Assembly: GCF_003333265.1 (NCBI RefSeq)
Contig: NZ_QOLB01000117.1
Coordinates: 1 to 64,000, forward strand
Length of the DNA: 64,000 nucleotides
Source: Candidatus Halocynthiibacter alkanivorans
Lineage (GTDB): Bacteria; Pseudomonadota; Alphaproteobacteria; Rhodobacterales; Rhodobacteraceae
Reading direction: 5' to 3'
Shown here: positions 1-64,000 of the stretch, piece by piece
Numbering within the stretch: the stretch's first letter is position 1
Layout: each line of letters starts with the position of its first letter
Notes under the pieces: model-generated
Databases searched by the model: none
The model's input: only the letters and a program-made list of their open reading frames with translations
What the model was told of the DNA's origin: nothing
Position numbers and translations under genes: made by a program

Positions 1-190
1 CGGCCATAGCTTTGCAGGCTAAGCCGGTGCTGGTCCCTGATATGCGCCAAAAGCACCATGTCATCACGCTGACGTTGACTGATGGAACGGGATTTCCAAG
101 CGCGAAAGCCGCGAGAAGTCACCTGCAAAACACTGCAGAGAAACTCGATAGACCAGATCTTCTTCCAGGTGTCGACAAAGGCAAACCTCA
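1..190 (-). CDS. IS3-family transposase OrfB, N-terminal part only
   Basis: Reading from about 190 down to 1 gives an uninterrupted frame that begins VRFAFVDTWKKIW and reaches SLQSYGR at the window edge, the usual start and early motif of IS3-family OrfB, a DDE-type integrase-like transposase. Family members make the active enzyme as an OrfAB fusion by programmed frameshifting near the end of OrfA, where this sequence has an AAA-rich stretch. The DDE residues lie outside the window, so integrity cannot be judged. Confidence 0.7.
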
Positions 191-469
191 CGCCTTTTGT
201 CCTGCGAAGAAGATCGTCGCCTTTTTTAGGACCTCCCTCTCCTCGCGCAGAACCCGGTTTTCCTTGCGCAGGCGGGCGTTCTCTTTCTCTACATCTTCAT
301 GTGGGCCAGACATCAGGTCGTCGTTCTGATGTTGTTGAACCCACTTGTTCAGGGTCGAAACGCCCCCCCCCAAAAAAATCCGACGCAATCTGGGGTCGCG
401 TCAGCCCGCTGGTCGTTGCAATGCGAACCGCGTCACGCTGGAATTCTTCGCCGTATCTTGGTGCCATTT
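188..469 (-). pseudogene. IS3-family OrfA with homopolymer frameshift
   Basis: The N-terminal part starts at 469 after AAGGAGAC and reads MAPRYGEEFQRDAVRI, a typical helix-turn-helix OrfA start. At 363-378 the plus strand has nine C followed by seven A, and the reading frame changes there; the rest (STLNKWVQQHQ, then a leucine-zipper-like segment and KKATIFFAGQK) continues in another frame to 188. Known OrfA proteins have these parts joined, so a lost or gained base in the homopolymer probably broke the gene. A base-calling error in the homopolymer is the alternative. Confidence 0.75.
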
Positions 470-499
470 CTTGTCTCCTTCATTGCGAATATCGCTCGA

Positions 500-844
500 A
501 AGAGACCGGAACTAAATCGGGACAAGACCAAGTTGTGGGTGGCATTGGGACTTCCGAGCGAGAAGATTGTTCGTCAATCCTGTGGCAGAGCCAACGAGGT
601 GATTGTCTATTGTTACGGCGGCAGGACGGCTGAGATGTGGTGGGAGAAGATCAAAAACAGTACCACTCGGTTTGATAACCTTCAGGTTATAAATTTTTCA
701 GAGACGGACACCCGCGAACTGGGATAACTAGCAAGTCGCTCGATGAAGCTGCAGGTTAATATTCAGGACGGCGATGTGATGGTCAGTGTTGATGATAGCA
801 TCGTTTACGTGACCCCGGCCAAATGGAAAAATGCTGATCATTGA
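500..844 (+). pseudogene. yaeQ: yaeQ 3' fragment, truncated and with an in-frame stop
   Basis: The frame from about 500 reads LWVALGLPSEK, QSCGRANEVIVYCYGG and WWEKI, which match the conserved second half of YaeQ family proteins (compact fold with a PD-(D/E)XK-like core, function unclear). A TAA at 725-727 interrupts the frame. Beyond it the same frame continues as LASRSMKLQVNIQDGDV and ends at TGA 842-844, again like the YaeQ C-terminus. The first half is missing where the IS3 element begins. So the gene is both 5'-truncated and nonsense-mutated. Assignment is from recognised motifs only. Confidence 0.7.
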
Positions 845-1035
845 TCGTCGATCTGCTCACAATGCACATAAGAGCCCAGACTGTAGAATGCTGCGTCGTT
901 GACCCGTTGAAACCGCCCCGCTGAGCAGACGTCAATGCAATTCGCAGCGAAAGCTAGGAACCCGCCCTTCTCGTCGATATGTGCTTGGCGCAGCAATCGG
1001 ACCGCTTCCCTTTGCCATAACTGTCAATAACGGCC

Positions 1036-1553
1036 CCTTTTCGGCAGGCGCGTCAGGGTCTCAGGGGCAAATTCAACCCGATGGATCAGATCCAACCCCG
1101 ACTAGGCTGCACCCCTTTTGAGAAGTTGGCCGAATTCGCGTCCTCGGAGCAAAAAATATTCTCCGGCATAGCGTGCAGTGTAGTGCACTTTATCAACAAT
1201 AAGAACCTACGCGAAAGGGAGACAACGGTTAGGAAATGTTCAAATCGGCAGTCGTTGAGCAGATGCAATCGAATGCATCACAGCAAGCGGACGGAGGTTT
1301 TCGAAAAATTCCAAGAATTGTGAAATACATTAATTCGACGAAATACAGCATCCTACTGCGTTTCGTCTGCCTGCTAGAGGAACCGGCAGCTGGCTTTTGG
1401 TTTACTTGCGCAAATTGTTCCGACGGCCAAGACCGCATCATAACCGCCATCTCGGAATGATCAGTTTTCAATCGTTCGCAATCTTGAACTAACTGCCGCG
1501 AAAAAGATGGATGGTGCTATACTTCATCCACTCCGTTCCCCTTAGCTTGACAC
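1036..1553. repeat. long imperfect direct repeat, copy A
   Basis: About 518 bp that recur at 18102-18618 in the same orientation with scattered substitutions. The match starts near TTTTCGGCAGGCGCG and ends near CTCCGTTCCCCTT-R-GCTTG. The copy contains the 74-aa gene at 1236-1460. At its right end are bases corresponding to the last dozen codons of the recombinase encoded at 18582-20195, although the rest of that gene is absent here. The likely meaning is an att-type junction of an integrated element or a leftover of a related one. Confidence 0.8.
1236..1460 (+). CDS. small unknown protein, copy A (74 aa)
   Basis: An intact 74-codon frame preceded by AGGGAGAC and TTAGGAA. The partner copy at 18301-18525 is also intact and the same length although the two differ at many positions, which favours a real gene over a chance frame. 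The protein is soluble-looking, has a central VKYINSTKYSILLRFVCL segment and a WFTCANCSDG segment with a CxxC pair. It lies convergent to the recombinase 3' end. I do not recognise the family. A role in the mobile element is inferred only from its position. Confidence 0.55.
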   Translation: MFKSAVVEQMQSNASQQADGGFRKIPRIVKYINSTKYSILLRFVCLLEEPAAGFWFTCANCSDGQDRIITAISE

Positions 1554-2274
1554 TCCCGGTCACTTGACCGAGGCTCGGCGTGAAGGGCTAAGGTTCATTC
1601 GATTCCTGAAAAGGATCGGGCGCACGAGGCCCGCGTTTCAAATCGAATGCTGCGATCTTTTCTTGATCGCAATTTTCATGCTTGAAAAAGACAAGTTGAG
1701 CAATGCCTTCGCAGGACTTCATGCGGCTACACGAGAAGTAGCATTTCTCAATTCTTTCATGGAAATGTCTGGGTAGATCGCTGAGAATCGGTTCAAATCT
1801 GCTGCGAGGGCGGCAAAGAGGAAATATAATTCTGTAAATCGTTCTCGTTTCGATTCGTAATAACCGCAGCGCAGGAGACCCTATTTGCGTTTCCACGGGT
1901 AGAGTTCCGTTTGCACGCTATTGATACGCCATCTCGGGGCTCCGGAAGACATCGGCTTTGATCTATGCTCACTTTGCGCGATACTCATTCTGACACTTCA
2001 CGGCTTCGTTCCCAGGTGTTTCTGCCAGAAGTTGTGTCCCGTGAAATGACGGAGCAATACTCCGCCACGGTAACTGCGGAGTTGTGCGGTCGCGAGCAGC
2101 GCAAAAGCGGGCCCTTTCGACGTTTGGATACTCGAGAGGTTTTGGCGGTTTACAATCAGTGTAGATTGACGGCTACCTGCACCAGGATTGAGAGTTGTTG
2201 TGAAACAAGCGCAGACTTCTGGAAACACCAACTTGGTGAAAGTCGTCCAATATGGCTTAGTTTACTTGTCCACG
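1554..2274. other. gene-poor stretch with an IS21-like end
   Basis: No convincing coding frame. Open frames exist on both strands but show no recognisable motif or ribosome binding site. The only structure seen is an IS21-like terminus near 2049-2076. Confidence 0.5.
2049..2076. mobile_element. solitary IS21-type terminal sequence
   Basis: The segment GGAGCAATACTC-S-GCCACGGTA is almost identical to bases 15871-15892 in the left end of the IS21 element at 15861-17205 (one mismatch in 22). No transposase gene lies nearby, so it is probably the remnant of a related element. Confidence 0.5.
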
Positions 2275-2436
2275 CTATGCCTTCAGCGCTAGCCAAATCA
2301 CCAGGGAAATCACACATACAAGGCTTACGAGAACTGTTAAGCCGAACAAAGCATGGAGAAACTGACGCACAGGTTCCCAGGAAAGAAACACAAGAACAGC
2401 CGAAACGACTATCGCAATCAGAATGAATGCTAGCAT
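2275..2436 (-). CDS. small two-segment membrane protein (53 aa)
   Basis: A 53-codon frame beginning with ATG at 2436 that overlaps the TAG stop of the upstream 126-aa gene (ATGCTAG), an arrangement typical of translational coupling. The protein has two strongly hydrophobic segments (about residues 1-19 and 31-52) separated by WEPVRQFLHAL, so it should sit in the inner membrane as a hairpin. No family is recognised. Coupling to a soluble partner leaves open a toxin, immunity or signalling role, none of which is shown. Confidence 0.55.
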   Translation of the reverse strand: MLAFILIAIVVSAVLVFLSWEPVRQFLHALFGLTVLVSLVCVISLVIWLALKA

Positions 2437-2810
2437 CGCATTTCGAATGCTTGCTGAACCGCCATACGTGCTTCGTCAACGCTCTGGAACTCGCCCCTGA
2501 CTGGTTCGCCAAATAGTTCGGCGTGATAGATGTCGCTGTTTGTATGTGTGTGCGTAACTTTTCGCCATACTAATCCAATTTTTGGTCCACTACGGAAAAA
2601 GAATCTGGGTTCTTCCTGCGTGCCACACTTCCATCCACCATGAACCGGCGAGACACGATGGAGGAGCTCTTGGTCGAGAACTTGAATAAAGGATTTTGTT
2701 TCAAGGATCTCTTGGTTCTCATCAATTTCCTTTCGCGCATTAGTACGCATCTGCGTCAAAGATTTGGTGCTTTTATCGGGAACCGTCGCGATGAGTTTTT
2801 CATTATTCAA
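2430..2810 (-). CDS. hypothetical protein (126 aa)
   Basis: The chosen start is TTG at 2810 because GGAGG lies seven bases upstream. The product is soluble, with a polar N-terminal half (MNNEKLIATVPDK) and a C-terminal half that is more conserved in appearance (FFFRSGPKIGLVWRKVTHTHTN, then a YHAELFGEP strand and a helix VDEARMAVQQAF). The family is not recognised. Its stop overlaps the start of the 53-aa membrane protein, so the two probably form one transcript. The 237 bases upstream, to the nuclease gene, contain a short frame (2845-3006) that cannot be judged. Confidence 0.6.
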   Translation of the reverse strand: MNNEKLIATVPDKSTKSLTQMRTNARKEIDENQEILETKSFIQVLDQELLHRVSPVHGGWKCGTQEEPRFFFRSGPKIGLVWRKVTHTHTNSDIYHAELFGEPVRGEFQSVDEARMAVQQAFEMRC

Positions 2811-3047
2811 CTTAAATCCTCCAATAGTGTTTTTGGCGCCCGTTTCATTCTTGCGATTTGGTTGCGATCCCTGCCCATCTGCAAATGTCAGCCATGTGAG
2901 TAAGGAACCCTTCTAGAAACGCATGCGGGGTTGGAAGCACCTCCCTGATTTTGTGCAACTGGACGTTAGGCTCCTCAAACCGTTCGACTATGTTCCCTTG
3001 TGACATGCATAGGAGCCCCAATCCGGTCGCAGAACTTTTCAAGCAGA

Positions 3048-4013
3048 TCAGCCTCCAGCCGCTCTCCAGGCTGCGAGCGGCGCGAGCTCCGCTTCCGCGC
3101 CATTCCACCACTCTCTGAGACGCGCGGCGGCCACTAGGCCAGTATCCACAGCCTCGATCTGCTCACTAAGGATACGTTGGGTATCTAATTGCGGCGTATC
3201 AATTACAAAGCCGAGCGAGCGGCCAGCCGGTCGAATGTAGCCCCCGATCGCGCGCAGTCCGTCGGCAACCCCGACCACGCCGCAGGCGCCCGCCATGCCG
3301 GTTAGCATGATCTTGACAGAGGCGGATGGTGCAGCGCTGTCGCGGCACTGAAGCGACATTCGCGGGCGCGGCAGCCCTGCCAGGGACAGTAGCGTGTGCG
3401 GAACGTCGAAGTATATCGTTCGCGACTCCGTTGGACGCACCCTGTTCCCGTTCGGATTTCGCTTGATCACAAGGTCTGGCCAGTTCCCGCTCGCATGCGC
3501 GACATAGTCCTCGAAGAACTCGCCCGAGGCTAGGTTCGGCTCAGCTTCGTAGGGTTCTTCCGCCTGGCGGATCGCTTCCTCGAGCATGGCTCGTTCAGCG
3601 CCAGTGAGAGCTGGTAGCAGTGTTTCGTAGGACACCTGCCGATCGAAGAGCGCGCCCGACCGGCTTGATCCAAGGTAGACCTCAGGCGCCAGGAGGACGG
3701 AGTACGCCTCGACCCCCGTTTCTCGCAGCGCCGTCACGCTCGCGGCGTAGCGCTCGGGCTGTGGAATGCCCTCCCCAGAAATGCTGTAGGCCGCGTCGAT
3801 CTTATTCTCGATAAGGAGACGGCTGCCGCAAGCAAGCTCGATTTCGAGATCAATGGTTCCGGTGTGCCCCACATGTGCTGTCTGGCGGCGGATTTTGCAG
3901 ATACTCCGGTCAAAGTCGAAGATCGCGTCCAGGAAGGTCTCGGCTACACTTGCCTGCATCAGGGCCCTTGCGAAGAGCTCATCGGTGTCACGTTCGTAGA
4001 TTTTCCGGGCCAT
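3048..4013 (-). CDS. PD-(D/E)XK nuclease family protein (321 aa)
   Basis: Residues about 52-72 read TIDLEIELACG then RLLIENKIDA, the D...ExK pattern of the PD-(D/E)XK nuclease superfamily, in the variant ending with ENKIDA seen in many accessory endonuclease genes. The rest of the protein (about 160-321) has no recognised domain. GGGGAG sits nine bases before the ATG and the upstream gene stops only three bases away, so it is the last gene of a three-gene operon. DNA is the likely substrate. A restriction or abortive defence role is inferred from the nuclease fold and the island setting. Confidence 0.75.
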   Translation of the reverse strand: MARKIYERDTDELFARALMQASVAETFLDAIFDFDRSICKIRRQTAHVGHTGTIDLEIELACGSRLLIENKIDAAYSISGEGIPQPERYAASVTALRETGVEAYSVLLAPEVYLGSSRSGALFDRQVSYETLLPALTGAERAMLEEAIRQAEEPYEAEPNLASGEFFEDYVAHASGNWPDLVIKRNPNGNRVRPTESRTIYFDVPHTLLSLAGLPRPRMSLQCRDSAAPSASVKIMLTGMAGACGVVGVADGLRAIGGYIRPAGRSLGFVIDTPQLDTQRILSEQIEAVDTGLVAAARLREWWNGAEAELAPLAAWRAAGG

Positions 4014-4016
4014 ATC

Positions 4017-5666
4017 TCAGAACTCCCCTTCACTGCGGGCTTTCAAGCGCGCTATCCAATTTTCGATATTCCGGTCCTGGGCAGCATGCCATGCCCGCTC
4101 GAGGCGCGCGGTTTGGCGCTTAAGGTCGGATACCACCTCTGTGAGACGGCGCTCCAGGGTGCCGCTGTAGAGTGCATGCTCTACAGCTTTTGCTATCGGT
4201 AGCCTTGGAAAGCTCCGCTCGTGAAGCGGAGGTACCCAGTCGCTCTCGGCGCCGTCCCCGCCCGAACTGGTCGCATCAAGTTCGCCCCAGGCGATTTGTG
4301 CATGACAGGGTCCGATGGACCAGTTCTTTCCCAGCCAATACCGCAGGTAGTCTGGCGTCACAGGCGTATACGAAAGATAACCCGTTTCTGTCTCCACAAA
4401 GCCTTGTCGGCCAACAGGATCCGGCTCGAAGTACCAGGTTTCGAGCTTTGGGTTCTGAAGGAGAAACCCGCCTACGATGGGCATGTCCTCGCCATAATGA
4501 ATCCGCCAGCGCTCGCCGTCTGCGCGCGAAATCGTTGGCAAGACGGGTCCGCCTTCGTCGGTCCGCGCATAGAAGAGGCCACGCAAGACATCCGGCTCAT
4601 AACCCGCATGGACAACGTGTTCTCCCGCAAAGTCGGTCTCTTCGGAAAACGACACGACGACCCGGGGGCGCGTCTCAATAGCGCCAGCGAAACCACCCTG
4701 GCCGTCTGGGACGACCGCGAGCCGCAGCTCCCGATAAAGGATTACAATCCCCGGCAGATTCACCTGTCCTGTCGTCTCGGGGATACTGTAATGCTCGCGC
4801 GGGCCGATGGATCCGCCGGAGTGAACCCCCATCCCGGGTCGAAGAAATTCCCCAGTTCCAAGGTGGTCGAGATCGTACCGCCGAAGATCGTCTTCCGGTG
4901 CAAGTAAAAACTCCATCTCGCCCAACATATAAGGCACCAAGAGGAGCTCCACCGACGGAAACGGGAACATCTCCTCGAAATAGACTCCGGGCTCGTAGAT
5001 CGGGTGGATGGGGCTTTCCAGGTCAATCATGCAATTGCCGTCGCTCGGCACGAGCTGTGCATCGAACATCTCCCAGCGGCAACTCATCCTCTGGATCGCA
5101 TCCAACACACTGCCGAGCGAAGCCCCACAGGCAATTTCCCGGCAGAGACTGTTGAGCAGAAGTGAAAGGTTTTCCCACTCCCGCGTCGCATCCTTCTCCG
5201 TTTCAGCAGTGGGCGACTTTTTGCGGCTGATCGAGAGTGATCGCAGCAGCTCGATCTTACAGTTGTCCGGGTTTTCGCCGCAGGCCTCCGCCGCGACCCC
5301 GACCGCCACAAGATACGGCTCAAGCCCCCTCATCGGGGCCTTCCGTGGGTGCTCTCTGTAGTAGGCCATTGTGCAATCGTCAACGAGATCAAACATGTTG
5401 AGAATTCTGTAGTTATCGTACTTAAAACTTTGTCGGCGTCTGTGGCCCCACTTCAACTTCTCGAAGACCTGGTCCTGGAAGTCAATTTTGCGCAGGCCAG
5501 CCGCACTGGCCCTCCGCCAGGCATTCCGGAGAAAGAGACCAGCGCGGAGATTATCATCCCCACGGAGCTTAAAACCCACCTCAGCCGCCATGCTCCATTC
5601 CTCAAGGAACTCCAGCGATTCCTTGGTGAGACGCTCGCGGGCTTCATCGCGATCGTATATCGTCAT
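4017..5666 (-). CDS. unknown protein of three-gene nuclease operon (549 aa)
   Basis: Start ATG at 5666 is supported by GAGGAGGGG nine bases upstream. The predicted protein is large, soluble and acidic, with a helical N-terminal region (about 1-190), a central region rich in aromatic beta-like segments (YEPGVYFEEMFPFPS, VELLLVPYMLGEMEFLL, VVVSFSEETDF), and a C-terminal helix with heptad character (about 500-545). No signal peptide, no membrane segment and no nucleotide-binding loop are visible. I do not recognise a family. It is sandwiched between a DUF4258-like gene (13 bp) and a nuclease gene (3 bp), so it probably acts with them, perhaps as a sensor or DNA-binding subunit. Confidence 0.7.
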   Translation of the reverse strand: MTIYDRDEARERLTKESLEFLEEWSMAAEVGFKLRGDDNLRAGLFLRNAWRRASAAGLRKIDFQDQVFEKLKWGHRRRQSFKYDNYRILNMFDLVDDCTMAYYREHPRKAPMRGLEPYLVAVGVAAEACGENPDNCKIELLRSLSISRKKSPTAETEKDATREWENLSLLLNSLCREIACGASLGSVLDAIQRMSCRWEMFDAQLVPSDGNCMIDLESPIHPIYEPGVYFEEMFPFPSVELLLVPYMLGEMEFLLAPEDDLRRYDLDHLGTGEFLRPGMGVHSGGSIGPREHYSIPETTGQVNLPGIVILYRELRLAVVPDGQGGFAGAIETRPRVVVSFSEETDFAGEHVVHAGYEPDVLRGLFYARTDEGGPVLPTISRADGERWRIHYGEDMPIVGGFLLQNPKLETWYFEPDPVGRQGFVETETGYLSYTPVTPDYLRYWLGKNWSIGPCHAQIAWGELDATSSGGDGAESDWVPPLHERSFPRLPIAKAVEHALYSGTLERRLTEVVSDLKRQTARLERAWHAAQDRNIENWIARLKARSEGEF

Positions 5667-5679
5667 TCTCGGCCCCTCC

Positions 5680-5961
5680 TCAGTTTTGGCGGCGGTATCG
5701 CGCGCCGCCCTTTCCCCGGTGCAGTGGCATGACCGTTACGATCGTGCCGGTGTCTTCGCTCCAGATCAGCGCGTATTTCCCGAGCCGGTCGTCGCTGTTC
5801 AGCCGGCGCGCCTGGCGCGAACTCACGCGCAGAAGGTTGCAATTCCCTCCGATCGGATGGTCCACATTCGCATGTTCGACCAGCACATCGAGAAAGTGTC
5901 GCGTCACGCCCCGTGCTTGGCATCGCGACTGTGCATGGCGTGATAATTGTAGATGAATCAT
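5680..5961 (-). CDS. DUF4258-like small protein (93 aa)
   Basis: ATG at 5961 follows GGAGG by six bases; a longer frame upstream is less likely. The protein begins with LSRHAQSRCQARGVTRHF and ends with an alternating segment IWSEDTGTIVTVMPL, the layout of DUF4258 proteins (RHAxxR...RG, then a terminal TGxIVTVY-like strand). Small proteins of this type are often found beside toxins or mobile elements; their activity is uncertain. It is the first gene of the operon with the 549-aa protein and the PD-(D/E)XK nuclease. Family assignment is tentative. Confidence 0.6.
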   Translation of the reverse strand: MIHLQLSRHAQSRCQARGVTRHFLDVLVEHANVDHPIGGNCNLLRVSSRQARRLNSDDRLGKYALIWSEDTGTIVTVMPLHRGKGGARYRRQN

Positions 5962-6535
5962 CGGACCCTCCGAGCTTGTTGCTAGGTCCATTATTCAGAC
6001 ATTAGGCCGTTCGGGAACTCCGATACCAGAGTCATATCCGACTTATTTTCGGAGTCTATTTTTCGGAGTTTTCAGCGTATGTGGAACCGTCCGTAAAAAT
6101 TGGGCACTCCCTTCGGTGTGGAAACAGCCTTGACTGCAATCTAATTTGGCGTGAGCAGTACTATCTGGGAACAAGTAATTGGCGCGTCGACGGGGCAACA
6201 CGCCGGAGAAATGGGAGATCCCATCGTTAAAGCGATGCATACGCGCAAAAACCTGTTCCACGAGATATTCTTGCCTACTTCAAACGCCCTAATTCGTCTC
6301 TGAAGCCAGTGATTACGGGCTTTAGTCTCCTTGTGTACTCGCTTCCCGCACGGAATCTTAAAGAAGTCGGTTCGGAAATAGCCGATAGGTGCTTAATAGC
6401 TCGTTTGCTTTTTCAGCAACAAAATGTTGCCAACCATCGCCGCTCAGAATCCCGGGCGCAGTACCTTTTCGGTCTCTGGTATCATCCATGTACTTAATAT
6501 TGCCACTTCACCTATGGTTTTCCCGACTCGATGCG
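5962..6535. other. intergenic region between two putative defence operons
   Basis: About 570 bp with no convincing gene. It should hold the promoter of the minus-strand operon starting at 5961 and the end of the operon stopping at 6536. A 72-codon minus frame from 6261 has no motif. Confidence 0.5.
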
Positions 6536-9151
6536 TTAATCATCTGAAACGACCTTGAAAGCCAATTTTTGCCCACCAAGCTCCCGGAAAGCACGCTGGC
6601 GACAGCTAAGCACAATAATTTGCAGATCACCTGCTTGTCTGTGCAGAGCATCAAACATGCGTTCTATTCTATCATCATCCGTATAAACCAGCGCATCATC
6701 CAGAATAATGGGCGCATGACGCCCGCCAGAGGCAAGTAATCGCGCAAATGCCAGACGGACCAGCAGCGCAATTTGTTCCTGTGTGCCTCCCGACAGGACA
6801 CCAATGCTCTCTTCCTGCCCGTCACGGACCAGAGCCGTGGGCAAAATACTGTCCCCGTCAAATATTAGATCGGCATCGGGCCAGAGCAACTTGAGTAACG
6901 GTTTTAGCTCAGCGATCACCGGTTCGAAATACCTGTCCCTTGCGGTGGCGCGGGCGGTATCAAGCGTTCCGGCAAGTTCGTTCAAAACCTCAACTTCGAA
7001 ATGCAGGGCCGCCAGCGTTTTCTCAGTAGCTCCCAAACGAATTGTCATGTCGGCAAGATCTTCTTCAACACCTTCCCCCGAGCGAAGCTCAATTTTCGTA
7101 TCAAGGGCTGCAAGCTCCCGCCCCAAGTCAATGATTTCGGTTTCGGCCTGTTGGCACACGGATTTGGCTCGATCCAATGCCGCTTGGCTCACGGAGAGGT
7201 CAGGGGCTTCTGCGGCCAGATTTGTATATTCTTTTTCTAGTTTCCCGAGTAGCGAGCTGGCGTCATCCAATTCGATAATGGTTTTCCGCTCCAGAGTATC
7301 CGCATTCTCGAACGCCTTCATCGCGATCTCGGCCTCCTCCAGAGCTGCCTGGGCTGCGTCCGCTGAAACACTGGCGCGGGCTGCGGCGTCTCGGTCTTGA
7401 TCGCGCTGATCTCGCGCAGCCTCCAGGTCATCTTCACTTTTCCTCAGGCTCGTTTTTACTGCGTCCACAGCCTCTTGTGCGGACTTGTGATTTGGTAAGT
7501 CTGCATCCGGCTCAACCGCTTCTGGCAAAGACGCAAGTTCTATGCGCAACTCGTCCAGACCATCCGGGGCAAGAAGTGAAACTTTATCTTTGGCATCCTG
7601 AACCCGCTTGGCAGCTTCATCTCGCTGGTTTGCTGCCTTGCGTGCCGCATCAAGTGTCGAAAAATCAGCGTCATCCAGCGACTTCGCAAAATTTGTCTCA
7701 GCCTTGTTTAATTCGTCATCATCGTTGGCGCCCTGCCCAGGGCGCAGGGTAAGAATGCCAAATCCCGGAAGGTCAATCGTGGCACCATCCGGGAGAGGGA
7801 CAACCTCCTGATCTTTCAGAATACCCCCTGCAATCGTGGCTCGCGGGATTTCAGCACTGACATAACTCAAGCTGACTTGTGGAGCGCTGCGCGTGCGTAG
7901 TTCCTGTTGAACAGAGACTTCCTGTGACAGCACATCCAGCTTTTTGATCGTTTTGTGGTCCGGGCCTGTCACCGCTGCTTTACTGTCGCCGGTGATTGAC
8001 TTAGCCAATGCTTCGACGTCGTTGATGCGCTTTTTCAGATCCTTTCGACGCGTTTCGGCGCTGCGCCCGCTCTCGGCTTTCAGAACGGCGTTAAGGGTCT
8101 TTACGGCAACTTCTTCACCCTCGCGGGCCGTTTTTACATCAGCCTTACAGGACACAAATTCCGCCTCGAAATCCTTCAGCGTCTTGACGCATTCTGCTGC
8201 AAATTCAGATGTGTCCGATTGATCCTTCTGCGCTTTCGCAAACGATTTTGTGGCTTTTATAAGTTCTTCCAGCTTGGTTTTCACAGCATCACGTTCCAGA
8301 GTTGCCGTTTTCACCGCATTTTGCGCGCGTGACACGCTATCTGCATGGCGCCGCGCATCGTCATGAACTTTGGTGGCATCTAAAAGACGCTGTTCTCGGC
8401 CGGAGATCACATCTGCATCCTGAAGCTCAGCAAGCGTCTTTTTTATGCCGCGCCGCAGGTCAATCGCGCCGGAAAGTTCCCGCACGGTGTCTTCCAATTC
8501 GCTCTTACGCTGCGCATTGCTGGCCACTTCCTTTTCGGCCGTATCCAGCGGGCCACTTTTCAACACCCGCCCTGTTGCCGTGACATACTTGCTCAGATCA
8601 TCTTGGCACCGGTCAATTGCGATATCCATGCGTCGCCCGCCGGTGAGGGCTTCAACTTCGCCTGCAACCGAAGACATCAGATCCTGTCGGGCGTGCTGCG
8701 CACTTTCCTTTTCCTTTTTAGAACCTTGGTCGAGCGCCGTAATCCCTTGGCGCACCCATAATAATCCGGCAGGCCCTCCCGCATCTCCAGAATGCACTAA
8801 TTTAGCAATCCAGGCCTCGGCATCATCCGCCTTGGCGATCAGTCGATCACCCTTATACACCTCCGCCATCGGCTGTTTCAGCCAACGCTTGATGATGTGG
8901 AACCGACCATCCGGGGTTTCAACCTCGACTTCAACCTGCGGAGCCCCGCCCGCATGCGGTTTCAGAGCCATGATCTCCTTGCTTTTGGCACGATTCACCT
9001 GGAAAAACACCGCCTGCAGAGCATCAAACAATGTGGATTTTCCGTACTCATTGGGGGCGGTCAGAACATTTAATCCGTCTCCTATTCCGTCAATGCGGAC
9101 AGGTTTATCAAAACGGCGAATATCGCTAAGCGTGACAGAAATAAGTTTCAT
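6536..9151 (-). CDS. SbcC/Rad50-like SMC-type ATPase (871 aa)
   Basis: Residues 32-40 form an ABC-type Walker A (APNEYGKST). The C-terminus carries the ABC signature LSGGTQEQIALLVRLAF, Walker B APIILDDALVYTDDDR, and a terminal switch-like region. Between them are long helical coiled-coil arms. The middle lacks the CxxC zinc hook of Rad50 and has instead a glycine/proline-rich beta-like segment (DGATIDLPGFGILTLRPG). Its start overlaps the stop of the SbcD-like gene by four bases (ATGA), so the two probably form a nuclease complex that senses or processes DNA ends. It is closer in style to YhaN-like accessory ATPases than to housekeeping SbcC. Confidence 0.8.
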   Translation of the reverse strand: MKLISVTLSDIRRFDKPVRIDGIGDGLNVLTAPNEYGKSTLFDALQAVFFQVNRAKSKEIMALKPHAGGAPQVEVEVETPDGRFHIIKRWLKQPMAEVYKGDRLIAKADDAEAWIAKLVHSGDAGGPAGLLWVRQGITALDQGSKKEKESAQHARQDLMSSVAGEVEALTGGRRMDIAIDRCQDDLSKYVTATGRVLKSGPLDTAEKEVASNAQRKSELEDTVRELSGAIDLRRGIKKTLAELQDADVISGREQRLLDATKVHDDARRHADSVSRAQNAVKTATLERDAVKTKLEELIKATKSFAKAQKDQSDTSEFAAECVKTLKDFEAEFVSCKADVKTAREGEEVAVKTLNAVLKAESGRSAETRRKDLKKRINDVEALAKSITGDSKAAVTGPDHKTIKKLDVLSQEVSVQQELRTRSAPQVSLSYVSAEIPRATIAGGILKDQEVVPLPDGATIDLPGFGILTLRPGQGANDDDELNKAETNFAKSLDDADFSTLDAARKAANQRDEAAKRVQDAKDKVSLLAPDGLDELRIELASLPEAVEPDADLPNHKSAQEAVDAVKTSLRKSEDDLEAARDQRDQDRDAAARASVSADAAQAALEEAEIAMKAFENADTLERKTIIELDDASSLLGKLEKEYTNLAAEAPDLSVSQAALDRAKSVCQQAETEIIDLGRELAALDTKIELRSGEGVEEDLADMTIRLGATEKTLAALHFEVEVLNELAGTLDTARATARDRYFEPVIAELKPLLKLLWPDADLIFDGDSILPTALVRDGQEESIGVLSGGTQEQIALLVRLAFARLLASGGRHAPIILDDALVYTDDDRIERMFDALHRQAGDLQIIVLSCRQRAFRELGGQKLAFKVVSDD

Positions 9152-10278
9152 TTTTGCCCCTCCTGAAGATATCCGTATAGCCGGTTCAGGGCAGCCGCGG
9201 ATATTTTGCGCGCCTCGGCACTGCGCTCACTGTCCTGCGCCTTTTTGCTGAGTTCTTCGGCCGCCACCCGCAGGGCACCTGCATGATCAATCGCATCAAG
9301 GTCAGCGTCTTCAAATTCAGTTTCAAGCGCACTTGTGTCCAGAACGAAGTGGCAAAATTCAGGTGCAGCCATTTCGGCAGCGACCTGCAGTGCGGCTTGC
9401 TCGGCCAACGTTGCACGCCCGGATGCGCGAACCCTGAATATGTAATCGCGCAATAGGCTGCGATCTGCTGGCAACAACGCCTCGAATGCTTCTGCGGCCG
9501 CCTGTCCGGGCACGAGCGACAGGCCCTCATCGGCCCAGTAGAATTTTCCGGTCTCTACAGTTTCTGTCTTTGGTGCAATGCTGGGGCCATCGAGCGTCAC
9601 GGCAAGGCAGGTTCCTCGTCCACCATGGCGAAAGCTGTCACGCTCGGGCGTTCCCGAATACCAAGTCCGTTTTCCAACCGGAATGGCACCGTGCCAGTCG
9701 CCCAGCGCCAAATAGTCCAGCCCGGCCCCTTCGGCGCGATCAGGCGGAATGATATCATCACCTTCCACGCCTCCCTCGCTGAAATCTCGGATTGCGCCAT
9801 GGGCCAGCCCGATACGCAGCACTTGCGGATCGGTTTTGTGGTTCGCCATCCAGTCCGTCAGATCCCGACCTGGATACCGGCGCGGCATGGGGCACGGTAG
9901 AAGGCACACGTCCTTCTCAATCTCGACCGGCTCGGCGGTGTCGATCAGATGCACATTGGCGGGAGCATGGTGGCGAAACCGATCCCACAGGCTTTCGGCG
10001 GCAAGGCTGTCGTGATTGCCGGGAATCAACCACCATTGAATGTCTGGATTGCGTCCCATAGCCGACAAAGCTTGACGCCAAATGGGATCAGTTGGTGTTT
10101 CGGTATCAAAGACATCGCCTGCCACAAGAATATGAGCCGTGTCATGATCGCATGCTGCCTGGACAAGACGGTCGAGAATTTGATGTCTGGCATCGACAAG
10201 GCGTCCGCGAACGTCTTCGGGCATATTCCCGAAACGGCTGCCCAAATGAAGATCAGACGTATGAATGAAGCGGATCAC
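9148..10278 (-). CDS. SbcD/Mre11-like metallophosphoesterase (376 aa)
   Basis: Calcineurin-like metal-binding motifs are in order: SDLHLGS (D9, H11), AGDVFDTE, IPGNHDSL, LAHGAIRDF and LGDWHGAIP (the usual GHxH is GDWH here). These match SbcD/Mre11-type DNA exonucleases. The start is GTG, overlapping the stop of the upstream 138-aa gene (GTGA). The C-terminal 100 residues are helical and could dock on the SbcC-like ATPase encoded next. Together they would be a manganese-dependent end-processing nuclease, inferred from family knowledge. Confidence 0.8.
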   Translation of the reverse strand: MIRFIHTSDLHLGSRFGNMPEDVRGRLVDARHQILDRLVQAACDHDTAHILVAGDVFDTETPTDPIWRQALSAMGRNPDIQWWLIPGNHDSLAAESLWDRFRHHAPANVHLIDTAEPVEIEKDVCLLPCPMPRRYPGRDLTDWMANHKTDPQVLRIGLAHGAIRDFSEGGVEGDDIIPPDRAEGAGLDYLALGDWHGAIPVGKRTWYSGTPERDSFRHGGRGTCLAVTLDGPSIAPKTETVETGKFYWADEGLSLVPGQAAAEAFEALLPADRSLLRDYIFRVRASGRATLAEQAALQVAAEMAAPEFCHFVLDTSALETEFEDADLDAIDHAGALRVAAEELSKKAQDSERSAEARKISAAALNRLYGYLQEGQK

Positions 10279-10691
10279 GCAGCATCCCCAGATCGTTTGC
10301 CATACTCGAATGCGCCAAGCTCACGAGCTTCTTCGATCGAGCGACAGGTTTCTGGCATTGTCTGTCCCAGCACGATTACCTGATAGACTCGGTTACCCTC
10401 GTGTCGGTGCTGTTCAGTCTTTCGGATGGAAACAGTGCATTGGCCATCGGCGTAGCCAAACGAGACATAACCGTGGACATGGGGTTCAAACATCAGGGTG
10501 CCCGCAGGCTCTGTCGCCTCTGGCCGATCACCAGCCAATTCGATTGCTTCATATTCGTCAAGAATCTGCGCTGCCTTTTGCGCATACTCTGCCTTGCCGG
10601 TTTTCACTATTCTCATGGCATTGAACCACATCGTTTTTCGGGCGTCCGGCAGTTTTGCTAAAAATGCCGCCGGAATGCTATCGTTCGTCAT
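10275..10691 (-). CDS. hypothetical protein of nuclease operon (138 aa)
   Basis: Start ATG at 10691 is preferred because GAGGG lies eight bases upstream; the frame is open further but without such a site. The gene overlaps the end of the 1110-aa nuclease-helicase gene by 14 bases and the SbcD-like start by four, so it is embedded in a coupled operon. The protein has a helical N-terminal half and a beta-rich C-terminal half (HVHGYVSFGYADGQCTVSI, RVYQVIVLGQTMPE). No family is recognised. A structural or adaptor role for the neighbouring nucleases is a guess from position. Confidence 0.65.
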   Translation of the reverse strand: MTNDSIPAAFLAKLPDARKTMWFNAMRIVKTGKAEYAQKAAQILDEYEAIELAGDRPEATEPAGTLMFEPHVHGYVSFGYADGQCTVSIRKTEQHRHEGNRVYQVIVLGQTMPETCRSIEEARELGAFEYGKRSGDAA

Positions 10692-13600
10692 CAGAAATCC
10701 CTCGCGAATTAAATCCACCGTTTGTTGAAATATTTCCTTCGGGCAACGCACAAAGTGTATTCACCAGCCGCATCTGTTCGACCGTCGTGCATTTTGCTTC
10801 GCGCAACCTTGGGGCGCCGAACACAAGTGCCAACCCTTTTGCACGGGACACCGCCACATTGATCCGGTTGAGCGAAAACAGGAATTCCATGCCGCGCGAA
10901 GTTTCTTCGGCGGAAGATGCGGTCATAGATACAAGGCAGATTGGCGCTTCCTGCCCCTGAAATTTGTCTACGGTACCGACACGAATACCTGCAGGCACGG
11001 CCTCAGACAGGGCGTTGACCTGGGCGTTATAGGGGGCGACGACGATGATGTCGCTCGCGTGAATGGGGCGTGTAGTGCCTTCATTGTCGGTCCAATTACC
11101 CTTCAGAAGGTCGTCAATGGCGCTTCCGATCGCCGCCACTTCCTCGGAGGCGGTCTGTGCATTGCCTTCGTGGGTAACAGGCACCCAGAATGCCCCCGCT
11201 TCAGGGAAAGATGTGCCTGTTATGCTCTGACATGCTGTGTCTGGGTGGCTTTCCAGCCGCCCTTCATAGACTTGATCCGAAATGAACCGGCAGACTTCGG
11301 GGTGCATCCGTCGTGTAACGGGCAGAAAAATACCCCGATCGGACGGGATGGTGGCATGATCACCCAACACCCATTCAAGGCAAGACAGGTTTGCCGGGTG
11401 AGGATGCGCTCCCTGGATGACTTGCGGCAGTTGTTGCGGATCTCCAACAAGCACGATGTTGCGCGCGGCGCGCCCCATTGCGAGCATGTTAGCAAGGCCC
11501 ACTTGCCCTGCCTCATCGACAAACAGCCAGTCAAAGACTTGAATGTTCTCGTCGCGGGCAAAGAAAAAGGCGGTGCCGCCCACCACGTGTGACTCCGCCA
11601 GCGCAGGATCATCATTTGAAGTTGAGCGCGAGATCGCCTCGATACCGTCAGGATATCCATCATTGCCGACGGAAACCTTGTGTGCCATTTCCAGCGCGAT
11701 TGGCAGGTCTTCGTCTTCAACTGCAGCCAGGCAGCCCAATAACACATTTCGGATCGCCTCGTGACTGTTTGATGAGACGCCAACCCTGTACCCGGCCCGC
11801 ACGAGCGACAGGATCGCGCGCGCCGAGACAAATGTTTTGCCGGTGCCTGGCGGACCCTGAATGGGCAGAACAGTTTCCTGCATGCGCGAGACGGCACTTA
11901 TGGTTGCGGCAACAGGTTCTACACCATTCAGAATGTCCGCACTGCCGTTTCCCAGCCGTGGTGGGCAGCGCGACAGAAGATCATCCAATGCACGATAGCG
12001 GCGCGGTCCGCATTGATCGGCAATCACGTTGCGAAACGCGTCGGCAATGACTTTGGTGGAGATCGGTTTGTCTGGGTGCAATGTCAGGTGATCCATTAAT
12101 AGCGCCACCCGCGCATTTCCGGTCTTGAGTGTAATGCGGCGCGTCGTTCGGTCCAGTTCCACCACTGAAATCGTTGCGAACCCATCCGGTGTCGGGATTG
12201 TTGCGGAACGGCCCGCGCGCAGCTTGGTTTCCTGTTCTGGAAAACGATATGTGCGCTGCATGGAACGCTTGATCGGCTCGGCAGGCCCGATAGCTTCAAG
12301 CGCGGCAAGCGCGTCCAGATCATCAATCAGGTCATCCTCGTCCTTGGCGAGGCTGTCAAAAATTGCCCACCAGGCCGGTTTTGCCTCCCGTCCGTGGAAC
12401 ATCCCCAGATCGAACAGCATAGTCTGCCGTTCTTCAGTCAGGTCCGAGGCAGACAGTATGGATCGCTGGGCGTCCGCTTCCGCATCTTCCTCTATTTCCT
12501 GTTCAGCGGCATCCAGGCCAAAAACTGGCCACATGCCTACGGGCCGAATACTCGCCAACCAGTTGCGCAGATCCTCGGTCGAGACACAATCGATGCGGTT
12601 ATAATCCTCGATTTCGTCGAGAATCTTCTGCTCGCCCGTCTCCAGCCACTTTTCATAGGCCACGACTGAGCCACCCGCCGTTTTGACCTCGCCGTCGCGT
12701 ACGAGATCATAAAAAGCTTCCATGGATTTGATAGAGTAGTTGGGTTCCGAGCCAATCAACCCGCCGCGCACTACGGCGAAAAGATCGACGAAACGCCGCT
12801 CGCGCAGCAGGCGATCAAGGAAGGCCTCGCCGATACCGTATTTTGCCGTCAGGCGGCGCAAGGCCGTGATCTCGTAAGGCGCATAATGGTAGATCCGGGC
12901 CTGCGGGAATTGCGCGAGGCGGGCGCGGAAGAAATCGAACAGATCGATAACGGCCTGTTTTTCGGCGGCGTGGTCATGCGCCCAAAACGTGACAAAACCG
13001 GAATCCTTTGCCCAGACGCCATGTAGATATTCAAGGCCGTCCTCGTAATGCGGATCACCTTCGATGTCGTAAAACAGATCACCCGGTTGCGGTTCGGGCA
13101 ACAGATCAAAGCCTTTACCGGGCTCTGGGGTGCGCAGAACAAAATCCGGCTCTCCGGTTTTGCGAGCGTGTTGCAGGCGGGCCTGTGTCACCAACCGTTG
13201 AAGAGTGGGCCCGGCCATGCCGCGTACCGGATGATCCAGAGTGGATAAGGCTTCCAGCGTATGCGCGTCCGCCGCCTCTAGCTTTTTCACCTGAGTGCGG
13301 CTGATATTTGCCACATTGAACAGGCTGTCCTCTTCCTGCCAAACCAATTTGCAATGATCCTCCCAACGACAAAGACCGCAAGATGCGCAAGGCGTGGGTC
13401 GCGTTTCTGTCGGATCGGCCACAAAGGCTTCCAGCCGGGCGCGGGCCTGTCGGGCGTAGGCTGAATAATCGGACAGCCGAAGTGTCGCGCGTTCGCCGTT
13501 TCCCAGTTCGATATGCGCAAACTCAGGGCTGATCCCCTGCATTTCAGCGAGAAGATCGGAATAAAGCACAAGTTGCAGAACATGGCTGGGATGTGGTTTG

Positions 13601-14010
13601 CGTTTGAGCTTGGTATCGGTCACCTCATAGCTGAATGCTCCCAGCTTCGAGGGCGTCTCGACACGCTCCAGAAAATCCGACCAGCCGCCCCAATTGCCGG
13701 ACAGGAAGGCTCCCTGAAACACCACATCAGGACCTTCGGCCAAAACTCCGCGAGTTCGCGTGGCGTTCGCAGCCAGATCGTTACTGCCGATCTCGACCAC
13801 CCGGCCTCCGTCTGCCTTGAGCTTTTCCAGATGCGCCGCCTCATGGGCATCGCCCTGTTTTTGCAACAGGGCGGCATCCTCGCTGTCAGCCCTTGGGTCC
13901 GGCCCTCTGCCTTGCAACTTCATGAGATCTAGCGTTGACGAATGCGCGCAGCCCATGAAACGCATGAGGTCCGACGCAGAAAGTAGAATTCGGCCGTCGA
14001 TCTCCCTCAT
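10678..14010 (-). CDS. TM0106-family Cas4-like nuclease / exonuclease / SF1 helicase (1110 aa)
   Basis: Three modules are visible. Residues 1-225 form a RecB/Cas4-type nuclease with D112, D132-T-K134 and four cysteines (C21, C211, C214, C220) positioned for an iron-sulfur cluster. Residues about 310-480 form an RNase H-fold 3'-5' exonuclease-like domain (D315, E317, later YNRID). Residues 700-1090 are a Dna2/Upf1-type SF1 helicase: Walker A GPPGTGKT (719-726), VDEAGQ, GDPQQLPQ, DKFQGQE and NVAVSRAKG. This matches the TM0106-type RecB-like family. It opens the minus operon and GAGGG precedes its ATG. It should unwind and degrade DNA; a defence role is inferred from the context. Confidence 0.85.
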   Translation of the reverse strand: MREIDGRILLSASDLMRFMGCAHSSTLDLMKLQGRGPDPRADSEDAALLQKQGDAHEAAHLEKLKADGGRVVEIGSNDLAANATRTRGVLAEGPDVVFQGAFLSGNWGGWSDFLERVETPSKLGAFSYEVTDTKLKRKPHPSHVLQLVLYSDLLAEMQGISPEFAHIELGNGERATLRLSDYSAYARQARARLEAFVADPTETRPTPCASCGLCRWEDHCKLVWQEEDSLFNVANISRTQVKKLEAADAHTLEALSTLDHPVRGMAGPTLQRLVTQARLQHARKTGEPDFVLRTPEPGKGFDLLPEPQPGDLFYDIEGDPHYEDGLEYLHGVWAKDSGFVTFWAHDHAAEKQAVIDLFDFFRARLAQFPQARIYHYAPYEITALRRLTAKYGIGEAFLDRLLRERRFVDLFAVVRGGLIGSEPNYSIKSMEAFYDLVRDGEVKTAGGSVVAYEKWLETGEQKILDEIEDYNRIDCVSTEDLRNWLASIRPVGMWPVFGLDAAEQEIEEDAEADAQRSILSASDLTEERQTMLFDLGMFHGREAKPAWWAIFDSLAKDEDDLIDDLDALAALEAIGPAEPIKRSMQRTYRFPEQETKLRAGRSATIPTPDGFATISVVELDRTTRRITLKTGNARVALLMDHLTLHPDKPISTKVIADAFRNVIADQCGPRRYRALDDLLSRCPPRLGNGSADILNGVEPVAATISAVSRMQETVLPIQGPPGTGKTFVSARAILSLVRAGYRVGVSSNSHEAIRNVLLGCLAAVEDEDLPIALEMAHKVSVGNDGYPDGIEAISRSTSNDDPALAESHVVGGTAFFFARDENIQVFDWLFVDEAGQVGLANMLAMGRAARNIVLVGDPQQLPQVIQGAHPHPANLSCLEWVLGDHATIPSDRGIFLPVTRRMHPEVCRFISDQVYEGRLESHPDTACQSITGTSFPEAGAFWVPVTHEGNAQTASEEVAAIGSAIDDLLKGNWTDNEGTTRPIHASDIIVVAPYNAQVNALSEAVPAGIRVGTVDKFQGQEAPICLVSMTASSAEETSRGMEFLFSLNRINVAVSRAKGLALVFGAPRLREAKCTTVEQMRLVNTLCALPEGNISTNGGFNSRGISDDER

Positions 14011-14017
14011 GTGAATG

Positions 14018-14105
14018 CCCTCATAAATTGCATCGATATATTCAAAATACCATCGTCGAGAGAATCATCTCGACAGATTTCACTTTGAACTTTAGCGTAT
14101 GAGGG
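14018..14105. promoter_or_regulatory. divergent control region with inverted repeats
   Basis: The 119-bp gap between the nuclease-helicase operon and the WYL gene holds a perfect 7-bp inverted repeat with 6-bp spacer (GTCGAGA at 14055-14061, TCTCGAC at 14068-14074). An 8-bp inverted pair frames it (CCCTCATA at 14018-14025, TATGAGGG at 14098-14105); the left arm includes the ribosome binding site of the minus operon. The inner repeat is a good candidate operator for the WYL regulator, so both directions may be controlled together. This is inference from symmetry and position. Confidence 0.45.
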
Positions 14106-14129
14106 TGTCAATTCCTGTCGTGGTTGAAG

Positions 14130-15113
14130 ATGTCGTTTGCAAAAGCTCAGGATCTGCTTCGTCTCGCGCTGATCGCGTCCTCGCGTCACGCCGGTATCAG
14201 CCTTGCAGAAATTCGCACCGAGTTTGATATTTCCCACCGCACAGCTCAGCGCATGACCGACGCGCTGGAAGCCACATTTGCGAATGTGGAGATCACGGAC
14301 GGGTCAGACCGGCGGCGGCGCTGGCGTTTGCAAGACCCCGCGCTTGAACGTTTGGAGCCACGTCAGGAAACAACGATTGAGGCCCTCGAAATTGCCGTTC
14401 GCGAAGCTAAGGATAACAACCGCTTGCGCCATGCCCGTGCACTGGAAGACTTGCGTGACCAGCACTTGATCAAGCTGCCGGTGCGGGATGCGCTTCGGGC
14501 CGAGGCTGACGCCGAGGCCGTGTTGTCATCCCTCGGCCATGTCGCCCGCCCCGGCCCGCAGACTGGGCAACGCCCAGCGGTAATGGACGCGGTAATCGAA
14601 GCACTGCGTGGCCCATTCAAACTGCGCGTTTCTTACGGTCAGAAGAATAGTGCAGAAAGGATTCTGGAGCCGCACGGTGTTCTGCTAGGCCTGCGCAGTT
14701 ATCTGGTAGCGCGTCAGCCTTCGCGGGGGCCGGAATTGTTGAACTTCCGTATGGACCGGATCCTTGACGCCGCCAGCTTGGATGAAACGTTTATTTTTGA
14801 ACCGGAGTTTTCAATCGACGATCATGCGGCAAAAGCATTTGGCGCCTATCAGGACCCCGCGCAATACGGCGAGGTTGTCTGGAAATTCGCGCCTGCCGCA
14901 GCGGAACGTGCCGCCGGGTTTCAGTTTCATCCCCACCAAAAGTCTGAACGGCAGCCGGATGGCAGTCTGATCGTGAGCTTCAATGCCGCTGGCTGGCTAG
15001 AAATGGCATGGTTTCTCTATCAGTGGGGCGATGCTGTCGAGGTTCTGGCGCCTTCTGGGTTGCGAAAGCTGACTGAAGACTACAGGCGATCCGACTTCGA
15101 TGCCTTGCCATGA
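14130..15113 (+). CDS. WYL-domain transcriptional regulator (327 aa)
   Basis: The N-terminus is a winged helix-turn-helix (SLAEIRTEFDISHRTAQRMTDAL) and the middle and C-terminal parts match the WYL domain (ILEPHGVLLGLRSYLVAR) followed by the usual WCX extension (GSLIVSFNAAGWLEMAWFLYQWG). ATG at 14130 was chosen; a TTG two codons earlier is possible. WYL proteins commonly repress defence or DNA-repair operons and respond to nucleic-acid ligands. This one is divergent from the nuclease-helicase operon and shares a palindrome-containing intergenic region with it, so it is the probable regulator of that set. Confidence 0.8.
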   Translation: MSFAKAQDLLRLALIASSRHAGISLAEIRTEFDISHRTAQRMTDALEATFANVEITDGSDRRRRWRLQDPALERLEPRQETTIEALEIAVREAKDNNRLRHARALEDLRDQHLIKLPVRDALRAEADAEAVLSSLGHVARPGPQTGQRPAVMDAVIEALRGPFKLRVSYGQKNSAERILEPHGVLLGLRSYLVARQPSRGPELLNFRMDRILDAASLDETFIFEPEFSIDDHAAKAFGAYQDPAQYGEVVWKFAPAAAERAAGFQFHPHQKSERQPDGSLIVSFNAAGWLEMAWFLYQWGDAVEVLAPSGLRKLTEDYRRSDFDALP

Positions 15114-15173
15114 GTATCACTTTGCCCAATTCATCAAATTTTTCCACGGCCATTTCACAAGTGAGTATTTCCC

Positions 15174-15839
15174 ATGCCTGAAACCATTCCCCATACCGAA
15201 CTGAAAGCAAAACAGCGCGAAATACGCGACGGGTTTCCCGAAACGATGGGCCTGCGAGTGCATCGCGCGATCAGCTGGATTGGGCGGTCAGAAGCCTCTC
15301 ACGAAGATCATGATGTCCGGTTTGTATTCCTGTGGATTGCGTTCAACGCAGCTTATGCCGGCGAAAGCGAATTCCGGAGCATTGCGCGCGGGGAACGCTC
15401 GACATTCGCTGATTTTTTCAACAATATTGTGGCTCTGGATGGCGAGCAACGAATCTACAAGTCGATCTGGCAGAGCTTTTCAGGACCGATCCGAATGCTC
15501 ATGCAAAACCGATATGTTTTCAATCCGTTTTGGCAGCATCACAACGGTATCGACGGATACGACGACTGGGAGGAGCGCTTTAGGACTTCAGCCCACAGCT
15601 TTGCGCAGGCGCTCCAGTCACAAAATACAGCCCGAACCCTGAGTTTCGTCTTTGACAGGCTGTATGTATTGCGCAACCAACTGGTGCATGGCGGCTCTAC
15701 CTGGAACAGTGCAGTAAACCGCGAACAGGTGCGGGATGGCGCAGCGATTTTAGGGTTTCTGATGCCGGTGTTCATTGACATCATGATGGATCACCCAGAC
15801 GAGGATTGGGGAAAACCCTTCTATCCCGTGGTGGAGTGA
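15174..15839 (+). CDS. HEPN-domain-like protein (221 aa)
   Basis: An all-helical protein whose C-terminal half contains RNQLVH at residues 167-172 followed by GG. This R-x4-H motif marks the active site of HEPN ribonucleases, and the surrounding helices (FVFDRLYVLRNQLVHGG) fit. It follows the WYL regulator by 60 bases on the same strand. HEPN proteins beside nucleases and WYL regulators often act as RNA-cleaving effectors or toxins in defence modules. That function is inferred, since the motif is short. The IS21 element begins 21 bases after its stop. Confidence 0.65.
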   Translation: MPETIPHTELKAKQREIRDGFPETMGLRVHRAISWIGRSEASHEDHDVRFVFLWIAFNAAYAGESEFRSIARGERSTFADFFNNIVALDGEQRIYKSIWQSFSGPIRMLMQNRYVFNPFWQHHNGIDGYDDWEERFRTSAHSFAQALQSQNTARTLSFVFDRLYVLRNQLVHGGSTWNSAVNREQVRDGAAILGFLMPVFIDIMMDHPDEDWGKPFYPVVE

Positions 15840-15977
15840 GGTGGCATCGACATGAAAACCTGTAAGCGGCGGAGCAATACTCGGCCACGGTATCGGTAGT
15901 GTTGGCCTGTCGCGGGCGGCCTAATAGTCGGCCACCTTTGTCCTTTCGGTGTTCGGGAGGGCTTGGGGATATTTACC

Positions 15978-16260
15978 GTGGAATTGTATTTGAAGGTGCG
16001 TTGCGCCCATTTTCATGATGGGCTGAGCGGGCGCAAGATTGTCCGGAATTTTGGCATCAGCCGCGAAAGTGTATCGAAGATGTTGGCGTATTCAGAGCCG
16101 CCTGGCTATCGCCGAACGGCGGAGATCAAGCGTCCGAAGTTAGATATGTATACGGGGCAGATTGATCAGTGGTTGACCGAAGACAATATCCGTACTTGCC
16201 CAGAACCAGCATCGCCACAACATCCGCAGCCTCCTACATGCGCCTGCTGGGCGGAGAAGC
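15978..16260 (+). pseudogene. istA: istA transposase remnant
   Basis: The frame from GTG 15978 encodes MELYLKVRCAHFHDG, GRKIVRNFGISRESVSKML and PKLDMYTGQIDQWL, the N-terminal helix-turn-helix part of IstA. After about residue 70 the sequence jumps to what looks like the extreme IstA C-terminus in another frame (SYMRLLGGEAP ending in TGA that overlaps the istB start). The DDE catalytic core is gone. A single internal deletion of roughly 1.1 kb would explain this. The element cannot transpose by itself unless an IstA is supplied in trans. Confidence 0.8.
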
Positions 16261-16263
16261 GCC

Positions 16264-17028
16264 ATGACAACTGCACCCGAACTGCTGCTGGCCCATCACC
16301 TCAAAACACTCAGATTGCCAACCTTCCTGCGCGAGCACGACAAGCAGGCCCGCATCTGTGCCGCCGAAGGCGTGGATCACGTTCGCTATCTGGCGCGCCT
16401 GACAGAGTTAGAGGTGATCGACCGCGAACGGCTCATGGTTGAGCGCAGGATCAAGTCGGCAAAATTCCCGGCCGTCAAAAGTTTGGACAGCTTCGACTTC
16501 AAGGCAATTCCATCCCTAAACAAGATGATGGTCTTGGAGCTGGCGCGCTGTGAATGGATCGAGCGGCAGGAGAATGTCATCGCCCTTGGGCCATCAGGCA
16601 GCGGCAAAACCCATGTCGCGCTCGGGCTGGGGCTGGCGGCCTGCCAAAAGGGGTTGCCGGTCAGCTTCGTCACCGCCTCCTCACTGGCTCACGGGCTGAT
16701 GGAAGCCCGCAATGAGAAGCGTCTGCTACGATTGCAGCGACAACTGGCGAAGGTCAAACTGCTGATCATCGACGAACTGGGGTTTGTGCCGCTCAGCAAA
16801 ACAGGCGCAGAGCTATTGTTCGAGCTGATATCGCAACGCTATGAACGCGGATCCACACTGATCACGAGCAATCTGCCATTCGAGGAATGGACCGAAACAT
16901 TCGGCACCGAGCGCCTGACTGGCGCGCTGCTGGACCGACTGACACACCACGTGAACATTCTGGAGATGAACGGCGAAAGCTATCGTCTCAATCAAAGCCG
17001 GTCACGGCTCGCCAAAGCCAACGAATAA
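16264..17028 (+). CDS. istB: IS21-family helper ATPase IstB (254 aa)
   Basis: Full-length IstB: an N-terminal helical segment (LLAHHLKTLRLPTFLREHD), a Walker A GPSGSGKTH at about residues 109-117, Walker B LLIIDELGFVPLS, sensor region TLITSNLPFEEW and a C-terminal GALLDRLTHHVNILEMNG. IstB is an AAA+ ATPase related to DnaC that selects target DNA for the IstA transposase. Start ATG at 16264 overlaps the remains of the istA stop, as in intact elements. Its transposase partner is deleted, so this copy probably has no transposition role. Confidence 0.9.
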   Translation: MTTAPELLLAHHLKTLRLPTFLREHDKQARICAAEGVDHVRYLARLTELEVIDRERLMVERRIKSAKFPAVKSLDSFDFKAIPSLNKMMVLELARCEWIERQENVIALGPSGSGKTHVALGLGLAACQKGLPVSFVTASSLAHGLMEARNEKRLLRLQRQLAKVKLLIIDELGFVPLSKTGAELLFELISQRYERGSTLITSNLPFEEWTETFGTERLTGALLDRLTHHVNILEMNGESYRLNQSRSRLAKANE

Positions 17029-17188
17029 CAATTGGCCTGACGGCCAATGCACCCTGGAACCCGCTTGCTGTATGGGCGCCACACGTTCCAGTGCGCACAC
17101 ACAAACAAAACCCTCAGTCCATCAACAAAATGCCAAAGCTGCCGTCACGCCAAGTGGCCTGCTTTTGCTCCGCCAAGCTGGCAGGTTT

Positions 17189-17530
17189 TTACTCCGCCGT
17201 TGACACCGGGAGCAAAGCTTTTTGGACTGCCTCATCCCAGCCCAGATAAAAAATACCCCGATCGCGTATTACCGGGCGGGCCATCACCTTAGGCCGGGCG
17301 GAGACCTGCGCCTCTGCTTCCGAATTTTTCAGCCAATCGTTAAGCGCTCGGTAGTCATTCGACTTTCGATCCACCAGCCGATCCCCAAACTCTGCAATCA
17401 GTTCAGCCAATTCAACTTCGCTCAGAGGTTCTGCCCGGACATCGCGAAAACCGACCTTCTTGCCCGCGGCCTCCAGCGCCTTGCGTGCCTTCTGGCAAAT
17501 CGCGCAGGTGTTTAATCCATAGATCATCAT
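17189..17530 (-). CDS. ArsC/Spx-family protein with IS-derived C-terminus (113 aa)
   Basis: The protein begins MIYGLNTCAICQKARKALE, giving the thioredoxin-like fold and a CxxC version of the ArsC active site; KSNDYRALNDWL and RPVIRDRGIFYLGWDEAV are typical of the family. Known roles include arsenate reduction and Spx-like redox regulation; which applies here is unclear. The last codons (STAE) and the stop lie within the right end of the IS21 element, so the natural C-terminus was replaced by a few residues. The core appears intact and could still fold. Confidence 0.75.
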   Translation of the reverse strand: MMIYGLNTCAICQKARKALEAAGKKVGFRDVRAEPLSEVELAELIAEFGDRLVDRKSNDYRALNDWLKNSEAEAQVSARPKVMARPVIRDRGIFYLGWDEAVQKALLPVSTAE

Positions 17531-18101
17531 GTCGCAATCTCCTTCGGCGATGATCCTGCAATCTCATGTATTAACACCTCCAACGCAACCATTCGATCCT
17601 GCTTGGCTCCTCAGATGTTTCCTGAAAACCGAAACTGCTAGTTGATCCCAGCGTCTGCGCTCAAGTATATGTTGCGATCTTTGATTGCCGTGGTCCCAGT
17701 TCACGGCCCATTGTGACCGCTTGTGACGACTGCGGCGCAGCCAAAGTCTACTTTTCGTAGTTACTTGACTAATTCGCACCCGTTGGCTAGCTCGTCCGCG
17801 GGCTGCTGACGCCTGCCACCCGCGGACCTTCTGTCCTGGTAAAGTTCTGCAACAGATTGTCTTTGTGATCCTCCACGCACATCGCGCGGATGGTAACACG
17901 GGTAAGTTCATAATAACCGTGTTCCCTGGCAAAACTGCTGACGGGCGCGCCATATACCGCAGATTGGCAATGGCCTGCTGGGTGGCCCGTTTCGCTGACA
18001 ATCGCGCGTGCCCTGGGCGTGCCCCTGTGGTGATCCCGTCAAATCGGGTCGTAAATTCAAGCATATCCGCGAACTTGATAGCGCTGGCCACGCGACACGC
18101 A
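17531..18101. other. decayed region before repeat copy B
   Basis: No intact gene is recognised. A minus-strand frame without a start codon (about 18045 down to 17776) reads SFAREHGYYELTRVTIRAMC then EDHKDNLLQNF, which looks coding-like and may be the remains of a lost gene; its family is unknown. Competing frames on the same DNA are of similar length, so this is weak. Confidence 0.35.
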
Positions 18102-18618
18102 GTTTTTCGGCAGGCGCGCCAGTGTCTCAGAGGCGAACTCAACCCGATAGAGCAGATCCGACCCCGTCTGGCTGCACCCCTTTTGAGAGGTTGACCGAAT
18201 TCGCGTACTCGGAGCAAACAATATTCTCCGACATAGCGTGCAGCGTAGTGCCCTTTATCAACAATAAGAACTTACGCGAAAGGGAGACGACGGTTAGGAA
18301 ATGTTCAAATGGGCAGTCGTTGAGCAGATGCAATCGAATGCATCACAGCAAGCGGACGGAGATTTCCAAAAAACTTCAAGAATTGTGAAATACATTAATT
18401 CGACGAAATACAGCATCCTACTGCGTTTCGTCTGTCTGCAAGAGAATCCGGAACCTGACCTTTGGTTTACTTGCGCAAATTGTTCCGACGGCCAAGGCCG
18501 CATCACAACCGCGCTCTCGGAATGACAAGATTTCAATCGTGCACAATCTTGAACTACCTGGCGCGAAAAAGATGGACAGTGCTATGTTTCATCCGCTCCG
18601 TTCCCCTTGGCTTGCCGT
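18102..18618. repeat. long imperfect direct repeat, copy B
   Basis: Counterpart of the repeat at 1036-1553. It spans the 480 bp downstream of the recombinase stop codon plus about the last 12 codons of that gene. The similarity ends at CTCCGTTCCCCTTGGCTTG inside the recombinase coding region, which marks the likely crossover point. Together the two copies bracket about 16.5 kb containing the putative defence genes. Confidence 0.8.
18301..18525 (+). CDS. small unknown protein, copy B (74 aa)
   Basis: Homologue of the gene at 1236-1460. It has the same length and start context, with conserved AVVEQMQSNASQQADG, RIVKYINSTKYSILLRFVCL and WFTCANCSDGQ segments and substitutions in between. The frame has survived divergence in both copies, so it is probably translated. 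It lies just downstream of, and convergent to, the tyrosine recombinase. The CxxC pair is compatible with a metal site, but nothing more can be said. Confidence 0.55.
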   Translation: MFKWAVVEQMQSNASQQADGDFQKTSRIVKYINSTKYSILLRFVCLQENPEPDLWFTCANCSDGQGRITTALSE

Positions 18619-20195
18619 TCAAGCACCAGCCTTCTGGCGCGTTCAAATTCAGGCGTGCCCCTGTCCAGCCTGTGCTCGTGATAAAGGAGCATAAGGTCCT
18701 TATCATCTACGGTATCCACATTCTCTGCATCAAACTGATCGAAGATCTCGAACACGCGCTCGTCTGGAATCTGTTTGTAGTACTTAAGCGTCACGTCCTC
18801 ATCTTCATGCCCCATATTCATGGACCAGGCCTTCATTTCCTCCTGGGATTTGCAAATTTTCATGCTCAAGTTCCCAATGCATCGCTTGGCTGAGTGGGGT
18901 GGAAAACGTTTCCTCAGAGGCTCCGAAGCCGTTTTGAATGCCGCCGAAACAGCATGTGTAGAAGACATTACCGGAATGTTATCTGCGGACGAGGCAAATT
19001 GGCGTTTCACAAGGTGCTTTTCATCGGGGAACAGAGCATCTTCTGCCTCAAACCCCAGTGCGAGCAGTTCAGTTTTCCAGTCACAGACGACCCTGGCAAA
19101 GATCGCGGGGAGTGGGAAGAAGTTGATCCGTAAGCTTTTGCCATTCTTCGTACGCGAGCTTTTCGCATCCTGAACAACGATCTTCGCCGACACCTCAAGG
19201 TGCCCGATCTTCAAGGAGGTGATCGTGTCAGCCCGAAGAGCTGCCACGAATGCAATGGCCATCATGGCCTGGTCGCGCCGTTCTTTGCTGGTCCGGCACG
19301 GCATGCCACCCACCATTTCAACAGCTTCTTCCAGCGTTGGCGCAGGGCGTTTGTTCGGGGCCAGGGCAACAGCATCAAACTTCTTCGGCAGCTCAAAATA
19401 GCGCGGAAGCGTTTTGTTCAGGCCACGGTAGCCTTTTTGCTCGACCAACCACTCGAAGAACGACTTGAGGTGCGATGCGCGATGCCGAACTGTCGATATG
19501 CTGAACTGTTCTTTTGCGGAGGCATCAACACTTGATTTGAGGTGCTCACGGAATGCCACGACGTCAGCTATGGTGACCTTTGCAAACGCCTTGCCATCGC
19601 AGAAATCCTCAAACTGACGGATTGCCGCAAGCTTTGCCGAGATCGTTTTATCATCCCAACGGCCCGCGAAATGCAGCCACTCATACAGAATGCGATCATT
19701 CACCACATACCAGATCTCAGCCTTGGGCTGGCGATCGTTCCCAATACCAGCCGGGATTACCTCATATCCTTCGTCCAGGGAGGCCAGGCTGGTATTGGTA
19801 TCGGCGCACTTCAAAATCTTGTCGCAATCGGTCTCATTTACTCTTTTTGTGACCACGCCTCCACAGTTCGAACAGGCCCCCCACAACCCGCGAAGCCCAC
19901 CTTTTGTGGCGCCGCAGCTCAACGATTCAGGCGCTGGGAACATCCGGTAGCCGCACACAAAGCATTTGAATTCTCCCTTACGAAGATGCGCTTTGTTTGT
20001 CGGGCGCCGCGCATCACTGAACCGCTTCACCTCCGCCCCACGGAACACATAGGGAGTGAAGCCATCCGATGGCTTCAGACCTTCCTTGACCCAATTTGAA
20101 ACAGTGTTTCGAACAACTCCGTAGAGCGTCATGAGGTCATCGACCGCGTACACAAAATGCTTTTTTGGCCGAACGTTTTTATAGGAGCGGCTCAT
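18582..20195 (-). CDS. tyrosine recombinase with zinc-ribbon-like segment (537 aa)
   Basis: The C-terminal half has the catalytic pattern of phage-type integrases: ALRADTITSLKIGHL (Arg I), HSAKRCIG (His-x-x-Arg), MGHEDEDVTLKYY (His and nucleophilic Tyr). The N-terminal 60 residues resemble a small helix-turn-helix (DLMTLYGVVRNTVSNWVKEG). Residues about 75-120 carry two cysteine pairs (CFVCG and CSNCG), which is unusual for integrases. Its start overlaps the excisionase-like gene by four bases (ATGA). The similarity shared by the two long repeats ends within its last codons, so the attachment site probably overlaps the 3' end of the gene. Confidence 0.8.
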   Translation of the reverse strand: MSRSYKNVRPKKHFVYAVDDLMTLYGVVRNTVSNWVKEGLKPSDGFTPYVFRGAEVKRFSDARRPTNKAHLRKGEFKCFVCGYRMFPAPESLSCGATKGGLRGLWGACSNCGGVVTKRVNETDCDKILKCADTNTSLASLDEGYEVIPAGIGNDRQPKAEIWYVVNDRILYEWLHFAGRWDDKTISAKLAAIRQFEDFCDGKAFAKVTIADVVAFREHLKSSVDASAKEQFSISTVRHRASHLKSFFEWLVEQKGYRGLNKTLPRYFELPKKFDAVALAPNKRPAPTLEEAVEMVGGMPCRTSKERRDQAMMAIAFVAALRADTITSLKIGHLEVSAKIVVQDAKSSRTKNGKSLRINFFPLPAIFARVVCDWKTELLALGFEAEDALFPDEKHLVKRQFASSADNIPVMSSTHAVSAAFKTASEPLRKRFPPHSAKRCIGNLSMKICKSQEEMKAWSMNMGHEDEDVTLKYYKQIPDERVFEIFDQFDAENVDTVDDKDLMLLYHEHRLDRGTPEFERARRLVLERQAKGNGADET

Positions 20196-20578
20196 GACGT
20201 CGCACTCCTGCTCAGCTTCTCTGCCGCCGTTTCTGCCGAGCTCGATTTCTTGCGAGACAGGCGCAATGAAGCGCGGCTTTCGAATTCGAAGAGCTGCTCA
20301 TCTGACCAGCGGCTTGTGCCTGCGGACAGCTTGATCGGCTGTGGAAAATCGCCGCCTTTTTCTGCCCAACGCCAAACGGTTGCGTGCGACACACCATAGC
20401 GCTGCGCAACTTCGGCAATCGAAAGAAACCGGGATGCCGTTTGGGGTTTTGCGGGGCGCGCAACCGGATCGCCTTTTTTCGGCTGGCGTTTCCTGACCGG
20501 AGGCGCGGCATCGGCCTGACCACAGAAACCGAACAAGTCCCCGAGATCAGCGTTTGAATGCGGTGTGGTCTCAGACAT
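20192..20578 (-). CDS. AlpA-like excisionase / regulator (128 aa)
   Basis: Start ATG at 20578 is preceded by a G-rich site. The C-terminal half contains a MerR/AlpA-type helix-turn-helix (FLSIAEVAQRYGVSHATVWRW then FPQPIKLSAGTSRW), typical of excisionases and AlpA activators that bind phage and island att or promoter DNA. The N-terminal half is low-complexity and basic. Its stop overlaps the recombinase start (ATGA), so both are translated from one message. The partner most likely controls direction or expression of the recombinase. Confidence 0.75.
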   Translation of the reverse strand: MSETTPHSNADLGDLFGFCGQADAAPPVRKRQPKKGDPVARPAKPQTASRFLSIAEVAQRYGVSHATVWRWAEKGGDFPQPIKLSAGTSRWSDEQLFEFESRASLRLSRKKSSSAETAAEKLSRSATS

Positions 20579-20725
20579 TCGATGCCACCCCCATGCCCAG
20601 CGCCGGGGGAAGCAGAAACCTGAAAACACCGCACCGCCCCTTCAGAAGGGGCAATACGGATTGATCGTCAGCGAGGAGACAGGTGCTCGGGCGCGCGCTC
20701 TGCGACGTAGCTATTGAGGCGACCA

Positions 20726-20971
20726 TCAGGAAGGCCCCCGCATAGCGGGATCAACGCGGCCCGCATCAACCCATTCATTCAGGTCGGAGCCGCGATAAAT
20801 GATCTTGCGGCCCAGGCGGTAGAAGGCTGGGCCCTTCATCTTATGCCGCCATTGGGCCAGTTTGTCGCGATCACCGATAATGTCGAGTTCTGGATCGCCC
20901 AAGACGTAGCAGCGATCATTTTCAAAGAGATTGGGCAATGTAAGTGTTCCTTTCGTTGCCTTGAGTGGCAA
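20726..20971 (-). CDS. small helix-turn-helix protein, excisionase-like (81 aa)
   Basis: The middle and end (HKMKGPAFYRLGRKIIYRGSD then LNEWVDAGR) match short AlpA/excisionase-type DNA-binding proteins that read FYRxGRxIxYxxxDLxxW. The frame opens with TTG at 20971 inside an inverted repeat (CGTTGCC and GGCAACG, 20953-20974). A second possible start is TTG at 20938, seven bases after AAGGAA. It lies between the 220-aa gene and the recombinase pair and probably belongs to the integration machinery. Confidence 0.65.
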   Translation of the reverse strand: MPLKATKGTLTLPNLFENDRCYVLGDPELDIIGDRDKLAQWRHKMKGPAFYRLGRKIIYRGSDLNEWVDAGRVDPAMRGPS

Positions 20972-21005
20972 CGAATGGATGCGCCCTGATCTACATCGAC
21001 CGGCA

Positions 21006-21029
21006 GTCCCCGGTCTCGAAACCGGGGAC
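21006..21029 (-). terminator. hairpin after the 220-aa gene
   Basis: A 9-bp perfect stem (GTCCCCGGT and ACCGGGGAC) with a six-base loop lies just downstream of the minus-strand stop at 21031. It lacks a T-run, so it may be a pause or protection hairpin and not a true intrinsic terminator. Confidence 0.4.
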
Positions 21030-21030
21030 C

Positions 21031-21693
21031 CTAAACCCTTGATTTACCGACAAAACAAATTTGCTCGCTTGCATCAACATACGGTTTTGATTTGCCTCTC
21101 GGGCAATTTTCACTCAAATCTCGCCGAATCCTTTCGGCCAGATCCAGAACGCCAGTTCCAGCTTTTGGATCGTCTCCGCAGAGGTCCATGGCCATGCCCA
21201 GGTGGACGACGCCGCGATACCTCTTCCAGATATTCCTGAGGGCATCCTTATCTCTGGCACCACTTATGCCGAATTCTCTCGCGGCATCACTGACTTGTTG
21301 CAGTATCCCACCGACAACCTGAACACCCTGGAGCTTTCCTTCCCGAATTGAGAGCCAGACCGACTTTCCAATATGCTCGGCAATATTGAGTTTCCGCTCA
21401 TTCCCGTGTCCGTTTTCACCTTCATACCGCCGGGCAGTCTGCATGAATTCATAGATAGCCTCGTGCCGCGCGGGGGCCGACTTCGCCATCCCTGCGACAA
21501 ATTCGGTATTCTTTGGAGCCGACATCCAATCGCCGTCGCCTTCGTCCAGCAGCAACTCAAGCCGCGACGCCACCACGTCATGTTTCACATTTTTGATCGC
21601 TTGCAAGCGCTGCGTATTATCCTCCTCGCTCAAGGCAACCCGGATAAGATCGATATATTGAAACACAGCGCCGTCGATAAATACTGTTTCCAT
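21031..21693 (-). CDS. hypothetical protein coupled to integrase (220 aa)
   Basis: ATG at 21693 overlaps the integrase stop (TGATG), so it is likely translated by coupling. The protein begins METVFIDGAVFQYIDLIRVAL, is mostly helical and soluble, and has charged segments (HEAIYEFMQTARRYEGENGHG, VWLSIREGKLQG). A later stretch (RNIWKRYRGVVHLGMAMDLC) looks like a helical regulatory fold. No family is recognised. Being the second gene of the integrase transcript, it may be cargo or an accessory factor of the tRNA-linked element. Confidence 0.6.
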   Translation of the reverse strand: METVFIDGAVFQYIDLIRVALSEEDNTQRLQAIKNVKHDVVASRLELLLDEGDGDWMSAPKNTEFVAGMAKSAPARHEAIYEFMQTARRYEGENGHGNERKLNIAEHIGKSVWLSIREGKLQGVQVVGGILQQVSDAAREFGISGARDKDALRNIWKRYRGVVHLGMAMDLCGDDPKAGTGVLDLAERIRRDLSENCPRGKSKPYVDASEQICFVGKSRV

Positions 21694-22880
21694 CAGGACG
21701 CCACCGGATTGCAGGCGCTTACGACGAATTGAGACCAATCGCGCATCAATGCGCGTCGTTTTTCCAGCAGGTCTGAACGTGCGTAAGCTCTCTCCACATC
21801 CGACCCGACGGAGTGGGCTAAGCTCTTCTCAGCGACCTCCCGTGGGGCGTTCGCCACCTCAGAAGCCCAGTCCCGGAATGTCGACCGGAACCCATGCACA
21901 GTGACGCCTTCAACGCTCATTCGGCGTAACAGCATCAGCATCGACATATTGGACAGTGGCTTGTGCCGTTTCTGCCCCTCAAAAACGTAGTCAGACTTCA
22001 TTGCCTTCAACGGCTCGATGATCGCCAGCATTTCATCCGTCAGCGGAACACGGTGCTCTTCGCCCGTCTTCATACGTTCCGGCGGGCAGGTCCACAGGCG
22101 ATCTTCAAAATCGATCTCTTCCCAGCGAAGCCCCAGGGCCTCGCCCGTTCTTGATCCCGTCAGACACGTAAACATCAGAGCTTTTGCTGCCATCGCTTTG
22201 CGGGATTTCAGGTCAGCGTAGAAATCCGGCACATCTTTCCAGTGCATCGCCTTGTGGTGCTTCACCCTGGCTTTGACTTTCGGCAACGCCTGCGCGTCCT
22301 TGATCGCGGTGACCGGGTTCTCACCCGATCGGAACCCCTTGGAACGCGCCACATCCAGCACCGTCTTGATCCGTTGAGCAAGCCGCTTCGCGGTCTCATG
22401 CTTCTCCGTCCAGACAGGCGCAAGGCGCATCATCACTTCCGGCTGATCAATACTGTTGATCGGCATCCGGCCAATCTTGGGGAAGGCGTAGTCCCGCAAT
22501 GTGTTGATCCACTGCTGACCATGCTTGGCATTCTTCCACGTTGGCATCCGGTCAATATGAACCTGACGCGCCACCTCTTCAAAGCTCGGCACCTCCTGCC
22601 GCGCATTAAAACGTGGGTTCAACCCTTGCTTGGCCATGCGGCGATATTCCAGCGCCCGTTCACGCGCCTGGTTGAGCGTCACGATGTCCGCCCCACCCAA
22701 GCCAAAGTCAGTGCGCAGCGGTGCGCCTTTTTTGTTCTTCTGGCCTTTGACCACCACCCGCACGATCCAACGCCGAGCGCCGGATGGATCAACCACCAGA
22801 TACAAGCCGTTGCCATCTCCGTGACGCCCAGCGCTTAGATTCTCAACCAGCTTCTTCGTCAGCTTGCCAGATAGGGCCAT
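21693..22880 (-). CDS. P4-type tyrosine integrase (395 aa)
   Basis: The N-terminus (LTKKLVENLSAGRHGDGNGLYL, VDPSGARRWIVRV) is the DUF4102 arm-binding domain typical of P4-like integrases. The core has TGSRTGEALGLRWEEID (Arg), HGFRSTFRDWASE (His-x-x-Arg) and a late KSLAHSVGSDVERAYARSD (His, Tyr). Start ATG at 22880 matches the usual family start; longer frames exist upstream. It lies 150 bp from the 3' end of tRNA-Ser, the classic arrangement for an island whose attB is the tRNA 3' end. It should catalyse integration and excision of the region to its left. Confidence 0.9.
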   Translation of the reverse strand: MALSGKLTKKLVENLSAGRHGDGNGLYLVVDPSGARRWIVRVVVKGQKNKKGAPLRTDFGLGGADIVTLNQARERALEYRRMAKQGLNPRFNARQEVPSFEEVARQVHIDRMPTWKNAKHGQQWINTLRDYAFPKIGRMPINSIDQPEVMMRLAPVWTEKHETAKRLAQRIKTVLDVARSKGFRSGENPVTAIKDAQALPKVKARVKHHKAMHWKDVPDFYADLKSRKAMAAKALMFTCLTGSRTGEALGLRWEEIDFEDRLWTCPPERMKTGEEHRVPLTDEMLAIIEPLKAMKSDYVFEGQKRHKPLSNMSMLMLLRRMSVEGVTVHGFRSTFRDWASEVANAPREVAEKSLAHSVGSDVERAYARSDLLEKRRALMRDWSQFVVSACNPVAS

Positions 22881-23030
22881 TTCAAAATACCACATTTCAT
22901 ACCACTCAAGGAATGAATATAGGCACAACCGAAAGAAACTCAAGACAAACGAAAAATCCAGCTAAGCTCAAGTAAACAAATGAAAAAGGCCGCCCAAGGC
23001 GACCCAATTCAAACTAACAAAATTGTGTGG

Positions 23031-23120
23031 TGGCGGAGACGAAGGGATTCGAACCCTCGAGACCCTTCCGGGCCTACTCCCTTAGCAGGGGAGCGCCTTC
23101 GACCACTCGGCCACGTCTCC
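23031..23120 (-). tRNA. tRNA-Ser (anticodon GCU)
   Basis: The minus strand folds as a class II tRNA: acceptor GGAGACG pairs with CGTCTCC, anticodon arm CCCTGCTAAGGG gives anticodon GCT, a long variable arm follows, then a TTCGAAT T-loop, discriminator G and an encoded CCA. It should read AGC and AGU serine codons. The integrase on its 3' side indicates use as an integration site. Confidence 0.95.
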
Positions 23121-23538
23121 AAGGACGGGTAATAATTAGATGCCACTGGAGACACAAGGCTTTTCTTCTGCAACCTATCATTTTTACAAAACGGCGAGAC
23201 GTGTTGATTTTAAACGATTTTCGCCAAATTTTGTCGTTTTCATTCAATACAGAGCCCGAATTACTGCCATTTTCCGCCCTTACCCCGCCGTTCACCCTCA
23301 GCAGCACAGGATCGCATTTGTCGACGGTGCGACGGATAACCCAGGTCTGCCGTCCTCCGCAGACTTGTTGCCGCTTTGGCGACTGTTGTGAATGCTATGG
23401 GAAGCCGCTTTTCCAGTGGCCAACTTAAATCCTGTCCCACATAGTATTTTCGCTGATCACCCGTGTGTTGATTTGGCGAACACACTGGCGCGCCGGCCCG
23501 GCAAAGCAGCGTAAATCATCAGTGTTGCACAAAGATAT
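23121..23538. other. intergenic region upstream of tRNA-Ser
   Basis: About 418 bp with no convincing gene. It should contain the tRNA-Ser promoter on the minus strand and the promoter of the plus-strand gene at 23539. Open frames here lack motifs. Confidence 0.5.
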
Positions 23539-24253
23539 ATGAAGTTAAAAAACAAGGCTTTGAGAAAACGCTGCACGCTATTCTCTTTTGGTGCAATTGT
23601 TGCAAGCACCATTTCACTTTCCGGCATAGCGCAGCCCGTGCGTTCCAATACGGATGACAGTGAAATGCTGCTCAGGCGTTCTTTGACAGACATGGGTTAT
23701 ATAAGCGTCGACATTAAGCCATGCCGCATTTCATTCGCACGTGAGTTTGCACCAAACGAAGAGAACAATGGTTTCTTCAAATATGTCAGATCAATTGACT
23801 TGCGGAACTTACGTCTGGATGAGCTCACATATGTGAAAAAAAAGCGAGCGGGCCGGACTTCTTTTTACGAAATTTCGGCGCCATTCAACACCAAATACGA
23901 AAACGCATACCGTGCCGTGCCGTGCCGTGACATTATTCAGAATGTGGGTGCGCGAGTATTACCCTGGCCTTGACTGGCCATATGAGCGCCTTGCGGACCA
24001 TGATGCCTTTTCACTGATTATTGAAACGAAGCTTAAAGAACTACTTCCGGATATCTCCAAAATGAATACCTGGACACGTTTCGCAAGATTTGGCCCGGTC
24101 ACGAGTTTTCCATTTAAGTTCAGATTGAATTTCAACGACCCGTTGCCGCTGTCGAAATTTCGGCGCGCAATGCTTGCGCAAGCCGGGATAAACGGCTGCA
24201 CAAACCTGGAAACCGGACCTGCGACGCCAGATCGCCCCGAGATTGACCTGTGA
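23539..24253 (+). pseudogene. exported protein split by a pentanucleotide-repeat frameshift
   Basis: The first frame (23539-23973) starts with a signal peptide (basic start, hydrophobic core FSFGAIVASTISLSGI, AQP cleavage region) and continues as a soluble domain. At 23916-23937 a tandem GTGCC repeat occurs, and beyond it the first frame ends soon in AVPCRDIIQNVGARVLPWP. The +1 frame continues instead through VREYYPGLDWPYERLADHD to NGCTNLETG and stops at 24253. Gain of one 5-bp unit would join both parts into a protein of about 239 aa. Family unknown. It is either a pseudogene or a phase-variable gene. Confidence 0.6.
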
Positions 24254-24473
24254 TTTGTCTCTGAAGCTGCGCGGCGCGCGACCTGCTTGGTTGCGCGCGG
24301 TTCCAACGGTGGACAATTGCACCAGACAGGCCTAATTTCCGGGCGAGACTGTGCCCGTGCCACCAGGGAAACCACTCTGCACAGCGGCATCTGCCCAGGC
24401 ACACAGCGACACTGCCCAATTCTAAGCGGAAGGCCATTTGTCTGAATATGCTCATTAAAACTGGAACTACTCA

Positions 24474-25832
24474 ATGACCCGCGTATTGATCCCTTCTGGC
24501 GCTCTGGGGCTGGGTTACGACCGGGACGCGTTGATGGCGGGCATTGCCAACAAGCCCGATGTCATCGCGATCGACGGCGGTTCAACCGACAGCGGCCCGT
24601 CCTATCTTGGCCACGGAATGTCAAAATATTCCGCCGCCTCCACCAAAGCAGAATGGCGCGGGCTGATGCAGGCGCGCGCGCAGGCCGGGGTGCCTCTGAT
24701 CATTGGCACCGCCGGCACATGCGGTGCGGACCAGACGGTCGACTGGCTGTTTGAGATCACCAAAGAGATCGCTGAAGAACTTGGCCAGGAGTTGAAGGTC
24801 GCCCTGCTCTATTCGGGACAGAGTGCTGCGACTGTGCTTACCGCGCTTGAAAACGGACGGGTCACCGCCCTGCCAGCGGCGCCCGCGATCAATGAAGACA
24901 TTATCAAAAGCTGCAGCAATATCGTCGCGTTGGCCGGTGCTGAGCAAATACAGGCGGCACTGAACACTGGCGCTGATATCATCATCGCCGGCCGCACCAC
25001 CGACACCGCAATCATTGCCGCCCTGCCGCTGATGCGCGGCGATCATGCCGGGGCGGTCTGGCACGGGGCCAAAGTGGGCGAATGCGGCGCAATAGCAACG
25101 ACACAGCCCGGCACAGGCGTTATCCAGCTGGACTTTGATGCGACCGGCTTCACCATCTTCCCGCTGGCGGAAACCGCCCGGGCGACGCCCTATACGGTGT
25201 CGGCTCATATGCTGTATGAAAACACCGACCCTTATATTCTGTATGAGCCGGGCGGGCACCTGGACGCGACCCGGGCCTGTTATACTGCGCTGGATTCCCG
25301 CACGGTGCGGGTTGAGGGCTCTGAATGGATCCCGGGTGCGTACACTGTAAAACTCGAGGGCGCCCGCATTGCCGGCTATCAGTCCGTCTGTATGGCGATC
25401 CTGCGCGAACGGCGTTATGTGGAAAACGCCCGCCAATGGGCCGATGACATCGTCGCGCAATGTTGCGCCAAAGTGGAAGACCGGTTGTCCCTGCCCGCGG
25501 AAGCGTTTGACATTGAGATCCGTCTGATTGGCGTGGATGCCACCCTGGGCGCGCTGGAAAGCAAAACCAGCACCCCCCATGAGGTTGGCGTGATGGGCAT
25601 TATTACGGCGCAGTCTGCAGAGCTGGCGCGGGAGATCGGCAAAATGCTAAACCCCTATCTGCTGCACCACCCGCTGATTGAGGATGAGCCGATGCCGACC
25701 TTCGCTTTCCCGTTTTCTCCGGCGGAAATGCAACGGGGCGCGCTGTATGAATTCTGCCTGAATCACATTATGGCGCTGGACGCTCCGATGGACGCGTTCC
25801 GCCTCGAAGTAAGAGAGACAGATCATGGCTGA
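24474..25832 (+). CDS. AtuA-family protein, DUF1446 (452 aa)
   Basis: The sequence begins VLIPSGALGLGYDRDAL and has DVIAIDGGSTDSGPSYLG, IIGTAGTCGADQTVDW, ADIIIAGRTTDTAI and YEPGGHLDAT, all characteristic of the acyclic terpene utilisation AtuA/DUF1446 family. In acyclic-terpene degraders AtuA works with the Atu cluster; in many other bacteria the gene stands with DUF4387 and metabolises unknown hydroxy or carboxylic acids. Here it overlaps a DUF4387 gene by eight bases and no acyl-CoA carboxylase genes are next to it. The substrate is therefore open. Confidence 0.85.
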   Translation: MTRVLIPSGALGLGYDRDALMAGIANKPDVIAIDGGSTDSGPSYLGHGMSKYSAASTKAEWRGLMQARAQAGVPLIIGTAGTCGADQTVDWLFEITKEIAEELGQELKVALLYSGQSAATVLTALENGRVTALPAAPAINEDIIKSCSNIVALAGAEQIQAALNTGADIIIAGRTTDTAIIAALPLMRGDHAGAVWHGAKVGECGAIATTQPGTGVIQLDFDATGFTIFPLAETARATPYTVSAHMLYENTDPYILYEPGGHLDATRACYTALDSRTVRVEGSEWIPGAYTVKLEGARIAGYQSVCMAILRERRYVENARQWADDIVAQCCAKVEDRLSLPAEAFDIEIRLIGVDATLGALESKTSTPHEVGVMGIITAQSAELAREIGKMLNPYLLHHPLIEDEPMPTFAFPFSPAEMQRGALYEFCLNHIMALDAPMDAFRLEVRETDHG

Positions 25833-26130
25833 ACTGGGTGAACTGGTCGAAAAAGTCCGCTCCAAAAATGCCGGGCCGTTCTGGCTTACCATTGACGTGT
25901 TTTGTGGCAGCCCGGAAATGTTCCGACGTGTGTCCGCGACGTTGAAGACCGCCGACGTTGCCCGGCTGTTTTCCGTGCCCGCAGAGACCATGAAGCGGTT
26001 TGATATCGACTCGTTGAATGTGGTGAAGTTTTCTTTGCCACGCCCGGTGGTACAGGGCACCCGCCAGGACCGCGATATGCATGGCGCGCAATGGGCCAAT
26101 TTGCTGGCGGAGCTGACGCTGGCTGAATAG
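25825..26130 (+). CDS. DUF4387 protein, AtuA partner (101 aa)
   Basis: Short soluble protein with NAGPFWLTIDVFC, FRRVSATLKTADVARLFSVP and FSLPRPVVQGTRQDRDMHGAQ, which fit DUF4387. This domain occurs either alone next to AtuA or fused to it, so the two probably form one functional unit. The start codon overlaps the end of the AtuA gene in another frame, implying coupled translation. The molecular activity of the domain is unknown. Confidence 0.85.
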   Translation: MAELGELVEKVRSKNAGPFWLTIDVFCGSPEMFRRVSATLKTADVARLFSVPAETMKRFDIDSLNVVKFSLPRPVVQGTRQDRDMHGAQWANLLAELTLAE

Positions 26131-26376
26131 GGCCGGCTGAACGGGCGCCGGCTGCGTGGCGACTGGCTGAGTGGACGCTGGCCCTGCAGCCGTTGGCAGC
26201 TTTGACAAAGGCGGCCCCGGGTCCGTACCCCGCTCCTGCACCCCGGTTCCGTACTCCGCTCCTGTGGCCTGCCCCTGATCCCTGCCCAAGGCAGGGTCGG
26301 CCCGGAGCGGGGCGCACGCCCTCCCCTGCAGCCTGCCGGCGACAGGTGTGGCGCTGCTGTGCTGGCCTCAACGGAT

Positions 26377-26829
26377 CTATGAATGGGAGGCGGCGTTCTC
26401 CGGGTCGGGCAGCAGATGGGCCAGAAGTGCACTGAGATGTTGCGCCATTTCAGCGCTGAGACCGGAAAACTGGCTGTCGATCTCGCTGCGGTACACGTCC
26501 CACATGCGGGTGCGCATAGCCTTGCCTGCAGCGGATAACTTCAACACCCTGCCACGCCGGTCCTGCGGCGAGGTCGTTTGCTCGATCAGCCCGGCATCCA
26601 TCATTTTATGGGCCTGGCGTGAAAAACTCGACTGCTCAAACAAGAGCTTGCCTTCCAGCGCGAAGGGACGCAGCCCCTCCTCGGCGCGGTCAAGCTCCTG
26701 CAAAACATCATACCATTTCAGATTGGGCAGGCCTTGCTCTGCAAGCGCCCGTTCTGATGCCCGGTAGATCCGGCGCTGAACCCGGTTCAGAGCGGTCCAG
26801 GCCTGCTCCTTGGCGGCAAATTCGGTCAT
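26377..26829 (-). CDS. MarR-family transcriptional regulator (150 aa)
   Basis: ATG at 26829 is eight bases after AGGAGG. The protein contains a winged helix with the MarR layout: WYDVLQELDRAEEGLRPFALE, LLFEQSSFSRQAHKMMDAGLI, then the wing TTSPQDRRGRVLKLSAAGKAM and a C-terminal dimerisation helix. MarR proteins usually repress a neighbouring gene and release DNA on binding an aromatic or other small ligand. The nearest candidates are the AtuA pair upstream on the plus strand or the nucleoside hydrolase. The 246 bp to the DUF4387 gene contain no gene. Confidence 0.8.
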   Translation of the reverse strand: MTEFAAKEQAWTALNRVQRRIYRASERALAEQGLPNLKWYDVLQELDRAEEGLRPFALEGKLLFEQSSFSRQAHKMMDAGLIEQTTSPQDRRGRVLKLSAAGKAMRTRMWDVYRSEIDSQFSGLSAEMAQHLSALLAHLLPDPENAASHS

Positions 26830-27074
26830 GTAAACATTCCTCCTGGCGCACTGGCTGCTGGAGCCGTGCGACGCCCGGGCGCCTGTCAGACCGGTGAGTG
26901 AAACCGACTGATGCCGCTGCGGTGATGGATTTCGTTGTGAGCCATTGACCATTTAAAACGCGGCGCATGTTTGTCCAGGCCGGTGCCGGAAATTCGCACC
27001 TGCACGCCATCAGATTTCAGCGACATAACCAGACGGGCAGCAATGCATCAGCTTGCAGCTGCCCGCCGGAACAC

Positions 27075-27995
27075 TCAGCTGAGCGTCGCGAGGTGGCCCA
27101 TAAACAAGCCCTTGACCGCCTCAGACTGCACCCCCATGCAGACCTGGATCGCAGGACGGCCCACGGCGCGATCAGCAATGGTCAGCCCGATTTCCTCGCC
27201 CTCACAGACCACCCGGACGGGCACGTCGCGCATTTCAAAAAGTTCGGGATGGGTGCAGGCAATCACTGCGGCGGGGTCATGCAGCGAACAGCCGTCAAAC
27301 TTGCCAACGGTTTCATAGAAATGCAGATAGAACACGCTCATTTCCTGCAGCATGCCACCCAGTTCCGGCGCCGCTTTGGCGATGGCGCTGAAATCGTCGC
27401 TAGTGCAGAGAATGCGGTGGGTCACATCAAGACCGACCAGGACCACCGGCGCGCCAGAGGCAAAAACGACCTCAGCCGCATGGGGGTCATGATAGATATT
27501 GGCTTCGGCATGCGGGGTGATGTTGCCACCCTCTTCCAGCGAGCCGCCCATTATGACGATGCGCGCCACGTTGGTGACAAACTCCGGGTCAAGCTGAATG
27601 GCCAGCGCGATATTGGTCAGCGGGCCGATCGGACAAACCACCAGCTCGCCTTTGTGTTCACGTGCCATGTGGCAGAGAAATGCGGCGGCACTTTCTTCAA
27701 TCGCCTTCGCGACCGGTGTTACGGCGGGAATATCGCCAAATCCTTCAGCGCCGTGCACATGTGCTGAAGGGGTAAACGGCGGCATTTGCAGCGGCCCTGT
27801 CGCCCCTTCTGCCACCGGCGCATCAACACCAGCAGCTTCCAGCAGGCGCAGCGCATTGCGGGTGGCCTGCTCGGTGCGTACATTGCCAAAAATCGACGTC
27901 AGACCCAGCAGTTCAATCTCTGGGGCTGCTGCCGCATAAAAGATCGCCATCGCGTCATCCACACCGGGATCTGTATCAATAATCAGCTTTACCAT
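27075..27995 (-). CDS. inosine/uridine-preferring nucleoside hydrolase (306 aa)
   Basis: The N-terminal calcium-binding signature IIDTDPGVDDAMAI is complete; IFGNV, VCPIGPLTNIALA, IVIMGGSLEEGGN and the C-terminal CSLHDPAAVI follow in family order. The enzyme would cleave the N-glycosidic bond of nucleosides to release base and ribose in salvage or catabolism. Length is typical. ATG 27995 gives the conserved start; two upstream in-frame ATG codons are less likely. It stands alone, separated from neighbours by terminator-like sequence on its upstream side. Confidence 0.9.
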   Translation of the reverse strand: MVKLIIDTDPGVDDAMAIFYAAAAPEIELLGLTSIFGNVRTEQATRNALRLLEAAGVDAPVAEGATGPLQMPPFTPSAHVHGAEGFGDIPAVTPVAKAIEESAAAFLCHMAREHKGELVVCPIGPLTNIALAIQLDPEFVTNVARIVIMGGSLEEGGNITPHAEANIYHDPHAAEVVFASGAPVVLVGLDVTHRILCTSDDFSAIAKAAPELGGMLQEMSVFYLHFYETVGKFDGCSLHDPAAVIACTHPELFEMRDVPVRVVCEGEEIGLTIADRAVGRPAIQVCMGVQSEAVKGLFMGHLATLS

Positions 27996-28069
27996 GTCGT
28001 GCACCATTCCTGTTGAAGCGGTGAGAAATAACACTCACGTTCCCGCAAACACAAGCGGGTTTTACCCAT

Positions 28070-28100
28070 AAAAAAGCCCCCCGGATTTGCCGGGAGGCCG
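28070..28100 (-). terminator. intrinsic terminator of ychF
   Basis: On the minus strand GGCCTCCCGG and CCGGGGGG pair around a short AAAT loop and are followed by CTTTTTT. It lies 20 bases past the ychF stop. Confidence 0.8.
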
Positions 28101-28120
28101 TGACATCATTTCAGTGACGA

Positions 28121-29218
28121 TTATTTGTTGAACAGGAAGTGCAGAACGTCGCCGTCTTTGACGCCATAGGCTTTACCCTCTGCGCGCATTTTGCCGGCTT
28201 CTTTGGCCTTTGTTTCACCACCCAGAGTGACAAAGTCGTCATAGGCGATGGTTTCGGCGCGGATGAAACCTTTTTCAAAGTCACCGTGAATCACACCGGC
28301 GGCCTGAGGCGCCAGCGTGCCCTGACGGATGGTCCAGGCCCGCGCCTCTTTGGGGCCGACAGTGAAATAGGTTTCCAGATGCAGCAGCTGGTAACCGGCG
28401 CGGATCAGCCGATCGAGCCCGGCCTCTTCCAGTCCCATTTCAGTCAGGAACATCTCTGCCTCATCGGCATCCAGCTGGCTGATCTCTTCTTCGATCTTCG
28501 CTGAAATCACCACCGAGGCCGCGCCCTGTTCCAGCGCCATTTTATGCACCGCATCCGACAACGCGTTGCCTTCCGAGGCTTCATCTTCGCCAACGTTACA
28601 GACATAGAGGATCGGCTTGGTGGTCAGAAGCTGCAGCATTTTCCAGGCTTTGGCGTCGTCTTCATCGACCTCCACGTAGCGCGCCGGACGACCCTCTTCC
28701 AGCATCGCGATCGCAGCGCGCATCAGGCGTTCCTGCTGCACCGCTTCTTTGTCACCGCCACGCACTTTGCGGGTGATGTTCTGCAACCGTTTTTCGATCG
28801 ATTCCATATCGGCCAGCATCAGTTCGGTTTCGACAACCTGTGCGTCCTCAACCGGGTTCACCCGGCCTTCAACATGGGTGACATCGCCGTCTTCAAAACA
28901 GCGCACCACATGGGCGATGGCATCACATTCGCGGATATTGGCCAGAAACTGGTTGCCAAGGCCTTCGCCCTGAGAGGCGCCTTTGACCAGACCGGCGATA
29001 TCCACAAAGGTCATCCGGGTGGGGATGATGTTTTTGGACCCGGCGATTGTGGCCAGTTTGTCCAGACGCGCATCCGGCACGCCCACGTCCCCCACATTGG
29101 GTTCAATGGTGCAGAAAGGAAAGTTGGCGGCCTGTGCGGCCGCGGTTTTTGTCAATGCGTTGAACAGGGTCGATTTGCCGACGTTCGGCAGGCCCACAAT
29201 TCCGGTCTTAAAGCCCAT
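28121..29218 (-). CDS. ychF: redox-responsive ATPase/GTPase YchF (365 aa)
   Basis: Obg-family P-loop protein with [19 protein letters not shown], the switch region [16 protein letters not shown] and a C-terminal TGS-like domain ([32 protein letters not shown]). YchF/OLA1 prefers ATP, binds ribosomes and is linked to translation and oxidative stress responses. ATG 29218 lies after AGGAGG; a GTG one codon earlier is also possible. Length is normal for the family, and an intrinsic terminator follows directly. It is probably a single-gene transcript. Confidence 0.95.
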
Positions 29219-29298
29219 CACGGCCTCCTGATCTGATTTTCCCCGCTTCTAGGGTCTGGAGGCCGCAAGAGCAAGCTTTGTTGGCCTGCACCGCCTTG

Positions 29299-29910
29299 TT
29301 AGGCGCCCGGTCGCGTGGCCTGCATCGCCTCGCGGAGCGCAAATCCGGCCTGCCAGTCGGCCAGCGCCGGACGCCCTGCACGCCAGTCACGGTCAGCATG
29401 GCGAAAATCAAGATATTCCAGCGCGGAACCCACTGCGATCTGCGCGATGTTCAGAGGGCCGGACAACTGGCCAATGTTGTTTTGCTCAATGGCATCCAGA
29501 GCGCGGGTGACGCGAACCCACTGGCTTTCGACCCAGGTCGCAAAGACCAGCTCTTCCGGGCGGACCCGTGTCTCATAAACCATCATCACCGCCGCATCCA
29601 TGATCCCGTCCGCCGTGGCCTCAAGCGTCAAGATATCCCACAGTTCGGGCGCCACAGGATAAAGACTGCCCCCGGCCAGATCATCCAGGTAGCGGGTGAT
29701 CACCCGGCTGTCATAGAGCGCCGTGCCATCCGCAAGCAGCAGGCAGGGTATTTTCCCAAGTGGGTTCTGTGCGGTCAGCACCGGGCTTTGTTTCAGCGGT
29801 GTGCTGCCAACTTCGACTTGTTCAACCCGGTCAGCCAGGCCCAGTTCCAACAGGCAGACCCGCACCTTGCGGGCAAACGGCGACGCCGCAGACGTATATA
29901 GTTTCATCAT
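29299..29910 (-). CDS. glutathione S-transferase family protein (203 aa)
   Basis: The N-terminal thioredoxin-like domain begins MKLYTSAASPFARKVRVCLLE, with the serine of the SPFARK motif in the catalytic position of bacterial beta-like GSTs, then QNPLGKIPCLLLADG and LYDSRVITRYLDD as the glutathione-binding segment. The C-terminal half is helical. Three consecutive ATG codons (29913, 29910, 29907) follow AGAGG; the middle one has the best spacing. The product probably conjugates or reduces small electrophiles in the cytoplasm. The substrate is unknown. Confidence 0.85.
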   Translation of the reverse strand: MMKLYTSAASPFARKVRVCLLELGLADRVEQVEVGSTPLKQSPVLTAQNPLGKIPCLLLADGTALYDSRVITRYLDDLAGGSLYPVAPELWDILTLEATADGIMDAAVMMVYETRVRPEELVFATWVESQWVRVTRALDAIEQNNIGQLSGPLNIAQIAVGSALEYLDFRHADRDWRAGRPALADWQAGFALREAMQATRPGA

Positions 29911-30220
29911 CATGATCCTCTGAATTCGCCTGGCCAACGGCCCGGGCCTTTGGCCACAGCTGTGCCTGATTTTCCACCCGGCGCAACCTTTTTCACCGTT
30001 TGAATTATCCTCACCGCTCTTGCCTGCGCAGCAAACCAATGGTGCCGCTTCGCCGCCGGAGCGCACAAACCCTTCGCTGACCGTTGAAATGCTCAGGAAT
30101 TCACCCCGGGCACAGCGCGAATCCCGCCTCCCGGCCAGGAACTTCCACAATCCTCGCCACTATCGCATTGATTTCGCCCCCTGCTTGCAGCACAACAATG
30201 CGAACTTCCAGGGGGCTGAC
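29911..30220. other. divergent intergenic region between GST gene and trpA
   Basis: About 310 bp without a convincing gene. It must hold the trpA promoter and the promoter of the GST gene. No attenuator-like leader peptide with clustered Trp codons was seen. Confidence 0.5.
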
Positions 30221-31012
30221 ATGACCAGAATCAACGATAAATTCGCCGAATTGAACGCTGCCGGGAAAAAGGCCTTTGTGTCTTATGTCATGGCCGGCGA
30301 TCCTGATTTCGACACCTCGCTTGAAATCGTCAAGGCACTGCCCGGCGCTGGCGTCGACATTATTGAACTGGGCCTGCCCTTTACCGACCCGATGGCGGAC
30401 GGTGTAATCATTCAGCTGGCCGGGCAGCGCGCCCTTGCTGCCGGCATGACGCTGAATAGAACACTGGAACTGGCGACGGAATTCCGCAAAGGCGACAACA
30501 CCACGCCGATCGTGCTGATGGGCTATTACAACCCGATCTATTCACACGGTGTCGACAGGTTCCTGGTTGACGCCAAAGCTGCTGGCATTGACGGGCTGAT
30601 CGTGGTCGACCTGCCGCCGGAAGAAGACAGCGAGTTGTGCATCCCGGCCCAGGCAGCGGGGATGAACTTTATTCGGCTGGCAACCCCAACCACCGATAAC
30701 AAGCGTCTGCCCAAAGTGATGCAGAACACCTCGGGTTTTGTCTATTACGTCTCGATCACCGGCATCACTGGCGCCGCCGAGGCAGAAGCGGTGAATGTTG
30801 CCCCCGAAGTGGCCCGGATCAAAGCGCAGACCGATCTGCCGGTGATCGTGGGTTTTGGCATCAACACGCCGGAAAAATCCGAAGCCATTGCAGGCATCGC
30901 GGATGGGTGTGTGGTTGGGTCGGCCATCGTCAAGGAAATCGGTGCCGGAAAATCGGCCAGCGAAGTGGCGGCTTTTGTCAAATCACTGGCAGACGGCGCC
31001 CACCGCGCCTGA
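30221..31012 (+). CDS. trpA: tryptophan synthase alpha chain (263 aa)
   Basis: Classic TrpA barrel: [34 protein letters not shown] with the catalytic Glu and Asp, [11 protein letters not shown], and [12 protein letters not shown] plus [10 protein letters not shown] for the phosphate site. It splits indole-3-glycerol phosphate into indole and glyceraldehyde 3-phosphate for TrpB. GGGGG precedes ATG 30221, and a long upstream open frame is discarded because the family starts here. trpA is separated by about 9.6 kb from trpB and trpF, both present in this window on the other strand. Confidence 0.95.
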
Positions 31013-31048
31013 TTTCAGAGGGCCGGTTGTTCAGGGCTAGGAGGCCGC

Positions 31049-31396
31049 TCAGGGTGAGACTGCCCGGTCCAGCTTTGCCGCACAGATAAAGTCGTTGTCG
31101 CTGAGCCCGCCGCTTTCGTGGGTGGTATAGGTGACGGTGCAATAGCCCCAGCCAAAAGCGGTATCGCTGTGATGGCCGGTCTGGTCCGACAACCAGGCCG
31201 CCAGATTGGCCGTATAGACCGCTTTGGCAAAGGCTTTGAATTTGAAACGCCGCGAGATTTCTGTGCCGTCCGCGGACAGGGCCCAGTCTTCATGCAGTTG
31301 CGCCATCATCTCTTTTACCGCCTCAGTGCCGAGCGCATCAACGCCACCGGCACAGGCTACGCAGTCTTTGTTCGCCAGATCGCTTGTGTTTGTCAT
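31049..31396 (-). CDS. phhB: 4a-hydroxytetrahydrobiopterin dehydratase (115 aa)
   Basis: The conserved core is YTANLAAWLSDQTGHHSDTA followed by WGYCTVTYTTHESGGLSDND, the pterin-4a-carbinolamine dehydratase signature. The enzyme recycles the pterin cofactor oxidised by phenylalanine hydroxylase, encoded just upstream. ATG 31396 is eight bases after GGA; an ATG at 31405 is an alternative. Immediate linkage (under 15 bp) to phhA makes a two-gene transcript very likely. Confidence 0.9.
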   Translation of the reverse strand: MTNTSDLANKDCVACAGGVDALGTEAVKEMMAQLHEDWALSADGTEISRRFKFKAFAKAVYTANLAAWLSDQTGHHSDTAFGWGYCTVTYTTHESGGLSDNDFICAAKLDRAVSP

Positions 31397-31408
31397 ATCA
31401 GTCATCCT

Positions 31409-32209
31409 TTAACCCGCTTGTTTATCAATGACGGGGTATAACGGGGCAAATAACCCCAATGTTTTTGCACGCGCGACATCAGCCAAAAGGTCACGCTCCG
31501 CCACCGCGAACAGATCATCCAGATCCTCGATCACAAAATAGACCGGCTGATGGATGTCGATCCGGTAGGGCGTGCGCAGAATATCCTGCACATCAAACGG
31601 GCGCCGCTGGGGCACATCACTGCCGACACTATACATCAATTCGGTGCGGGATGACGACAGGCCGGATCCCAGCGCTTTGATCTTGCCCTTCACCCGGGTC
31701 AGGCCAAATTCAATAGAAAACCAGTAGAGCCGGATCAGCCAGGCGTAATCCGATTTGTCCGCCGCCTGCCCGGCACGCCCGATCGCCTGGGAAAACTCGG
31801 CAAAACGCGGATCAGCAAGCAGCGGCGTGTGCCCGAAGATTTCGTGAAAGATATCAGGCTCCTCAATATAGTCGAAATCTTTGCGGCTGCGGATAAAGGA
31901 CGCCGCCGGAAAAATGCGCTGCGCCAGCAGGTCGAAAAACTGCGCAAATCCGATCAGCGCCGGCACCGGCGTAACCTGCCAGCCGGTCAACGCGCGCAGC
32001 GTTTCAGAGACATCATTGCATTGCGGCACCCGGTCGGCGGGCAGGTTCAGCTTGCTGTATCCGGCTAAGACCGGCGGCGCCGAGCAACGTTTAACATTCG
32101 GCATCTGGGCGGCAAACAGGTCGGTCCAGACTCTGTCATCATCAGCGGTATAAGCGATATTGCCGTCTTTATCGGGCATGCGGGCTGCATAGGCGCTTGT
32201 TTTGACCAT
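31409..32209 (-). CDS. phhA: phenylalanine 4-monooxygenase (266 aa)
   Basis: Iron-binding residues of aromatic amino acid hydroxylases are present: EPDIFHEIFGHTPLL (two His) and YWFSIEFGLTRV (Glu). FPAASFIRSRKDFDYI and YSVGSDVPQRRPFD fit the family. It converts phenylalanine to tyrosine with tetrahydropterin and oxygen. ATG 32209 follows GGAGGG. phhB lies next to it and a divergent Lrp-type gene starts 128 bp away. The protein is of normal bacterial PhhA length and lacks the regulatory ACT domain of animal enzymes. Confidence 0.95.
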   Translation of the reverse strand: MVKTSAYAARMPDKDGNIAYTADDDRVWTDLFAAQMPNVKRCSAPPVLAGYSKLNLPADRVPQCNDVSETLRALTGWQVTPVPALIGFAQFFDLLAQRIFPAASFIRSRKDFDYIEEPDIFHEIFGHTPLLADPRFAEFSQAIGRAGQAADKSDYAWLIRLYWFSIEFGLTRVKGKIKALGSGLSSSRTELMYSVGSDVPQRRPFDVQDILRTPYRIDIHQPVYFVIEDLDDLFAVAERDLLADVARAKTLGLFAPLYPVIDKQAG

Positions 32210-32337
32210 AAGACCCTCCATTCATCTAAGGGTATTTTACCGCAATTTGAGGGAAATTATTCACCTCATAGCCTGAATTCTGGCGCCATTTGGAAATTCT
32301 ATTTCTGAAATGCAGCAATTTGTGAAATAATTGATCC

Positions 32338-32820
32338 ATGATAAAAATAGATGAATTCGATCAGGCGATCCTGCGGCAGTTGCAACTGGACGGCAAAATC
32401 AGCGTTCAGGACCTGGCAACAAAAACCAATATGTCGGCCTCGCCCTGTTGGCGACGGGTGCGGCGGATGGAAACCGAGGGCACGATTGACCGCTATGTCG
32501 CGGTGCTGAATCCAAGAAACCTTGGCCTGCAGGCACTGGCTCATGTGCATGTGTCGCTGATGGATCACACGGAGCAGACCATTGCGACATTCGATAATTT
32601 TGTTCAGACCCAGGACCAGATTGTTGAATGCAGTTCGATCACCGGTGACAATGATTATGTGCTGAAAGTGGTGGCCGAAGACCCGGAGGCCCTGGAAAGC
32701 TTTATTATGAAAAGCATTCTGCGCCTGGGCATCGTGCGTTCTTCCATGACTAATTTTGTGCTGCGCCGCACCAAAGAGACCACAGCCCTGCCCGTCCGGC
32801 TGCAGCTTCCTGACCGTTAA
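32338..32820 (+). CDS. Lrp/AsnC-family regulator (160 aa)
   Basis: N-terminal helix-turn-helix (IDEFDQAILRQLQLDGKISVQ then MSASPCWRRVRRMETEG) followed by a RAM/AsnC ligand-binding domain with CSSITGDNDYVLKVVAEDPEAL. Lrp-type proteins often bind an amino acid and regulate divergent catabolic genes. Divergent orientation to phhA makes phenylalanine or tyrosine response plausible, though this is inference. The shared 128-bp gap is AT-rich and suitable for regulatory binding. Confidence 0.9.
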   Translation: MIKIDEFDQAILRQLQLDGKISVQDLATKTNMSASPCWRRVRRMETEGTIDRYVAVLNPRNLGLQALAHVHVSLMDHTEQTIATFDNFVQTQDQIVECSSITGDNDYVLKVVAEDPEALESFIMKSILRLGIVRSSMTNFVLRRTKETTALPVRLQLPDR

Positions 32821-32913
32821 AGCTGCGCAGATCCTGCCCGCCATCTTTTCATTGCATCAAAACTGGCAAATTGGTAACAGGACTTAACCAATTCCGGAAA
32901 AATGGACGCTGAA

Positions 32914-34077
32914 ATGGCTGTGATCACCAATAATGACGACCTGAAACGCATCTATCGGCGGCGCGTTCCGAAAATGTTCTACGACTATGCGGAATCCGGA
33001 AGCTGGACTGAGCAGACCTTTCGCGAGAATACCAGCGATTTTGATCAGTTGCGCCTGCGTCAGCGGGTTGCGGTCGATATGTCTGATCGAACTACCGCTA
33101 CAAAAATGGTCGGCCAGGACGTAGCGATGCCGGTGGCGTTGGCGCCAGTCGGGATGTTGGGCATGCAATGCGCGGACGGCGAGATTAAAGCGGCAAAAGC
33201 GGCCGAGAAATTCGGCGTACCGTTCACCCTGTCAACCATGTCGATTTGTTCCATCGAAGATGTGGCGGAAAACACCACGCAGCCGTTTTGGTTTCAGCTT
33301 TACACCATGAAAGACCAGGACTATCTTCGCCGGTTGATTGAACGCGCCAGGGCTGCGAAATGTTCGGCGCTGGTGATCACGCTGGATCTGCAAATTCTGG
33401 GCCAGCGGCATAAGGATCTGAAAAACGGCCTCTCCGCCCCGCCCAAGCTGACGATCCCCACCATGATCAACCTCGCAACCAAATGGCGCTGGGGCCTTGG
33501 CATGCTGGGCACCAAACGTCGCGGATTTGGCAACATTATCGGACACATAGATAATATCTCCGACCCGTCATCGCTGATCCACTGGACCGCGAGCCAGTTT
33601 GATCTGACGCTCGACTGGGACAAGATCGCAAAAATCAAAGAGATGTGGGGCGGCAAGGTGATCCTGAAAGGGATCCTCGACGCTGACGACGCCCGCATGG
33701 CTGTCAAAGTCGGCGCTGATGCAATCATTGTGTCCAACCACGGCGGCCGCCAGCTGGACGGGGCGATTTCATCAATTCGCGCGCTGCCCGCGATCCTTGA
33801 CGCGGTTGGCGACCAGGTCGACGTCTATCTCGACAGCGGTATCCGCTCGGGCCAGGACGTGCTCAAAGCCATCGCCATGGGTGCCAAAGGCACGATGATC
33901 GGCCGCGCCTACATCTATGGCCTGGGCGCGAAGGGTGAAGCGGGCGTGACCCGGGCGCTGGAGTTAATGCACAAAGAGTTGGATGTTTCGATGGCGCTGT
34001 GCGGACACCGGGATCTTAACCAGGTCGACCGTGATATTCTGCTGGTGCCAAAAGGGTTTGAAGGCGACTGGGTCTAG
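32914..34077 (+). CDS. lldD: FMN-dependent L-lactate dehydrogenase (387 aa)
   Basis: Member of the FMN alpha-hydroxyacid dehydrogenase family: VPKMFYDYAESGSWTEQTFREN, FWFQLYTMKDQDY, ALVITLDLQILGQRHKDLKNG and the catalytic SNHGGRQLDG, then DSGIRSGQDVLKAIAMGAK. LldD oxidises L-lactate to pyruvate and feeds the respiratory chain at the membrane. ATG 32914 matches the common family start (MAVITN); an ATG four codons earlier is possible. No lactate permease or LldR-type regulator is adjacent. The stop overlaps the convergent MFS gene by four bases. Confidence 0.9.
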   Translation: MAVITNNDDLKRIYRRRVPKMFYDYAESGSWTEQTFRENTSDFDQLRLRQRVAVDMSDRTTATKMVGQDVAMPVALAPVGMLGMQCADGEIKAAKAAEKFGVPFTLSTMSICSIEDVAENTTQPFWFQLYTMKDQDYLRRLIERARAAKCSALVITLDLQILGQRHKDLKNGLSAPPKLTIPTMINLATKWRWGLGMLGTKRRGFGNIIGHIDNISDPSSLIHWTASQFDLTLDWDKIAKIKEMWGGKVILKGILDADDARMAVKVGADAIIVSNHGGRQLDGAISSIRALPAILDAVGDQVDVYLDSGIRSGQDVLKAIAMGAKGTMIGRAYIYGLGAKGEAGVTRALELMHKELDVSMALCGHRDLNQVDRDILLVPKGFEGDWV

Positions 34078-35219
34078 GCTGCGGCCTCTGACCGGCGCAG
34101 CAGGACCAACAGGCCTGGCACCAGGGCCATCACCGCCGCCACAAAGACAAATGACAGGCGCAAACCACCGGTTTGCGCCACAAACCCCATCACCGGCGGC
34201 CCTATGAAAAAGCCGAAGTAACCGATCACGGCCGCCCGTGAAATGGCCCGGGCCCTGTCCGCTTCCGCCACCCGGCGACCAATCAGGGCAAATACCATCG
34301 GAGCAACAACGGACACACCCAGCCCCAGCAACGCAAAGCCGGCATAGGCCATAGCAGGGTTTATTGCCGCCGCCGCTACCAGCGCTCCGGTGACCGTCAG
34401 CACGGCGGCACACAAGACCACCTGCGCCTCGGCAAAACGCGAGGTCAGCAACTGGCCGGCAAACCGCCCGAACGCCATAGTGAAACCAAGCATTGCCGGC
34501 CCCAGCGCCCCCTCAGCCGCACCACCGCCAAGGGTACGTTCGATATGAAGTGCCGCCCAGCCTTCGGTTGCGTTTTCCGCGAGAAACCCGGCCAGAATTA
34601 TCAGCCCGCCCCACAAAACAACACGCGGAAAACGCCTGTTTCCGCTCGTTTCAGCCCCGGCAGAAGCAGCCGGCGCATCCCCCAGCATGTTGCCAGAGGA
34701 CAGCAGCACCAGCAGCAACAACAGCAGAAAGAGCCACTGCGGACCCAACCCGGCATCCCGGGTCATGCCGGCTGAAATCGCCGAAAATCCGTAAGCAAGT
34801 GAAAACACGCCGTGATTCAGGTTCATCAGCGAGCGGCCAGACCGCGCTTCAACGCCACTCAACCAGCTGTTTGAGACCACGTCCAGGACACCTGCCCCTG
34901 CCCCGACAAACACCATCAGCCCGGCAAAGGCCCACAGGCCGCTCACCTGGACCGGCAGCTGCATCGCCAGAGCGAAAAACACCATCGAGACCAGCAACGT
35001 ATAGCGGCCCAAAATCTGTTCGACCCTGGGTGCCAACCACATCGCTGTGAGCGCGCCAACCGCCGGAAACAGCAACACCAGACCATAGTCCGCGTCACTG
35101 GCAGCGATGGCCTCTTTCAAATACGGCACATAGGCGGCAAAAGCCCCCCAGAACACGCCCTGGGCAGCAAACGCCGGCAGGATTCGACGCGACTCGCGGA
35201 TGGAATTGAATATGCTCAT
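34074..35219 (-). CDS. MFS transporter (381 aa)
   Basis: Hydrophobic protein with about twelve predicted membrane segments in two six-helix halves. The first half has the loop [14 protein letters not shown] and the second [15 protein letters not shown]. It starts [21 protein letters not shown]. The overall look is of the YbjJ-like uptake/efflux transporters of small molecules, but the substrate cannot be read from sequence. It converges with lldD and is not obviously co-transcribed with anything. Confidence 0.85.
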
Positions 35220-35383
35220 TTCACAGACAAATGCGAATGTTTGCTCCCAAAGCAAGCCCCAAAGTGGCCGCGCAGTATCCTGGTTCGAATCCTCTTTCCA
35301 ACCAGGGTGAAACCGTCTATACGCGCGCATTCACGGGCCCTACACCCTTGGAGGAGGGCCCTTCACACCAAAGGAGACCTATT

Positions 35384-36019
35384 ATGGCTGGTGAGATTCC
35401 TGATTTTCACGCTGTGGTACGTACGGGGACAGGCAAGGGGGCCGCTCGTCAAGCTCGACGTGAGGGCAATGTACCTGGCATCGTATATGGCGGTGGTTCT
35501 GATCCTGTTGCGATCAACATCCCGTTCAATGTACTGCTCAAACGTCTGAAACAAGGACGTTTTCTGTCGACACTGTTCAACTTGAAAGTTGAAGGCCAGG
35601 ACGACGTGCGCGTCATCTGCCGCGGCGTTCAGCGTCACGTTGTCAAAGATCTGCCGACCCATGTTGACTTCATGCGTCTGCGTCGCACCTCGCAGGTGAA
35701 ACTGTTCATTCCCGTTGAATTCATCGGTGAAGAAGAGTCCCCCGGCCTGAAACGTGGCGGCGTTCTGACTGCTGTGCGTTCGGAAGTTGAACTGCTGGTC
35801 ACAGCTGGCGATATCCCCGAAAAGATCACTGTGGATGTGTCCAAAATCGATATCGGTGAAGTGCTGCACATTTCTGATGTGACACTGCCTGAAGGCGCGA
35901 CAGCGACCATCGACCGTGATTTCGTCATCGCTAACATTTCCGCCCCGTCGGGTCTGAAATCGTCCGACAACGAAGCTGGTGACGAAGAAGAAGCAGCTGC
36001 AGAGGTTGTCGAAGAGTAA
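35384..36019 (+). CDS. rplY: 50S ribosomal protein L25/CTC (211 aa)
   Basis: The N-terminal L25 domain ([42 protein letters not shown]) binds 5S rRNA. The C-terminal extension ([17 protein letters not shown]-like strands, ending in an acidic tail [11 protein letters not shown]) identifies the longer CTC form. AAGGAGA precedes ATG 35384. A terminator follows about 25 bp past the stop and pth comes next, the usual rplY-pth order. Confidence 0.95.
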
Positions 36020-36042
36020 TCTTCCCTCTTTTCAATATTTTA

Positions 36043-36071
36043 AAAGGCGGCCTGCGGGTCGCCTTTTTTAT
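36043..36071 (+). terminator. intrinsic terminator of rplY
   Basis: AAGGCGGCC and GGGTCGCC form a stem with a short loop, followed by TTTTTTA, located between rplY and pth on the plus strand. pth then needs its own promoter or read-through. Confidence 0.8.
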
Positions 36072-36208
36072 TGGGTGCGCGGATTTGCCCCGCGCAACAC
36101 GCGGCATCCAGACCAATGCGAACAGAAAGATCCGCCCGCAGGTGATTGAAATTCTGCGCCCGGAGCAATAGTCTGGAGCCAACTGGACACAGGTAAGGCA
36201 GCCGTATT

Positions 36209-36952
36209 ATGCGTCTCTTTGTTGGGCTGGGAAATCCTGGTACAAAATATCTCCGCCACCGCCATAACATCGGGTTTATGGCAGTGGACCGGCTTGCGGA
36301 CGACCATGGGTTCTCGCCCTGGCGCAGCAAGTTTCAGGGTCAGGTCAGCGAGGGAAAACTGGGATCAGAAAAAGTTATCTTGTTGAAACCAGAGACATTT
36401 ATGAACTTGTCCGGACAATCGGTGGGGGAAGCGATGCGGTTTTACAAGCTGGAATCCCATGACGTGACGGTGTTCCACGATGAACTTGATCTGGCGCCGG
36501 GCAAAGTGCGGGTCAAAAGCGGTGGTGGCCATGCAGGGCACAACGGTTTGCGTTCGATCCATCAGCATCTTGGGCCGCAATATGACCGGGTGCGCATGGG
36601 CATCGGCCACCCCGGGCACAAAGACCGTGTCGCCGGTTATGTGCTGCATGACTTTGCAAAGGCTGATGAAAACTGGCTTGATGATGTGATGCGCGGCATT
36701 TGTGATGGCGCGGTGTCGCTGGCGGCAGATGATACCTCCCGCTTCCTCAATGCGGTGGCGCTGCGGGTCAGCCCGCCAAGGTCCTCGACCAGCCGGCCCG
36801 GGGCCGGATCCAAAAAGCCGGACGGCAAATCAAGCAAGAACGCGGCTCCAGCGGCGGCAGCGACGCAAACCAGCACGGCAAAACCAGCGGTGGTTGTCGA
36901 GCCGGCAGACAGTCGTAACGCACTGCAAAGGTTAGCAGATAAGTTCCGATGA
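36209..36952 (+). CDS. pth: peptidyl-tRNA hydrolase (247 aa)
   Basis: Pth signatures: [21 protein letters not shown] (catalytic His), [44 protein letters not shown] and RMGIGHP. The enzyme releases peptides from prematurely dropped peptidyl-tRNA. The last 50 residues are an Ala/Lys/Ser/Thr-rich low-complexity tail beyond the normal end, common in alphaproteobacteria. The stop overlaps the next gene by four bases (ATGA), so pth heads a short operon with two DUF genes. Confidence 0.95.
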
Positions 36953-37998
36953 CACTGAAGCAGGCCTTTCACCGCCAGGCGGAGGCCTGTAGCGAATTGG
37001 GTTCCCCCTTTACCGCGTGCCTGTTGCGGCTTTGCGGCGACAGGTTGCGCGCCGGAACGCCCCTCACAGATCGACTGTTTGCCTGGCCCGGAGACATTTC
37101 CGGAGCGGGTGCCTCACTCCCCTTGCGGCTGGCCGGTGGGCTTCATGCGCTGGTGAGATCTGGACAATCCGTTGACCTTTCAGCCGCTTACCCGCCCAAT
37201 GACGTGACCGATGCCACGCTGTGGCCGGCTGTGGAAGCGGCGATGGACGCGCATCACGATTTCCTCAACCGCTGGATAGACTCGCCACCGCAAACCAATG
37301 AGCTGCGCCGCTCGGCCGTGCTGATCGCGGCGGCGCATTGGCTGACGGATCACTTTCAAATGCCGCTTGTGCTGTCTGAACTCGGGGCCAGCGCCGGGCT
37401 AAATCTTCTTTGGGATCAATATGATCTGGAGATTAACGGTGCGCGTTGGGGTCAGAACCGCGCCCATCTTACCCTGCGCCCGGACTGGCGTGGCCCCACA
37501 CCACCGCAGGCGCAGGTACAGATCAAAGAACGCCGGGGGATTGATCTTAACCCCCTGAACCCACAGGATGAATCTGACCAATTGCGGTTGCTGTCCTATC
37601 TCTGGGCCGACCAGGATGAGCGCATCAACAACACCAGAAAAGCGTTGCAATTGCCGCCGGCACCGGTGGACCAGGGCGACGCGGTGGACTGGCTGGAGCA
37701 ACGACTGAACACGCCGCACCCCGGCCATATCCATTTGATCTACCACACCATTGCCTGGCAGTATTTTTCCGCGGAACGCCAGCAGCGCGGCGAAGAAATT
37801 ATCGCGCAGGCACTGAAAAATGCCACCCCCGATGCCCCGGTTGTGCGCCTTTCGGTGGAGGCGGACGGCGACGTGCGCGGCACAGGCGGCGCCGCGATCA
37901 CCGCACAGATTTCCCCCGACCCTCACCCTGTCCCCCTTGGCCGCACCGATTTTCACGGCCGCTGGACCGACTGGGCTCCACCGGAGATATCCCCATGA
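36949..37998 (+). CDS. DUF2332 family protein (349 aa)
   Basis: The DUF2332 core is seen in [58 protein letters not shown] and [15 protein letters not shown]. The [10 protein letters not shown] segment resembles a nucleotide- or SAM-binding glycine loop, but the function is unknown. ATG overlaps the pth stop and its own stop overlaps the DUF2237 start, giving a coupled three-gene unit. No transmembrane or signal sequences are visible. Confidence 0.85.
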
Positions 37999-38372
37999 AA
38001 CCAGTGACTTCCCGCAATGTTCTCGGCGGCAGACTGTCGCCCTGCTCCCGTGACCCGATGACAGGTTTTTTCCGCGACGGCCATTGCAACACCTGCAAAG
38101 AGGACCAGGGTTCACACACCGTCTGCGTGGTGATGACGGCGGAATTTCTGGCCTGGTCAAAATACGTCGGCAACGACCTGAGCACCGCAAAGCCGGAGTT
38201 CGGGTTTTACGGCTTAAAACCGGGCGACAAATGGTGCCTTTGTGCGGTGCGGTTTTTACAGGCCTGGGATGAGGGCTGCGCGCCTTCGGTCGACCTGTCC
38301 GCCACCCACGAGCGGGCGCTGGACGTGGTCAGCCTCGCGGCGCTGAGACAAAGCGCGCCGTCGGACGAATGA
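37995..38372 (+). CDS. DUF2237 family protein (125 aa)
   Basis: Near-complete match to the DUF2237 pattern: SRNVLGGRLSPCSRDPMTGFF, CNTCKEDQGSHTVCVVMTAEF, GNDLSTAKPEF and GDKWCLCAVRFLQA. Conserved cysteines suggest a metal or redox site, but biochemical function is unknown. It is coupled to DUF2332 by a four-base overlap. The last ten residues are variable. Confidence 0.9.
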   Translation: MKPVTSRNVLGGRLSPCSRDPMTGFFRDGHCNTCKEDQGSHTVCVVMTAEFLAWSKYVGNDLSTAKPEFGFYGLKPGDKWCLCAVRFLQAWDEGCAPSVDLSATHERALDVVSLAALRQSAPSDE

Positions 38373-38473
38373 AATCGAAACGCTGCGCACGTATGTGAAA
38401 ATTGCACAAAATACGGCCCGGGTTGTGCAAAACCGGCAACAGACGCGAACATCGGCGGAGCCGCAGCGTTTTT

Positions 38474-39007
38474 TCAACGTCCGGCGTTTGCCCGGGCGGG
38501 GGCTGGTGTCAACGCTGCTACCTCAAGCCCGTCCGCCATCAGCTCATCAATGAACAGCGACAGTAACTGCGCGTGGCTGCTGACGCCGGCCTTGCGGTAG
38601 ATGGCATTGGTCTGCGCTTTGACCGTGCCCTGAGACCGGTCGCGCAATGCGGCAATCTCAGCGATGCCCATGCCCTTGATCGCGAACAGCGCCACATCCC
38701 GTTCCGCCCGCGTCAGCCCCCATTCGGTAAAGCGCTGGCTCAGAAGATCGGCAAATGCCCCCGAGACCGCACGCAACTGTGTGCTGGCCCGGGCCGAGGC
38801 GCGCAGCGAATGGCGCAGCACCAGAGCGGCCGGAATAACGCCCAGCACCAGGCCCACTGCGGCGCCAATCTGCAACAACTCGCGGGTCTGCCAGGAAATT
38901 GGGTTTGACCGGGAACCGGAGATGGTGAGCAAAATGTCCGACACGAAAAACACCGCGCAGGCGACCTGGATGAAAACGGCCAGAAACAGAAGAATACGGA
39001 CGGTCAA
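38474..39007 (-). CDS. membrane-anchored LuxR-type regulator (177 aa)
   Basis: Two hydrophobic helices at about residues 3-28 and 46-66 anchor the protein in the inner membrane. The C-terminal half carries a LuxR/GerE helix-turn-helix (LTRAERDVALFAIKGMGIAEI then SQGTVKAQTNAIYRKAGVSSH). It lacks a recognisable sensor domain. It starts 27 bases after the stop of the second aspartate-tail protein, in the same direction, so the three genes may form an operon in which it senses an envelope signal. The signal is unknown. Confidence 0.8.
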   Translation of the reverse strand: MTVRILLFLAVFIQVACAVFFVSDILLTISGSRSNPISWQTRELLQIGAAVGLVLGVIPAALVLRHSLRASARASTQLRAVSGAFADLLSQRFTEWGLTRAERDVALFAIKGMGIAEIAALRDRSQGTVKAQTNAIYRKAGVSSHAQLLSLFIDELMADGLEVAALTPAPARANAGR

Positions 39008-39034
39008 ATTAGCACCCGCCGATCAGAGGGAGAA

Positions 39035-39616
<582 letters not shown>

Positions 39617-39714
39617 AGCTCACACCTTCAGTTTCAGAGCCTCCCCGCCGGATACGGAGAGCTCACTTTTTTTGATGATACCGGGCGTATCAGGTTTGTT
39701 GAAGCTTACGCGTC

Positions 39715-40260
<546 letters not shown>

Positions 40261-40661
40261 TGTGCTTTCCTATACGTGCTGCTCACGCCAGAGGGTGGCG
40301 CAGCCTCATTCGGACCGGGAATGAACGAAAAATCTATATGCTGAAGGTTTAGATTCTGGCGCATAAACTCAGGTTTATGCGCTGTTGCGTCCGGCGCCAC
40401 ATCTTTGACACAGCATAAACACAGTGCGGACACCCCACCTGGAAACCGGGGTTCTGTCCACGGCATCTGCGGATGCGCAGGCGTCGGGCGATGCCAGCGT
40501 CAGGGCGCTGCACGTGGCGCCAGATCACAGGCGCAGCTGTCGCCAGGGCAAGACCATAGAGGAAAAGAAGGGATCACCTGGCAGGATCGCAGCCGCGCAG
40601 GACGCGGCTGTATTGCGCGGCCCGGTGGGGGGCCGCGCCCGTTGCAGGATGGCGCCCGGCT
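40261..40661. other. intergenic region with two GC-rich hairpins
   Basis: About 400 bp without a convincing gene between trpB and the aspartate-tail operon. Two perfect hairpins are present: AGCCGCG and CGCGGCT at 40591-40609, and GCGCGGCCC and GGGCCGCGC at 40615-40638. They lie just downstream of trpB and could stabilise its 3' end. No T-run follows on the minus strand. Confidence 0.5.
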
Positions 40662-41897
40662 TCAGTCGCCCTGTTCCATGTCAAAACCAAGATGTTTGGC
40701 GACGGCAAAAATGTCTTTGTCACCGCGACCGCACATGTTCATCACGATGATGTGGTCTTTGGGCAGATCAGGCGCGATTTTCATCACATGGGCCAGCGCA
40801 TGGGAGGGCTCGAGCGCCGGGATGATGCCTTCCTGCAAACAGCAGAACTGGAACGCCTCCAGCGCCTCTTTGTCGGTGATCGCGACATATTGCGCCCGGC
40901 CGGTGTCGTGCAGCCAGGAATGTTCCGGGCCGATACCAGGATAGTCCAGCCCGGCGGAGATCGAAAAGCCCTCCAGGATCTGACCGTCGTCATCCTGCAG
41001 CAGATAGGTGCGGTTGCCGTGCAAAACACCCGGACGGCCGCCGGTGAGCGAGGCGCAGTGCTCCATCTTGTCGTTCACACCTTTGCCGCCGGCTTCCACG
41101 CCGATCAGATTGACACTTTCATCGTCAAGGAACGGAAAGAACAGCCCCATGGCGTTGGAGCCACCACCGATCGCAGCGATCAGCGTGTCGGGCAGCTTGC
41201 CTTCGCCTTCGTGTTCCTGAAACTGCTCGCGCACCTCTTTGCCGATGATCGACTGAAAGTCGCGCACCATCGCAGGATAAGGGTGCGGCCCGGCGACGGT
41301 GCCGATACAGTAGAAGGTGTTCTCGACATTGGTCACCCAGTCGCGCAGCGCATCATTCATCGCGTCTTTCAGCGTGCCACGGCCCGAAGTGACCGAGATC
41401 ACTTTTGCGCCCAGCAGGCGCATGCGGAACACGTTGGGCGCCTGGCGCTCCACGTCATGGGCCCCCATAAACACCACACATTCCAGGCCAAAGCGGGCAC
41501 AGACAGTGGCGGTGGCCACCCCGTGCTGCCCGGCGCCGGTTTCGGCGATGATGCGGGTTTTGCCCATGCGGCGCGCCAGCAAGATCTGGCCCAGCACGTT
41601 GTTAATTTTATGGGCGCCGGTGTGGTTGAGCTCGTCGCGCTTCAGATAGATTTTGGCGCCGCCCAGTTCTTCGGTCATGCGTTCGGCAAAATACAGCGGG
41701 CTGGGACGGCCGACATAATGTTTCCACAGGTCGTCCATTTCGGCCCAGAAACTGTCGTCGGTCTTGGCGCGCTCGTATTCTTCTTCCAGCGACAGGATCA
41801 GCGGCATCAGGGTTTCTGAAACAAAGCGGCCACCGAATTTGCCAAAACGGCCATTTTCATCGGGGCCGTTCATGAAGCTGTTAAAAAGATCGTTCAT
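40662..41897 (-). CDS. trpB: tryptophan synthase beta chain (411 aa)
   Basis: PLP-dependent Trp[19 protein letters not shown] contains the Schiff-base lysine, [17 protein letters not shown] follows, then [14 protein letters not shown] holds the phosphate loop and [13 protein letters not shown] is near the end. It joins indole from TrpA to serine to make tryptophan. It follows trpF on the minus strand after a 380-bp gap containing a tandem repeat, so co-transcription with trpF is uncertain. Length is normal. Confidence 0.97.
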
Positions 41898-42110
41898 CGC
41901 GCCGCTCCTGTTGGGTTACATCGCGTTTACAGAACCGGGGCGGCACGGTAAAGCCCGGCTGTTATCTCCGGGTGCAAAAGACCCGGCGACGCCCTGCCCC
42001 GCGGCGCTCTGCGCGTCCAAAAGGGCCTCAGCGATGATCATCGGCCAAAGTGCTGCCGCAGGGGCGCACAAGGTAGAGAGCGGGCATTTGTGTGGGTCTC
42101 AGACGCGGGT

Positions 42111-42300
42111 GTCAGCTGCGGGCGGCGGCGGTAAAGGCGCACGCGGGCGTGCGGATGTCAGCTGTGGGCGGCAATGGGGCGCCCGACGCGGGCAGCGGTG
42201 CGGGTGTCAGCTGCGGGCCGAAGCGCTGGGGTCAACTGCGGGAAGCCGTGCGGCGTCAACTGCGGACAGCGGTGCGGGTGTCAGCTGCGGGCGGCCACAG
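42111..42300. repeat. degenerate 24-25 bp tandem repeat at trpF 3' end
   Basis: The motif GTCARCTGYGGG starts at 42111, 42157, 42206, 42231, 42255 and 42280. Spacing is 46, 49, 25, 24 and 25 bp, so the period is 24-25 bp with two units skipped or decayed. The last unit is the end of the trpF coding sequence (ending AARS), and the first unit again resembles it (TTTACCGCCGCC on the minus strand), so the array arose by repeated copying of the trpF 3' end. Confidence 0.75.
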
Positions 42301-42925
42301 TAAAAGCGGCGATTTTGGCGGCATCTTTCACGCCGGGGGCGCTTTCCACCCCGGAGCTGAGATCGAGCTGGCGCGCACCAGTCATCTGCACCGCCAGCGC
42401 TGCATTTTCAGGGGTAAGTCCGCCGGCCAGCATCCAGGGTACGGTCCAGTACTTGCGGCTGATAAGTTTCCAGTCAAACGCCAGCCCGTTGCCTCCGGGC
42501 AGCGCCCCATCTTTGGAGACTTTGGCGTCAATCAAGATCTGATCCGCCACGTCACTATAAAGCGCGATCTGCGCCAGATCCGCCTCGTCACGAATGCCGA
42601 TCGCCTTCATCACCGGCAAGCCATAGCGGGCTTTGACCTCGGCCACGCGTTCCGGTGTCTCCTGCCCGTGAAGCTGCAGCATATCCAGCGGCACCGCATC
42701 GGTGATGGCGTCCAGCTCGGCGTCACTGGCATTGACCACCAGCGCCACCTTGGCGATGCCCACCGGCACTTCAAGCGCCAGCGCGCGCGCTTCTGTAATG
42801 GACACATTGCGCGGCGACCTGGCGAAAAACACAAAACCCACGTAATTCGCCCCGGCAGCCGCAGCGGCTGCAACGTCGGCGACTGTGCGCAAGCCGCAGA
42901 TTTTGACTTTGATATCTTTGTTCAT
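42281..42925 (-). CDS. trpF: phosphoribosylanthranilate isomerase (214 aa)
   Basis: TrpF features: [15 protein letters not shown] with the catalytic cysteine, [41 protein letters not shown] with the catalytic aspartate, and [15 protein letters not shown]. It isomerises N-(5'-phosphoribosyl)anthranilate in tryptophan synthesis. It starts ten bases after the lapA stop, in the usual ihfB-lapA-trpF-trpB order. Its last codons form part of a tandem repeat that extends downstream. Confidence 0.95.
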
Positions 42926-42934
42926 AACAACCGC

Positions 42935-43297
42935 CTAGCGTGTGTGGCTGGTATCTTCAAGCAAGGCCAGCACCTCATCGGCAGGCGACTTACTGGCATT
43001 GTCTTTCAGCCGGCTGACTTCGCGCTGAAGTTTTTTGGTTTCGCGCCGCCCGGACGAGGCCGCCGCCCGGTGTTTGTGCTCGCGCATCCATTCCCAGACA
43101 AAACCGATCAGCAGGCCGGCAACGATGCCGGCAAAGATGACCAGGAACAGTGGCAGCGTGACCGAAAAACTATAACCGCTCAGATCGGCAAGTTCCCGTG
43201 GCAGCAGGTTCAGGGTCACTGTGGCGCGGTTGGCCAGCGCCACGGTGATCAGGGTGACCGCAATCGCGGCCAGGACAGCATAGCGGATATAGCGCAT
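42935..43297 (-). CDS. lapA: LapA-domain membrane protein (120 aa)
   Basis: Two membrane helices (AVLAAIAVTLITVALAN and LPLFLVIFAGIVAGLLIGF) flank a short periplasmic loop containing VTLNLLP; a charged cytoplasmic coiled-coil tail follows (ETKKLQREVSRLKDN). This is the LapA (YciS-like) domain, whose E. coli member takes part in control of LPS assembly. The gene follows ihfB by 16 bp and precedes trpF by ten, a conserved alphaproteobacterial order. Function here is by homology only. Confidence 0.8.
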   Translation of the reverse strand: MRYIRYAVLAAIAVTLITVALANRATVTLNLLPRELADLSGYSFSVTLPLFLVIFAGIVAGLLIGFVWEWMREHKHRAAASSGRRETKKLQREVSRLKDNASKSPADEVLALLEDTSHTR

Positions 43298-43313
43298 AAA
43301 GGGGCCTTCGTTC

Positions 43314-43595
43314 TCAGTCCTCGTTCAGCCGGTCGCGCAGAAGCTTGCCGGTTTTGAAAAACGGCACGTGTTTCTCTTCGACATCAACCGCCTCACCTGT
43401 ACGCGGATTCCGACCCACACGCGAGTCACGTTTTTTCACGGAAAAAGCACCAAAGCCGCGCAGCTCGACCCGGTCGCCACGCGCCATGGTCTCGATGACT
43501 TCTTCAAAAATAGTATTGACGATACGTTCCACGTCACGCTGGTAGAGATGCGGGTTTTCATCTGCGATTTTCTGGATCAGTTCTGATCGGATCAT
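43314..43595 (-). CDS. ihfB: integration host factor beta subunit (93 aa)
   Basis: HU/IHF family: [59 protein letters not shown] and a final [10 protein letters not shown]. The IHF-specific beta-arm and its NPRTGE motif are complete. IHF beta pairs with IHF alpha to bend DNA in transcription, replication and site-specific recombination. ATG 43595 lies after GGGGGG. A longer in-frame extension upstream is discarded because the family begins here. Confidence 0.95.
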
Positions 43596-43815
43596 TCTGT
43601 TCCCCCCTGGGTTCTGGCTAGCGTAAATCTTCGTATTCTCAACAGGTTCAACTATACCGTAGAAGGCACCCTCGCAAACAACAAGCATCTCTTTGGAGCT
43701 AATTTCGCCTGATTTTCTCGCTCTCCGGCGGTTTCGGGCGCAAATTTCACCGCCAGACACCGGTGCCGGCGGTACAGCACCGGTTTTGCACCCGCTGTAA
43801 CCCTGTGATTCGCGA

Positions 43816-43850
43816 CAAAAAAACGGCCCCACCGGAATGGGGCCGTTCAA
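43816..43850 (-). terminator. intrinsic terminator of rpsA
   Basis: On the minus strand AACGGCCCC and GGGGCCGTT form a strong stem followed by TTTTT. It lies just past the rpsA stop and separates it from ihfB. Confidence 0.85.
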
Positions 43851-43885
43851 TTTCAAGTTACCGCCTGAGGCGATTTCTGCGACGA

Positions 43886-45562
43886 TCAGTCGTCGGAGCT
43901 CAGAGCCGCGCCGAGGATATCGCCGAGCGAAGCGCCGGAAGCGGAAGAGCCGTACTGAGCGACTGCTTCTTTTTCTTCTGCAATCTCGCGGGCTTTGACC
44001 GACAGGCCCAGACGACGGGTTTTCTGATCAACATTGGTGACGCGCACGTCGACCTTGTCACCAACCTGGAAACGCTCAGGGCGCTGGTCAGCACGGTCAC
44101 GCGACAGGTCGGAGCGACGGATGAAGGATTTTGCGCCTTCATAGTCAACTTCAACGCCGCCTTCTTCGATTGCAGTCACCTGAACGGTGATGATCGAACC
44201 GCGTTTCACGCCGTCGGTTGCACCGGAGAAGCTGTCATCCATGGCTTTGATCGAGAGCGAGATACGCTCTTTGTCGATGTCCACTTCGGTAACCTGGGCT
44301 TTGACCAGATCGCCTTTGCGGTAGTTCTGGATCGCATCTTCGCCGCGCTCGTCCCATGACAGGTCGGAGAGGTGAACCATGCCGTCGATTTCGCCGGGCA
44401 GACCGATGAACAGACCGAATTCGGTGATGTTTTTAACTTCACCTTCAACTTCGGTGTTCTCAGGATGTGTTTCAGCGAACACTTCCCATGGGTTGCGCAT
44501 GGTCTGTTTCAGACCAAGAGACACACGACGTTTGGCCGGATCGATTTCCAGAACCATCACTTCTACCTGCTGCGAGGTGGAAACGATTTTGCCAGGGTGC
44601 ACGTTCTTTTTAGTCCAGGACATTTCAGAGACGTGAACCAGACCTTCGACGCCGGGCTCGAGCTCAACAAATGCACCGTAATCGGTGATGTTGGTCACAC
44701 GACCGGTGTGGGTGGTTTCCAGCGGGTATTTGCCTTCGACCAGAGTCCACGGATCGTCCTGCAGCTGTTTCAGGCCGAGGGAGATACGGTGGGTCTCTTT
44801 GTTGATCTTGATCACCTGAACCTTGATGGTTTCGCCGATGCTCAGGATCTCACGTGGGTCGTTTACACGACGCCATGCCATGTCGGTGACGTGCAGCAGG
44901 CCGTCAACGCCGCCGAGGTCAACAAACGCACCATATTCGGTGATGTTTTTAACAACACCGTCAACTGCGTCACCTTCGGTCAGTTTGCCGATGATTTCAG
45001 CGCGCTGTTCCGCACGTGATTCTTCGAGGATAGCGCGACGCGAAACAACGATGTTGCCACGACGACGGTCCATTTTCAGAATCTGGAACGGCTGCTTCAG
45101 ACCCATCAGAGGGCCGGCATCGCGCACGGGGCGCACGTCAACCTGGGAGCCGGGCAGGAAGGCCACGGCGCCGCCGAGGTCAACCGTGAAGCCGCCTTTG
45201 ACACGACCAAAGATCGCGCCTTCGACACGCTCTTCGTCTGCATATGCTTTTTCCAGACGATCCCAGGCTTCTTCGCGGCGGGCTTTGTCGCGCGAAATAA
45301 CAGCTTCGCCACGGGCGTTTTCTACGCGGTCGAGGTAAACCTCAACTTCGTCGCCAACAGCGATATCGGGTTCTTCGCCAGGATTTGCGAATTCTTTAAC
45401 GTCAACGCGGCCTTCCATTTTATAGCCAACGTCGATGATGGCCTGACCTGCTTCAATAGCAATGACAGTCCCTTTGACAACCGAGCCTTCAGCCGGTGTA
45501 TCAATTTCGAAGCTTTCGTTCAGAAGGGCTTCGAAGTCCTCCATAGAGATGTTTTGAGCCAT
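43886..45562 (-). CDS. rpsA: 30S ribosomal protein S1 (558 aa)
   Basis: Six S1/OB-fold repeats are visible, recognised by repeated [62 protein letters not shown]-type motifs. The protein guides mRNA binding to the ribosome. Length is typical for alphaproteobacterial S1. In most relatives rpsA directly follows cmk; here the two are separated by about 3 kb of other genes. A terminator follows the stop. Confidence 0.97.
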
Positions 45563-45975
45563 GTGGTCTCAGTTTCCTTTACAACGATTTTTCTGGCCGT
45601 GCGGTTGTCTCCGCCGGTCTTTGGGGTTGGTCTGCTCCCGCCTTCTGCGCTCATAAACAATAATGGCCGGCAAATATCCCGACCCTGCTCATTCATGTCT
45701 GCGACTCTGGCGGCCTCTTCGACAGGGCGGCTTATAGTGCGAATGGTGCTGCAAAGCAAGGGCATGGGCCAGGATTTGAGCCGGGACCGACACGCGGATT
45801 TCCGGCCCGGGACTGCCCGTTTGAGTCTGGTCTTTGTCAGTCATTATTTGGCGGCACAACCTCCGCCTCTCCCGGTGCCAAAGCCCCGCCTCTCCCCGCC
45901 CCCACAGGGCAAGAACGACCGCGCAATATGGGGAAAATAGTTGACCGGATGGTAAGCATAAGCTTACGGTAAGAA
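45563..45975. other. intergenic region upstream of rpsA
   Basis: About 413 bp between divergent rpsA and the ArsR-type gene. It must carry both promoters. No intact gene was found; open frames lack motifs. Confidence 0.5.
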
Positions 45976-46287
45976 ATGACTTACCAATTAGCAATTTCTG
46001 CGCTCGCCGACCCCACCCGCCGTCAGATCCTTGAACTCCTGCGCGCCAGGCCGCAGCGGGTTGCCGATATTGCCGCCCGGTTGCCCGTCAGCCGGCCGGC
46101 GGTGTCCCAACATCTGAAAATCCTCTGTGATGCCGGTCTGCTGGAGGTCACGCCCAGGGGGGCCAGCCGGATTTACCGGCTCAAACCAGAGGGCAGCGAC
46201 GAATTGCGGGCCTGGCTGGATCAGCTGTGGGGAGATGCGCTGCAGGGGTTTCAGGAGTATGTTGAACAGGAGGTGAAAGATGATTGA
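45976..46287 (+). CDS. ArsR-family transcriptional regulator (103 aa)
   Basis: Compact winged helix: ALADPTRRQILELLRARPQRV, then ADIAARLPVSRPAVSQHLKIL as recognition helix, and RGASRIYRLKPEG as wing. No metal-binding cysteine motif of the ArsR/SmtB type is seen. Such metal-free members commonly sit next to an SRPBCC (AHSA1) gene, as here, where the next gene overlaps by eight bases. It is likely an autoregulator of the pair. Confidence 0.9.
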   Translation: MTYQLAISALADPTRRQILELLRARPQRVADIAARLPVSRPAVSQHLKILCDAGLLEVTPRGASRIYRLKPEGSDELRAWLDQLWGDALQGFQEYVEQEVKDD

Positions 46288-46729
46288 TCCCATTGTGAAA
46301 GAACTGACGGTGCCGGTTGCCCCGGAGCGTGCCTTTGACATTTTCACCCGCCAGATCGCGCAGTGGTGGCCGGGTGCCAGTCATTCGCTGTCGGCAAGCG
46401 ACGGCAAATTGCCCAGAAACATCACCATGACCCCCGGCGTCGGCGGTTGCATTGAAGAGGAGCTGTATGACGGCAGCCGGGCCAGCTGGGGCGTGATCAC
46501 CGAGTGGCAACCGGGCCGGAAGCTGGCCTTCAGCTGGCATTTGCGCCGCCCGGAGGCTCAACAGACCCATGTCAGTGTCGAGTTTTCAGCCTCCGGGTCC
46601 GGCACCCTTCTGCGGCTGGTCCACTCAGACTGGGACAATATGGGGGCGGAAGCGGCCGCGGCACGCGAACAATATCAGTCTGGCTGGGACGTTGTGCTGA
46701 TCGAGTGTTTCGCCGGCGCGGCGGTGTGA
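46280..46729 (+). CDS. SRPBCC/AHSA1-family protein (149 aa)
   Basis: START-like fold of AHSA1 type: VPVAPERAFDIFTRQIAQWWP, GVGGCIEEELYDGSRASWG, WQPGRKLAFSWHL and SGSGTLLRLVHSDWDNMG, with YQSGWDVVLIECF at the end. These small proteins bind hydrophobic ligands or interact with chaperones; the ligand is unknown. The gene overlaps the ArsR-type regulator and forms a two-gene transcript, an arrangement common in alphaproteobacteria. Confidence 0.9.
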   Translation: MIDPIVKELTVPVAPERAFDIFTRQIAQWWPGASHSLSASDGKLPRNITMTPGVGGCIEEELYDGSRASWGVITEWQPGRKLAFSWHLRRPEAQQTHVSVEFSASGSGTLLRLVHSDWDNMGAEAAAAREQYQSGWDVVLIECFAGAAV

Positions 46730-46806
46730 TCCACGCAGAGCCGCTGCGGCCGTGGCGGCCTGATGATCACATTCCGGTTGTTAACTGGCTGGCTGTGGAG
46801 GATGCG

Positions 46807-46905
46807 GAGGTTGTCGAGGATGTCGAGGATGTCGAGGATGTCGAGGATGTCGAGGATGTCGAGGATGTCGAGGATGTCGAGGATGTCGAGGATGTCGAGG
46901 ATGTG
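46807..46905. repeat. 9-bp tandem repeat array (GAGGATGTC)
   Basis: Nine perfect copies of GAGGATGTC (46816-46896) plus a degenerate copy at each end. The array lies between the SRPBCC gene and the next membrane protein gene. Read on the plus strand it would encode repeated EDV; read on the minus, repeated DIL. Neither frame belongs to a gene with recognisable motifs, so it is regarded as an intergenic array. Confidence 0.9.
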
Positions 46906-47012
46906 GGTGACGGAGTTCCGCAGCGCCGCAAGGCCAGAATCCGAAAAAAGGCAATATATGCTAATATTATGGCAGGATAACAATATCAGCGCGGATTGAG
47001 GGAAAGAGTGAC

Positions 47013-47405
47013 ATGACATTCAACGAAGCCATCGCCCTGCAGCCTCAATGGGTTCAGATCTGGCTGAACATTCTGTTTGCCGGCGCTTTTGTACTGCCGC
47101 TGAGCCTGTTGATCTGGCGGGTGAGCCGGATCAGCGGCGTGATTACCCTGCTGTCCAGCATCCTGGCCGGTCTTGCCACCTTCTGGCTTTACGATTTGTT
47201 TGGCTATGTGCGGCTGCTGGGGCTGGGTCATATTGTGTTCTGGACGCCGCTGCTGATCTGGCTCTGGCGGCGCACAGGCGTGGGCGATTTCCCGGTGCTG
47301 CCACTGTGGATCACCCGGTTGGTAATCTCCGTTGTCGCCATTTCGCTGGCATTTGATTATGTCGATCTGCTGCGGTACCTCGCGGGCAACCGCGCGCCGT
47401 TCTGA
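47013..47405 (+). CDS. hypothetical membrane protein (130 aa)
   Basis: Four hydrophobic segments are predicted (about residues 15-35, 43-65, 70-88 and 99-119) with basic residues between them (WRVSRISG, WRRTGVGD). No family was recognised and no metal or catalytic motif is visible. It follows the 9-bp tandem array and precedes a GNAT gene by 24 bp, with which it may be co-transcribed. It should reside in the inner membrane. Confidence 0.65.
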   Translation: MTFNEAIALQPQWVQIWLNILFAGAFVLPLSLLIWRVSRISGVITLLSSILAGLATFWLYDLFGYVRLLGLGHIVFWTPLLIWLWRRTGVGDFPVLPLWITRLVISVVAISLAFDYVDLLRYLAGNRAPF

Positions 47406-47428
47406 ACCGCCCCCACAGGAAGTCCGCC

Positions 47429-47833
47429 ATGATCCGCCCCATTTCCATTGCTGAGGCTCTGCCCGTGCGCCAGTCGGTACTCTGGCCCGGTCATCCGCTC
47501 GATCATGCCCGGGTGCCGGGGGATGAAGCGGCCCGCCATTTCGGCTGGTTTGACGCTGCTGACCTGATTGCGGTGGGGTCTCTTTTTCAGGACGGCCCCT
47601 CTGTGCAGCTGCGCAAATTCGCCGCTCTGCCCGAGGTTCAGGGCCAGGGCATTGGCACCGCTTTGCTGACACATATGGTGGCGGAGTGTCGCGGGTCCGG
47701 CGCCGGTCTGCTGTGGTGTGATTCACGGCTGGACGCGATGGGATTCTATGCACGGCTGGGGTTCACCTCAACTGGCAGCGCATTTGAAAAACGTGGCCGC
47801 CCCTATCACCGGATGCAGCTGCAGCTGTGTTGA
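47429..47833 (+). CDS. GNAT-family N-acetyltransferase (134 aa)
   Basis: The acetyl-CoA binding signature LRKFAALPEVQGQGIGTALLT is complete (QGQGIG for R/Q-x-x-G-x-G/A), and FYARLGFTSTGSAFE with YHRMQL forms the usual C-terminal strand and loop. It begins MIRPISIAEALPVRQSVLWPG, a start often seen in small standalone acetyltransferases. The acceptor is unknown. Confidence 0.85.
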   Translation: MIRPISIAEALPVRQSVLWPGHPLDHARVPGDEAARHFGWFDAADLIAVGSLFQDGPSVQLRKFAALPEVQGQGIGTALLTHMVAECRGSGAGLLWCDSRLDAMGFYARLGFTSTGSAFEKRGRPYHRMQLQLC

Positions 47834-47964
47834 GCGCAGGCCCAGGCCGCGTGTTCGTCAGGCGAAAGTTCGCCCGGCCGGGTTTTGTGCGGCGGGATTT
47901 TGTGCGGGACTATTGTTAACGCTGGCCCGGCTTAACCCGGGTCTGGAATTGCGCGGCTTTGGTA

Positions 47965-48195
47965 TTAATCCGCCATCACCGGCGGCGCTTTGCACACCAT
48001 GGAGCATCTGACCTCATGCCAGGCGGCCTCATGATCCAACCCGACTTTCGCCAGCGCTTCCATTTCCTGCTGCGCCTCTTCCGCCACCGCTGTGGCCCGG
48101 GATTTAAGCTGATCCTGGCTCCAGTCCTGAATGTCCGCCGCGTATTGCGACTTCCAGAACTCCACTGTCGTCTGAATGATAAAAACCGTGTTCAT
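47965..48195 (-). CDS. small hypothetical protein (76 aa)
   Basis: ATG 48195 follows GGGAGC. The product (MNTVFIIQTTVEFWKSQYAA, AEEAQQEMEALAKVG, HEAAWHEVRCSMV) is helical and soluble, with no recognised family. It lies convergent to the GNAT gene and 310 bp from cmk. The codon use fits the neighbourhood, so it is probably real. Confidence 0.5.
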   Translation of the reverse strand: MNTVFIIQTTVEFWKSQYAADIQDWSQDQLKSRATAVAEEAQQEMEALAKVGLDHEAAWHEVRCSMVCKAPPVMAD

Positions 48196-48505
48196 GACCG
48201 CTCCCGGGCTGGGGACATGGGCCAACATAGCGGCTGGTGGCGGATTTGTCACATACAAGCCCGGCCAGGGGCAGAAGGTGGCAGGTCATTGCTCACGCCG
48301 CTGCGGAGTGTCGTTCCCGGCACCCATTATTCGCCCGGCACATCGTCGCGTTCCAGCATCCTGCCCCGTCGGCTTACCTGGCGCAGCGGCGCGCTGCCAG
48401 CTGCCCAGTCTGGCGTCCGAGCCCGGCGCTCAGTGCCGGGTGCTCAATGCCGGGCGCTCAACCCTCAGTGCATCCGTTGCGCCCCGAAGCACACGCTGTG
48501 CCGGA
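48196..48505. other. intergenic region with short GC-rich repeats
   Basis: About 310 bp between the 76-aa gene and cmk. Three near-copies of a CCGGGCGCTCA-type motif follow each other at about 15-bp spacing (48422-48462). No gene or clear terminator was seen. Confidence 0.5.
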
Positions 48506-49114
48506 TCAGGCCAGACGCGCCCCAATCACTTCGATGGCTTTGGCCACTGCGGCCTCAATGCTCAACTCCGATGTATCGATCAGCACCGCGTCATCGGCGG
48601 CTTTCATCGGTGCGGTGTCGCGCTCCGCGTCGCGCTTGTCCCGCGCCATAACATCGGCGAGCACGGTTTCAAAACGGGTCGCATCGCCGCTGGCCGTGAG
48701 TTCCAGAAAGCGGCGTCTGGCGCGGACTTCGGCGGAGGCGGTGACAAAGAGTTTCACCTCCGCATCCGGGCAGATGACAGTGCCGATGTCACGCCCGTCC
48801 AGCACCGCGCCACCGTCGCGGCGGGCAAATGCGTGCTGAAACGCCACCAGTGCTGCGCGCACTTCCGGGATCACCGCCACTTTGGAGGCAGCCTCGGCCA
48901 CTTCGGCGCTGCGCAGATCTTCGCGTTCCAGGTCTTCAGGCTGCAGCGCCCGGGCGGCCTGAAGTGGCTCCATGCCAGCCATCACTTTGCGCCCGGTGGC
49001 GCGGTACAGCAGGCCGGTGTCCAGATGGGCAAAGGTAAAATGCGCCGCCACCGCTTTGGAAATTGTGCCCTTGCCCGCCGCTGCGGGGCCGTCGATTGCG
49101 ATGGTAAACTTCAT
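48506..49114 (-). CDS. cmk: cytidylate kinase (202 aa)
   Basis: P-loop kinase beginning [21 protein letters not shown], with [11 protein letters not shown], the NMP-binding [21 protein letters not shown] and the lid RRRFLEL. It phosphorylates CMP and dCMP. ATG 49114 overlaps the stop of the upstream membrane protein gene by four bases. It belongs to the aroA-cmk-rpsA order; rpsA is here displaced by inserted genes. Confidence 0.95.
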
Positions 49115-49626
49115 GCGCCTGCCTTTTTGATCCTGTACCGGCGCCACAGCACCCAAAGCGCGCCCAGAATAAGGGCGCTCATTGCCCCCATATCGCAGAC
49201 AGATTTGAGGATTGTCCAGCGGCTTGCGGCCGCGACCAGTTCCGCGTCCACAGCATCTGCCAGCAGCAACCGGGCAACAGCGGCGTTTTCCAGGTAGTCG
49301 GCAGACTTGCCGGTCACCACTACGGCGATCAGGCCAAGGCGCAGCCAGCCGGTGAACAGCAGCCACAAGCCCAGTGCCAGCGTCAGCCCCATCAGCGCCG
49401 GATAAACTGTGTCCAGCCGGTGCTGCACTGTCAGGTAAAAACCCCGTGCCGGATTGGTAAGCGCGGCGAGAAACGCCTGCGCCTGCGGCAGGTCATACCC
49501 ACCCGGGCGCATGTCAAAAGGCATCAGCCCGCCTGCCCCCGCCGCGATTTTGGGCAGCGACCACAGCACCATCACCAGATAGAGCGTGAAGGACAGGGTC
49601 AGCAGGGTCCAGAACAGGCTGCGCAT
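49111..49626 (-). CDS. paralogous membrane protein 2 (171 aa)
   Basis: About four membrane helices with a periplasmic-side loop that contains [17 protein letters not shown] and [16 protein letters not shown]. Near the third helix it has [18 protein letters not shown]. The neighbour at 49781-50296 shares the same pattern (xPxGYDxxx..AL, Q..xDxxxxL, and D/EN-A in the third helix), so the pair arose by duplication. Function is unknown. It overlaps cmk by four bases, so its expression is tied to cmk. Confidence 0.75.
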
Positions 49627-49780
49627 GGGGCCTCCGGGTGGCGGGTTCGGGCAAATGGTGGCTCCCTCTAAGGGGTGCGTTTTCTTAGCATCAGCCAGCG
49701 TCCCGTCCAAATATAATTCGCATTCCGGCCCCCGGATCGTCGCCTCAGGCCGGGCGGTATCAGCGCCGGGCAAGAGAGGG

Positions 49781-50296
49781 TCAGTGACGTGTCAGGCGGC
49801 GTTTGCGCCCGCGCCACAAAGCAAGCAGCACCGCAAAACACAGGGCGAGCAGCAGAAATTTGACGCTGGTTGCGGTGCCGGCACGGGTGGCGAGTGTTGC
49901 GGGCACCTGGCCCAGTTGCGGGTCCGTGAGCCGCAGCAACATTGCGTTTTCCCACCAGTCCGTGACCAGGTAGGCGGGCGCCAGAGACCAGAGCAGGGTT
50001 TCCGCGCGCCGCCGCGCCAGTTGATACAGCGGCAAGGCCAGGGTTGCCGCCAGCAGCAGCGCTGTCACCGCATCGACGCTGCGTTGAAATGTGGCGTATT
50101 TTGCCAGCCCCTCCGGCCCCAGAGCGGCGCGCCAGGCTGTGATATCGGCCGCGTCGTACCCCATTGGCCGCGCTTCAGGCAGCGTCAGACCACCGCTCAT
50201 TGCCGCAAAACCCGGCACATAGAGGAACACCACCACCGCCAGCGCGGTGGCTGTGAGCGATGCCAGCAGCACATAGAGGAGGATTTTACCGGCCAT
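49781..50296 (-). CDS. paralogous membrane protein 1 (171 aa)
   Basis: Four predicted membrane helices beginning with LLYVLLASLTATALAVVVFLY. The loop ARPMGYDAADITAWRAALGP and the helix region TDWWENAMLLRLTD match the equivalent parts of the downstream paralog. The C-terminus ends in a basic cluster. It lies between aroA and the second copy, all in the same direction. The pair may form a heteromer, but there is no evidence beyond similarity and adjacency. Confidence 0.75.
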   Translation of the reverse strand: MAGKILLYVLLASLTATALAVVVFLYVPGFAAMSGGLTLPEARPMGYDAADITAWRAALGPEGLAKYATFQRSVDAVTALLLAATLALPLYQLARRRAETLLWSLAPAYLVTDWWENAMLLRLTDPQLGQVPATLATRAGTATSVKFLLLALCFAVLLALWRGRKRRLTRH

Positions 50297-50361
50297 AGAT
50301 CAGGTCTGGCGGCAAAATATCAACAAACGGTAAAGGGGCGCGCCCGACGCCCCGCACCATA

Positions 50362-51711
50362 TCAGCTGTTGTCGCGTGTCAGCTTTGCACCCAAACCACC
50401 CATCAGGGGTTCAAACACCGGGAAAGACGTGGCGATCGGGGTGCCGTCATCGATCCGCACCGGCTTTTGCGCCGACATGCCCAGCACCATGAAAGACATC
50501 GCGATGCGGTGGTCCAGATGGGTGGCACAGGTGCCGCCGCCCGGCACATTGCCGGCGCCCATACCATGCACGATCAGCGTGTCTTCATCTTCCTCAATGG
50601 TGACACCACAGGCCTCAAGACCGCGCGCCATCGCGTCAATCCGGTCGCTTTCTTTCACCCTCAGTTCTTTGACGCCGCGCATCACGGTTTTGCCGGTGGC
50701 ATTGGCGGCCACCACAGAGAGCACCGGGAATTCGTCAATCATCGAACTGGCGCGTTCCGGGGGCACTTCAACGCCTTTAAGTTCGCTAAAGCGCACCCGC
50801 AAATCAGCCACAGGTTCACCGCCCTCAATGCGCGCATTTTCAAAAGTGATATCGGCGCCCATTTCCACCAGCGTGGTGTAGATGCCATTGCGGGTGGTGT
50901 TCTGGCTGACACCAGGCACCAGAATATCAGAGCCCGGCACGATCAGCGCCGCACAGGTCGGAAACGCAGCCGAACTTGGATCGCGCGGCACTGCCACGTC
51001 CTGAGGTGTCAGCTCGGGCTGACCGGTCAGGGTAATCTTGTGGCCTTCCGGCGTGTCCTCGGTGGTGATTTCAGCGCCAAAGCCCGCCAGCATACGTTCA
51101 GTATGGTCACGGGTCTTTTCTTTCTCGACCACCACGGTTTTGCCCGGCGCGTTCAGCCCCGCCAGCAGCACTGCAGATTTCACCTGGGCCGAGGGCATCG
51201 GCGTGGTATATTCCACCGGCACCGGATCTTCCGCGCCAACCAGCGTCAGCGGCAGACGGCCGCCGGAGCGGCCATAAGATGTCGCGCCAAACAGCGCCAC
51301 CGGATCGGTAATGCGTCCCATCGGACGTTTGCGCAGCGAGCCGTCGCCGGTGAAGGTCACCGCAAACGGCGACGTCGCCACCAGCCCCATGATCAGGCGC
51401 ACGCCGGTGCCGGAATTGCCGCAGTCGATCACCTGGTCCGGTTCGGAAAAGCCACCAACACCAACCCCGTGCACCGACCATTCGCCCTCGCCGGTGCGGG
51501 TGCAGGTGGCGCCGAGCGCCCGCATCGCCTTGGCGGTGTCCAGCACATCGTCGCCCTCAAGCAATCCGGTGATACGGGTCTCGCCCACCGCCATCGCGCC
51601 AAAAATCAACGCCCGGTGGGAGATCGACTTGTCGCCCGGCACCTCGGCCACTCCGCTCAGGGGACCGCAGGCGCGGGAGCTCATCGGGATTGGGTCACCG
51701 TGACCAGACAT
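50362..51711 (-). CDS. aroA: 3-phosphoshikimate 1-carboxyvinyltransferase (449 aa)
   Basis: EPSP synthase of the shikimate pathway: [83 protein letters not shown] and [11 protein letters not shown]. The R-x-H-x-E, G-D-K-S, S-A-Q-V-K and N-x-x-T-R motifs are those used to define class II, often glyphosate-tolerant, enzymes. It would make 5-enolpyruvylshikimate-3-phosphate from PEP. Upstream start at 51711 gives a slightly longer N-terminus; a later ATG (MSSRACG) is possible. Confidence 0.95.
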
Positions 51712-51854
51712 GGGCGCTTCCTTTTTGTAACTTTATCCCGTGGTGATAGCGCAGCCACGCGGCCCGGTAAATGCATATCCCGGCTTCTTTTTGGCAACAA
51801 TATCCCCGCCGGAGGCTCTTACTTTTTCAGCGGCCTGCGCTTTGGCGCCTGCCG

Positions 51855-52586
51855 CTACAGCTTGCGAAAGGTCAGATAATGCGGTGTGCGCTCTTCGCGC
51901 AGCGCTTTTTGCTCATAGCGGGTGGATATCCAGTCGCCCCAGGGCTGCTGCCAGTCGCCAGGCCCTTCGGCCAGCCATTCAAACCCGGCGCGCGGCACCT
52001 CTTCCAGCGTCTGGCGCACATAATCTTCAATATCGGTGGCAACGCGGAATATCGCCCCGGGTTTCAACACCCGGTTCAAGGGCTGCAGATGCTCCTGGGT
52101 GACAAAACGGCGCCGGTGATGGCGTTTTTTCGGCCATGGGTCCGGGTACAGCAGAAAGGCACGATCAATGCTGGCCTCGGGCAGCACATCAAACAGGTGG
52201 CGCGCATCGCCGGGGTAGATCGCGATATTATCCGCTTTGGCCTGACGGATCTTGCCCAAAAGCATCGCCACGCCGTTGATAAAGGGCTCGGCGCCGATGA
52301 TCGCCACATCCGGATTTTGCACCGCCTGATGCACCAGATGTTCACCCCCGCCAAAGCCGATCTCAAGCCAGACCGGCTTGCTGTCAAAACGGGCGGCCAG
52401 GTCCAGATCCACGCGGTCGGGGTTCTCTTCCCAACTCACCGCACCGGGTGACAATGCCGTCAGATCTTCCTCCAGAAAGGTCTTTTGACTGTCGCGCAGG
52501 GTCTTGCCGCGGAAACGACCATAAAAATTGCGCCAGGGCGCGCCTGACGGGTGTTTGCCGTGTGGATCCTGAACTTCGTCTGACAT
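51855..52586 (-). CDS. trmB: tRNA (guanine-N7)-methyltransferase (243 aa)
   Basis: SAM-binding motif WLEIGFGGGEHLV, then IAIYPGDARHLFDVLPEASI, LLYPDPWPKKRHHRRRFVTQ and a C-terminal ATDIEDYVRQTL fit TrmB. It methylates G46 in the variable loop of tRNA. It lies between aroA and metK in the conserved gene series. Length is normal. Confidence 0.95.
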   Translation of the reverse strand: MSDEVQDPHGKHPSGAPWRNFYGRFRGKTLRDSQKTFLEEDLTALSPGAVSWEENPDRVDLDLAARFDSKPVWLEIGFGGGEHLVHQAVQNPDVAIIGAEPFINGVAMLLGKIRQAKADNIAIYPGDARHLFDVLPEASIDRAFLLYPDPWPKKRHHRRRFVTQEHLQPLNRVLKPGAIFRVATDIEDYVRQTLEEVPRAGFEWLAEGPGDWQQPWGDWISTRYEQKALREERTPHYLTFRKL

Positions 52587-52906
52587 GGTCTGCCCCGTCT
52601 GCTTGCTGGCTGGTAACAGCCGGTCTCGTCGCCAATTTGACGGCGCAGGTCAAGAGCAAGGGCCGCAATAACGGGGTTTTTCGCCGCTTCCGCCTGAAAT
52701 ACCGCTGGGAATTGCGCGTCAGCGGGCCACAGCTCTGTTTCAACAAACCAGCGCGCGGGCCCGGCCCGCGCTCCGCCTGGTCACGTATTCTGGCCCGCTT
52801 GTTGTGGTCAGGGACCATCGGCGGTCAGCGCACCAAATACAAAAAGGGGCCGGCCCGGCGGCCTGCCCCTTTTGATCTTATAGTTGAAACTCAGTGCTGA
52901 AACGGA
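52587..52906. other. intergenic region between metK and trmB
   Basis: About 320 bp without a gene; contains the metK terminator at its right end and presumably a trmB promoter. Confidence 0.5.
52843..52876 (-). terminator. intrinsic terminator of metK
   Basis: On the minus strand AAAAGGGGCAGGCC and GGCCGGCCCCTTTTT form a long GC stem with a T-run, about 30 bases past the metK stop. Confidence 0.85.
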
Positions 52907-54088
52907 TCAGACCGCCTTTTGCAGCGCCTCAATCAGATCGGTGCGCTCCCAGCTGAAGCCGCCATCGGCCTCGGGCGCGCGGCCAAAATGACCATAGGCA
53001 GACGTGCGCGCATAGATCGGCCGGTTCAGCCCGAGATGTTCGCGGATGCCGCGCGGGCTCAGATCCATCGCCGCATTGATGGCGCGCTCAATCGCCTCGG
53101 GCGCAACGTCGCCGGTGTCAAACGTATCGGCATAGATCGACAAAGGTTTGGCGACACCGATGGCATAGGACAACTGGATCAGGCATTTTTTCGCCAGACC
53201 TGCCGCCACCACGTTTTTGGCCAGATAGCGCGCCGCATAGGCTGCCGAACGGTCCACTTTGGTCGGATCTTTGCCGGAAAACGCACCACCACCATGGGGC
53301 GCAGCGCCGCCATAGGTATCGACGATGATCTTGCGCCCGGTCAGACCTGCGTCGCCGTCGGGGCCGCCAATGACAAATGTGCCGGTCGGGTTGACCCACC
53401 ATTCGGTGCTCTCGTCAATCCAGCCCTCTGGCAGAACTTCGCGGATATAAGGCTCCACGATGGCGCGGATGTCGCCGCTGGTCTGGCTTTCGGACGCGTG
53501 TTGGGTGGAGAGCACGATCGAGCTCACCCCCACTGGCTTGCCATCGACATAGCGCAGCGACAGCTGAGATTTGGCATCCGGGCGCAGCGACGGCTCGGTG
53601 CCGTCTTTGCGCACTTCTGCAAGACGGCGCAGAATGGCGTGGGCATAATGGATCGGCGCTGGCATCAGCTCGGGCGTTTCATCCACCGCATAACCAAACA
53701 TGATGCCCTGATCGCCAGCACCTTCTTCTTTGCCTTCAGCGGCATCAACACCCTGGGCGATATGGGCCGACTGCGGGTGCAGATAGTTCTGCACCTTCAG
53801 CGTATTCCAGTGGAACTCATCTTGCTCATAGCCGATGTCCCGCACGCATTCGCGCGCAATACCGTCGACTTTTTCCAGGTATTCTTCCAGACGGGCCTTG
53901 TTGGACAGGCCGACTTCGCCGCCGATCACCACCCGGTTGCTGGTGGCAAAGGTTTCGCAGGCGACCCGCGCTTCGGGTTCCTCGGTGAGAAACGCATCCA
54001 GCACCGCATCAGAAATGCGGTCGCACAGCTTGTCCGGATGGCCTTCAGAAACCGACTCCGAGGTGAAAATGTAGTTTTGACGATTCAT
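52907..54088 (-). CDS. metK: S-adenosylmethionine synthetase (393 aa)
   Basis: MetK signatures: [37 protein letters not shown], the glycine-rich [21 protein letters not shown] and [13 protein letters not shown]. It makes SAM from methionine and ATP. ATG 54088 is chosen because the family starts [13 protein letters not shown] and because it directly follows the riboswitch; an earlier ATG gives five extra residues and overlaps the riboswitch. Expression should be under riboswitch control. Confidence 0.97.
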
Positions 54089-54095
54089 GGGGTAG

Positions 54096-54140
54096 TGCTC
54101 CATTTAATGACACCGTCACGCCAGGAAGCCGTTGTGACGG
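54096..54140 (-). promoter_or_regulatory. SAM/SAH riboswitch of metK
   Basis: The metK leader on the minus strand reads CGTCACAACGGCTTCCTGGC, then GTGACG, then ATTAAATGGAGCA before the start. CGTCAC and GTGACG form the stem; GGAGC, which contains the ribosome binding site, can pair with GCTTCC of the loop as a pseudoknot. This is the compact SAM/SAH riboswitch described upstream of metK in Rhodobacterales. Ligand binding would hide the ribosome binding site and stop translation when SAM is plentiful. Confidence 0.85.
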
Positions 54141-54169
54141 GTATGTTTCATGCGATAGCGGTCATGGGT

Positions 54170-55747
54170 TCAGGCGTCAACGGTCTTTTGCCGGCGCCAG
54201 CGCAGCGAGATCAGCGCCAGCAGCAAAAGCAGGGCTGTGAGCGGCATATCACCTGTGCGTGAATAAAGCGTGACCGGCAGCGCGCCGGGCAGCGTCGCAT
54301 CCACCCAGCCCTGCGTATTGAGCGGCAGCGCGACCAGGCTCTGCCCACGCGCATCAATCACCGTCGAGACCCCGGTATTGGCAGCGCGCAGGAAGGGCAG
54401 CCCCTGCTCTATCGCGCGCATTTTAGCCTGGGCCACATGCTGCAGCGGACCGGCGCCATTGCCAAACCAGGCGTCATTGGTGATTTGCAGGATCCAGTCC
54501 GGCCGCTCTGTGCCGCGCAGGTCCTGCGGGAAGATCGCCTCATAACAGATCAGCGGCATCACCTTGCCAGCCGCGCCGAGATCCAGCAGGCGCGGCCCGG
54601 GACCCGGGGTGAACCCATAGCCTTTCTGCGCGGTAAAAGCGCTGAGACCAATGCGCGCCAGCAGTTCCGGGAAGGGCAGATATTCGCCAAAAGGCACCAG
54701 GTGGGCTTTGTCATAGACATCCGTGACCGGGCTGGCATTGATGCCAATGCTGCCGGTGTCAGCAATGGAACCGTTACTGCCGTCCGCACTGCCATCCTGA
54801 TTGCCACCGAGCACCGCCATCGAATTATAGGCACGCCCTTCGTCATAGCGCTGAATGCCCAGCACCACCGGCACTCCGGCGGCGGCCGCCTCGACCCGGT
54901 TCAGCGTCTCACCGGGGAACTCCAGATAGGCCGGCACCGAAGTTTCCGGCCAGATGATCAGATCGGGGCGCGGCGCGCCGTCCAGCGCCGGTGCGGCGGT
55001 GAAGTCGAGCAGCCGGTTAAAAAACACCGGCATATAGTCCGGATCCCATTTTTGCTCCTGGGCGGCGTTGGGCTGCAGCAGACGTACAGTCACCCCGGTT
55101 GCTTCGGGCAGGGGCTGCGCGAGGCGTTGCAGGCCAAAGCCCCAGAGCAGCGCTATACCGGCCAGCGGTGCGGCCAGCATAAGCGCTGCGCGCCGGCGCG
55201 CGCTGGCAGAGGTCTGAAACAGCAGTGCAGCCGTGGCAAGAGCGGCCGCAAACACCATGGTCAGCGTGTTCAGCCCGTGCGGCCCGATCCAGGCCACGCT
55301 TTGCGCCACCGGGGTTTCAGTCCAGGCATAGCCGGGCAGTGCCCAGGGAAAACCGGTAAACAGATAAGAACGCGCCAGACCGGCAAGCCCCATCAGCAGC
55401 GCCCAGCGCCAGAGCCCGGCGCCGCTGCGCCGCGCCAGATACGCCGCCAGCGCCCAGAACAGCGCCAGGCCACCTGCCAGCCCGACGAGCGCAAAGGGTG
55501 CCATCCAGCCGGTGCTGGCCGCATCCACGAGAAAGGGCTCAATAATCCAGTTGAGCGAGACCACAAAATAGCCGAGACCGCCAAACCAGCCGCTCCAGGC
55601 GGCGCGGCGCGCGGTGGTGCTGCGGTGATGGAGAAAGGCGAGTACGGCGAGGCCCAGCAGGGTTGCGGGCCAAAGAGAAAACGGCGCCTGGCCCAATGCG
55701 GCCAGCGCCCCCGCTGCAAAAGCGAGGGCCAGGATTTTTCGGTTCAT
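54170..55747 (-). CDS. lnt: apolipoprotein N-acyltransferase (525 aa)
   Basis: Six to eight hydrophobic segments at the N-terminus are followed by a nitrilase-fold domain with LIIWPETSVPAYL (catalytic Glu), KAHLVPFGEYLPF (Lys) and LICYEAIFPQDL (Cys). The enzyme acylates the N-terminal cysteine of lipoproteins in the inner membrane. ATG 55747 begins MNRKILALAF; longer upstream frames are discarded. It is part of the conserved phoH-ybeY-corC-lnt series. Confidence 0.95.
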   Translation of the reverse strand: MNRKILALAFAAGALAALGQAPFSLWPATLLGLAVLAFLHHRSTTARRAAWSGWFGGLGYFVVSLNWIIEPFLVDAASTGWMAPFALVGLAGGLALFWALAAYLARRSGAGLWRWALLMGLAGLARSYLFTGFPWALPGYAWTETPVAQSVAWIGPHGLNTLTMVFAAALATAALLFQTSASARRRAALMLAAPLAGIALLWGFGLQRLAQPLPEATGVTVRLLQPNAAQEQKWDPDYMPVFFNRLLDFTAAPALDGAPRPDLIIWPETSVPAYLEFPGETLNRVEAAAAGVPVVLGIQRYDEGRAYNSMAVLGGNQDGSADGSNGSIADTGSIGINASPVTDVYDKAHLVPFGEYLPFPELLARIGLSAFTAQKGYGFTPGPGPRLLDLGAAGKVMPLICYEAIFPQDLRGTERPDWILQITNDAWFGNGAGPLQHVAQAKMRAIEQGLPFLRAANTGVSTVIDARGQSLVALPLNTQGWVDATLPGALPVTLYSRTGDMPLTALLLLLALISLRWRRQKTVDA

Positions 55748-55748
55748 A

Positions 55749-56633
55749 TCAGTTCTTTTTAATGTTGGGACAGCGCACCCGGATGCGTTTGATCCGGCGT
55801 GGATCCGCATCCACAATTTCAAATTCAAGCCCCGAATAATGCGGGATCACTTCGCCACGCACCGGCAGCCGGCCGGCGAGCATAGAGACCAGGCCTCCGA
55901 GCGTATCAATTTCGTCATCTTCCGCATCTGTGGCCAGATCCAGCCCCAGCACAGATTCAAATTCTTCCAGCGGGGTTTTGGCCTGAGCCAGGTAGACACC
56001 CGGTTTTTCCTCGGTCCAGAGCGTGTCTTCTTCGACATCATGCTCGTCTTCGATGGCGCCCAGAACCTGTTCGATCAGGTCTTCAATGGTCACCAGGCCG
56101 TCGACACCGCCATATTCATCGATCACCAGTGCCATATGCATGCGTTCGCTCTGCATTTTCTGCAGCAGAACACCGATTGGCATCGAGGGTGGCGCAAACA
56201 GCAAGGGCCGCACCAGCCGGTTGATGTTGAAATCCTTGTCTTCGCCGTTAAAGCCGTAACGCAGGGCGAAATCTTTCAGGTGAATCATGCCCACGGGCGT
56301 GTCCAGCGTATCGGCATAGACTGGCAGCCGCGACAACCCGCTGCCGCGAAACACCGCCAGCAGTTCTTCAGGCGAGATATCCTCAGACACAGACACGATG
56401 TCCGCACGCGGCAGGGCCACATCTTCCAGCCGCAGGCTGCGCAAGCTGGCCATGCCCAGAGGCATGGTGGCACTCACAGAGGCGCCATTGGCACTGGCGC
56501 CACTGCTGACAGGGCCGGAGGTATCTTCAGATGAGAATGCATCCGCGAGACGGGCAAAAAAGCCGCGTTCCGGAGCGTGGTTTGATCCCTGCGCGCCCAG
56601 CGCTGCAGTAGAGGATCCGTCGGTGTCGTCCAT
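55749..56633 (-). CDS. corC: HlyC/CorC-type CBS-domain protein (294 aa)
   Basis: A low-complexity N-terminal part (about 1-60) is followed by two CBS domains (PRADIVSVSEDISPEELLAVF, LVIDEYGGVDGLVTIEDLIE) and a CorC_HlyC C-terminal domain (TPLEEFESVLGLDLATDA, LPVRGEVIPHYSGLEFEIVD). The family has been tied to Mg/Co export. The stop touches the lnt start. It is unaccompanied by the membrane CNNM-type domain, as usual for CorC. Confidence 0.9.
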   Translation of the reverse strand: MDDTDGSSTAALGAQGSNHAPERGFFARLADAFSSEDTSGPVSSGASANGASVSATMPLGMASLRSLRLEDVALPRADIVSVSEDISPEELLAVFRGSGLSRLPVYADTLDTPVGMIHLKDFALRYGFNGEDKDFNINRLVRPLLFAPPSMPIGVLLQKMQSERMHMALVIDEYGGVDGLVTIEDLIEQVLGAIEDEHDVEEDTLWTEEKPGVYLAQAKTPLEEFESVLGLDLATDAEDDEIDTLGGLVSMLAGRLPVRGEVIPHYSGLEFEIVDADPRRIKRIRVRCPNIKKN

Positions 56634-56672
56634 TGAACCTTTCCAGTGTTTATGCCCCCGGGTGGGGACGCA

Positions 56673-57176
56673 TTACGAATATGGGTCAGACAGGCCCAGG
56701 GTTGCAAGGATTTCCACCTCTAACCCCTCCATCAGGGCCGCGTCTTCTTCACAGATGTGATCATAACCCAACAGATGCAAGACCCCGTGTACCATAAGAT
56801 GGGTTACATGCGCCTTAAACGGCTTGCCGGCCGCATCTGCTTCGCGGGCGCAGGTGTCATACGAGATCGCGATATCGCCCAGTTCTTCGGCCATCACCGT
56901 GCCGGGCTCCGGGCGCTGCGGGGTGCCGCCCGGGGTGGATGCGGCGCGCTCATCAGAGGGCCAGGACAGCACGTTTGTCGGCGTTTCTTTGTCGCGGAAC
57001 TCGGTGTTCAGGACCGCGATACGGGTGTCATCACAGCCCAGCAGCGCGATTTCAAACCCGTCTGCCCCAAAGCCCAGGTGGCTCAGAGTCGCATTTGCTG
57101 CCTGCGCGGCAAGTGTGTCCAGATCTGCCGCGTCCCACCGGGGATCTTCACAGATCGTATCAACCAGTTCGTCCAT
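56673..57176 (-). CDS. ybeY: endoribonuclease YbeY (167 aa)
   Basis: The zinc-binding signature HLMVHGVLHLLGYDHI is complete. GDIAISYDT and RDKETPTNVLSWP lie before it in family order. YbeY matures 16S rRNA ends and takes part in ribosome quality control. ATG 57176 overlaps the end of phoH by 17 bases, so translation is coupled. Length is typical. Confidence 0.95.
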   Translation of the reverse strand: MDELVDTICEDPRWDAADLDTLAAQAANATLSHLGFGADGFEIALLGCDDTRIAVLNTEFRDKETPTNVLSWPSDERAASTPGGTPQRPEPGTVMAEELGDIAISYDTCAREADAAGKPFKAHVTHLMVHGVLHLLGYDHICEEDAALMEGLEVEILATLGLSDPYS

Positions 57177-58218
57177 GTCCTTGCCTCTGCGCCGCTGCGT
57201 GTTCGCTGTCGGCGTCATAAGCTTCGATGATCCGCGCCACAAGGGGGTGGCGGACCACGTCTTTGACGGTGAAATAGTTGAAACTGATCTTGTGGATGCC
57301 CTTGAGCAGACGTTCCGCGTCGCGCAGACCAGAATGGGTGCCGCGTGGCAGGTCGATCTGGGTGCGGTCGCCGGTGATCACCATGCGCGAACCTTCGCCC
57401 AGCCGGGTCAGGAACATTTTCATCTGCATGGTGGTGGCGTTCTGCGCCTCATCCAGCACCACAAAGGCGTTGGACAGGGTGCGGCCGCGCATAAAGGCCA
57501 GCGGCGCGATCTCGATCTTTTTATCCTCGATCAGTTTGGCCACCTGTTTGGAGGGCAAAAAGTCGTTCAGCGCGTCATAAAGCGGCTGCATATAGGGGTC
57601 GATTTTGTCTTTCATGTCGCCGGGCAGGAACCCAAGCCGTTCGCCGGCCTCCACGGCAGGGCGCGACAGGATAATGCGGTCGACCTGGCCCGACAGGAAC
57701 ATCGAGACCGCAACCGCAACCGCGAGATAGGTTTTGCCGGTGCCAGCAGGGCCAATGCCAAAGGCGAGTTCGTTATTAAACAGGCTCTCTACATAGGCTT
57801 TTTGCGCTTCTGTGCGCGGCTCGACCTGTTTTTTGCGGGTCTTGATCTCGACGTTGCCGCCTTTGAACATCTCAATCTGGTCGCCGGCCCGGATGCCGGT
57901 GCCCTTCACGCTGTCGCCCATGCGGATCTGACCGTCAATCTCGCCCTGATCAATACCATCGCCGCGGCCTGATTCCAGTTTGGCGTAGAGATCCTCCAGC
58001 ACATGGGTGGCGGCCTCGACACCGGCGGTGTCGCCATAGACGGCCAGCGCATTGCCGCGCCGTATGATCTGAACGGAAAGTTTCTGCTCTATCCGGGCAA
58101 GATTACTGTCAAATTCGCCGCAGAGGTCGATCAACAGTCGGTTGTCAGGAAATTCCAGCGTGGCGTTCTGGAGGTCAGCCAGGTCTTCAGGTCGATGTGT
58201 AAGTGTGCCGGTGCCCAA
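57160..58218 (-). CDS. phoH: PhoH-family ATPase (352 aa)
   Basis: Start is TTG 58218, five bases after GGAGAG. A KH-like N-terminal region precedes the P-loop domain with FGIGPAGTGKTYLAVAVAV, AVEAGERLGFLPG and FVVLDEAQNATTMQMKMFL. PhoH proteins are RNA-linked ATPases, often next to ybeY. Here both overlap and head the ybeY-corC-lnt series. There is no visible pho box. Confidence 0.9.
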   Translation of the reverse strand: MGTGTLTHRPEDLADLQNATLEFPDNRLLIDLCGEFDSNLARIEQKLSVQIIRRGNALAVYGDTAGVEAATHVLEDLYAKLESGRGDGIDQGEIDGQIRMGDSVKGTGIRAGDQIEMFKGGNVEIKTRKKQVEPRTEAQKAYVESLFNNELAFGIGPAGTGKTYLAVAVAVSMFLSGQVDRIILSRPAVEAGERLGFLPGDMKDKIDPYMQPLYDALNDFLPSKQVAKLIEDKKIEIAPLAFMRGRTLSNAFVVLDEAQNATTMQMKMFLTRLGEGSRMVITGDRTQIDLPRGTHSGLRDAERLLKGIHKISFNYFTVKDVVRHPLVARIIEAYDADSEHAAAQRQGHGRTG

Positions 58219-58326
58219 AAATCTCTCCGCTTGCAGAGGTGTGTTTCAATCATGGTGCCAAGATATTGCGGCGGGCGCAAGACAGAACACAACATAGTCA
58301 GCAGATATCAGCTTACGTGAGGGGTC

Positions 58327-58360
58327 AAAAGAAACGGCCCCCGGAGTGTTCCGGAGGCCG
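58327..58360 (-). terminator. intrinsic terminator after lipoprotein gene
   Basis: On the minus strand CGGCCTCCGG and CCGGGGGCCG form a stem with a short loop, followed by TTTCTTTT. It ends the lipoprotein/OmpA transcript. Confidence 0.8.
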
Positions 58361-58398
58361 CGAAAGAGTGCAGATTGTGATCAATCTCAGCGATTTGA

Positions 58399-58707
58399 TC
58401 AGATCGGGTCGCCCACCGCGGTGCCGAGGCGAAAATTGCCAACGGCAGTGTTGGGCGGCGCGATGCCCGAGCAGACCGGGCGGCCGTCGGGGTCAAGCCG
58501 GGAGGTCAGATAGCCTTCGGTGCCATCATCAATGATCCAGTGGTCACAGCCATCAGAATCAATCCAGATCCCGGCTTTGAGCTCAGAGAGGTCTTTGGAA
58601 TCGACAAAGAGGTCGACCGATTTGTCCAGTTTGGACTGCATCCCGCCGACACAGGCGGACAGGAACAGCGTGGCGGGAAGCAAAAGTGCAGGTTTAAACA
58701 GGATCAT
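58399..58707 (-). CDS. small lipoprotein (102 aa)
   Basis: A lipoprotein signal (ALLLPATLFLSAC, lipobox L-S-A-C) leads to a short mature region with GIWIDSDGCDHWIIDDGTEGY and LDPDGRPVCSG. The same motif occurs in the OmpA-family protein encoded immediately upstream (11 bp), so the two share a domain and probably function together in the outer membrane or periplasm. The motif's role is unknown. Confidence 0.85.
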   Translation of the reverse strand: MILFKPALLLPATLFLSACVGGMQSKLDKSVDLFVDSKDLSELKAGIWIDSDGCDHWIIDDGTEGYLTSRLDPDGRPVCSGIAPPNTAVGNFRLGTAVGDPI

Positions 58708-58718
58708 GATCTTGCTCC

Positions 58719-59297
58719 TCAGCGAATGCAGATGATTTCAACACGGCGATTCTGGGCCATGCCCGCGACGGTGCTGTTGGTGGCTTTGGGCTGACGTTCG
58801 CCAAGGCCGCGCACTTCAGCGACCCGGGCGCCGGCGGCACGGGCGATATTGGCCACCGCATTGGCGCGGTTTTCCGACAGGCGCATATTGTAGGCGTCCG
58901 AGGCGCGGGAATCGGTGTGGCCGACGATGCGGAAGGCCACGGCCTGCTCTTTATTGAAAAAGTCGGTGAGAGAGCGGCGCCCGCTGGCGGAGATCGAATA
59001 TTTGTCGGTGGCAAAAAGCTGATCCGACGGCAACACCGCGCAGATGTTGCTGCGCCGGCACACCGGCCTGCCCTCGCGGTCGAGGCGGTTGTCCATGTAA
59101 CCTTCCCAGCCGTCGTCCATCACCCAGTGCTCACAACCATCGGGGTCAACCCAGATCGCGGGCGTGTAATTTTCGCCCCGCACAACGCGGTTTGTCTCTT
59201 GTGCGAAGACCGCGGAGGTCACGAATGTCAGGATAATTGCCCCGACCGATACAAAGGCGGCCAGCTGGCGGCTGACCTTCAAAATTATGTTAGACAC
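58719..59297 (-). CDS. OmpA-family protein (192 aa)
   Basis: A signal peptide (hydrophobic stretch ending VFAQE) precedes a short domain (AIWVDPDGCEHWVMDDGWEGY, REGRPVCRR) and a C-terminal OmpA/peptidoglycan-binding domain (VGHTDSRASDAYNMRLSENRA, GLGERQPKATN, NRRVEIICIR). The C-terminal domain should hold diaminopimelate of peptidoglycan. The first domain is repeated in the downstream lipoprotein, an unusual pairing. Confidence 0.9.
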   Translation of the reverse strand: MSNIILKVSRQLAAFVSVGAIILTFVTSAVFAQETNRVVRGENYTPAIWVDPDGCEHWVMDDGWEGYMDNRLDREGRPVCRRSNICAVLPSDQLFATDKYSISASGRRSLTDFFNKEQAVAFRIVGHTDSRASDAYNMRLSENRANAVANIARAAGARVAEVRGLGERQPKATNSTVAGMAQNRRVEIICIR

Positions 59298-59519
59298 CGT
59301 AGCACCCCTTGATAAAAATTACTTGTCCCGGCCGAAGTTCCGGAGAAATCGCCCGGCACCGAGTTTCACCGAAAAAATTTAACAAAATCTGGCGACAAGT
59401 GAAGCAAAAACAAGGGTGATGTCGCCGGGGCGGCGACATAGATGCGATTGCAGGCACACTGTTTCCCAAAAGCCTACCAATTCAGACCCTGGTCACAATT
59501 CTGAAGCCTCGTTAACCAG

Positions 59520-60842
59520 TTATATCAGTTCTCCGGCGAGGGAATTGCTTGAGCTGGAGGTGATTCTCACCTGGCGAATCTCGCCGCGGGACACCTCTGG
59601 CGCATAGACATGCACTGCGTGAAGGTGGTCGGATTTGCCCACCATCTGACCCTCGAGACGGCCGGGTTTCTCGAACAAAACATTAACAATACGGCCCACC
59701 ATGGCAAGTTGCGCCGCCTTCTGCTGTTCGCTCAGCAACGCCTGCAGACGCTGCAGCCGGTCGTCCGCTTCAGACGGGTCGACCAGGGCGCGTTCGGCCG
59801 CCGGGGTGCCGGGGCGCGAGGAGTACTTAAAGGAATAAGCCTGGCCATAGTTAACGGCGCGCACCAGGGCGAGCGTGTCCTGGAAGTCTTCTTCGGTCTC
59901 GCCGGGAAAGCCGACGATGAAGTCGCCCGACAGCAGAATATCGGGGCGCGCCGCTCTGATACGTGCGATCACCGACAGGTATTCCGCTGCAGTGTGCTTG
60001 CGGTTCATCAGCTTGAGGATCTTGTCGCTGCCCGACTGAACCGGCAGATGCAGATAGGGCATCAGCTTGTCACAATCGCCATGGGCGGCAATCAGGTCGT
60101 CTTCCATGTCATTGGTATGAGAGGTGGTGAAACGGATGCGCGCCAGCCCGTCAATTTCCGCCAGCTTGCGGATCAGACGCGCCAGGCCCCAGTCTTTGCC
60201 GTCCTCGCCAACCCCATGATAGGCGTTGACGTTCTGGCCCAGCAGAGTGATTTCGCGCACACCACGTTCAACCAGATCGCGGGCTTCGCGCAGGACCCGG
60301 TCCACCGGGCGGCTGACTTCGGCGCCGCGGGTATAGGGCACCACACAGAAGGCACAGAACTTGTCGCAGCCCTCCTGTACCGTCAGGAAAGCGGCGGGGG
60401 CGCGGCGGGCTTTGGGCCGCGCCGGCATATGCTCAAACTTGTCTTCTTCGGGAAAATCGGTGTCCAGCGCCGTGTTGCCTTTGGCGGTCTCTGCCTCAAG
60501 CGCAGGCAGGCGGTGATAGGACTGCGGCCCCACCACCAGGTCCACGGCGGGCTGACGGCGCATGATTTCCGCGCCTTCAGCCTGGGCAACACAGCCGGCA
60601 ACCGCGATTTTCACTTCAGGCCTGGCCGCTTTGAACGCTTTCATCCGCCCCAGCTCGGAATAGACTTTTTCGGCGGCTTTTTCGCGGATGTGACAGGTGT
60701 TGAGCAGGATCATATCCGCATCATCAGGCCTGTCGGTGGTAACATAGCCCGAAGTGCCCAGCGCTTCGGCCATGCGTTCGCTGTCATAGACGTTCATCTG
60801 ACAACCGTAGGTCTTGATGAAAAGCTTCTTTGCGTCCGCCAT
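59520..60842 (-). CDS. miaB: tRNA-2-methylthio-N6-dimethylallyladenosine synthase (440 aa)
   Basis: Three methylthiotransferase parts: UPF0004 domain ([37 protein letters not shown] cysteines), a radical SAM domain with [21 protein letters not shown], and a C-terminal TRAM domain ([21 protein letters not shown]). It thiomethylates A37 of tRNAs reading UNN codons. ATG 60842 begins [13 protein letters not shown]. It stands upstream of phoH, as is common. Confidence 0.95.
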
Positions 60843-60976
60843 GGTTTCGCCCTTTGCCACCTGAATTAAGCGCTGTGTCCTACACCCAACAGGGGCAGAT
60901 CGCAACGCTTGCATTTGTGCCGCGGTTCATGGGAGTTTGAGCCCGGCGCGGCATTGCGCGCGATACAGGGCGTAAC

Positions 60977-61846
60977 ATGCGATATTATAGTCTGAAATCC
61001 TTTTTAAGCGATGGGGGAGACGCCCTGCGCGAGGGGCCGGTCGCAATCATCCTGGTCGAGGATCTGATTGAGGTTGAGACCACCATCCGCCATCACCTGC
61101 ATCTCGGCTTTAAATCGGTGATCGTGCTGGCGCCCGAAGAGCTGGAGCTGGTGGAACTGACCGAAAGTCAGGTGCACCGTGTCACCTGCGCAGTCAATGA
61201 AGAAGCCGCGATGCTCAAAGCGGTCAATGCGATCTGCGCTGCGGCGCCGGGGCTGTGGTTTTTCTACTGTTACAACGCAGAATATCTGTTTTTCCCTTAT
61301 TGCGAAACGCGCAGCATCGGCGAGATGCTGAGTTTCCACACTGAGGAACGGCGAGACGCGATGCTGACCTATGTGGTCGATCTTTACGCCGGGGATCTCG
61401 GCGAATTCCCCGACGCGGTGACGCTGGAAGACGCGCATCTGGACCGGTCGGGTTATTATGCGCTGGGGCGCCATGTGGCCGGAAATCACCACGATATGAA
61501 AGAACGCCAGCTGGATTTTTATGGCGGGCTGCGCTGGCGCTTTGAAGAACATGTCCCGGCGCCGCGCCGCCGCATTGACCGGGTGTCGCTGTTCCGGGCT
61601 CAAGACAGCGTGACCCTGCTGCCGGGTCATGTGTTCAGCGACGAGGAATACAACACCTACGCCTGCCGCTGGCATCACAATCTGACTGCGGCAGTGGCCT
61701 CGTTCCGCACCGCAAAGGCGCTGCGCAGCAACAGCGGATCGCGCGCTGCCATCGACACGTTCAAATGGCATAATTCGGTGCCGTTTGACTGGCATTCCCA
61801 GCAATTACTGGATCTGGGGCTGATGGAACCGGGGCAATGGTTTTAG
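60977..61846 (+). CDS. glycosyltransferase-like hypothetical protein (289 aa)
   Basis: The protein begins with an alpha/beta pattern (EGPVAIILVEDLIEVETTIRHH, LGFKSVIVLAPEEL) and has WFFYCYNAEYLFFPY, which resembles the DxD-like acceptor region of nucleotide-diphospho-sugar transferases, though a clear DxD is absent. It is soluble, with a basic C-terminal half (RVSLFRAQDSVTLLPGHVF, HNSVPFDWHSQQ). The family is uncertain. It is divergent from miaB. Confidence 0.5.
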   Translation: MRYYSLKSFLSDGGDALREGPVAIILVEDLIEVETTIRHHLHLGFKSVIVLAPEELELVELTESQVHRVTCAVNEEAAMLKAVNAICAAAPGLWFFYCYNAEYLFFPYCETRSIGEMLSFHTEERRDAMLTYVVDLYAGDLGEFPDAVTLEDAHLDRSGYYALGRHVAGNHHDMKERQLDFYGGLRWRFEEHVPAPRRRIDRVSLFRAQDSVTLLPGHVFSDEEYNTYACRWHHNLTAAVASFRTAKALRSNSGSRAAIDTFKWHNSVPFDWHSQQLLDLGLMEPGQWF

Positions 61847-62156
61847 CTTGGTGAGGCCGGGTAGTGGTACCGGGCTGTGCCTCCCGGCAGCGTCTCGCTG
61901 AAGTGTCTCGCGGGAGTGTCTCAGGCGGTCATTCCGGTCTGAGGTTCAGGGCGGTGTTTCCGCTCGCAGAGCCGGGCCGCCTCTGGCCCTGGTGCAGGGG
62001 CAAGGGCAAGGGCAAGGACTCCAGATGACCGGTGCCTCCGTTTCAGGCCATGACCGGGCCCTGCCACTGTTGCAGGTGCCAGTGGTCATGACCGGCGCCC
62101 ACGCTACTGGCCAAAACCGCGCCCCTGCCCCTGCCCCGGAACCAGTTATAGTCCTG
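61847..62156. other. intergenic region with short GC-rich repeats
   Basis: About 310 bp between convergent genes. GGGCAA occurs three times in a row at 61998-62015 and a complementary-looking CCCCTGCCCCTGCCC occurs at 62122-62139, which could form an imperfect hairpin. No gene seen. Confidence 0.45.
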
Positions 62157-62861
62157 TCACACCGAGCGGGTCAGCCCGCCGTCGATGCGGATATTCTGGC
62201 CGGTGACATAGGCCGCCACGTCTGAGGCCAGGTAGGAGATCAGCCCGGCGACCTCATCAGAGGTGCCATAGCGTCCCATCGGAATGCGCGCCTTGCGCTC
62301 ATCGGTCTCTGGCAGGCTGTCGATGAAACCGGGCAGCACATTGTTCATGCGCAGATTGTCCGCCGCGTAGCGGTCCGTAAACAGTTTGGTGAAACTGGCC
62401 AGCGCAGCGCGAAATACGCCGGAGGTCGGGAACAGCGGGTCGGGTTCAAAGGTAGCGAAGGTCGAGATGTTGATGATGCTGCCGCCGCCCCGGGCTGCCA
62501 TCAGCGGGGCGACCATGCGCGTGGGCCGGATGACATTGAGCAGATAGAACTCCATGCCCAGATGCCAGTCGTCATCCGAAATCTCCAGCACTTCGCCTTT
62601 GGGTCCATGGCCCGCTGAGTTGACCAGCACATCGATACGCCCCCAGCGCTCTGTCGCCAGATCCACCAGCGCCTGAAGATCGTCAGGCGACTGGTTGGAG
62701 CCGGTGACACCCACACCGCCAAGCTCTTCTGCCAGCGCCTGGCCTTTGCCCGAAGAGGACAGCACCGCGATCCGGTGGCCGTCCGCCGCCAGCCGGCGCG
62801 CGGCGGCAGCGCCAAGCCCGCTGCCGCCGGCGGTGATAAGAGCAACTTTCTGCGTATCCAT
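62157..62861 (-). CDS. SDR-fold protein lacking catalytic Tyr/Lys (234 aa)
   Basis: The N-terminal nucleotide-binding motif TAGGSGLGAAAARRLAADG, the LVNSAGHGPKG strand and the end YLASDVAAYVTGQNIRIDGG match short-chain dehydrogenases. At the active site, where YxxxKAAL is expected, the sequence reads SGVFRAAL, so Tyr is Ser and Lys is Arg. The protein may therefore be a non-catalytic regulator or use a different chemistry. It is divergent from a LysR regulator. Confidence 0.85.
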   Translation of the reverse strand: MDTQKVALITAGGSGLGAAAARRLAADGHRIAVLSSSGKGQALAEELGGVGVTGSNQSPDDLQALVDLATERWGRIDVLVNSAGHGPKGEVLEISDDDWHLGMEFYLLNVIRPTRMVAPLMAARGGGSIINISTFATFEPDPLFPTSGVFRAALASFTKLFTDRYAADNLRMNNVLPGFIDSLPETDERKARIPMGRYGTSDEVAGLISYLASDVAAYVTGQNIRIDGGLTRSV

Positions 62862-62975
62862 AACAACATTCCTTTTGCTAAAGCTTGCGCCAGTCTGATC
62901 CGGTTCTGGCGGCTTGACTAATCATGTCTCATCGCTTCAGGCTGTAGAAAATCTACTGGCTGACATGAGGCAACG

Positions 62976-63842
62976 ATGCGCATACCCAATCTGAACAGCT
63001 TGCGGATGTTTGATGCCGCCGCCCGGCATCTGAACTTCCGGCTGGCCGCCGAAGAGCTGCACCTGAGCCAGGGCGCGGTGGCCCAGCAGGTGCGCCGGCT
63101 GGAGGCAGATCTCGGGGTGGTGCTGTTTCACCGCCAGGCGCGGGGGCTGGCGCTGACGGATCAGGGGCGCAGCTATCACCTGCCGGTGCGCCGGGCGCTG
63201 GCCCTGATTGACGGTGCGACCCGTGCGCTGCACCCGCAGGTGCTGCAGGTGACGCTCAGCGTGCCGCCGTCTTTTGCCGCCAAATGGCTGGTGCCACGGC
63301 TGGCAGAGTTTGCCCGCCAGCACCCGGATATCGATCTGCAGACCGTGGCCAGCGAATCCATCGCCAGTTTCCGCAACGACGGCGTCGATATTGCCATCCG
63401 CCAGGGCTGCCCGCCTTTTGGTGCCGGGCTGCGGGTGGATCTGCTGGCGCCGCTGGATCTCTGCGCCGTCTGCAGTGAGGGTTATGCGACGGAAAGCCCG
63501 GCAGTGCACGCCGCCGGTGATCTGCTGCGTCATCTGCCGGTCCAGGACGGTCACCGCCACTGGGACCGGCTGTTTCACCACCTGCCCCACTGGCCGGAGC
63601 AGCGTATTTTGCAGTTCAACCAGACCGCTCTGGCACTGGAGGCCGCCGCAAATGGCCAGGGTGTGGCGATTGCGCCGCGCATTCTTGTGGAGACCGATCT
63701 GGCCAGTGGCCGGCTGGTACAGCTGTGGCAATTGCCGGTGCAGGATGCCTCTGGTTTTTACGTGGTGTGCCCGGATGATGCCGGTGACAAAACAGCGCAA
63801 AAAAGGCTGACAGGCTGGCTTCTGGCTGAGGCCGGAGCGTGA
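62976..63842 (+). CDS. LysR-family transcriptional regulator (288 aa)
   Basis: N-terminal helix-turn-helix (LRMFDAAARHLNFRLAAEELH, LSQGAVAQQVRRLEADLG) and a periplasmic-binding-like effector domain with VSVPPSFAAKWLVPRLAEFA-type start (LSVPPSFAAKWLVPRL) and SIASFRNDGVDIAIR, a GcvA-like pattern. LysR genes usually control the divergent neighbour, here the SDR-fold gene. The co-inducer is unknown. Confidence 0.9.
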   Translation: MRIPNLNSLRMFDAAARHLNFRLAAEELHLSQGAVAQQVRRLEADLGVVLFHRQARGLALTDQGRSYHLPVRRALALIDGATRALHPQVLQVTLSVPPSFAAKWLVPRLAEFARQHPDIDLQTVASESIASFRNDGVDIAIRQGCPPFGAGLRVDLLAPLDLCAVCSEGYATESPAVHAAGDLLRHLPVQDGHRHWDRLFHHLPHWPEQRILQFNQTALALEAAANGQGVAIAPRILVETDLASGRLVQLWQLPVQDASGFYVVCPDDAGDKTAQKRLTGWLLAEAGA

Positions 63843-63960
63843 CGACCACATCGTTGCCCCTGCTTTACTTTGCGGAAAGCGCACTTATGTATGAGAGCCA
63901 CCACACCGGACCCGCCCGGTTTACAGGGCGGATCGCCCGTTCCAATTGAAAGACCCAAAG

Positions 63961-64000
63961 ATGACCGAGATCAAATCCGGCGACACTGTTCGCATCCATT
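63961..64000 (+). CDS. FKBP-type peptidyl-prolyl isomerase, 5' end
   Basis: The last 40 bases encode MTEIKSGDTVRIH after AAAGA, which matches the start of small FKBP/SlyD-type isomerases (KxGDTVRIHYTG). Only 13 codons are in the window, so the call is tentative. Confidence 0.5.
   Translation, partial: MTEIKSGDTVRIH

Follow-up and report, generated by a model that had tools for sequence, protein, structure and literature searches.

A putative mobile and modular defence locus built around a constant Dna2-like nuclease-helicase and exchangeable gene cassettes

Results

A six-gene set and its place in a larger family of loci

The genes described here are best explained as a mobile modular defence locus (probability about 0.55) in which a constant Dna2-like nuclease-helicase, a WYL regulator and usually a HEPN protein are combined with an exchangeable cassette. 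Judged from sequence, the constant part is the nuclease-helicase with WYL, often accompanied by HEPN, and the genes that follow the nuclease-helicase are the part exchanged. The locus probably acts in anti-phage defence, as an earlier note on this DNA had proposed, and both its partner genes and its neighbourhood are of kinds typical of defence and mobile DNA.

The window (the whole stretch of 64,000 nucleotides analysed, from Candidatus Halocynthiibacter alkanivorans) encodes a minus-strand operon with overlapping frames in the order nuclease-helicase, P138, SbcD-like, SbcC-like. Two genes diverge from it on the plus strand, one for a WYL regulator and one for a HEPN protein with the RxxxxH motif (Table 1). 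The frames, strands and overlaps of 14, 4 and 4 bases reported in the earlier note were re-derived identically.

Table 1. Features of the locus and its context in the window.
Feature	Positions	Strand	Remarks
SbcC/Rad50-like ATPase	6536-9151	-	871 aa; 4-base overlap with SbcD-like gene
SbcD/Mre11-like phosphoesterase	9148-10278	-	376 aa; 4-base overlap with P138 gene
P138	10275-10691	-	138 aa from ATG; 14-base overlap with nuclease-helicase gene
Nuclease-helicase	10678-14010	-	1110 aa; TM0106 family
Putative divergent promoter/operator region	14011-14129		Conserved octamers; inverted repeat 14055-14074
WYL/WCX-domain regulator	14130-15113	+	327 aa; divergent from operon
HEPN protein	15174-15839	+	221 aa; RNQLVH at residues 167-172
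Tyrosine integrase (context)	21693-22943	-	Phage_integrase and Arm-DNA-bind_3 matches
tRNA-Ser (context)	23031-23120		Beside tyrosine integrase

The constant nuclease-helicase

The proposed fusion of a Cas4-like nuclease, an RNase H-type exonuclease and an SF1 helicase is borne out by profile searches, in which the TM0106 nuclease matches with E 4.6e-75 (253.3 bits against a cut-off of 97.45) and RNase_H_2, a DEDD exonuclease (1.1e-26), and AAA_11/AAA_12 all exceed their Pfam cut-offs. The protein can accordingly be read as a Cas4/RecB-like nuclease followed by a DEDD exonuclease and a UPF1/Dna2-like SF1 helicase. Among solved structures, mouse DNA2 is the closest in sequence (1.5e-17), with the best stretch lying within the helicase. 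According to PMC3985635, COG2251 corresponds to PF13482, has a PD-(D/E)XK-like domain and often carries tandem AAA domains.

We compared 112 distinct loci, a non-random set formed from the best 80 of 115 genome loci together with plasmid hits and sampled genomes, and reduced from 130 by greedily dropping those with nuclease-helicases at least 97% identical. Gene calls came from a home-made codon scorer, and an iterated DUF4357 profile that drifted (50 loci) was kept out of every count. Residues H56, D112, D132-x-K134 and C211/C214/C220, as well as D315/E317, D409, D474, K725 and D832/E833 (full-length numbering), are conserved in 1.00 of the filled rows of the nuclease-helicase alignment. The first cysteine of the four-Cys Fe-S pattern, C21, is present in 107 of the 112 loci (97 by pattern and ten among the exceptions), and the other five are N-terminally shortened.

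WYL and HEPN partners and the divergent intergenic region

The regulator has WYL (2.5e-6) and WCX (2.9e-11) domains, both above cut-off, a weak Pfam HTH match and a position divergent from the operon; it may belong with the BrxR/CapW-type WYL regulators, which combine wHTH, WYL and WCX and diverge from a defence operon. Of its two candidate starts, the ATG at 14130 (327 aa) is likelier than the TTG at 14124 (329 aa), since it gives the form that aligns with relatives. In the HEPN protein, the Pfam HEPN match is below threshold (E 0.085) and Pfam finds no wHTH; R167 and H172 are kept in 72/72 homologues, and NCBI labels its relatives 'HEPN domain-containing protein'. The protein is thus a candidate HEPN RNase, a family marked by RxxxxH within an all-helical fold.

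Two octamers lie between the divergent genes. When 38 such intergenic regions are compared, CTCGACAG (14069-14076) is present in 31 and GTGTCAAT/ATTGACAC (14105-14112) in 32; these are raw counts, uncorrected for relatedness or chance occurrence. The inverted repeat is absent from most of the other regions among the 38 compared, and we set it aside as a family-wide operator since most relatives do without it.

Both partners accompany close relatives of the nuclease-helicase. Among 70 loci in which this protein is at least 68% identical and more than 4 kb of upstream sequence is available, WYL is found in 58 and HEPN in 45 (it is missing in 25), while for distant relatives (30-45% identity) the corresponding numbers are 1/12 and 0/12. 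Across 390 Rhodobacterales genomes, in most of which at most two candidates were scored, the nuclease-helicase occurs in 32 and HEPN in 31. They coincide in 19 genomes where 2.5 would be expected (Fisher p 3.6e-16); removal of the window's own genome leaves 18/389. SbcC is present in 74 of the 390 and coincides with the nuclease-helicase in 13 (6.1 expected; p 0.0025), the two being adjacent in five, window included. The remaining 27 of the 32 carriers have no adjoining SbcCD, which also occurs apart from the nuclease-helicase.

The earlier claim that the six genes form one set therefore needs rewording. The association is real: the nuclease-helicase tends to be accompanied by WYL and HEPN, SbcCD-like pairs have been joined to it in several lineages, and the set as a whole co-occurs and is not a scatter of housekeeping genes. 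The exact composition is rare, with P138 in 4/112 distinct loci and an SbcCD cassette in 5/72 typed loci. A constant nuclease-helicase/WYL/HEPN part is the better description, and SbcCD and P138 do not hold as fixed members.

A DNA-repair or plasmid-maintenance operon, performing Mre11-Rad50/Dna2-like end processing with no part in defence, might be expected from the known SbcCD-like and Dna2-like families, which are repair enzymes, and from the commonness of stand-alone SbcCD pairs of this family (the 74 genomes above). We consider it improbable, given that the nuclease-helicase is patchily distributed (32/390, 9/385 and 17/398 genomes), sits in islands or plasmids, has HEPN and WYL as partners and exchanges in McrBC and TmtA-like cassettes.

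The SbcCD-like pair and P138

The SbcD-like protein matches SbcD structures and TIGR00619 (4.1e-17; 62.8 bits, under the family cut-off of 77.65). The GDxxD and GNHD motifs, the motif IV H and the last H of motif V are conserved among 38 SbcD-like relatives, and the window protein carries GDWH at the position of the GHxH of SbcD. Its neighbour matches Rad50 structures and AAA_23 above cut-off, with SbcC_Walker_B slightly under, and its Walker A, signature and Walker B are invariant across 28 rows. A Mre11-type phosphoesterase with intact metal motifs thus adjoins a Rad50-type ABC ATPase in an overlapping gene. We class the pair as SbcCD-like only, because the zinc hook is missing. The idea that a beta-like segment replaces the hook is supported by the lack of CxxC between residues 380 and 520 in 32/32 SbcC homologues and by an AlphaFold2 model (mean pLDDT 82.8, pTM 0.42) in which residues 424-469 or thereabouts form a beta segment at the coiled-coil tip. 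We rejected the reading of the pair as the cell's ordinary copy because the same genome has a second pair of the family, 35% identical.

P138 has no Pfam family above cut-off, and its AlphaFold2 model (mean pLDDT 70.2) has no PDB match at E<=0.001. Among the 112 loci its only relatives are in L098, L103 and L077 (25, 25 and 63% identity); one P138 locus has no SbcCD downstream and in another P138 lies ahead of a TmtA-like gene. A single weak plasmid match (37.5% over 72 aa) lies within a gene annotated as an HNH endonuclease.

Exchange of cassettes behind the nuclease-helicase

The cassettes that follow the nuclease-helicase are of several types, namely McrBC, TmtA-like, a giant Sacsin-type protein and/or DrmD-like helicase, and SbcCD. 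McrB/McrC follow in 36/112 distinct loci (PF10117 8.2e-74); the downstream gene is untyped in 32, and eight have too little sequence. The McrBs carry an NxxD motif (MNTADR in 45 and MNAADR in two of 47 rows) and the McrC nuclease motif is conserved. TmtA-like proteins match the PADLOC model TmtA (Tiamat) at 2.1e-269 and E 0.

SbcC/SbcD lie within reach in 15/112 loci; three of these are weak cases, namely L041, L046 and L030, the last with a long SbcC only. In L098, nuclease-helicase, P138, SbcD and SbcC follow one another as in the window, with 4-base overlaps, while L100 and L101 have a single operon of SbcD, SbcC, nuclease-helicase, HEPN, McrB and McrC. The nine SbcC rows linked to a nuclease-helicase require six changes on the SbcC tree, and the distribution of cassettes still follows phylogeny to some extent (25 changes, where shuffles average 31.0; 2/200 shuffles as low). 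Changes here count gain or loss alike, and the trees come from rapid inference (FastTree; quick IQ-TREE) and leave many forks open. On these trees, SbcCD appears to have been joined repeatedly to the nuclease-helicase, in several SbcC lineages.

The exchange is sharply bounded. In 8/8 compared pairs with 90-95% DNA identity, homology ends at the 3' end of the nuclease-helicase gene, the breakpoint between close relatives being in its last codons, and in three of these pairs homology returns past the cassette. Among 70 locus pairs whose constant proteins are at least 93% identical over their final 400 residues, 41 differ in cassette. We further note that the C-terminal tail of the nuclease-helicase tracks the cassette: the nearest tail belongs to the same cassette in 49/64 cases (shuffles 23.8; 0/2000 reach this value), and the protein minus its tail hardly does so (29/64; shuffles 23.6; 292/2000 reach).

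In the main rival reading, the nuclease-helicase/WYL/HEPN would instead be one system at a defence hotspot, where independent systems insert at the 3' end and borrow promoter and regulator with no joint mechanism. The partners are indeed unrelated, and some occur or act alone: TmtA-like proteins are also found without the nuclease-helicase, and McrBC is known to restrict DNA by itself. On Sphingobium plasmids the locus is followed by additional systems that are clearly separate, and RepB/ParB-like genes and a serine recombinase are frequent at the right border. We nevertheless regard a hotspot as rather unlikely, since frames overlap or abut, the nuclease-helicase tail goes with the cassette, SbcCD has been joined before, after and beside the nuclease-helicase, and a full-length McrB of cassette type adjoins the nuclease-helicase in 6/7 plasmid records with at least 67% coverage.

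Island context

The tyrosine integrase beside tRNA-Ser is the probable right border of an island. G+C is 0.51-0.59 across bases 1-24000 and mostly 0.58-0.64 beyond. No second copy of the tRNA-Ser 3' end was found in the window or, by exact match, in the genome, and the left island end is not located because the contig begins at window base 1. A phage origin is unsupported, with matches in 3/50,697 phage records, each covering at most 25% of the query.

Comparison with known systems

The view that no named system has this composition agrees with PADLOC-DB 2.0.0, which gives partial or generic matches only: Mko models match the helicase part, LmuB the N-terminus, and WYL models the regulator, and the SbcD-like protein, P138 and HEPN have no match at E<=0.01. 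We found no description of the locus there or in the literature searched, which lay mostly outside subscription papers and bioRxiv. Mokosh shares the helicase half (MkoA 3e-45, MkoC 1.5e-32; best stretches within residues 790-1095), with no match to the nuclease halves or partner genes. Lamassu and SMC-like defence systems (PMC10586767) also employ a Rad50-like ATPase; the SbcC-like protein resembles LmuB over its first 92 residues (1.6e-11), and the window has an SbcD-like phosphoesterase and the nuclease-helicase in place of LmuA/LmuC. Tiamat is a single-gene system in PADLOC, and a TmtA-like gene is here one cassette type downstream of the nuclease-helicase. Type IV restriction by McrBC differs in that relatives have McrB/McrC plus nuclease-helicase, WYL and HEPN, and the window's set lacks McrBC.

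CoCoNuT is similar in that McrBC, UPF1-like helicase and HEPN can co-occur, the latter two in its types II and III (PMC11090510); the terms COG2251, RecB and Tiamat are absent from that paper. This likeness would fit a CoCoNuT-like Type IV variant in which RNA is the main target of the UPF1-like helicase and HEPN, with a secondary role for the DNA enzymes. CoCoNuT pairs its UPF1-like helicase with a downstream wHTH-HEPN effector, and the window's set has a UPF1-like helicase and a HEPN protein. However, it lacks an McrB-like NxD GTPase, its helicase shares a polypeptide with two nuclease domains of DNase type whose motifs are intact, and the McrBs of relatives have NxxD where those of CoCoNuT have NxD, with a conserved McrC nuclease motif. 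We consider an RNA-targeting variant highly improbable.

In eukaryotic end resection, Mre11-Rad50 works with Dna2. The window resembles this arrangement in encoding an SbcD/SbcC (Mre11/Rad50-like) pair together with a protein that unites a RecB/Cas4-like nuclease and a UPF1/Dna2-like helicase, and differs by its extra DEDD exonuclease, missing zinc hook, mobile island, WYL and HEPN. By analogy, the resemblance would be one of working and not of membership.

Discussion

A constant DNA-shredding enzyme beside swapped partners suggests a defence in which the front end changes and the engine is kept. In such a modular defence locus, WYL would repress the genes until an infection signal induces them. 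The cassette would then recognise or open foreign DNA, with ends, hairpins or protein-blocked ends as candidate targets of SbcCD and modified DNA as that of McrBC. The nuclease-helicase would load on the exposed end, unwind and degrade the DNA, in a hand-over comparable to the passing of ends from Mre11-Rad50 to Dna2, and HEPN may cut RNA as a back-up RNase, a second and suicidal line.

A more specific version, which we advance tentatively and at less than even odds, is that of a plug-in immune locus. The constant nuclease-helicase, with WYL as switch and HEPN as RNase, would serve many unrelated modules for recognition (SbcCD, McrBC, TmtA-like and Sacsin/DrmD-like). These would be exchanged through recombination at the extreme 3' end of the nuclease-helicase gene, each supplying a fitting C-terminal docking tail, and the SbcCD form would be a bacterial Mre11-Rad50-Dna2 machine that has passed from repair to destroying foreign DNA. 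The nuclease-helicase may be dispensable for McrBC, because McrBC alone is established as a restriction system, and how far the cassette modules depend on the common nuclease-helicase is the question that these loci raise.

Should the exchange prove functional, bacteria could renew the half of a defence that recognises its target and retain the half that degrades DNA, which would account for the presence of McrBC, Tiamat-like and SbcCD-like genes at one genetic address. In its SbcCD form the locus would then provide bacteria with a natural equivalent of Mre11-Rad50 with Dna2, turned on invaders.

Architecture of the operon and its proteins

The minus-strand operon and its divergent gene pair are organised as the earlier note described, apart from the WYL start, which more likely lies at 14130. 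Three kinds of domain were recognised in the 1110-aa protein: nuclease (TM0106, 4.6e-75), RNase_H_2 (1.1e-26) and helicase (AAA_11/AAA_12). Among solved structures mouse DNA2 matches it best (1.5e-17, with the strongest stretch at residues 683-930); SMUBP-2, SEN1 and UPF1 come next. The motif residues of nuclease, exonuclease and helicase are kept in an alignment of 112 distinct loci, a deduplicated, non-random set drawn from the best 80 of 115 genome loci, plasmid hits and sampled genomes. We take four of its cysteines to be an Fe-S pattern and liken its domain order to that of Dna2.

The proposal that a beta-like segment replaces the zinc hook of the SbcC-like protein is borne out: CxxC is absent from residues 380-520 in this protein and in all 32 homologues, and in the predicted model, besides the ATPase heads, there is a long coiled coil tipped by a beta segment. 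A Foldseek search with this model matched Smc5/6, Rad50 and SbcCD heads. For the 138-aa protein (P138), relatives turned up in three loci (L098, L103 and L077), and its predicted model matched no PDB structure at E<=0.001. The two genes downstream of SbcC encode proteins with no Pfam, PADLOC or NCBIfam match.

Coordinates of features in the window and in relatives' loci
Sequence	Positions	Feature	Remarks
Window	1038-1404, 18104-18469	Two direct repeats, ~366 bases	86-92% alike; flank the locus on both sides
Window	3048-5666	Two co-directional genes	321 and 549 aa
Window	10678-14010	Nuclease-helicase	Minus strand
Window	16264-17028	IS21-type IstB helper ATPase gene	Adjoins HEPN gene
L066	18228-21566	Two RepB/ParB-like genes, serine recombinase	Recurrent right border, also in relatives; cassette differs
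L138	7708-12000	WYL-SbcD-SbcC-HEPN	Nuclease-helicase absent

Association of the parts

The nuclease-helicase and its partner genes belong together. One draw of 390 Rhodobacterales genomes served for all three proteins: 32 genomes encode the nuclease-helicase, 31 the HEPN protein and 74 the SbcC-like one. HEPN accompanies the nuclease-helicase in 19 genomes, where chance predicts 2.5 (p 3.6e-16; excluding the window's own genome, 18), and in 18 of the 19, one a broken HEPN fragment (G523), they lie on one contig less than 10 kb apart, the exception being G508. Nuclease-helicase and SbcC occur together in 13 genomes, where 6.1 would be expected (p 0.0025), and adjoin each other in five, window included; uniform placing would give four or more neighbours in the other 12 with probability 1.6e-8, a figure that overstates the case because defence genes cluster.

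Among loci at least 68% identical in the nuclease-helicase and with over 4 kb of sequence upstream (n=70), 58 have WYL, 45 HEPN and 64 either; among distant loci (30-45% identity, n=12) the counts are 1, 0 and 1. The association is therefore a property of one branch.

Locus L098 repeats the window's order, nuclease/helicase-P138-SbcD-SbcC, with 4-base overlaps and a divergent WYL gene, no HEPN being seen. Sphingobium-type plasmids carry HEPN, a DUF3883 gene and WYL, then nuclease/helicase-SbcD-SbcC without P138; in one of this group, L090, an IS1380 transposase interrupts the WYL region. L100 and L101 read SbcD-SbcC-nuclease/helicase-HEPN-McrB-McrC, and their adjacent frames either overlap or have no more than 4 bases between them; L099 resembles them, except that HEPN lies outside and McrB follows after a gap of 118 bases. 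A longer SbcC type and SbcD adjoin HEPN/WYL/nuclease-helicase in L086, L094 and L120, and L081 has an SbcC-like protein of 1244 aa beside the locus. A quick SbcC tree of 32 rows needs six changes for the nine linked rows. Against linkage, most of 20 SbcCD loci fetched irrespective of the nuclease-helicase lie apart from it; one of them, L138, is possibly a smaller form of the system.

Exchange of the downstream cassette

Downstream typing of the 112 loci by Pfam and PADLOC gave 36 McrBC (PF10117, 8.2e-74), 23 TmtA-like (TmtA matches 2.1e-269 and E 0), eight Sacsin/DrmD-type (Sacsin domain 2.4e-23; DrmD 1.1e-226) and five SbcCD cassettes, with 32 untyped and eight too short. The locus closest to the window (L007, 86%) has a TmtA-like cassette. 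Different cassettes occur in 41 of 70 pairs with at least 93% identity over the last 400 residues. DNA homology stops at the nuclease-helicase gene's 3' end in eight of eight pairs, chosen by us, and returns past the cassette in L025/L066, L073/L026 and L035/L066. These three pairs share 5-10 kb blocks of 94-95% DNA identity between different alphaproteobacterial genera (by record title), and hence reflect recent horizontal transfer.

The protein is conserved through ...LVNTLCAL and diverges afterwards. The nearest neighbour by this C-terminal tail has the same cassette for 49 of 64 loci (shuffles 23.8; 0/2000 as high), and by the constant part for 29 of 64 (shuffles 23.6; 292/2000 as high). 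Tail-cassette linkage alone is no proof of docking, since tail DNA adjoins the cassette. On the tree, the four cassette types require 25 changes against a shuffled mean of 31.0 (2/200 shuffles as low); randomisation is fast, not complete.

Mobility and distribution

G+C content is low around the window locus, where a tyrosine integrase gene adjoins tRNA-Ser and another gene is tyrosine-recombinase-like. Among relatives, 9-12 of the 112 loci, with differing cassettes, have RepB-like genes and a serine recombinase. Gene-transfer-agent genes were found in nine loci by one marker and nine by another. The fetched stretches of L012, L013, L016, L017, L018, L020, L031, L032, L051, L079, L083 and L133 contain such genes (GTA_TIM or peptidase M15 clusters), often just past HEPN, and the end of the gene-transfer-agent cluster is a possible hotspot for integration.

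The nuclease-helicase is patchily distributed (class 9/385, order 32/390, phylum 17/398 genomes). Plasmid records with a match at E<=1e-40 number 67; phage records show fragments of likeness only. On a Phenylobacterium plasmid (L097), multiubiquitin, E2/UBC and ThiF-family genes directly precede a 44% identical nuclease-helicase.

Interpretation

That independent systems merely share one address would account for much of the same data, and we consider it an unlikely though serious alternative. The locus is most simply read as a constant engine for degrading DNA. An exchangeable module for recognition would feed it, HEPN would form a second line and WYL probably acts as a switch. Passages of a 2013 HEPN survey interpret HEPN genes adjoining restriction systems as second lines (PMC3710099), and a WYL regulator is described, in part of PMC9122601, as holding down a defence island via inverted repeats.

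Literature searches and PADLOC-DB returned no system of this composition. CoCoNuT is the nearest in print; going by portions of its description (PMC11090510), the McrB motif excludes it for the McrBC relatives. The parts belong to known families, and their arrangement and exchange appear to be new.
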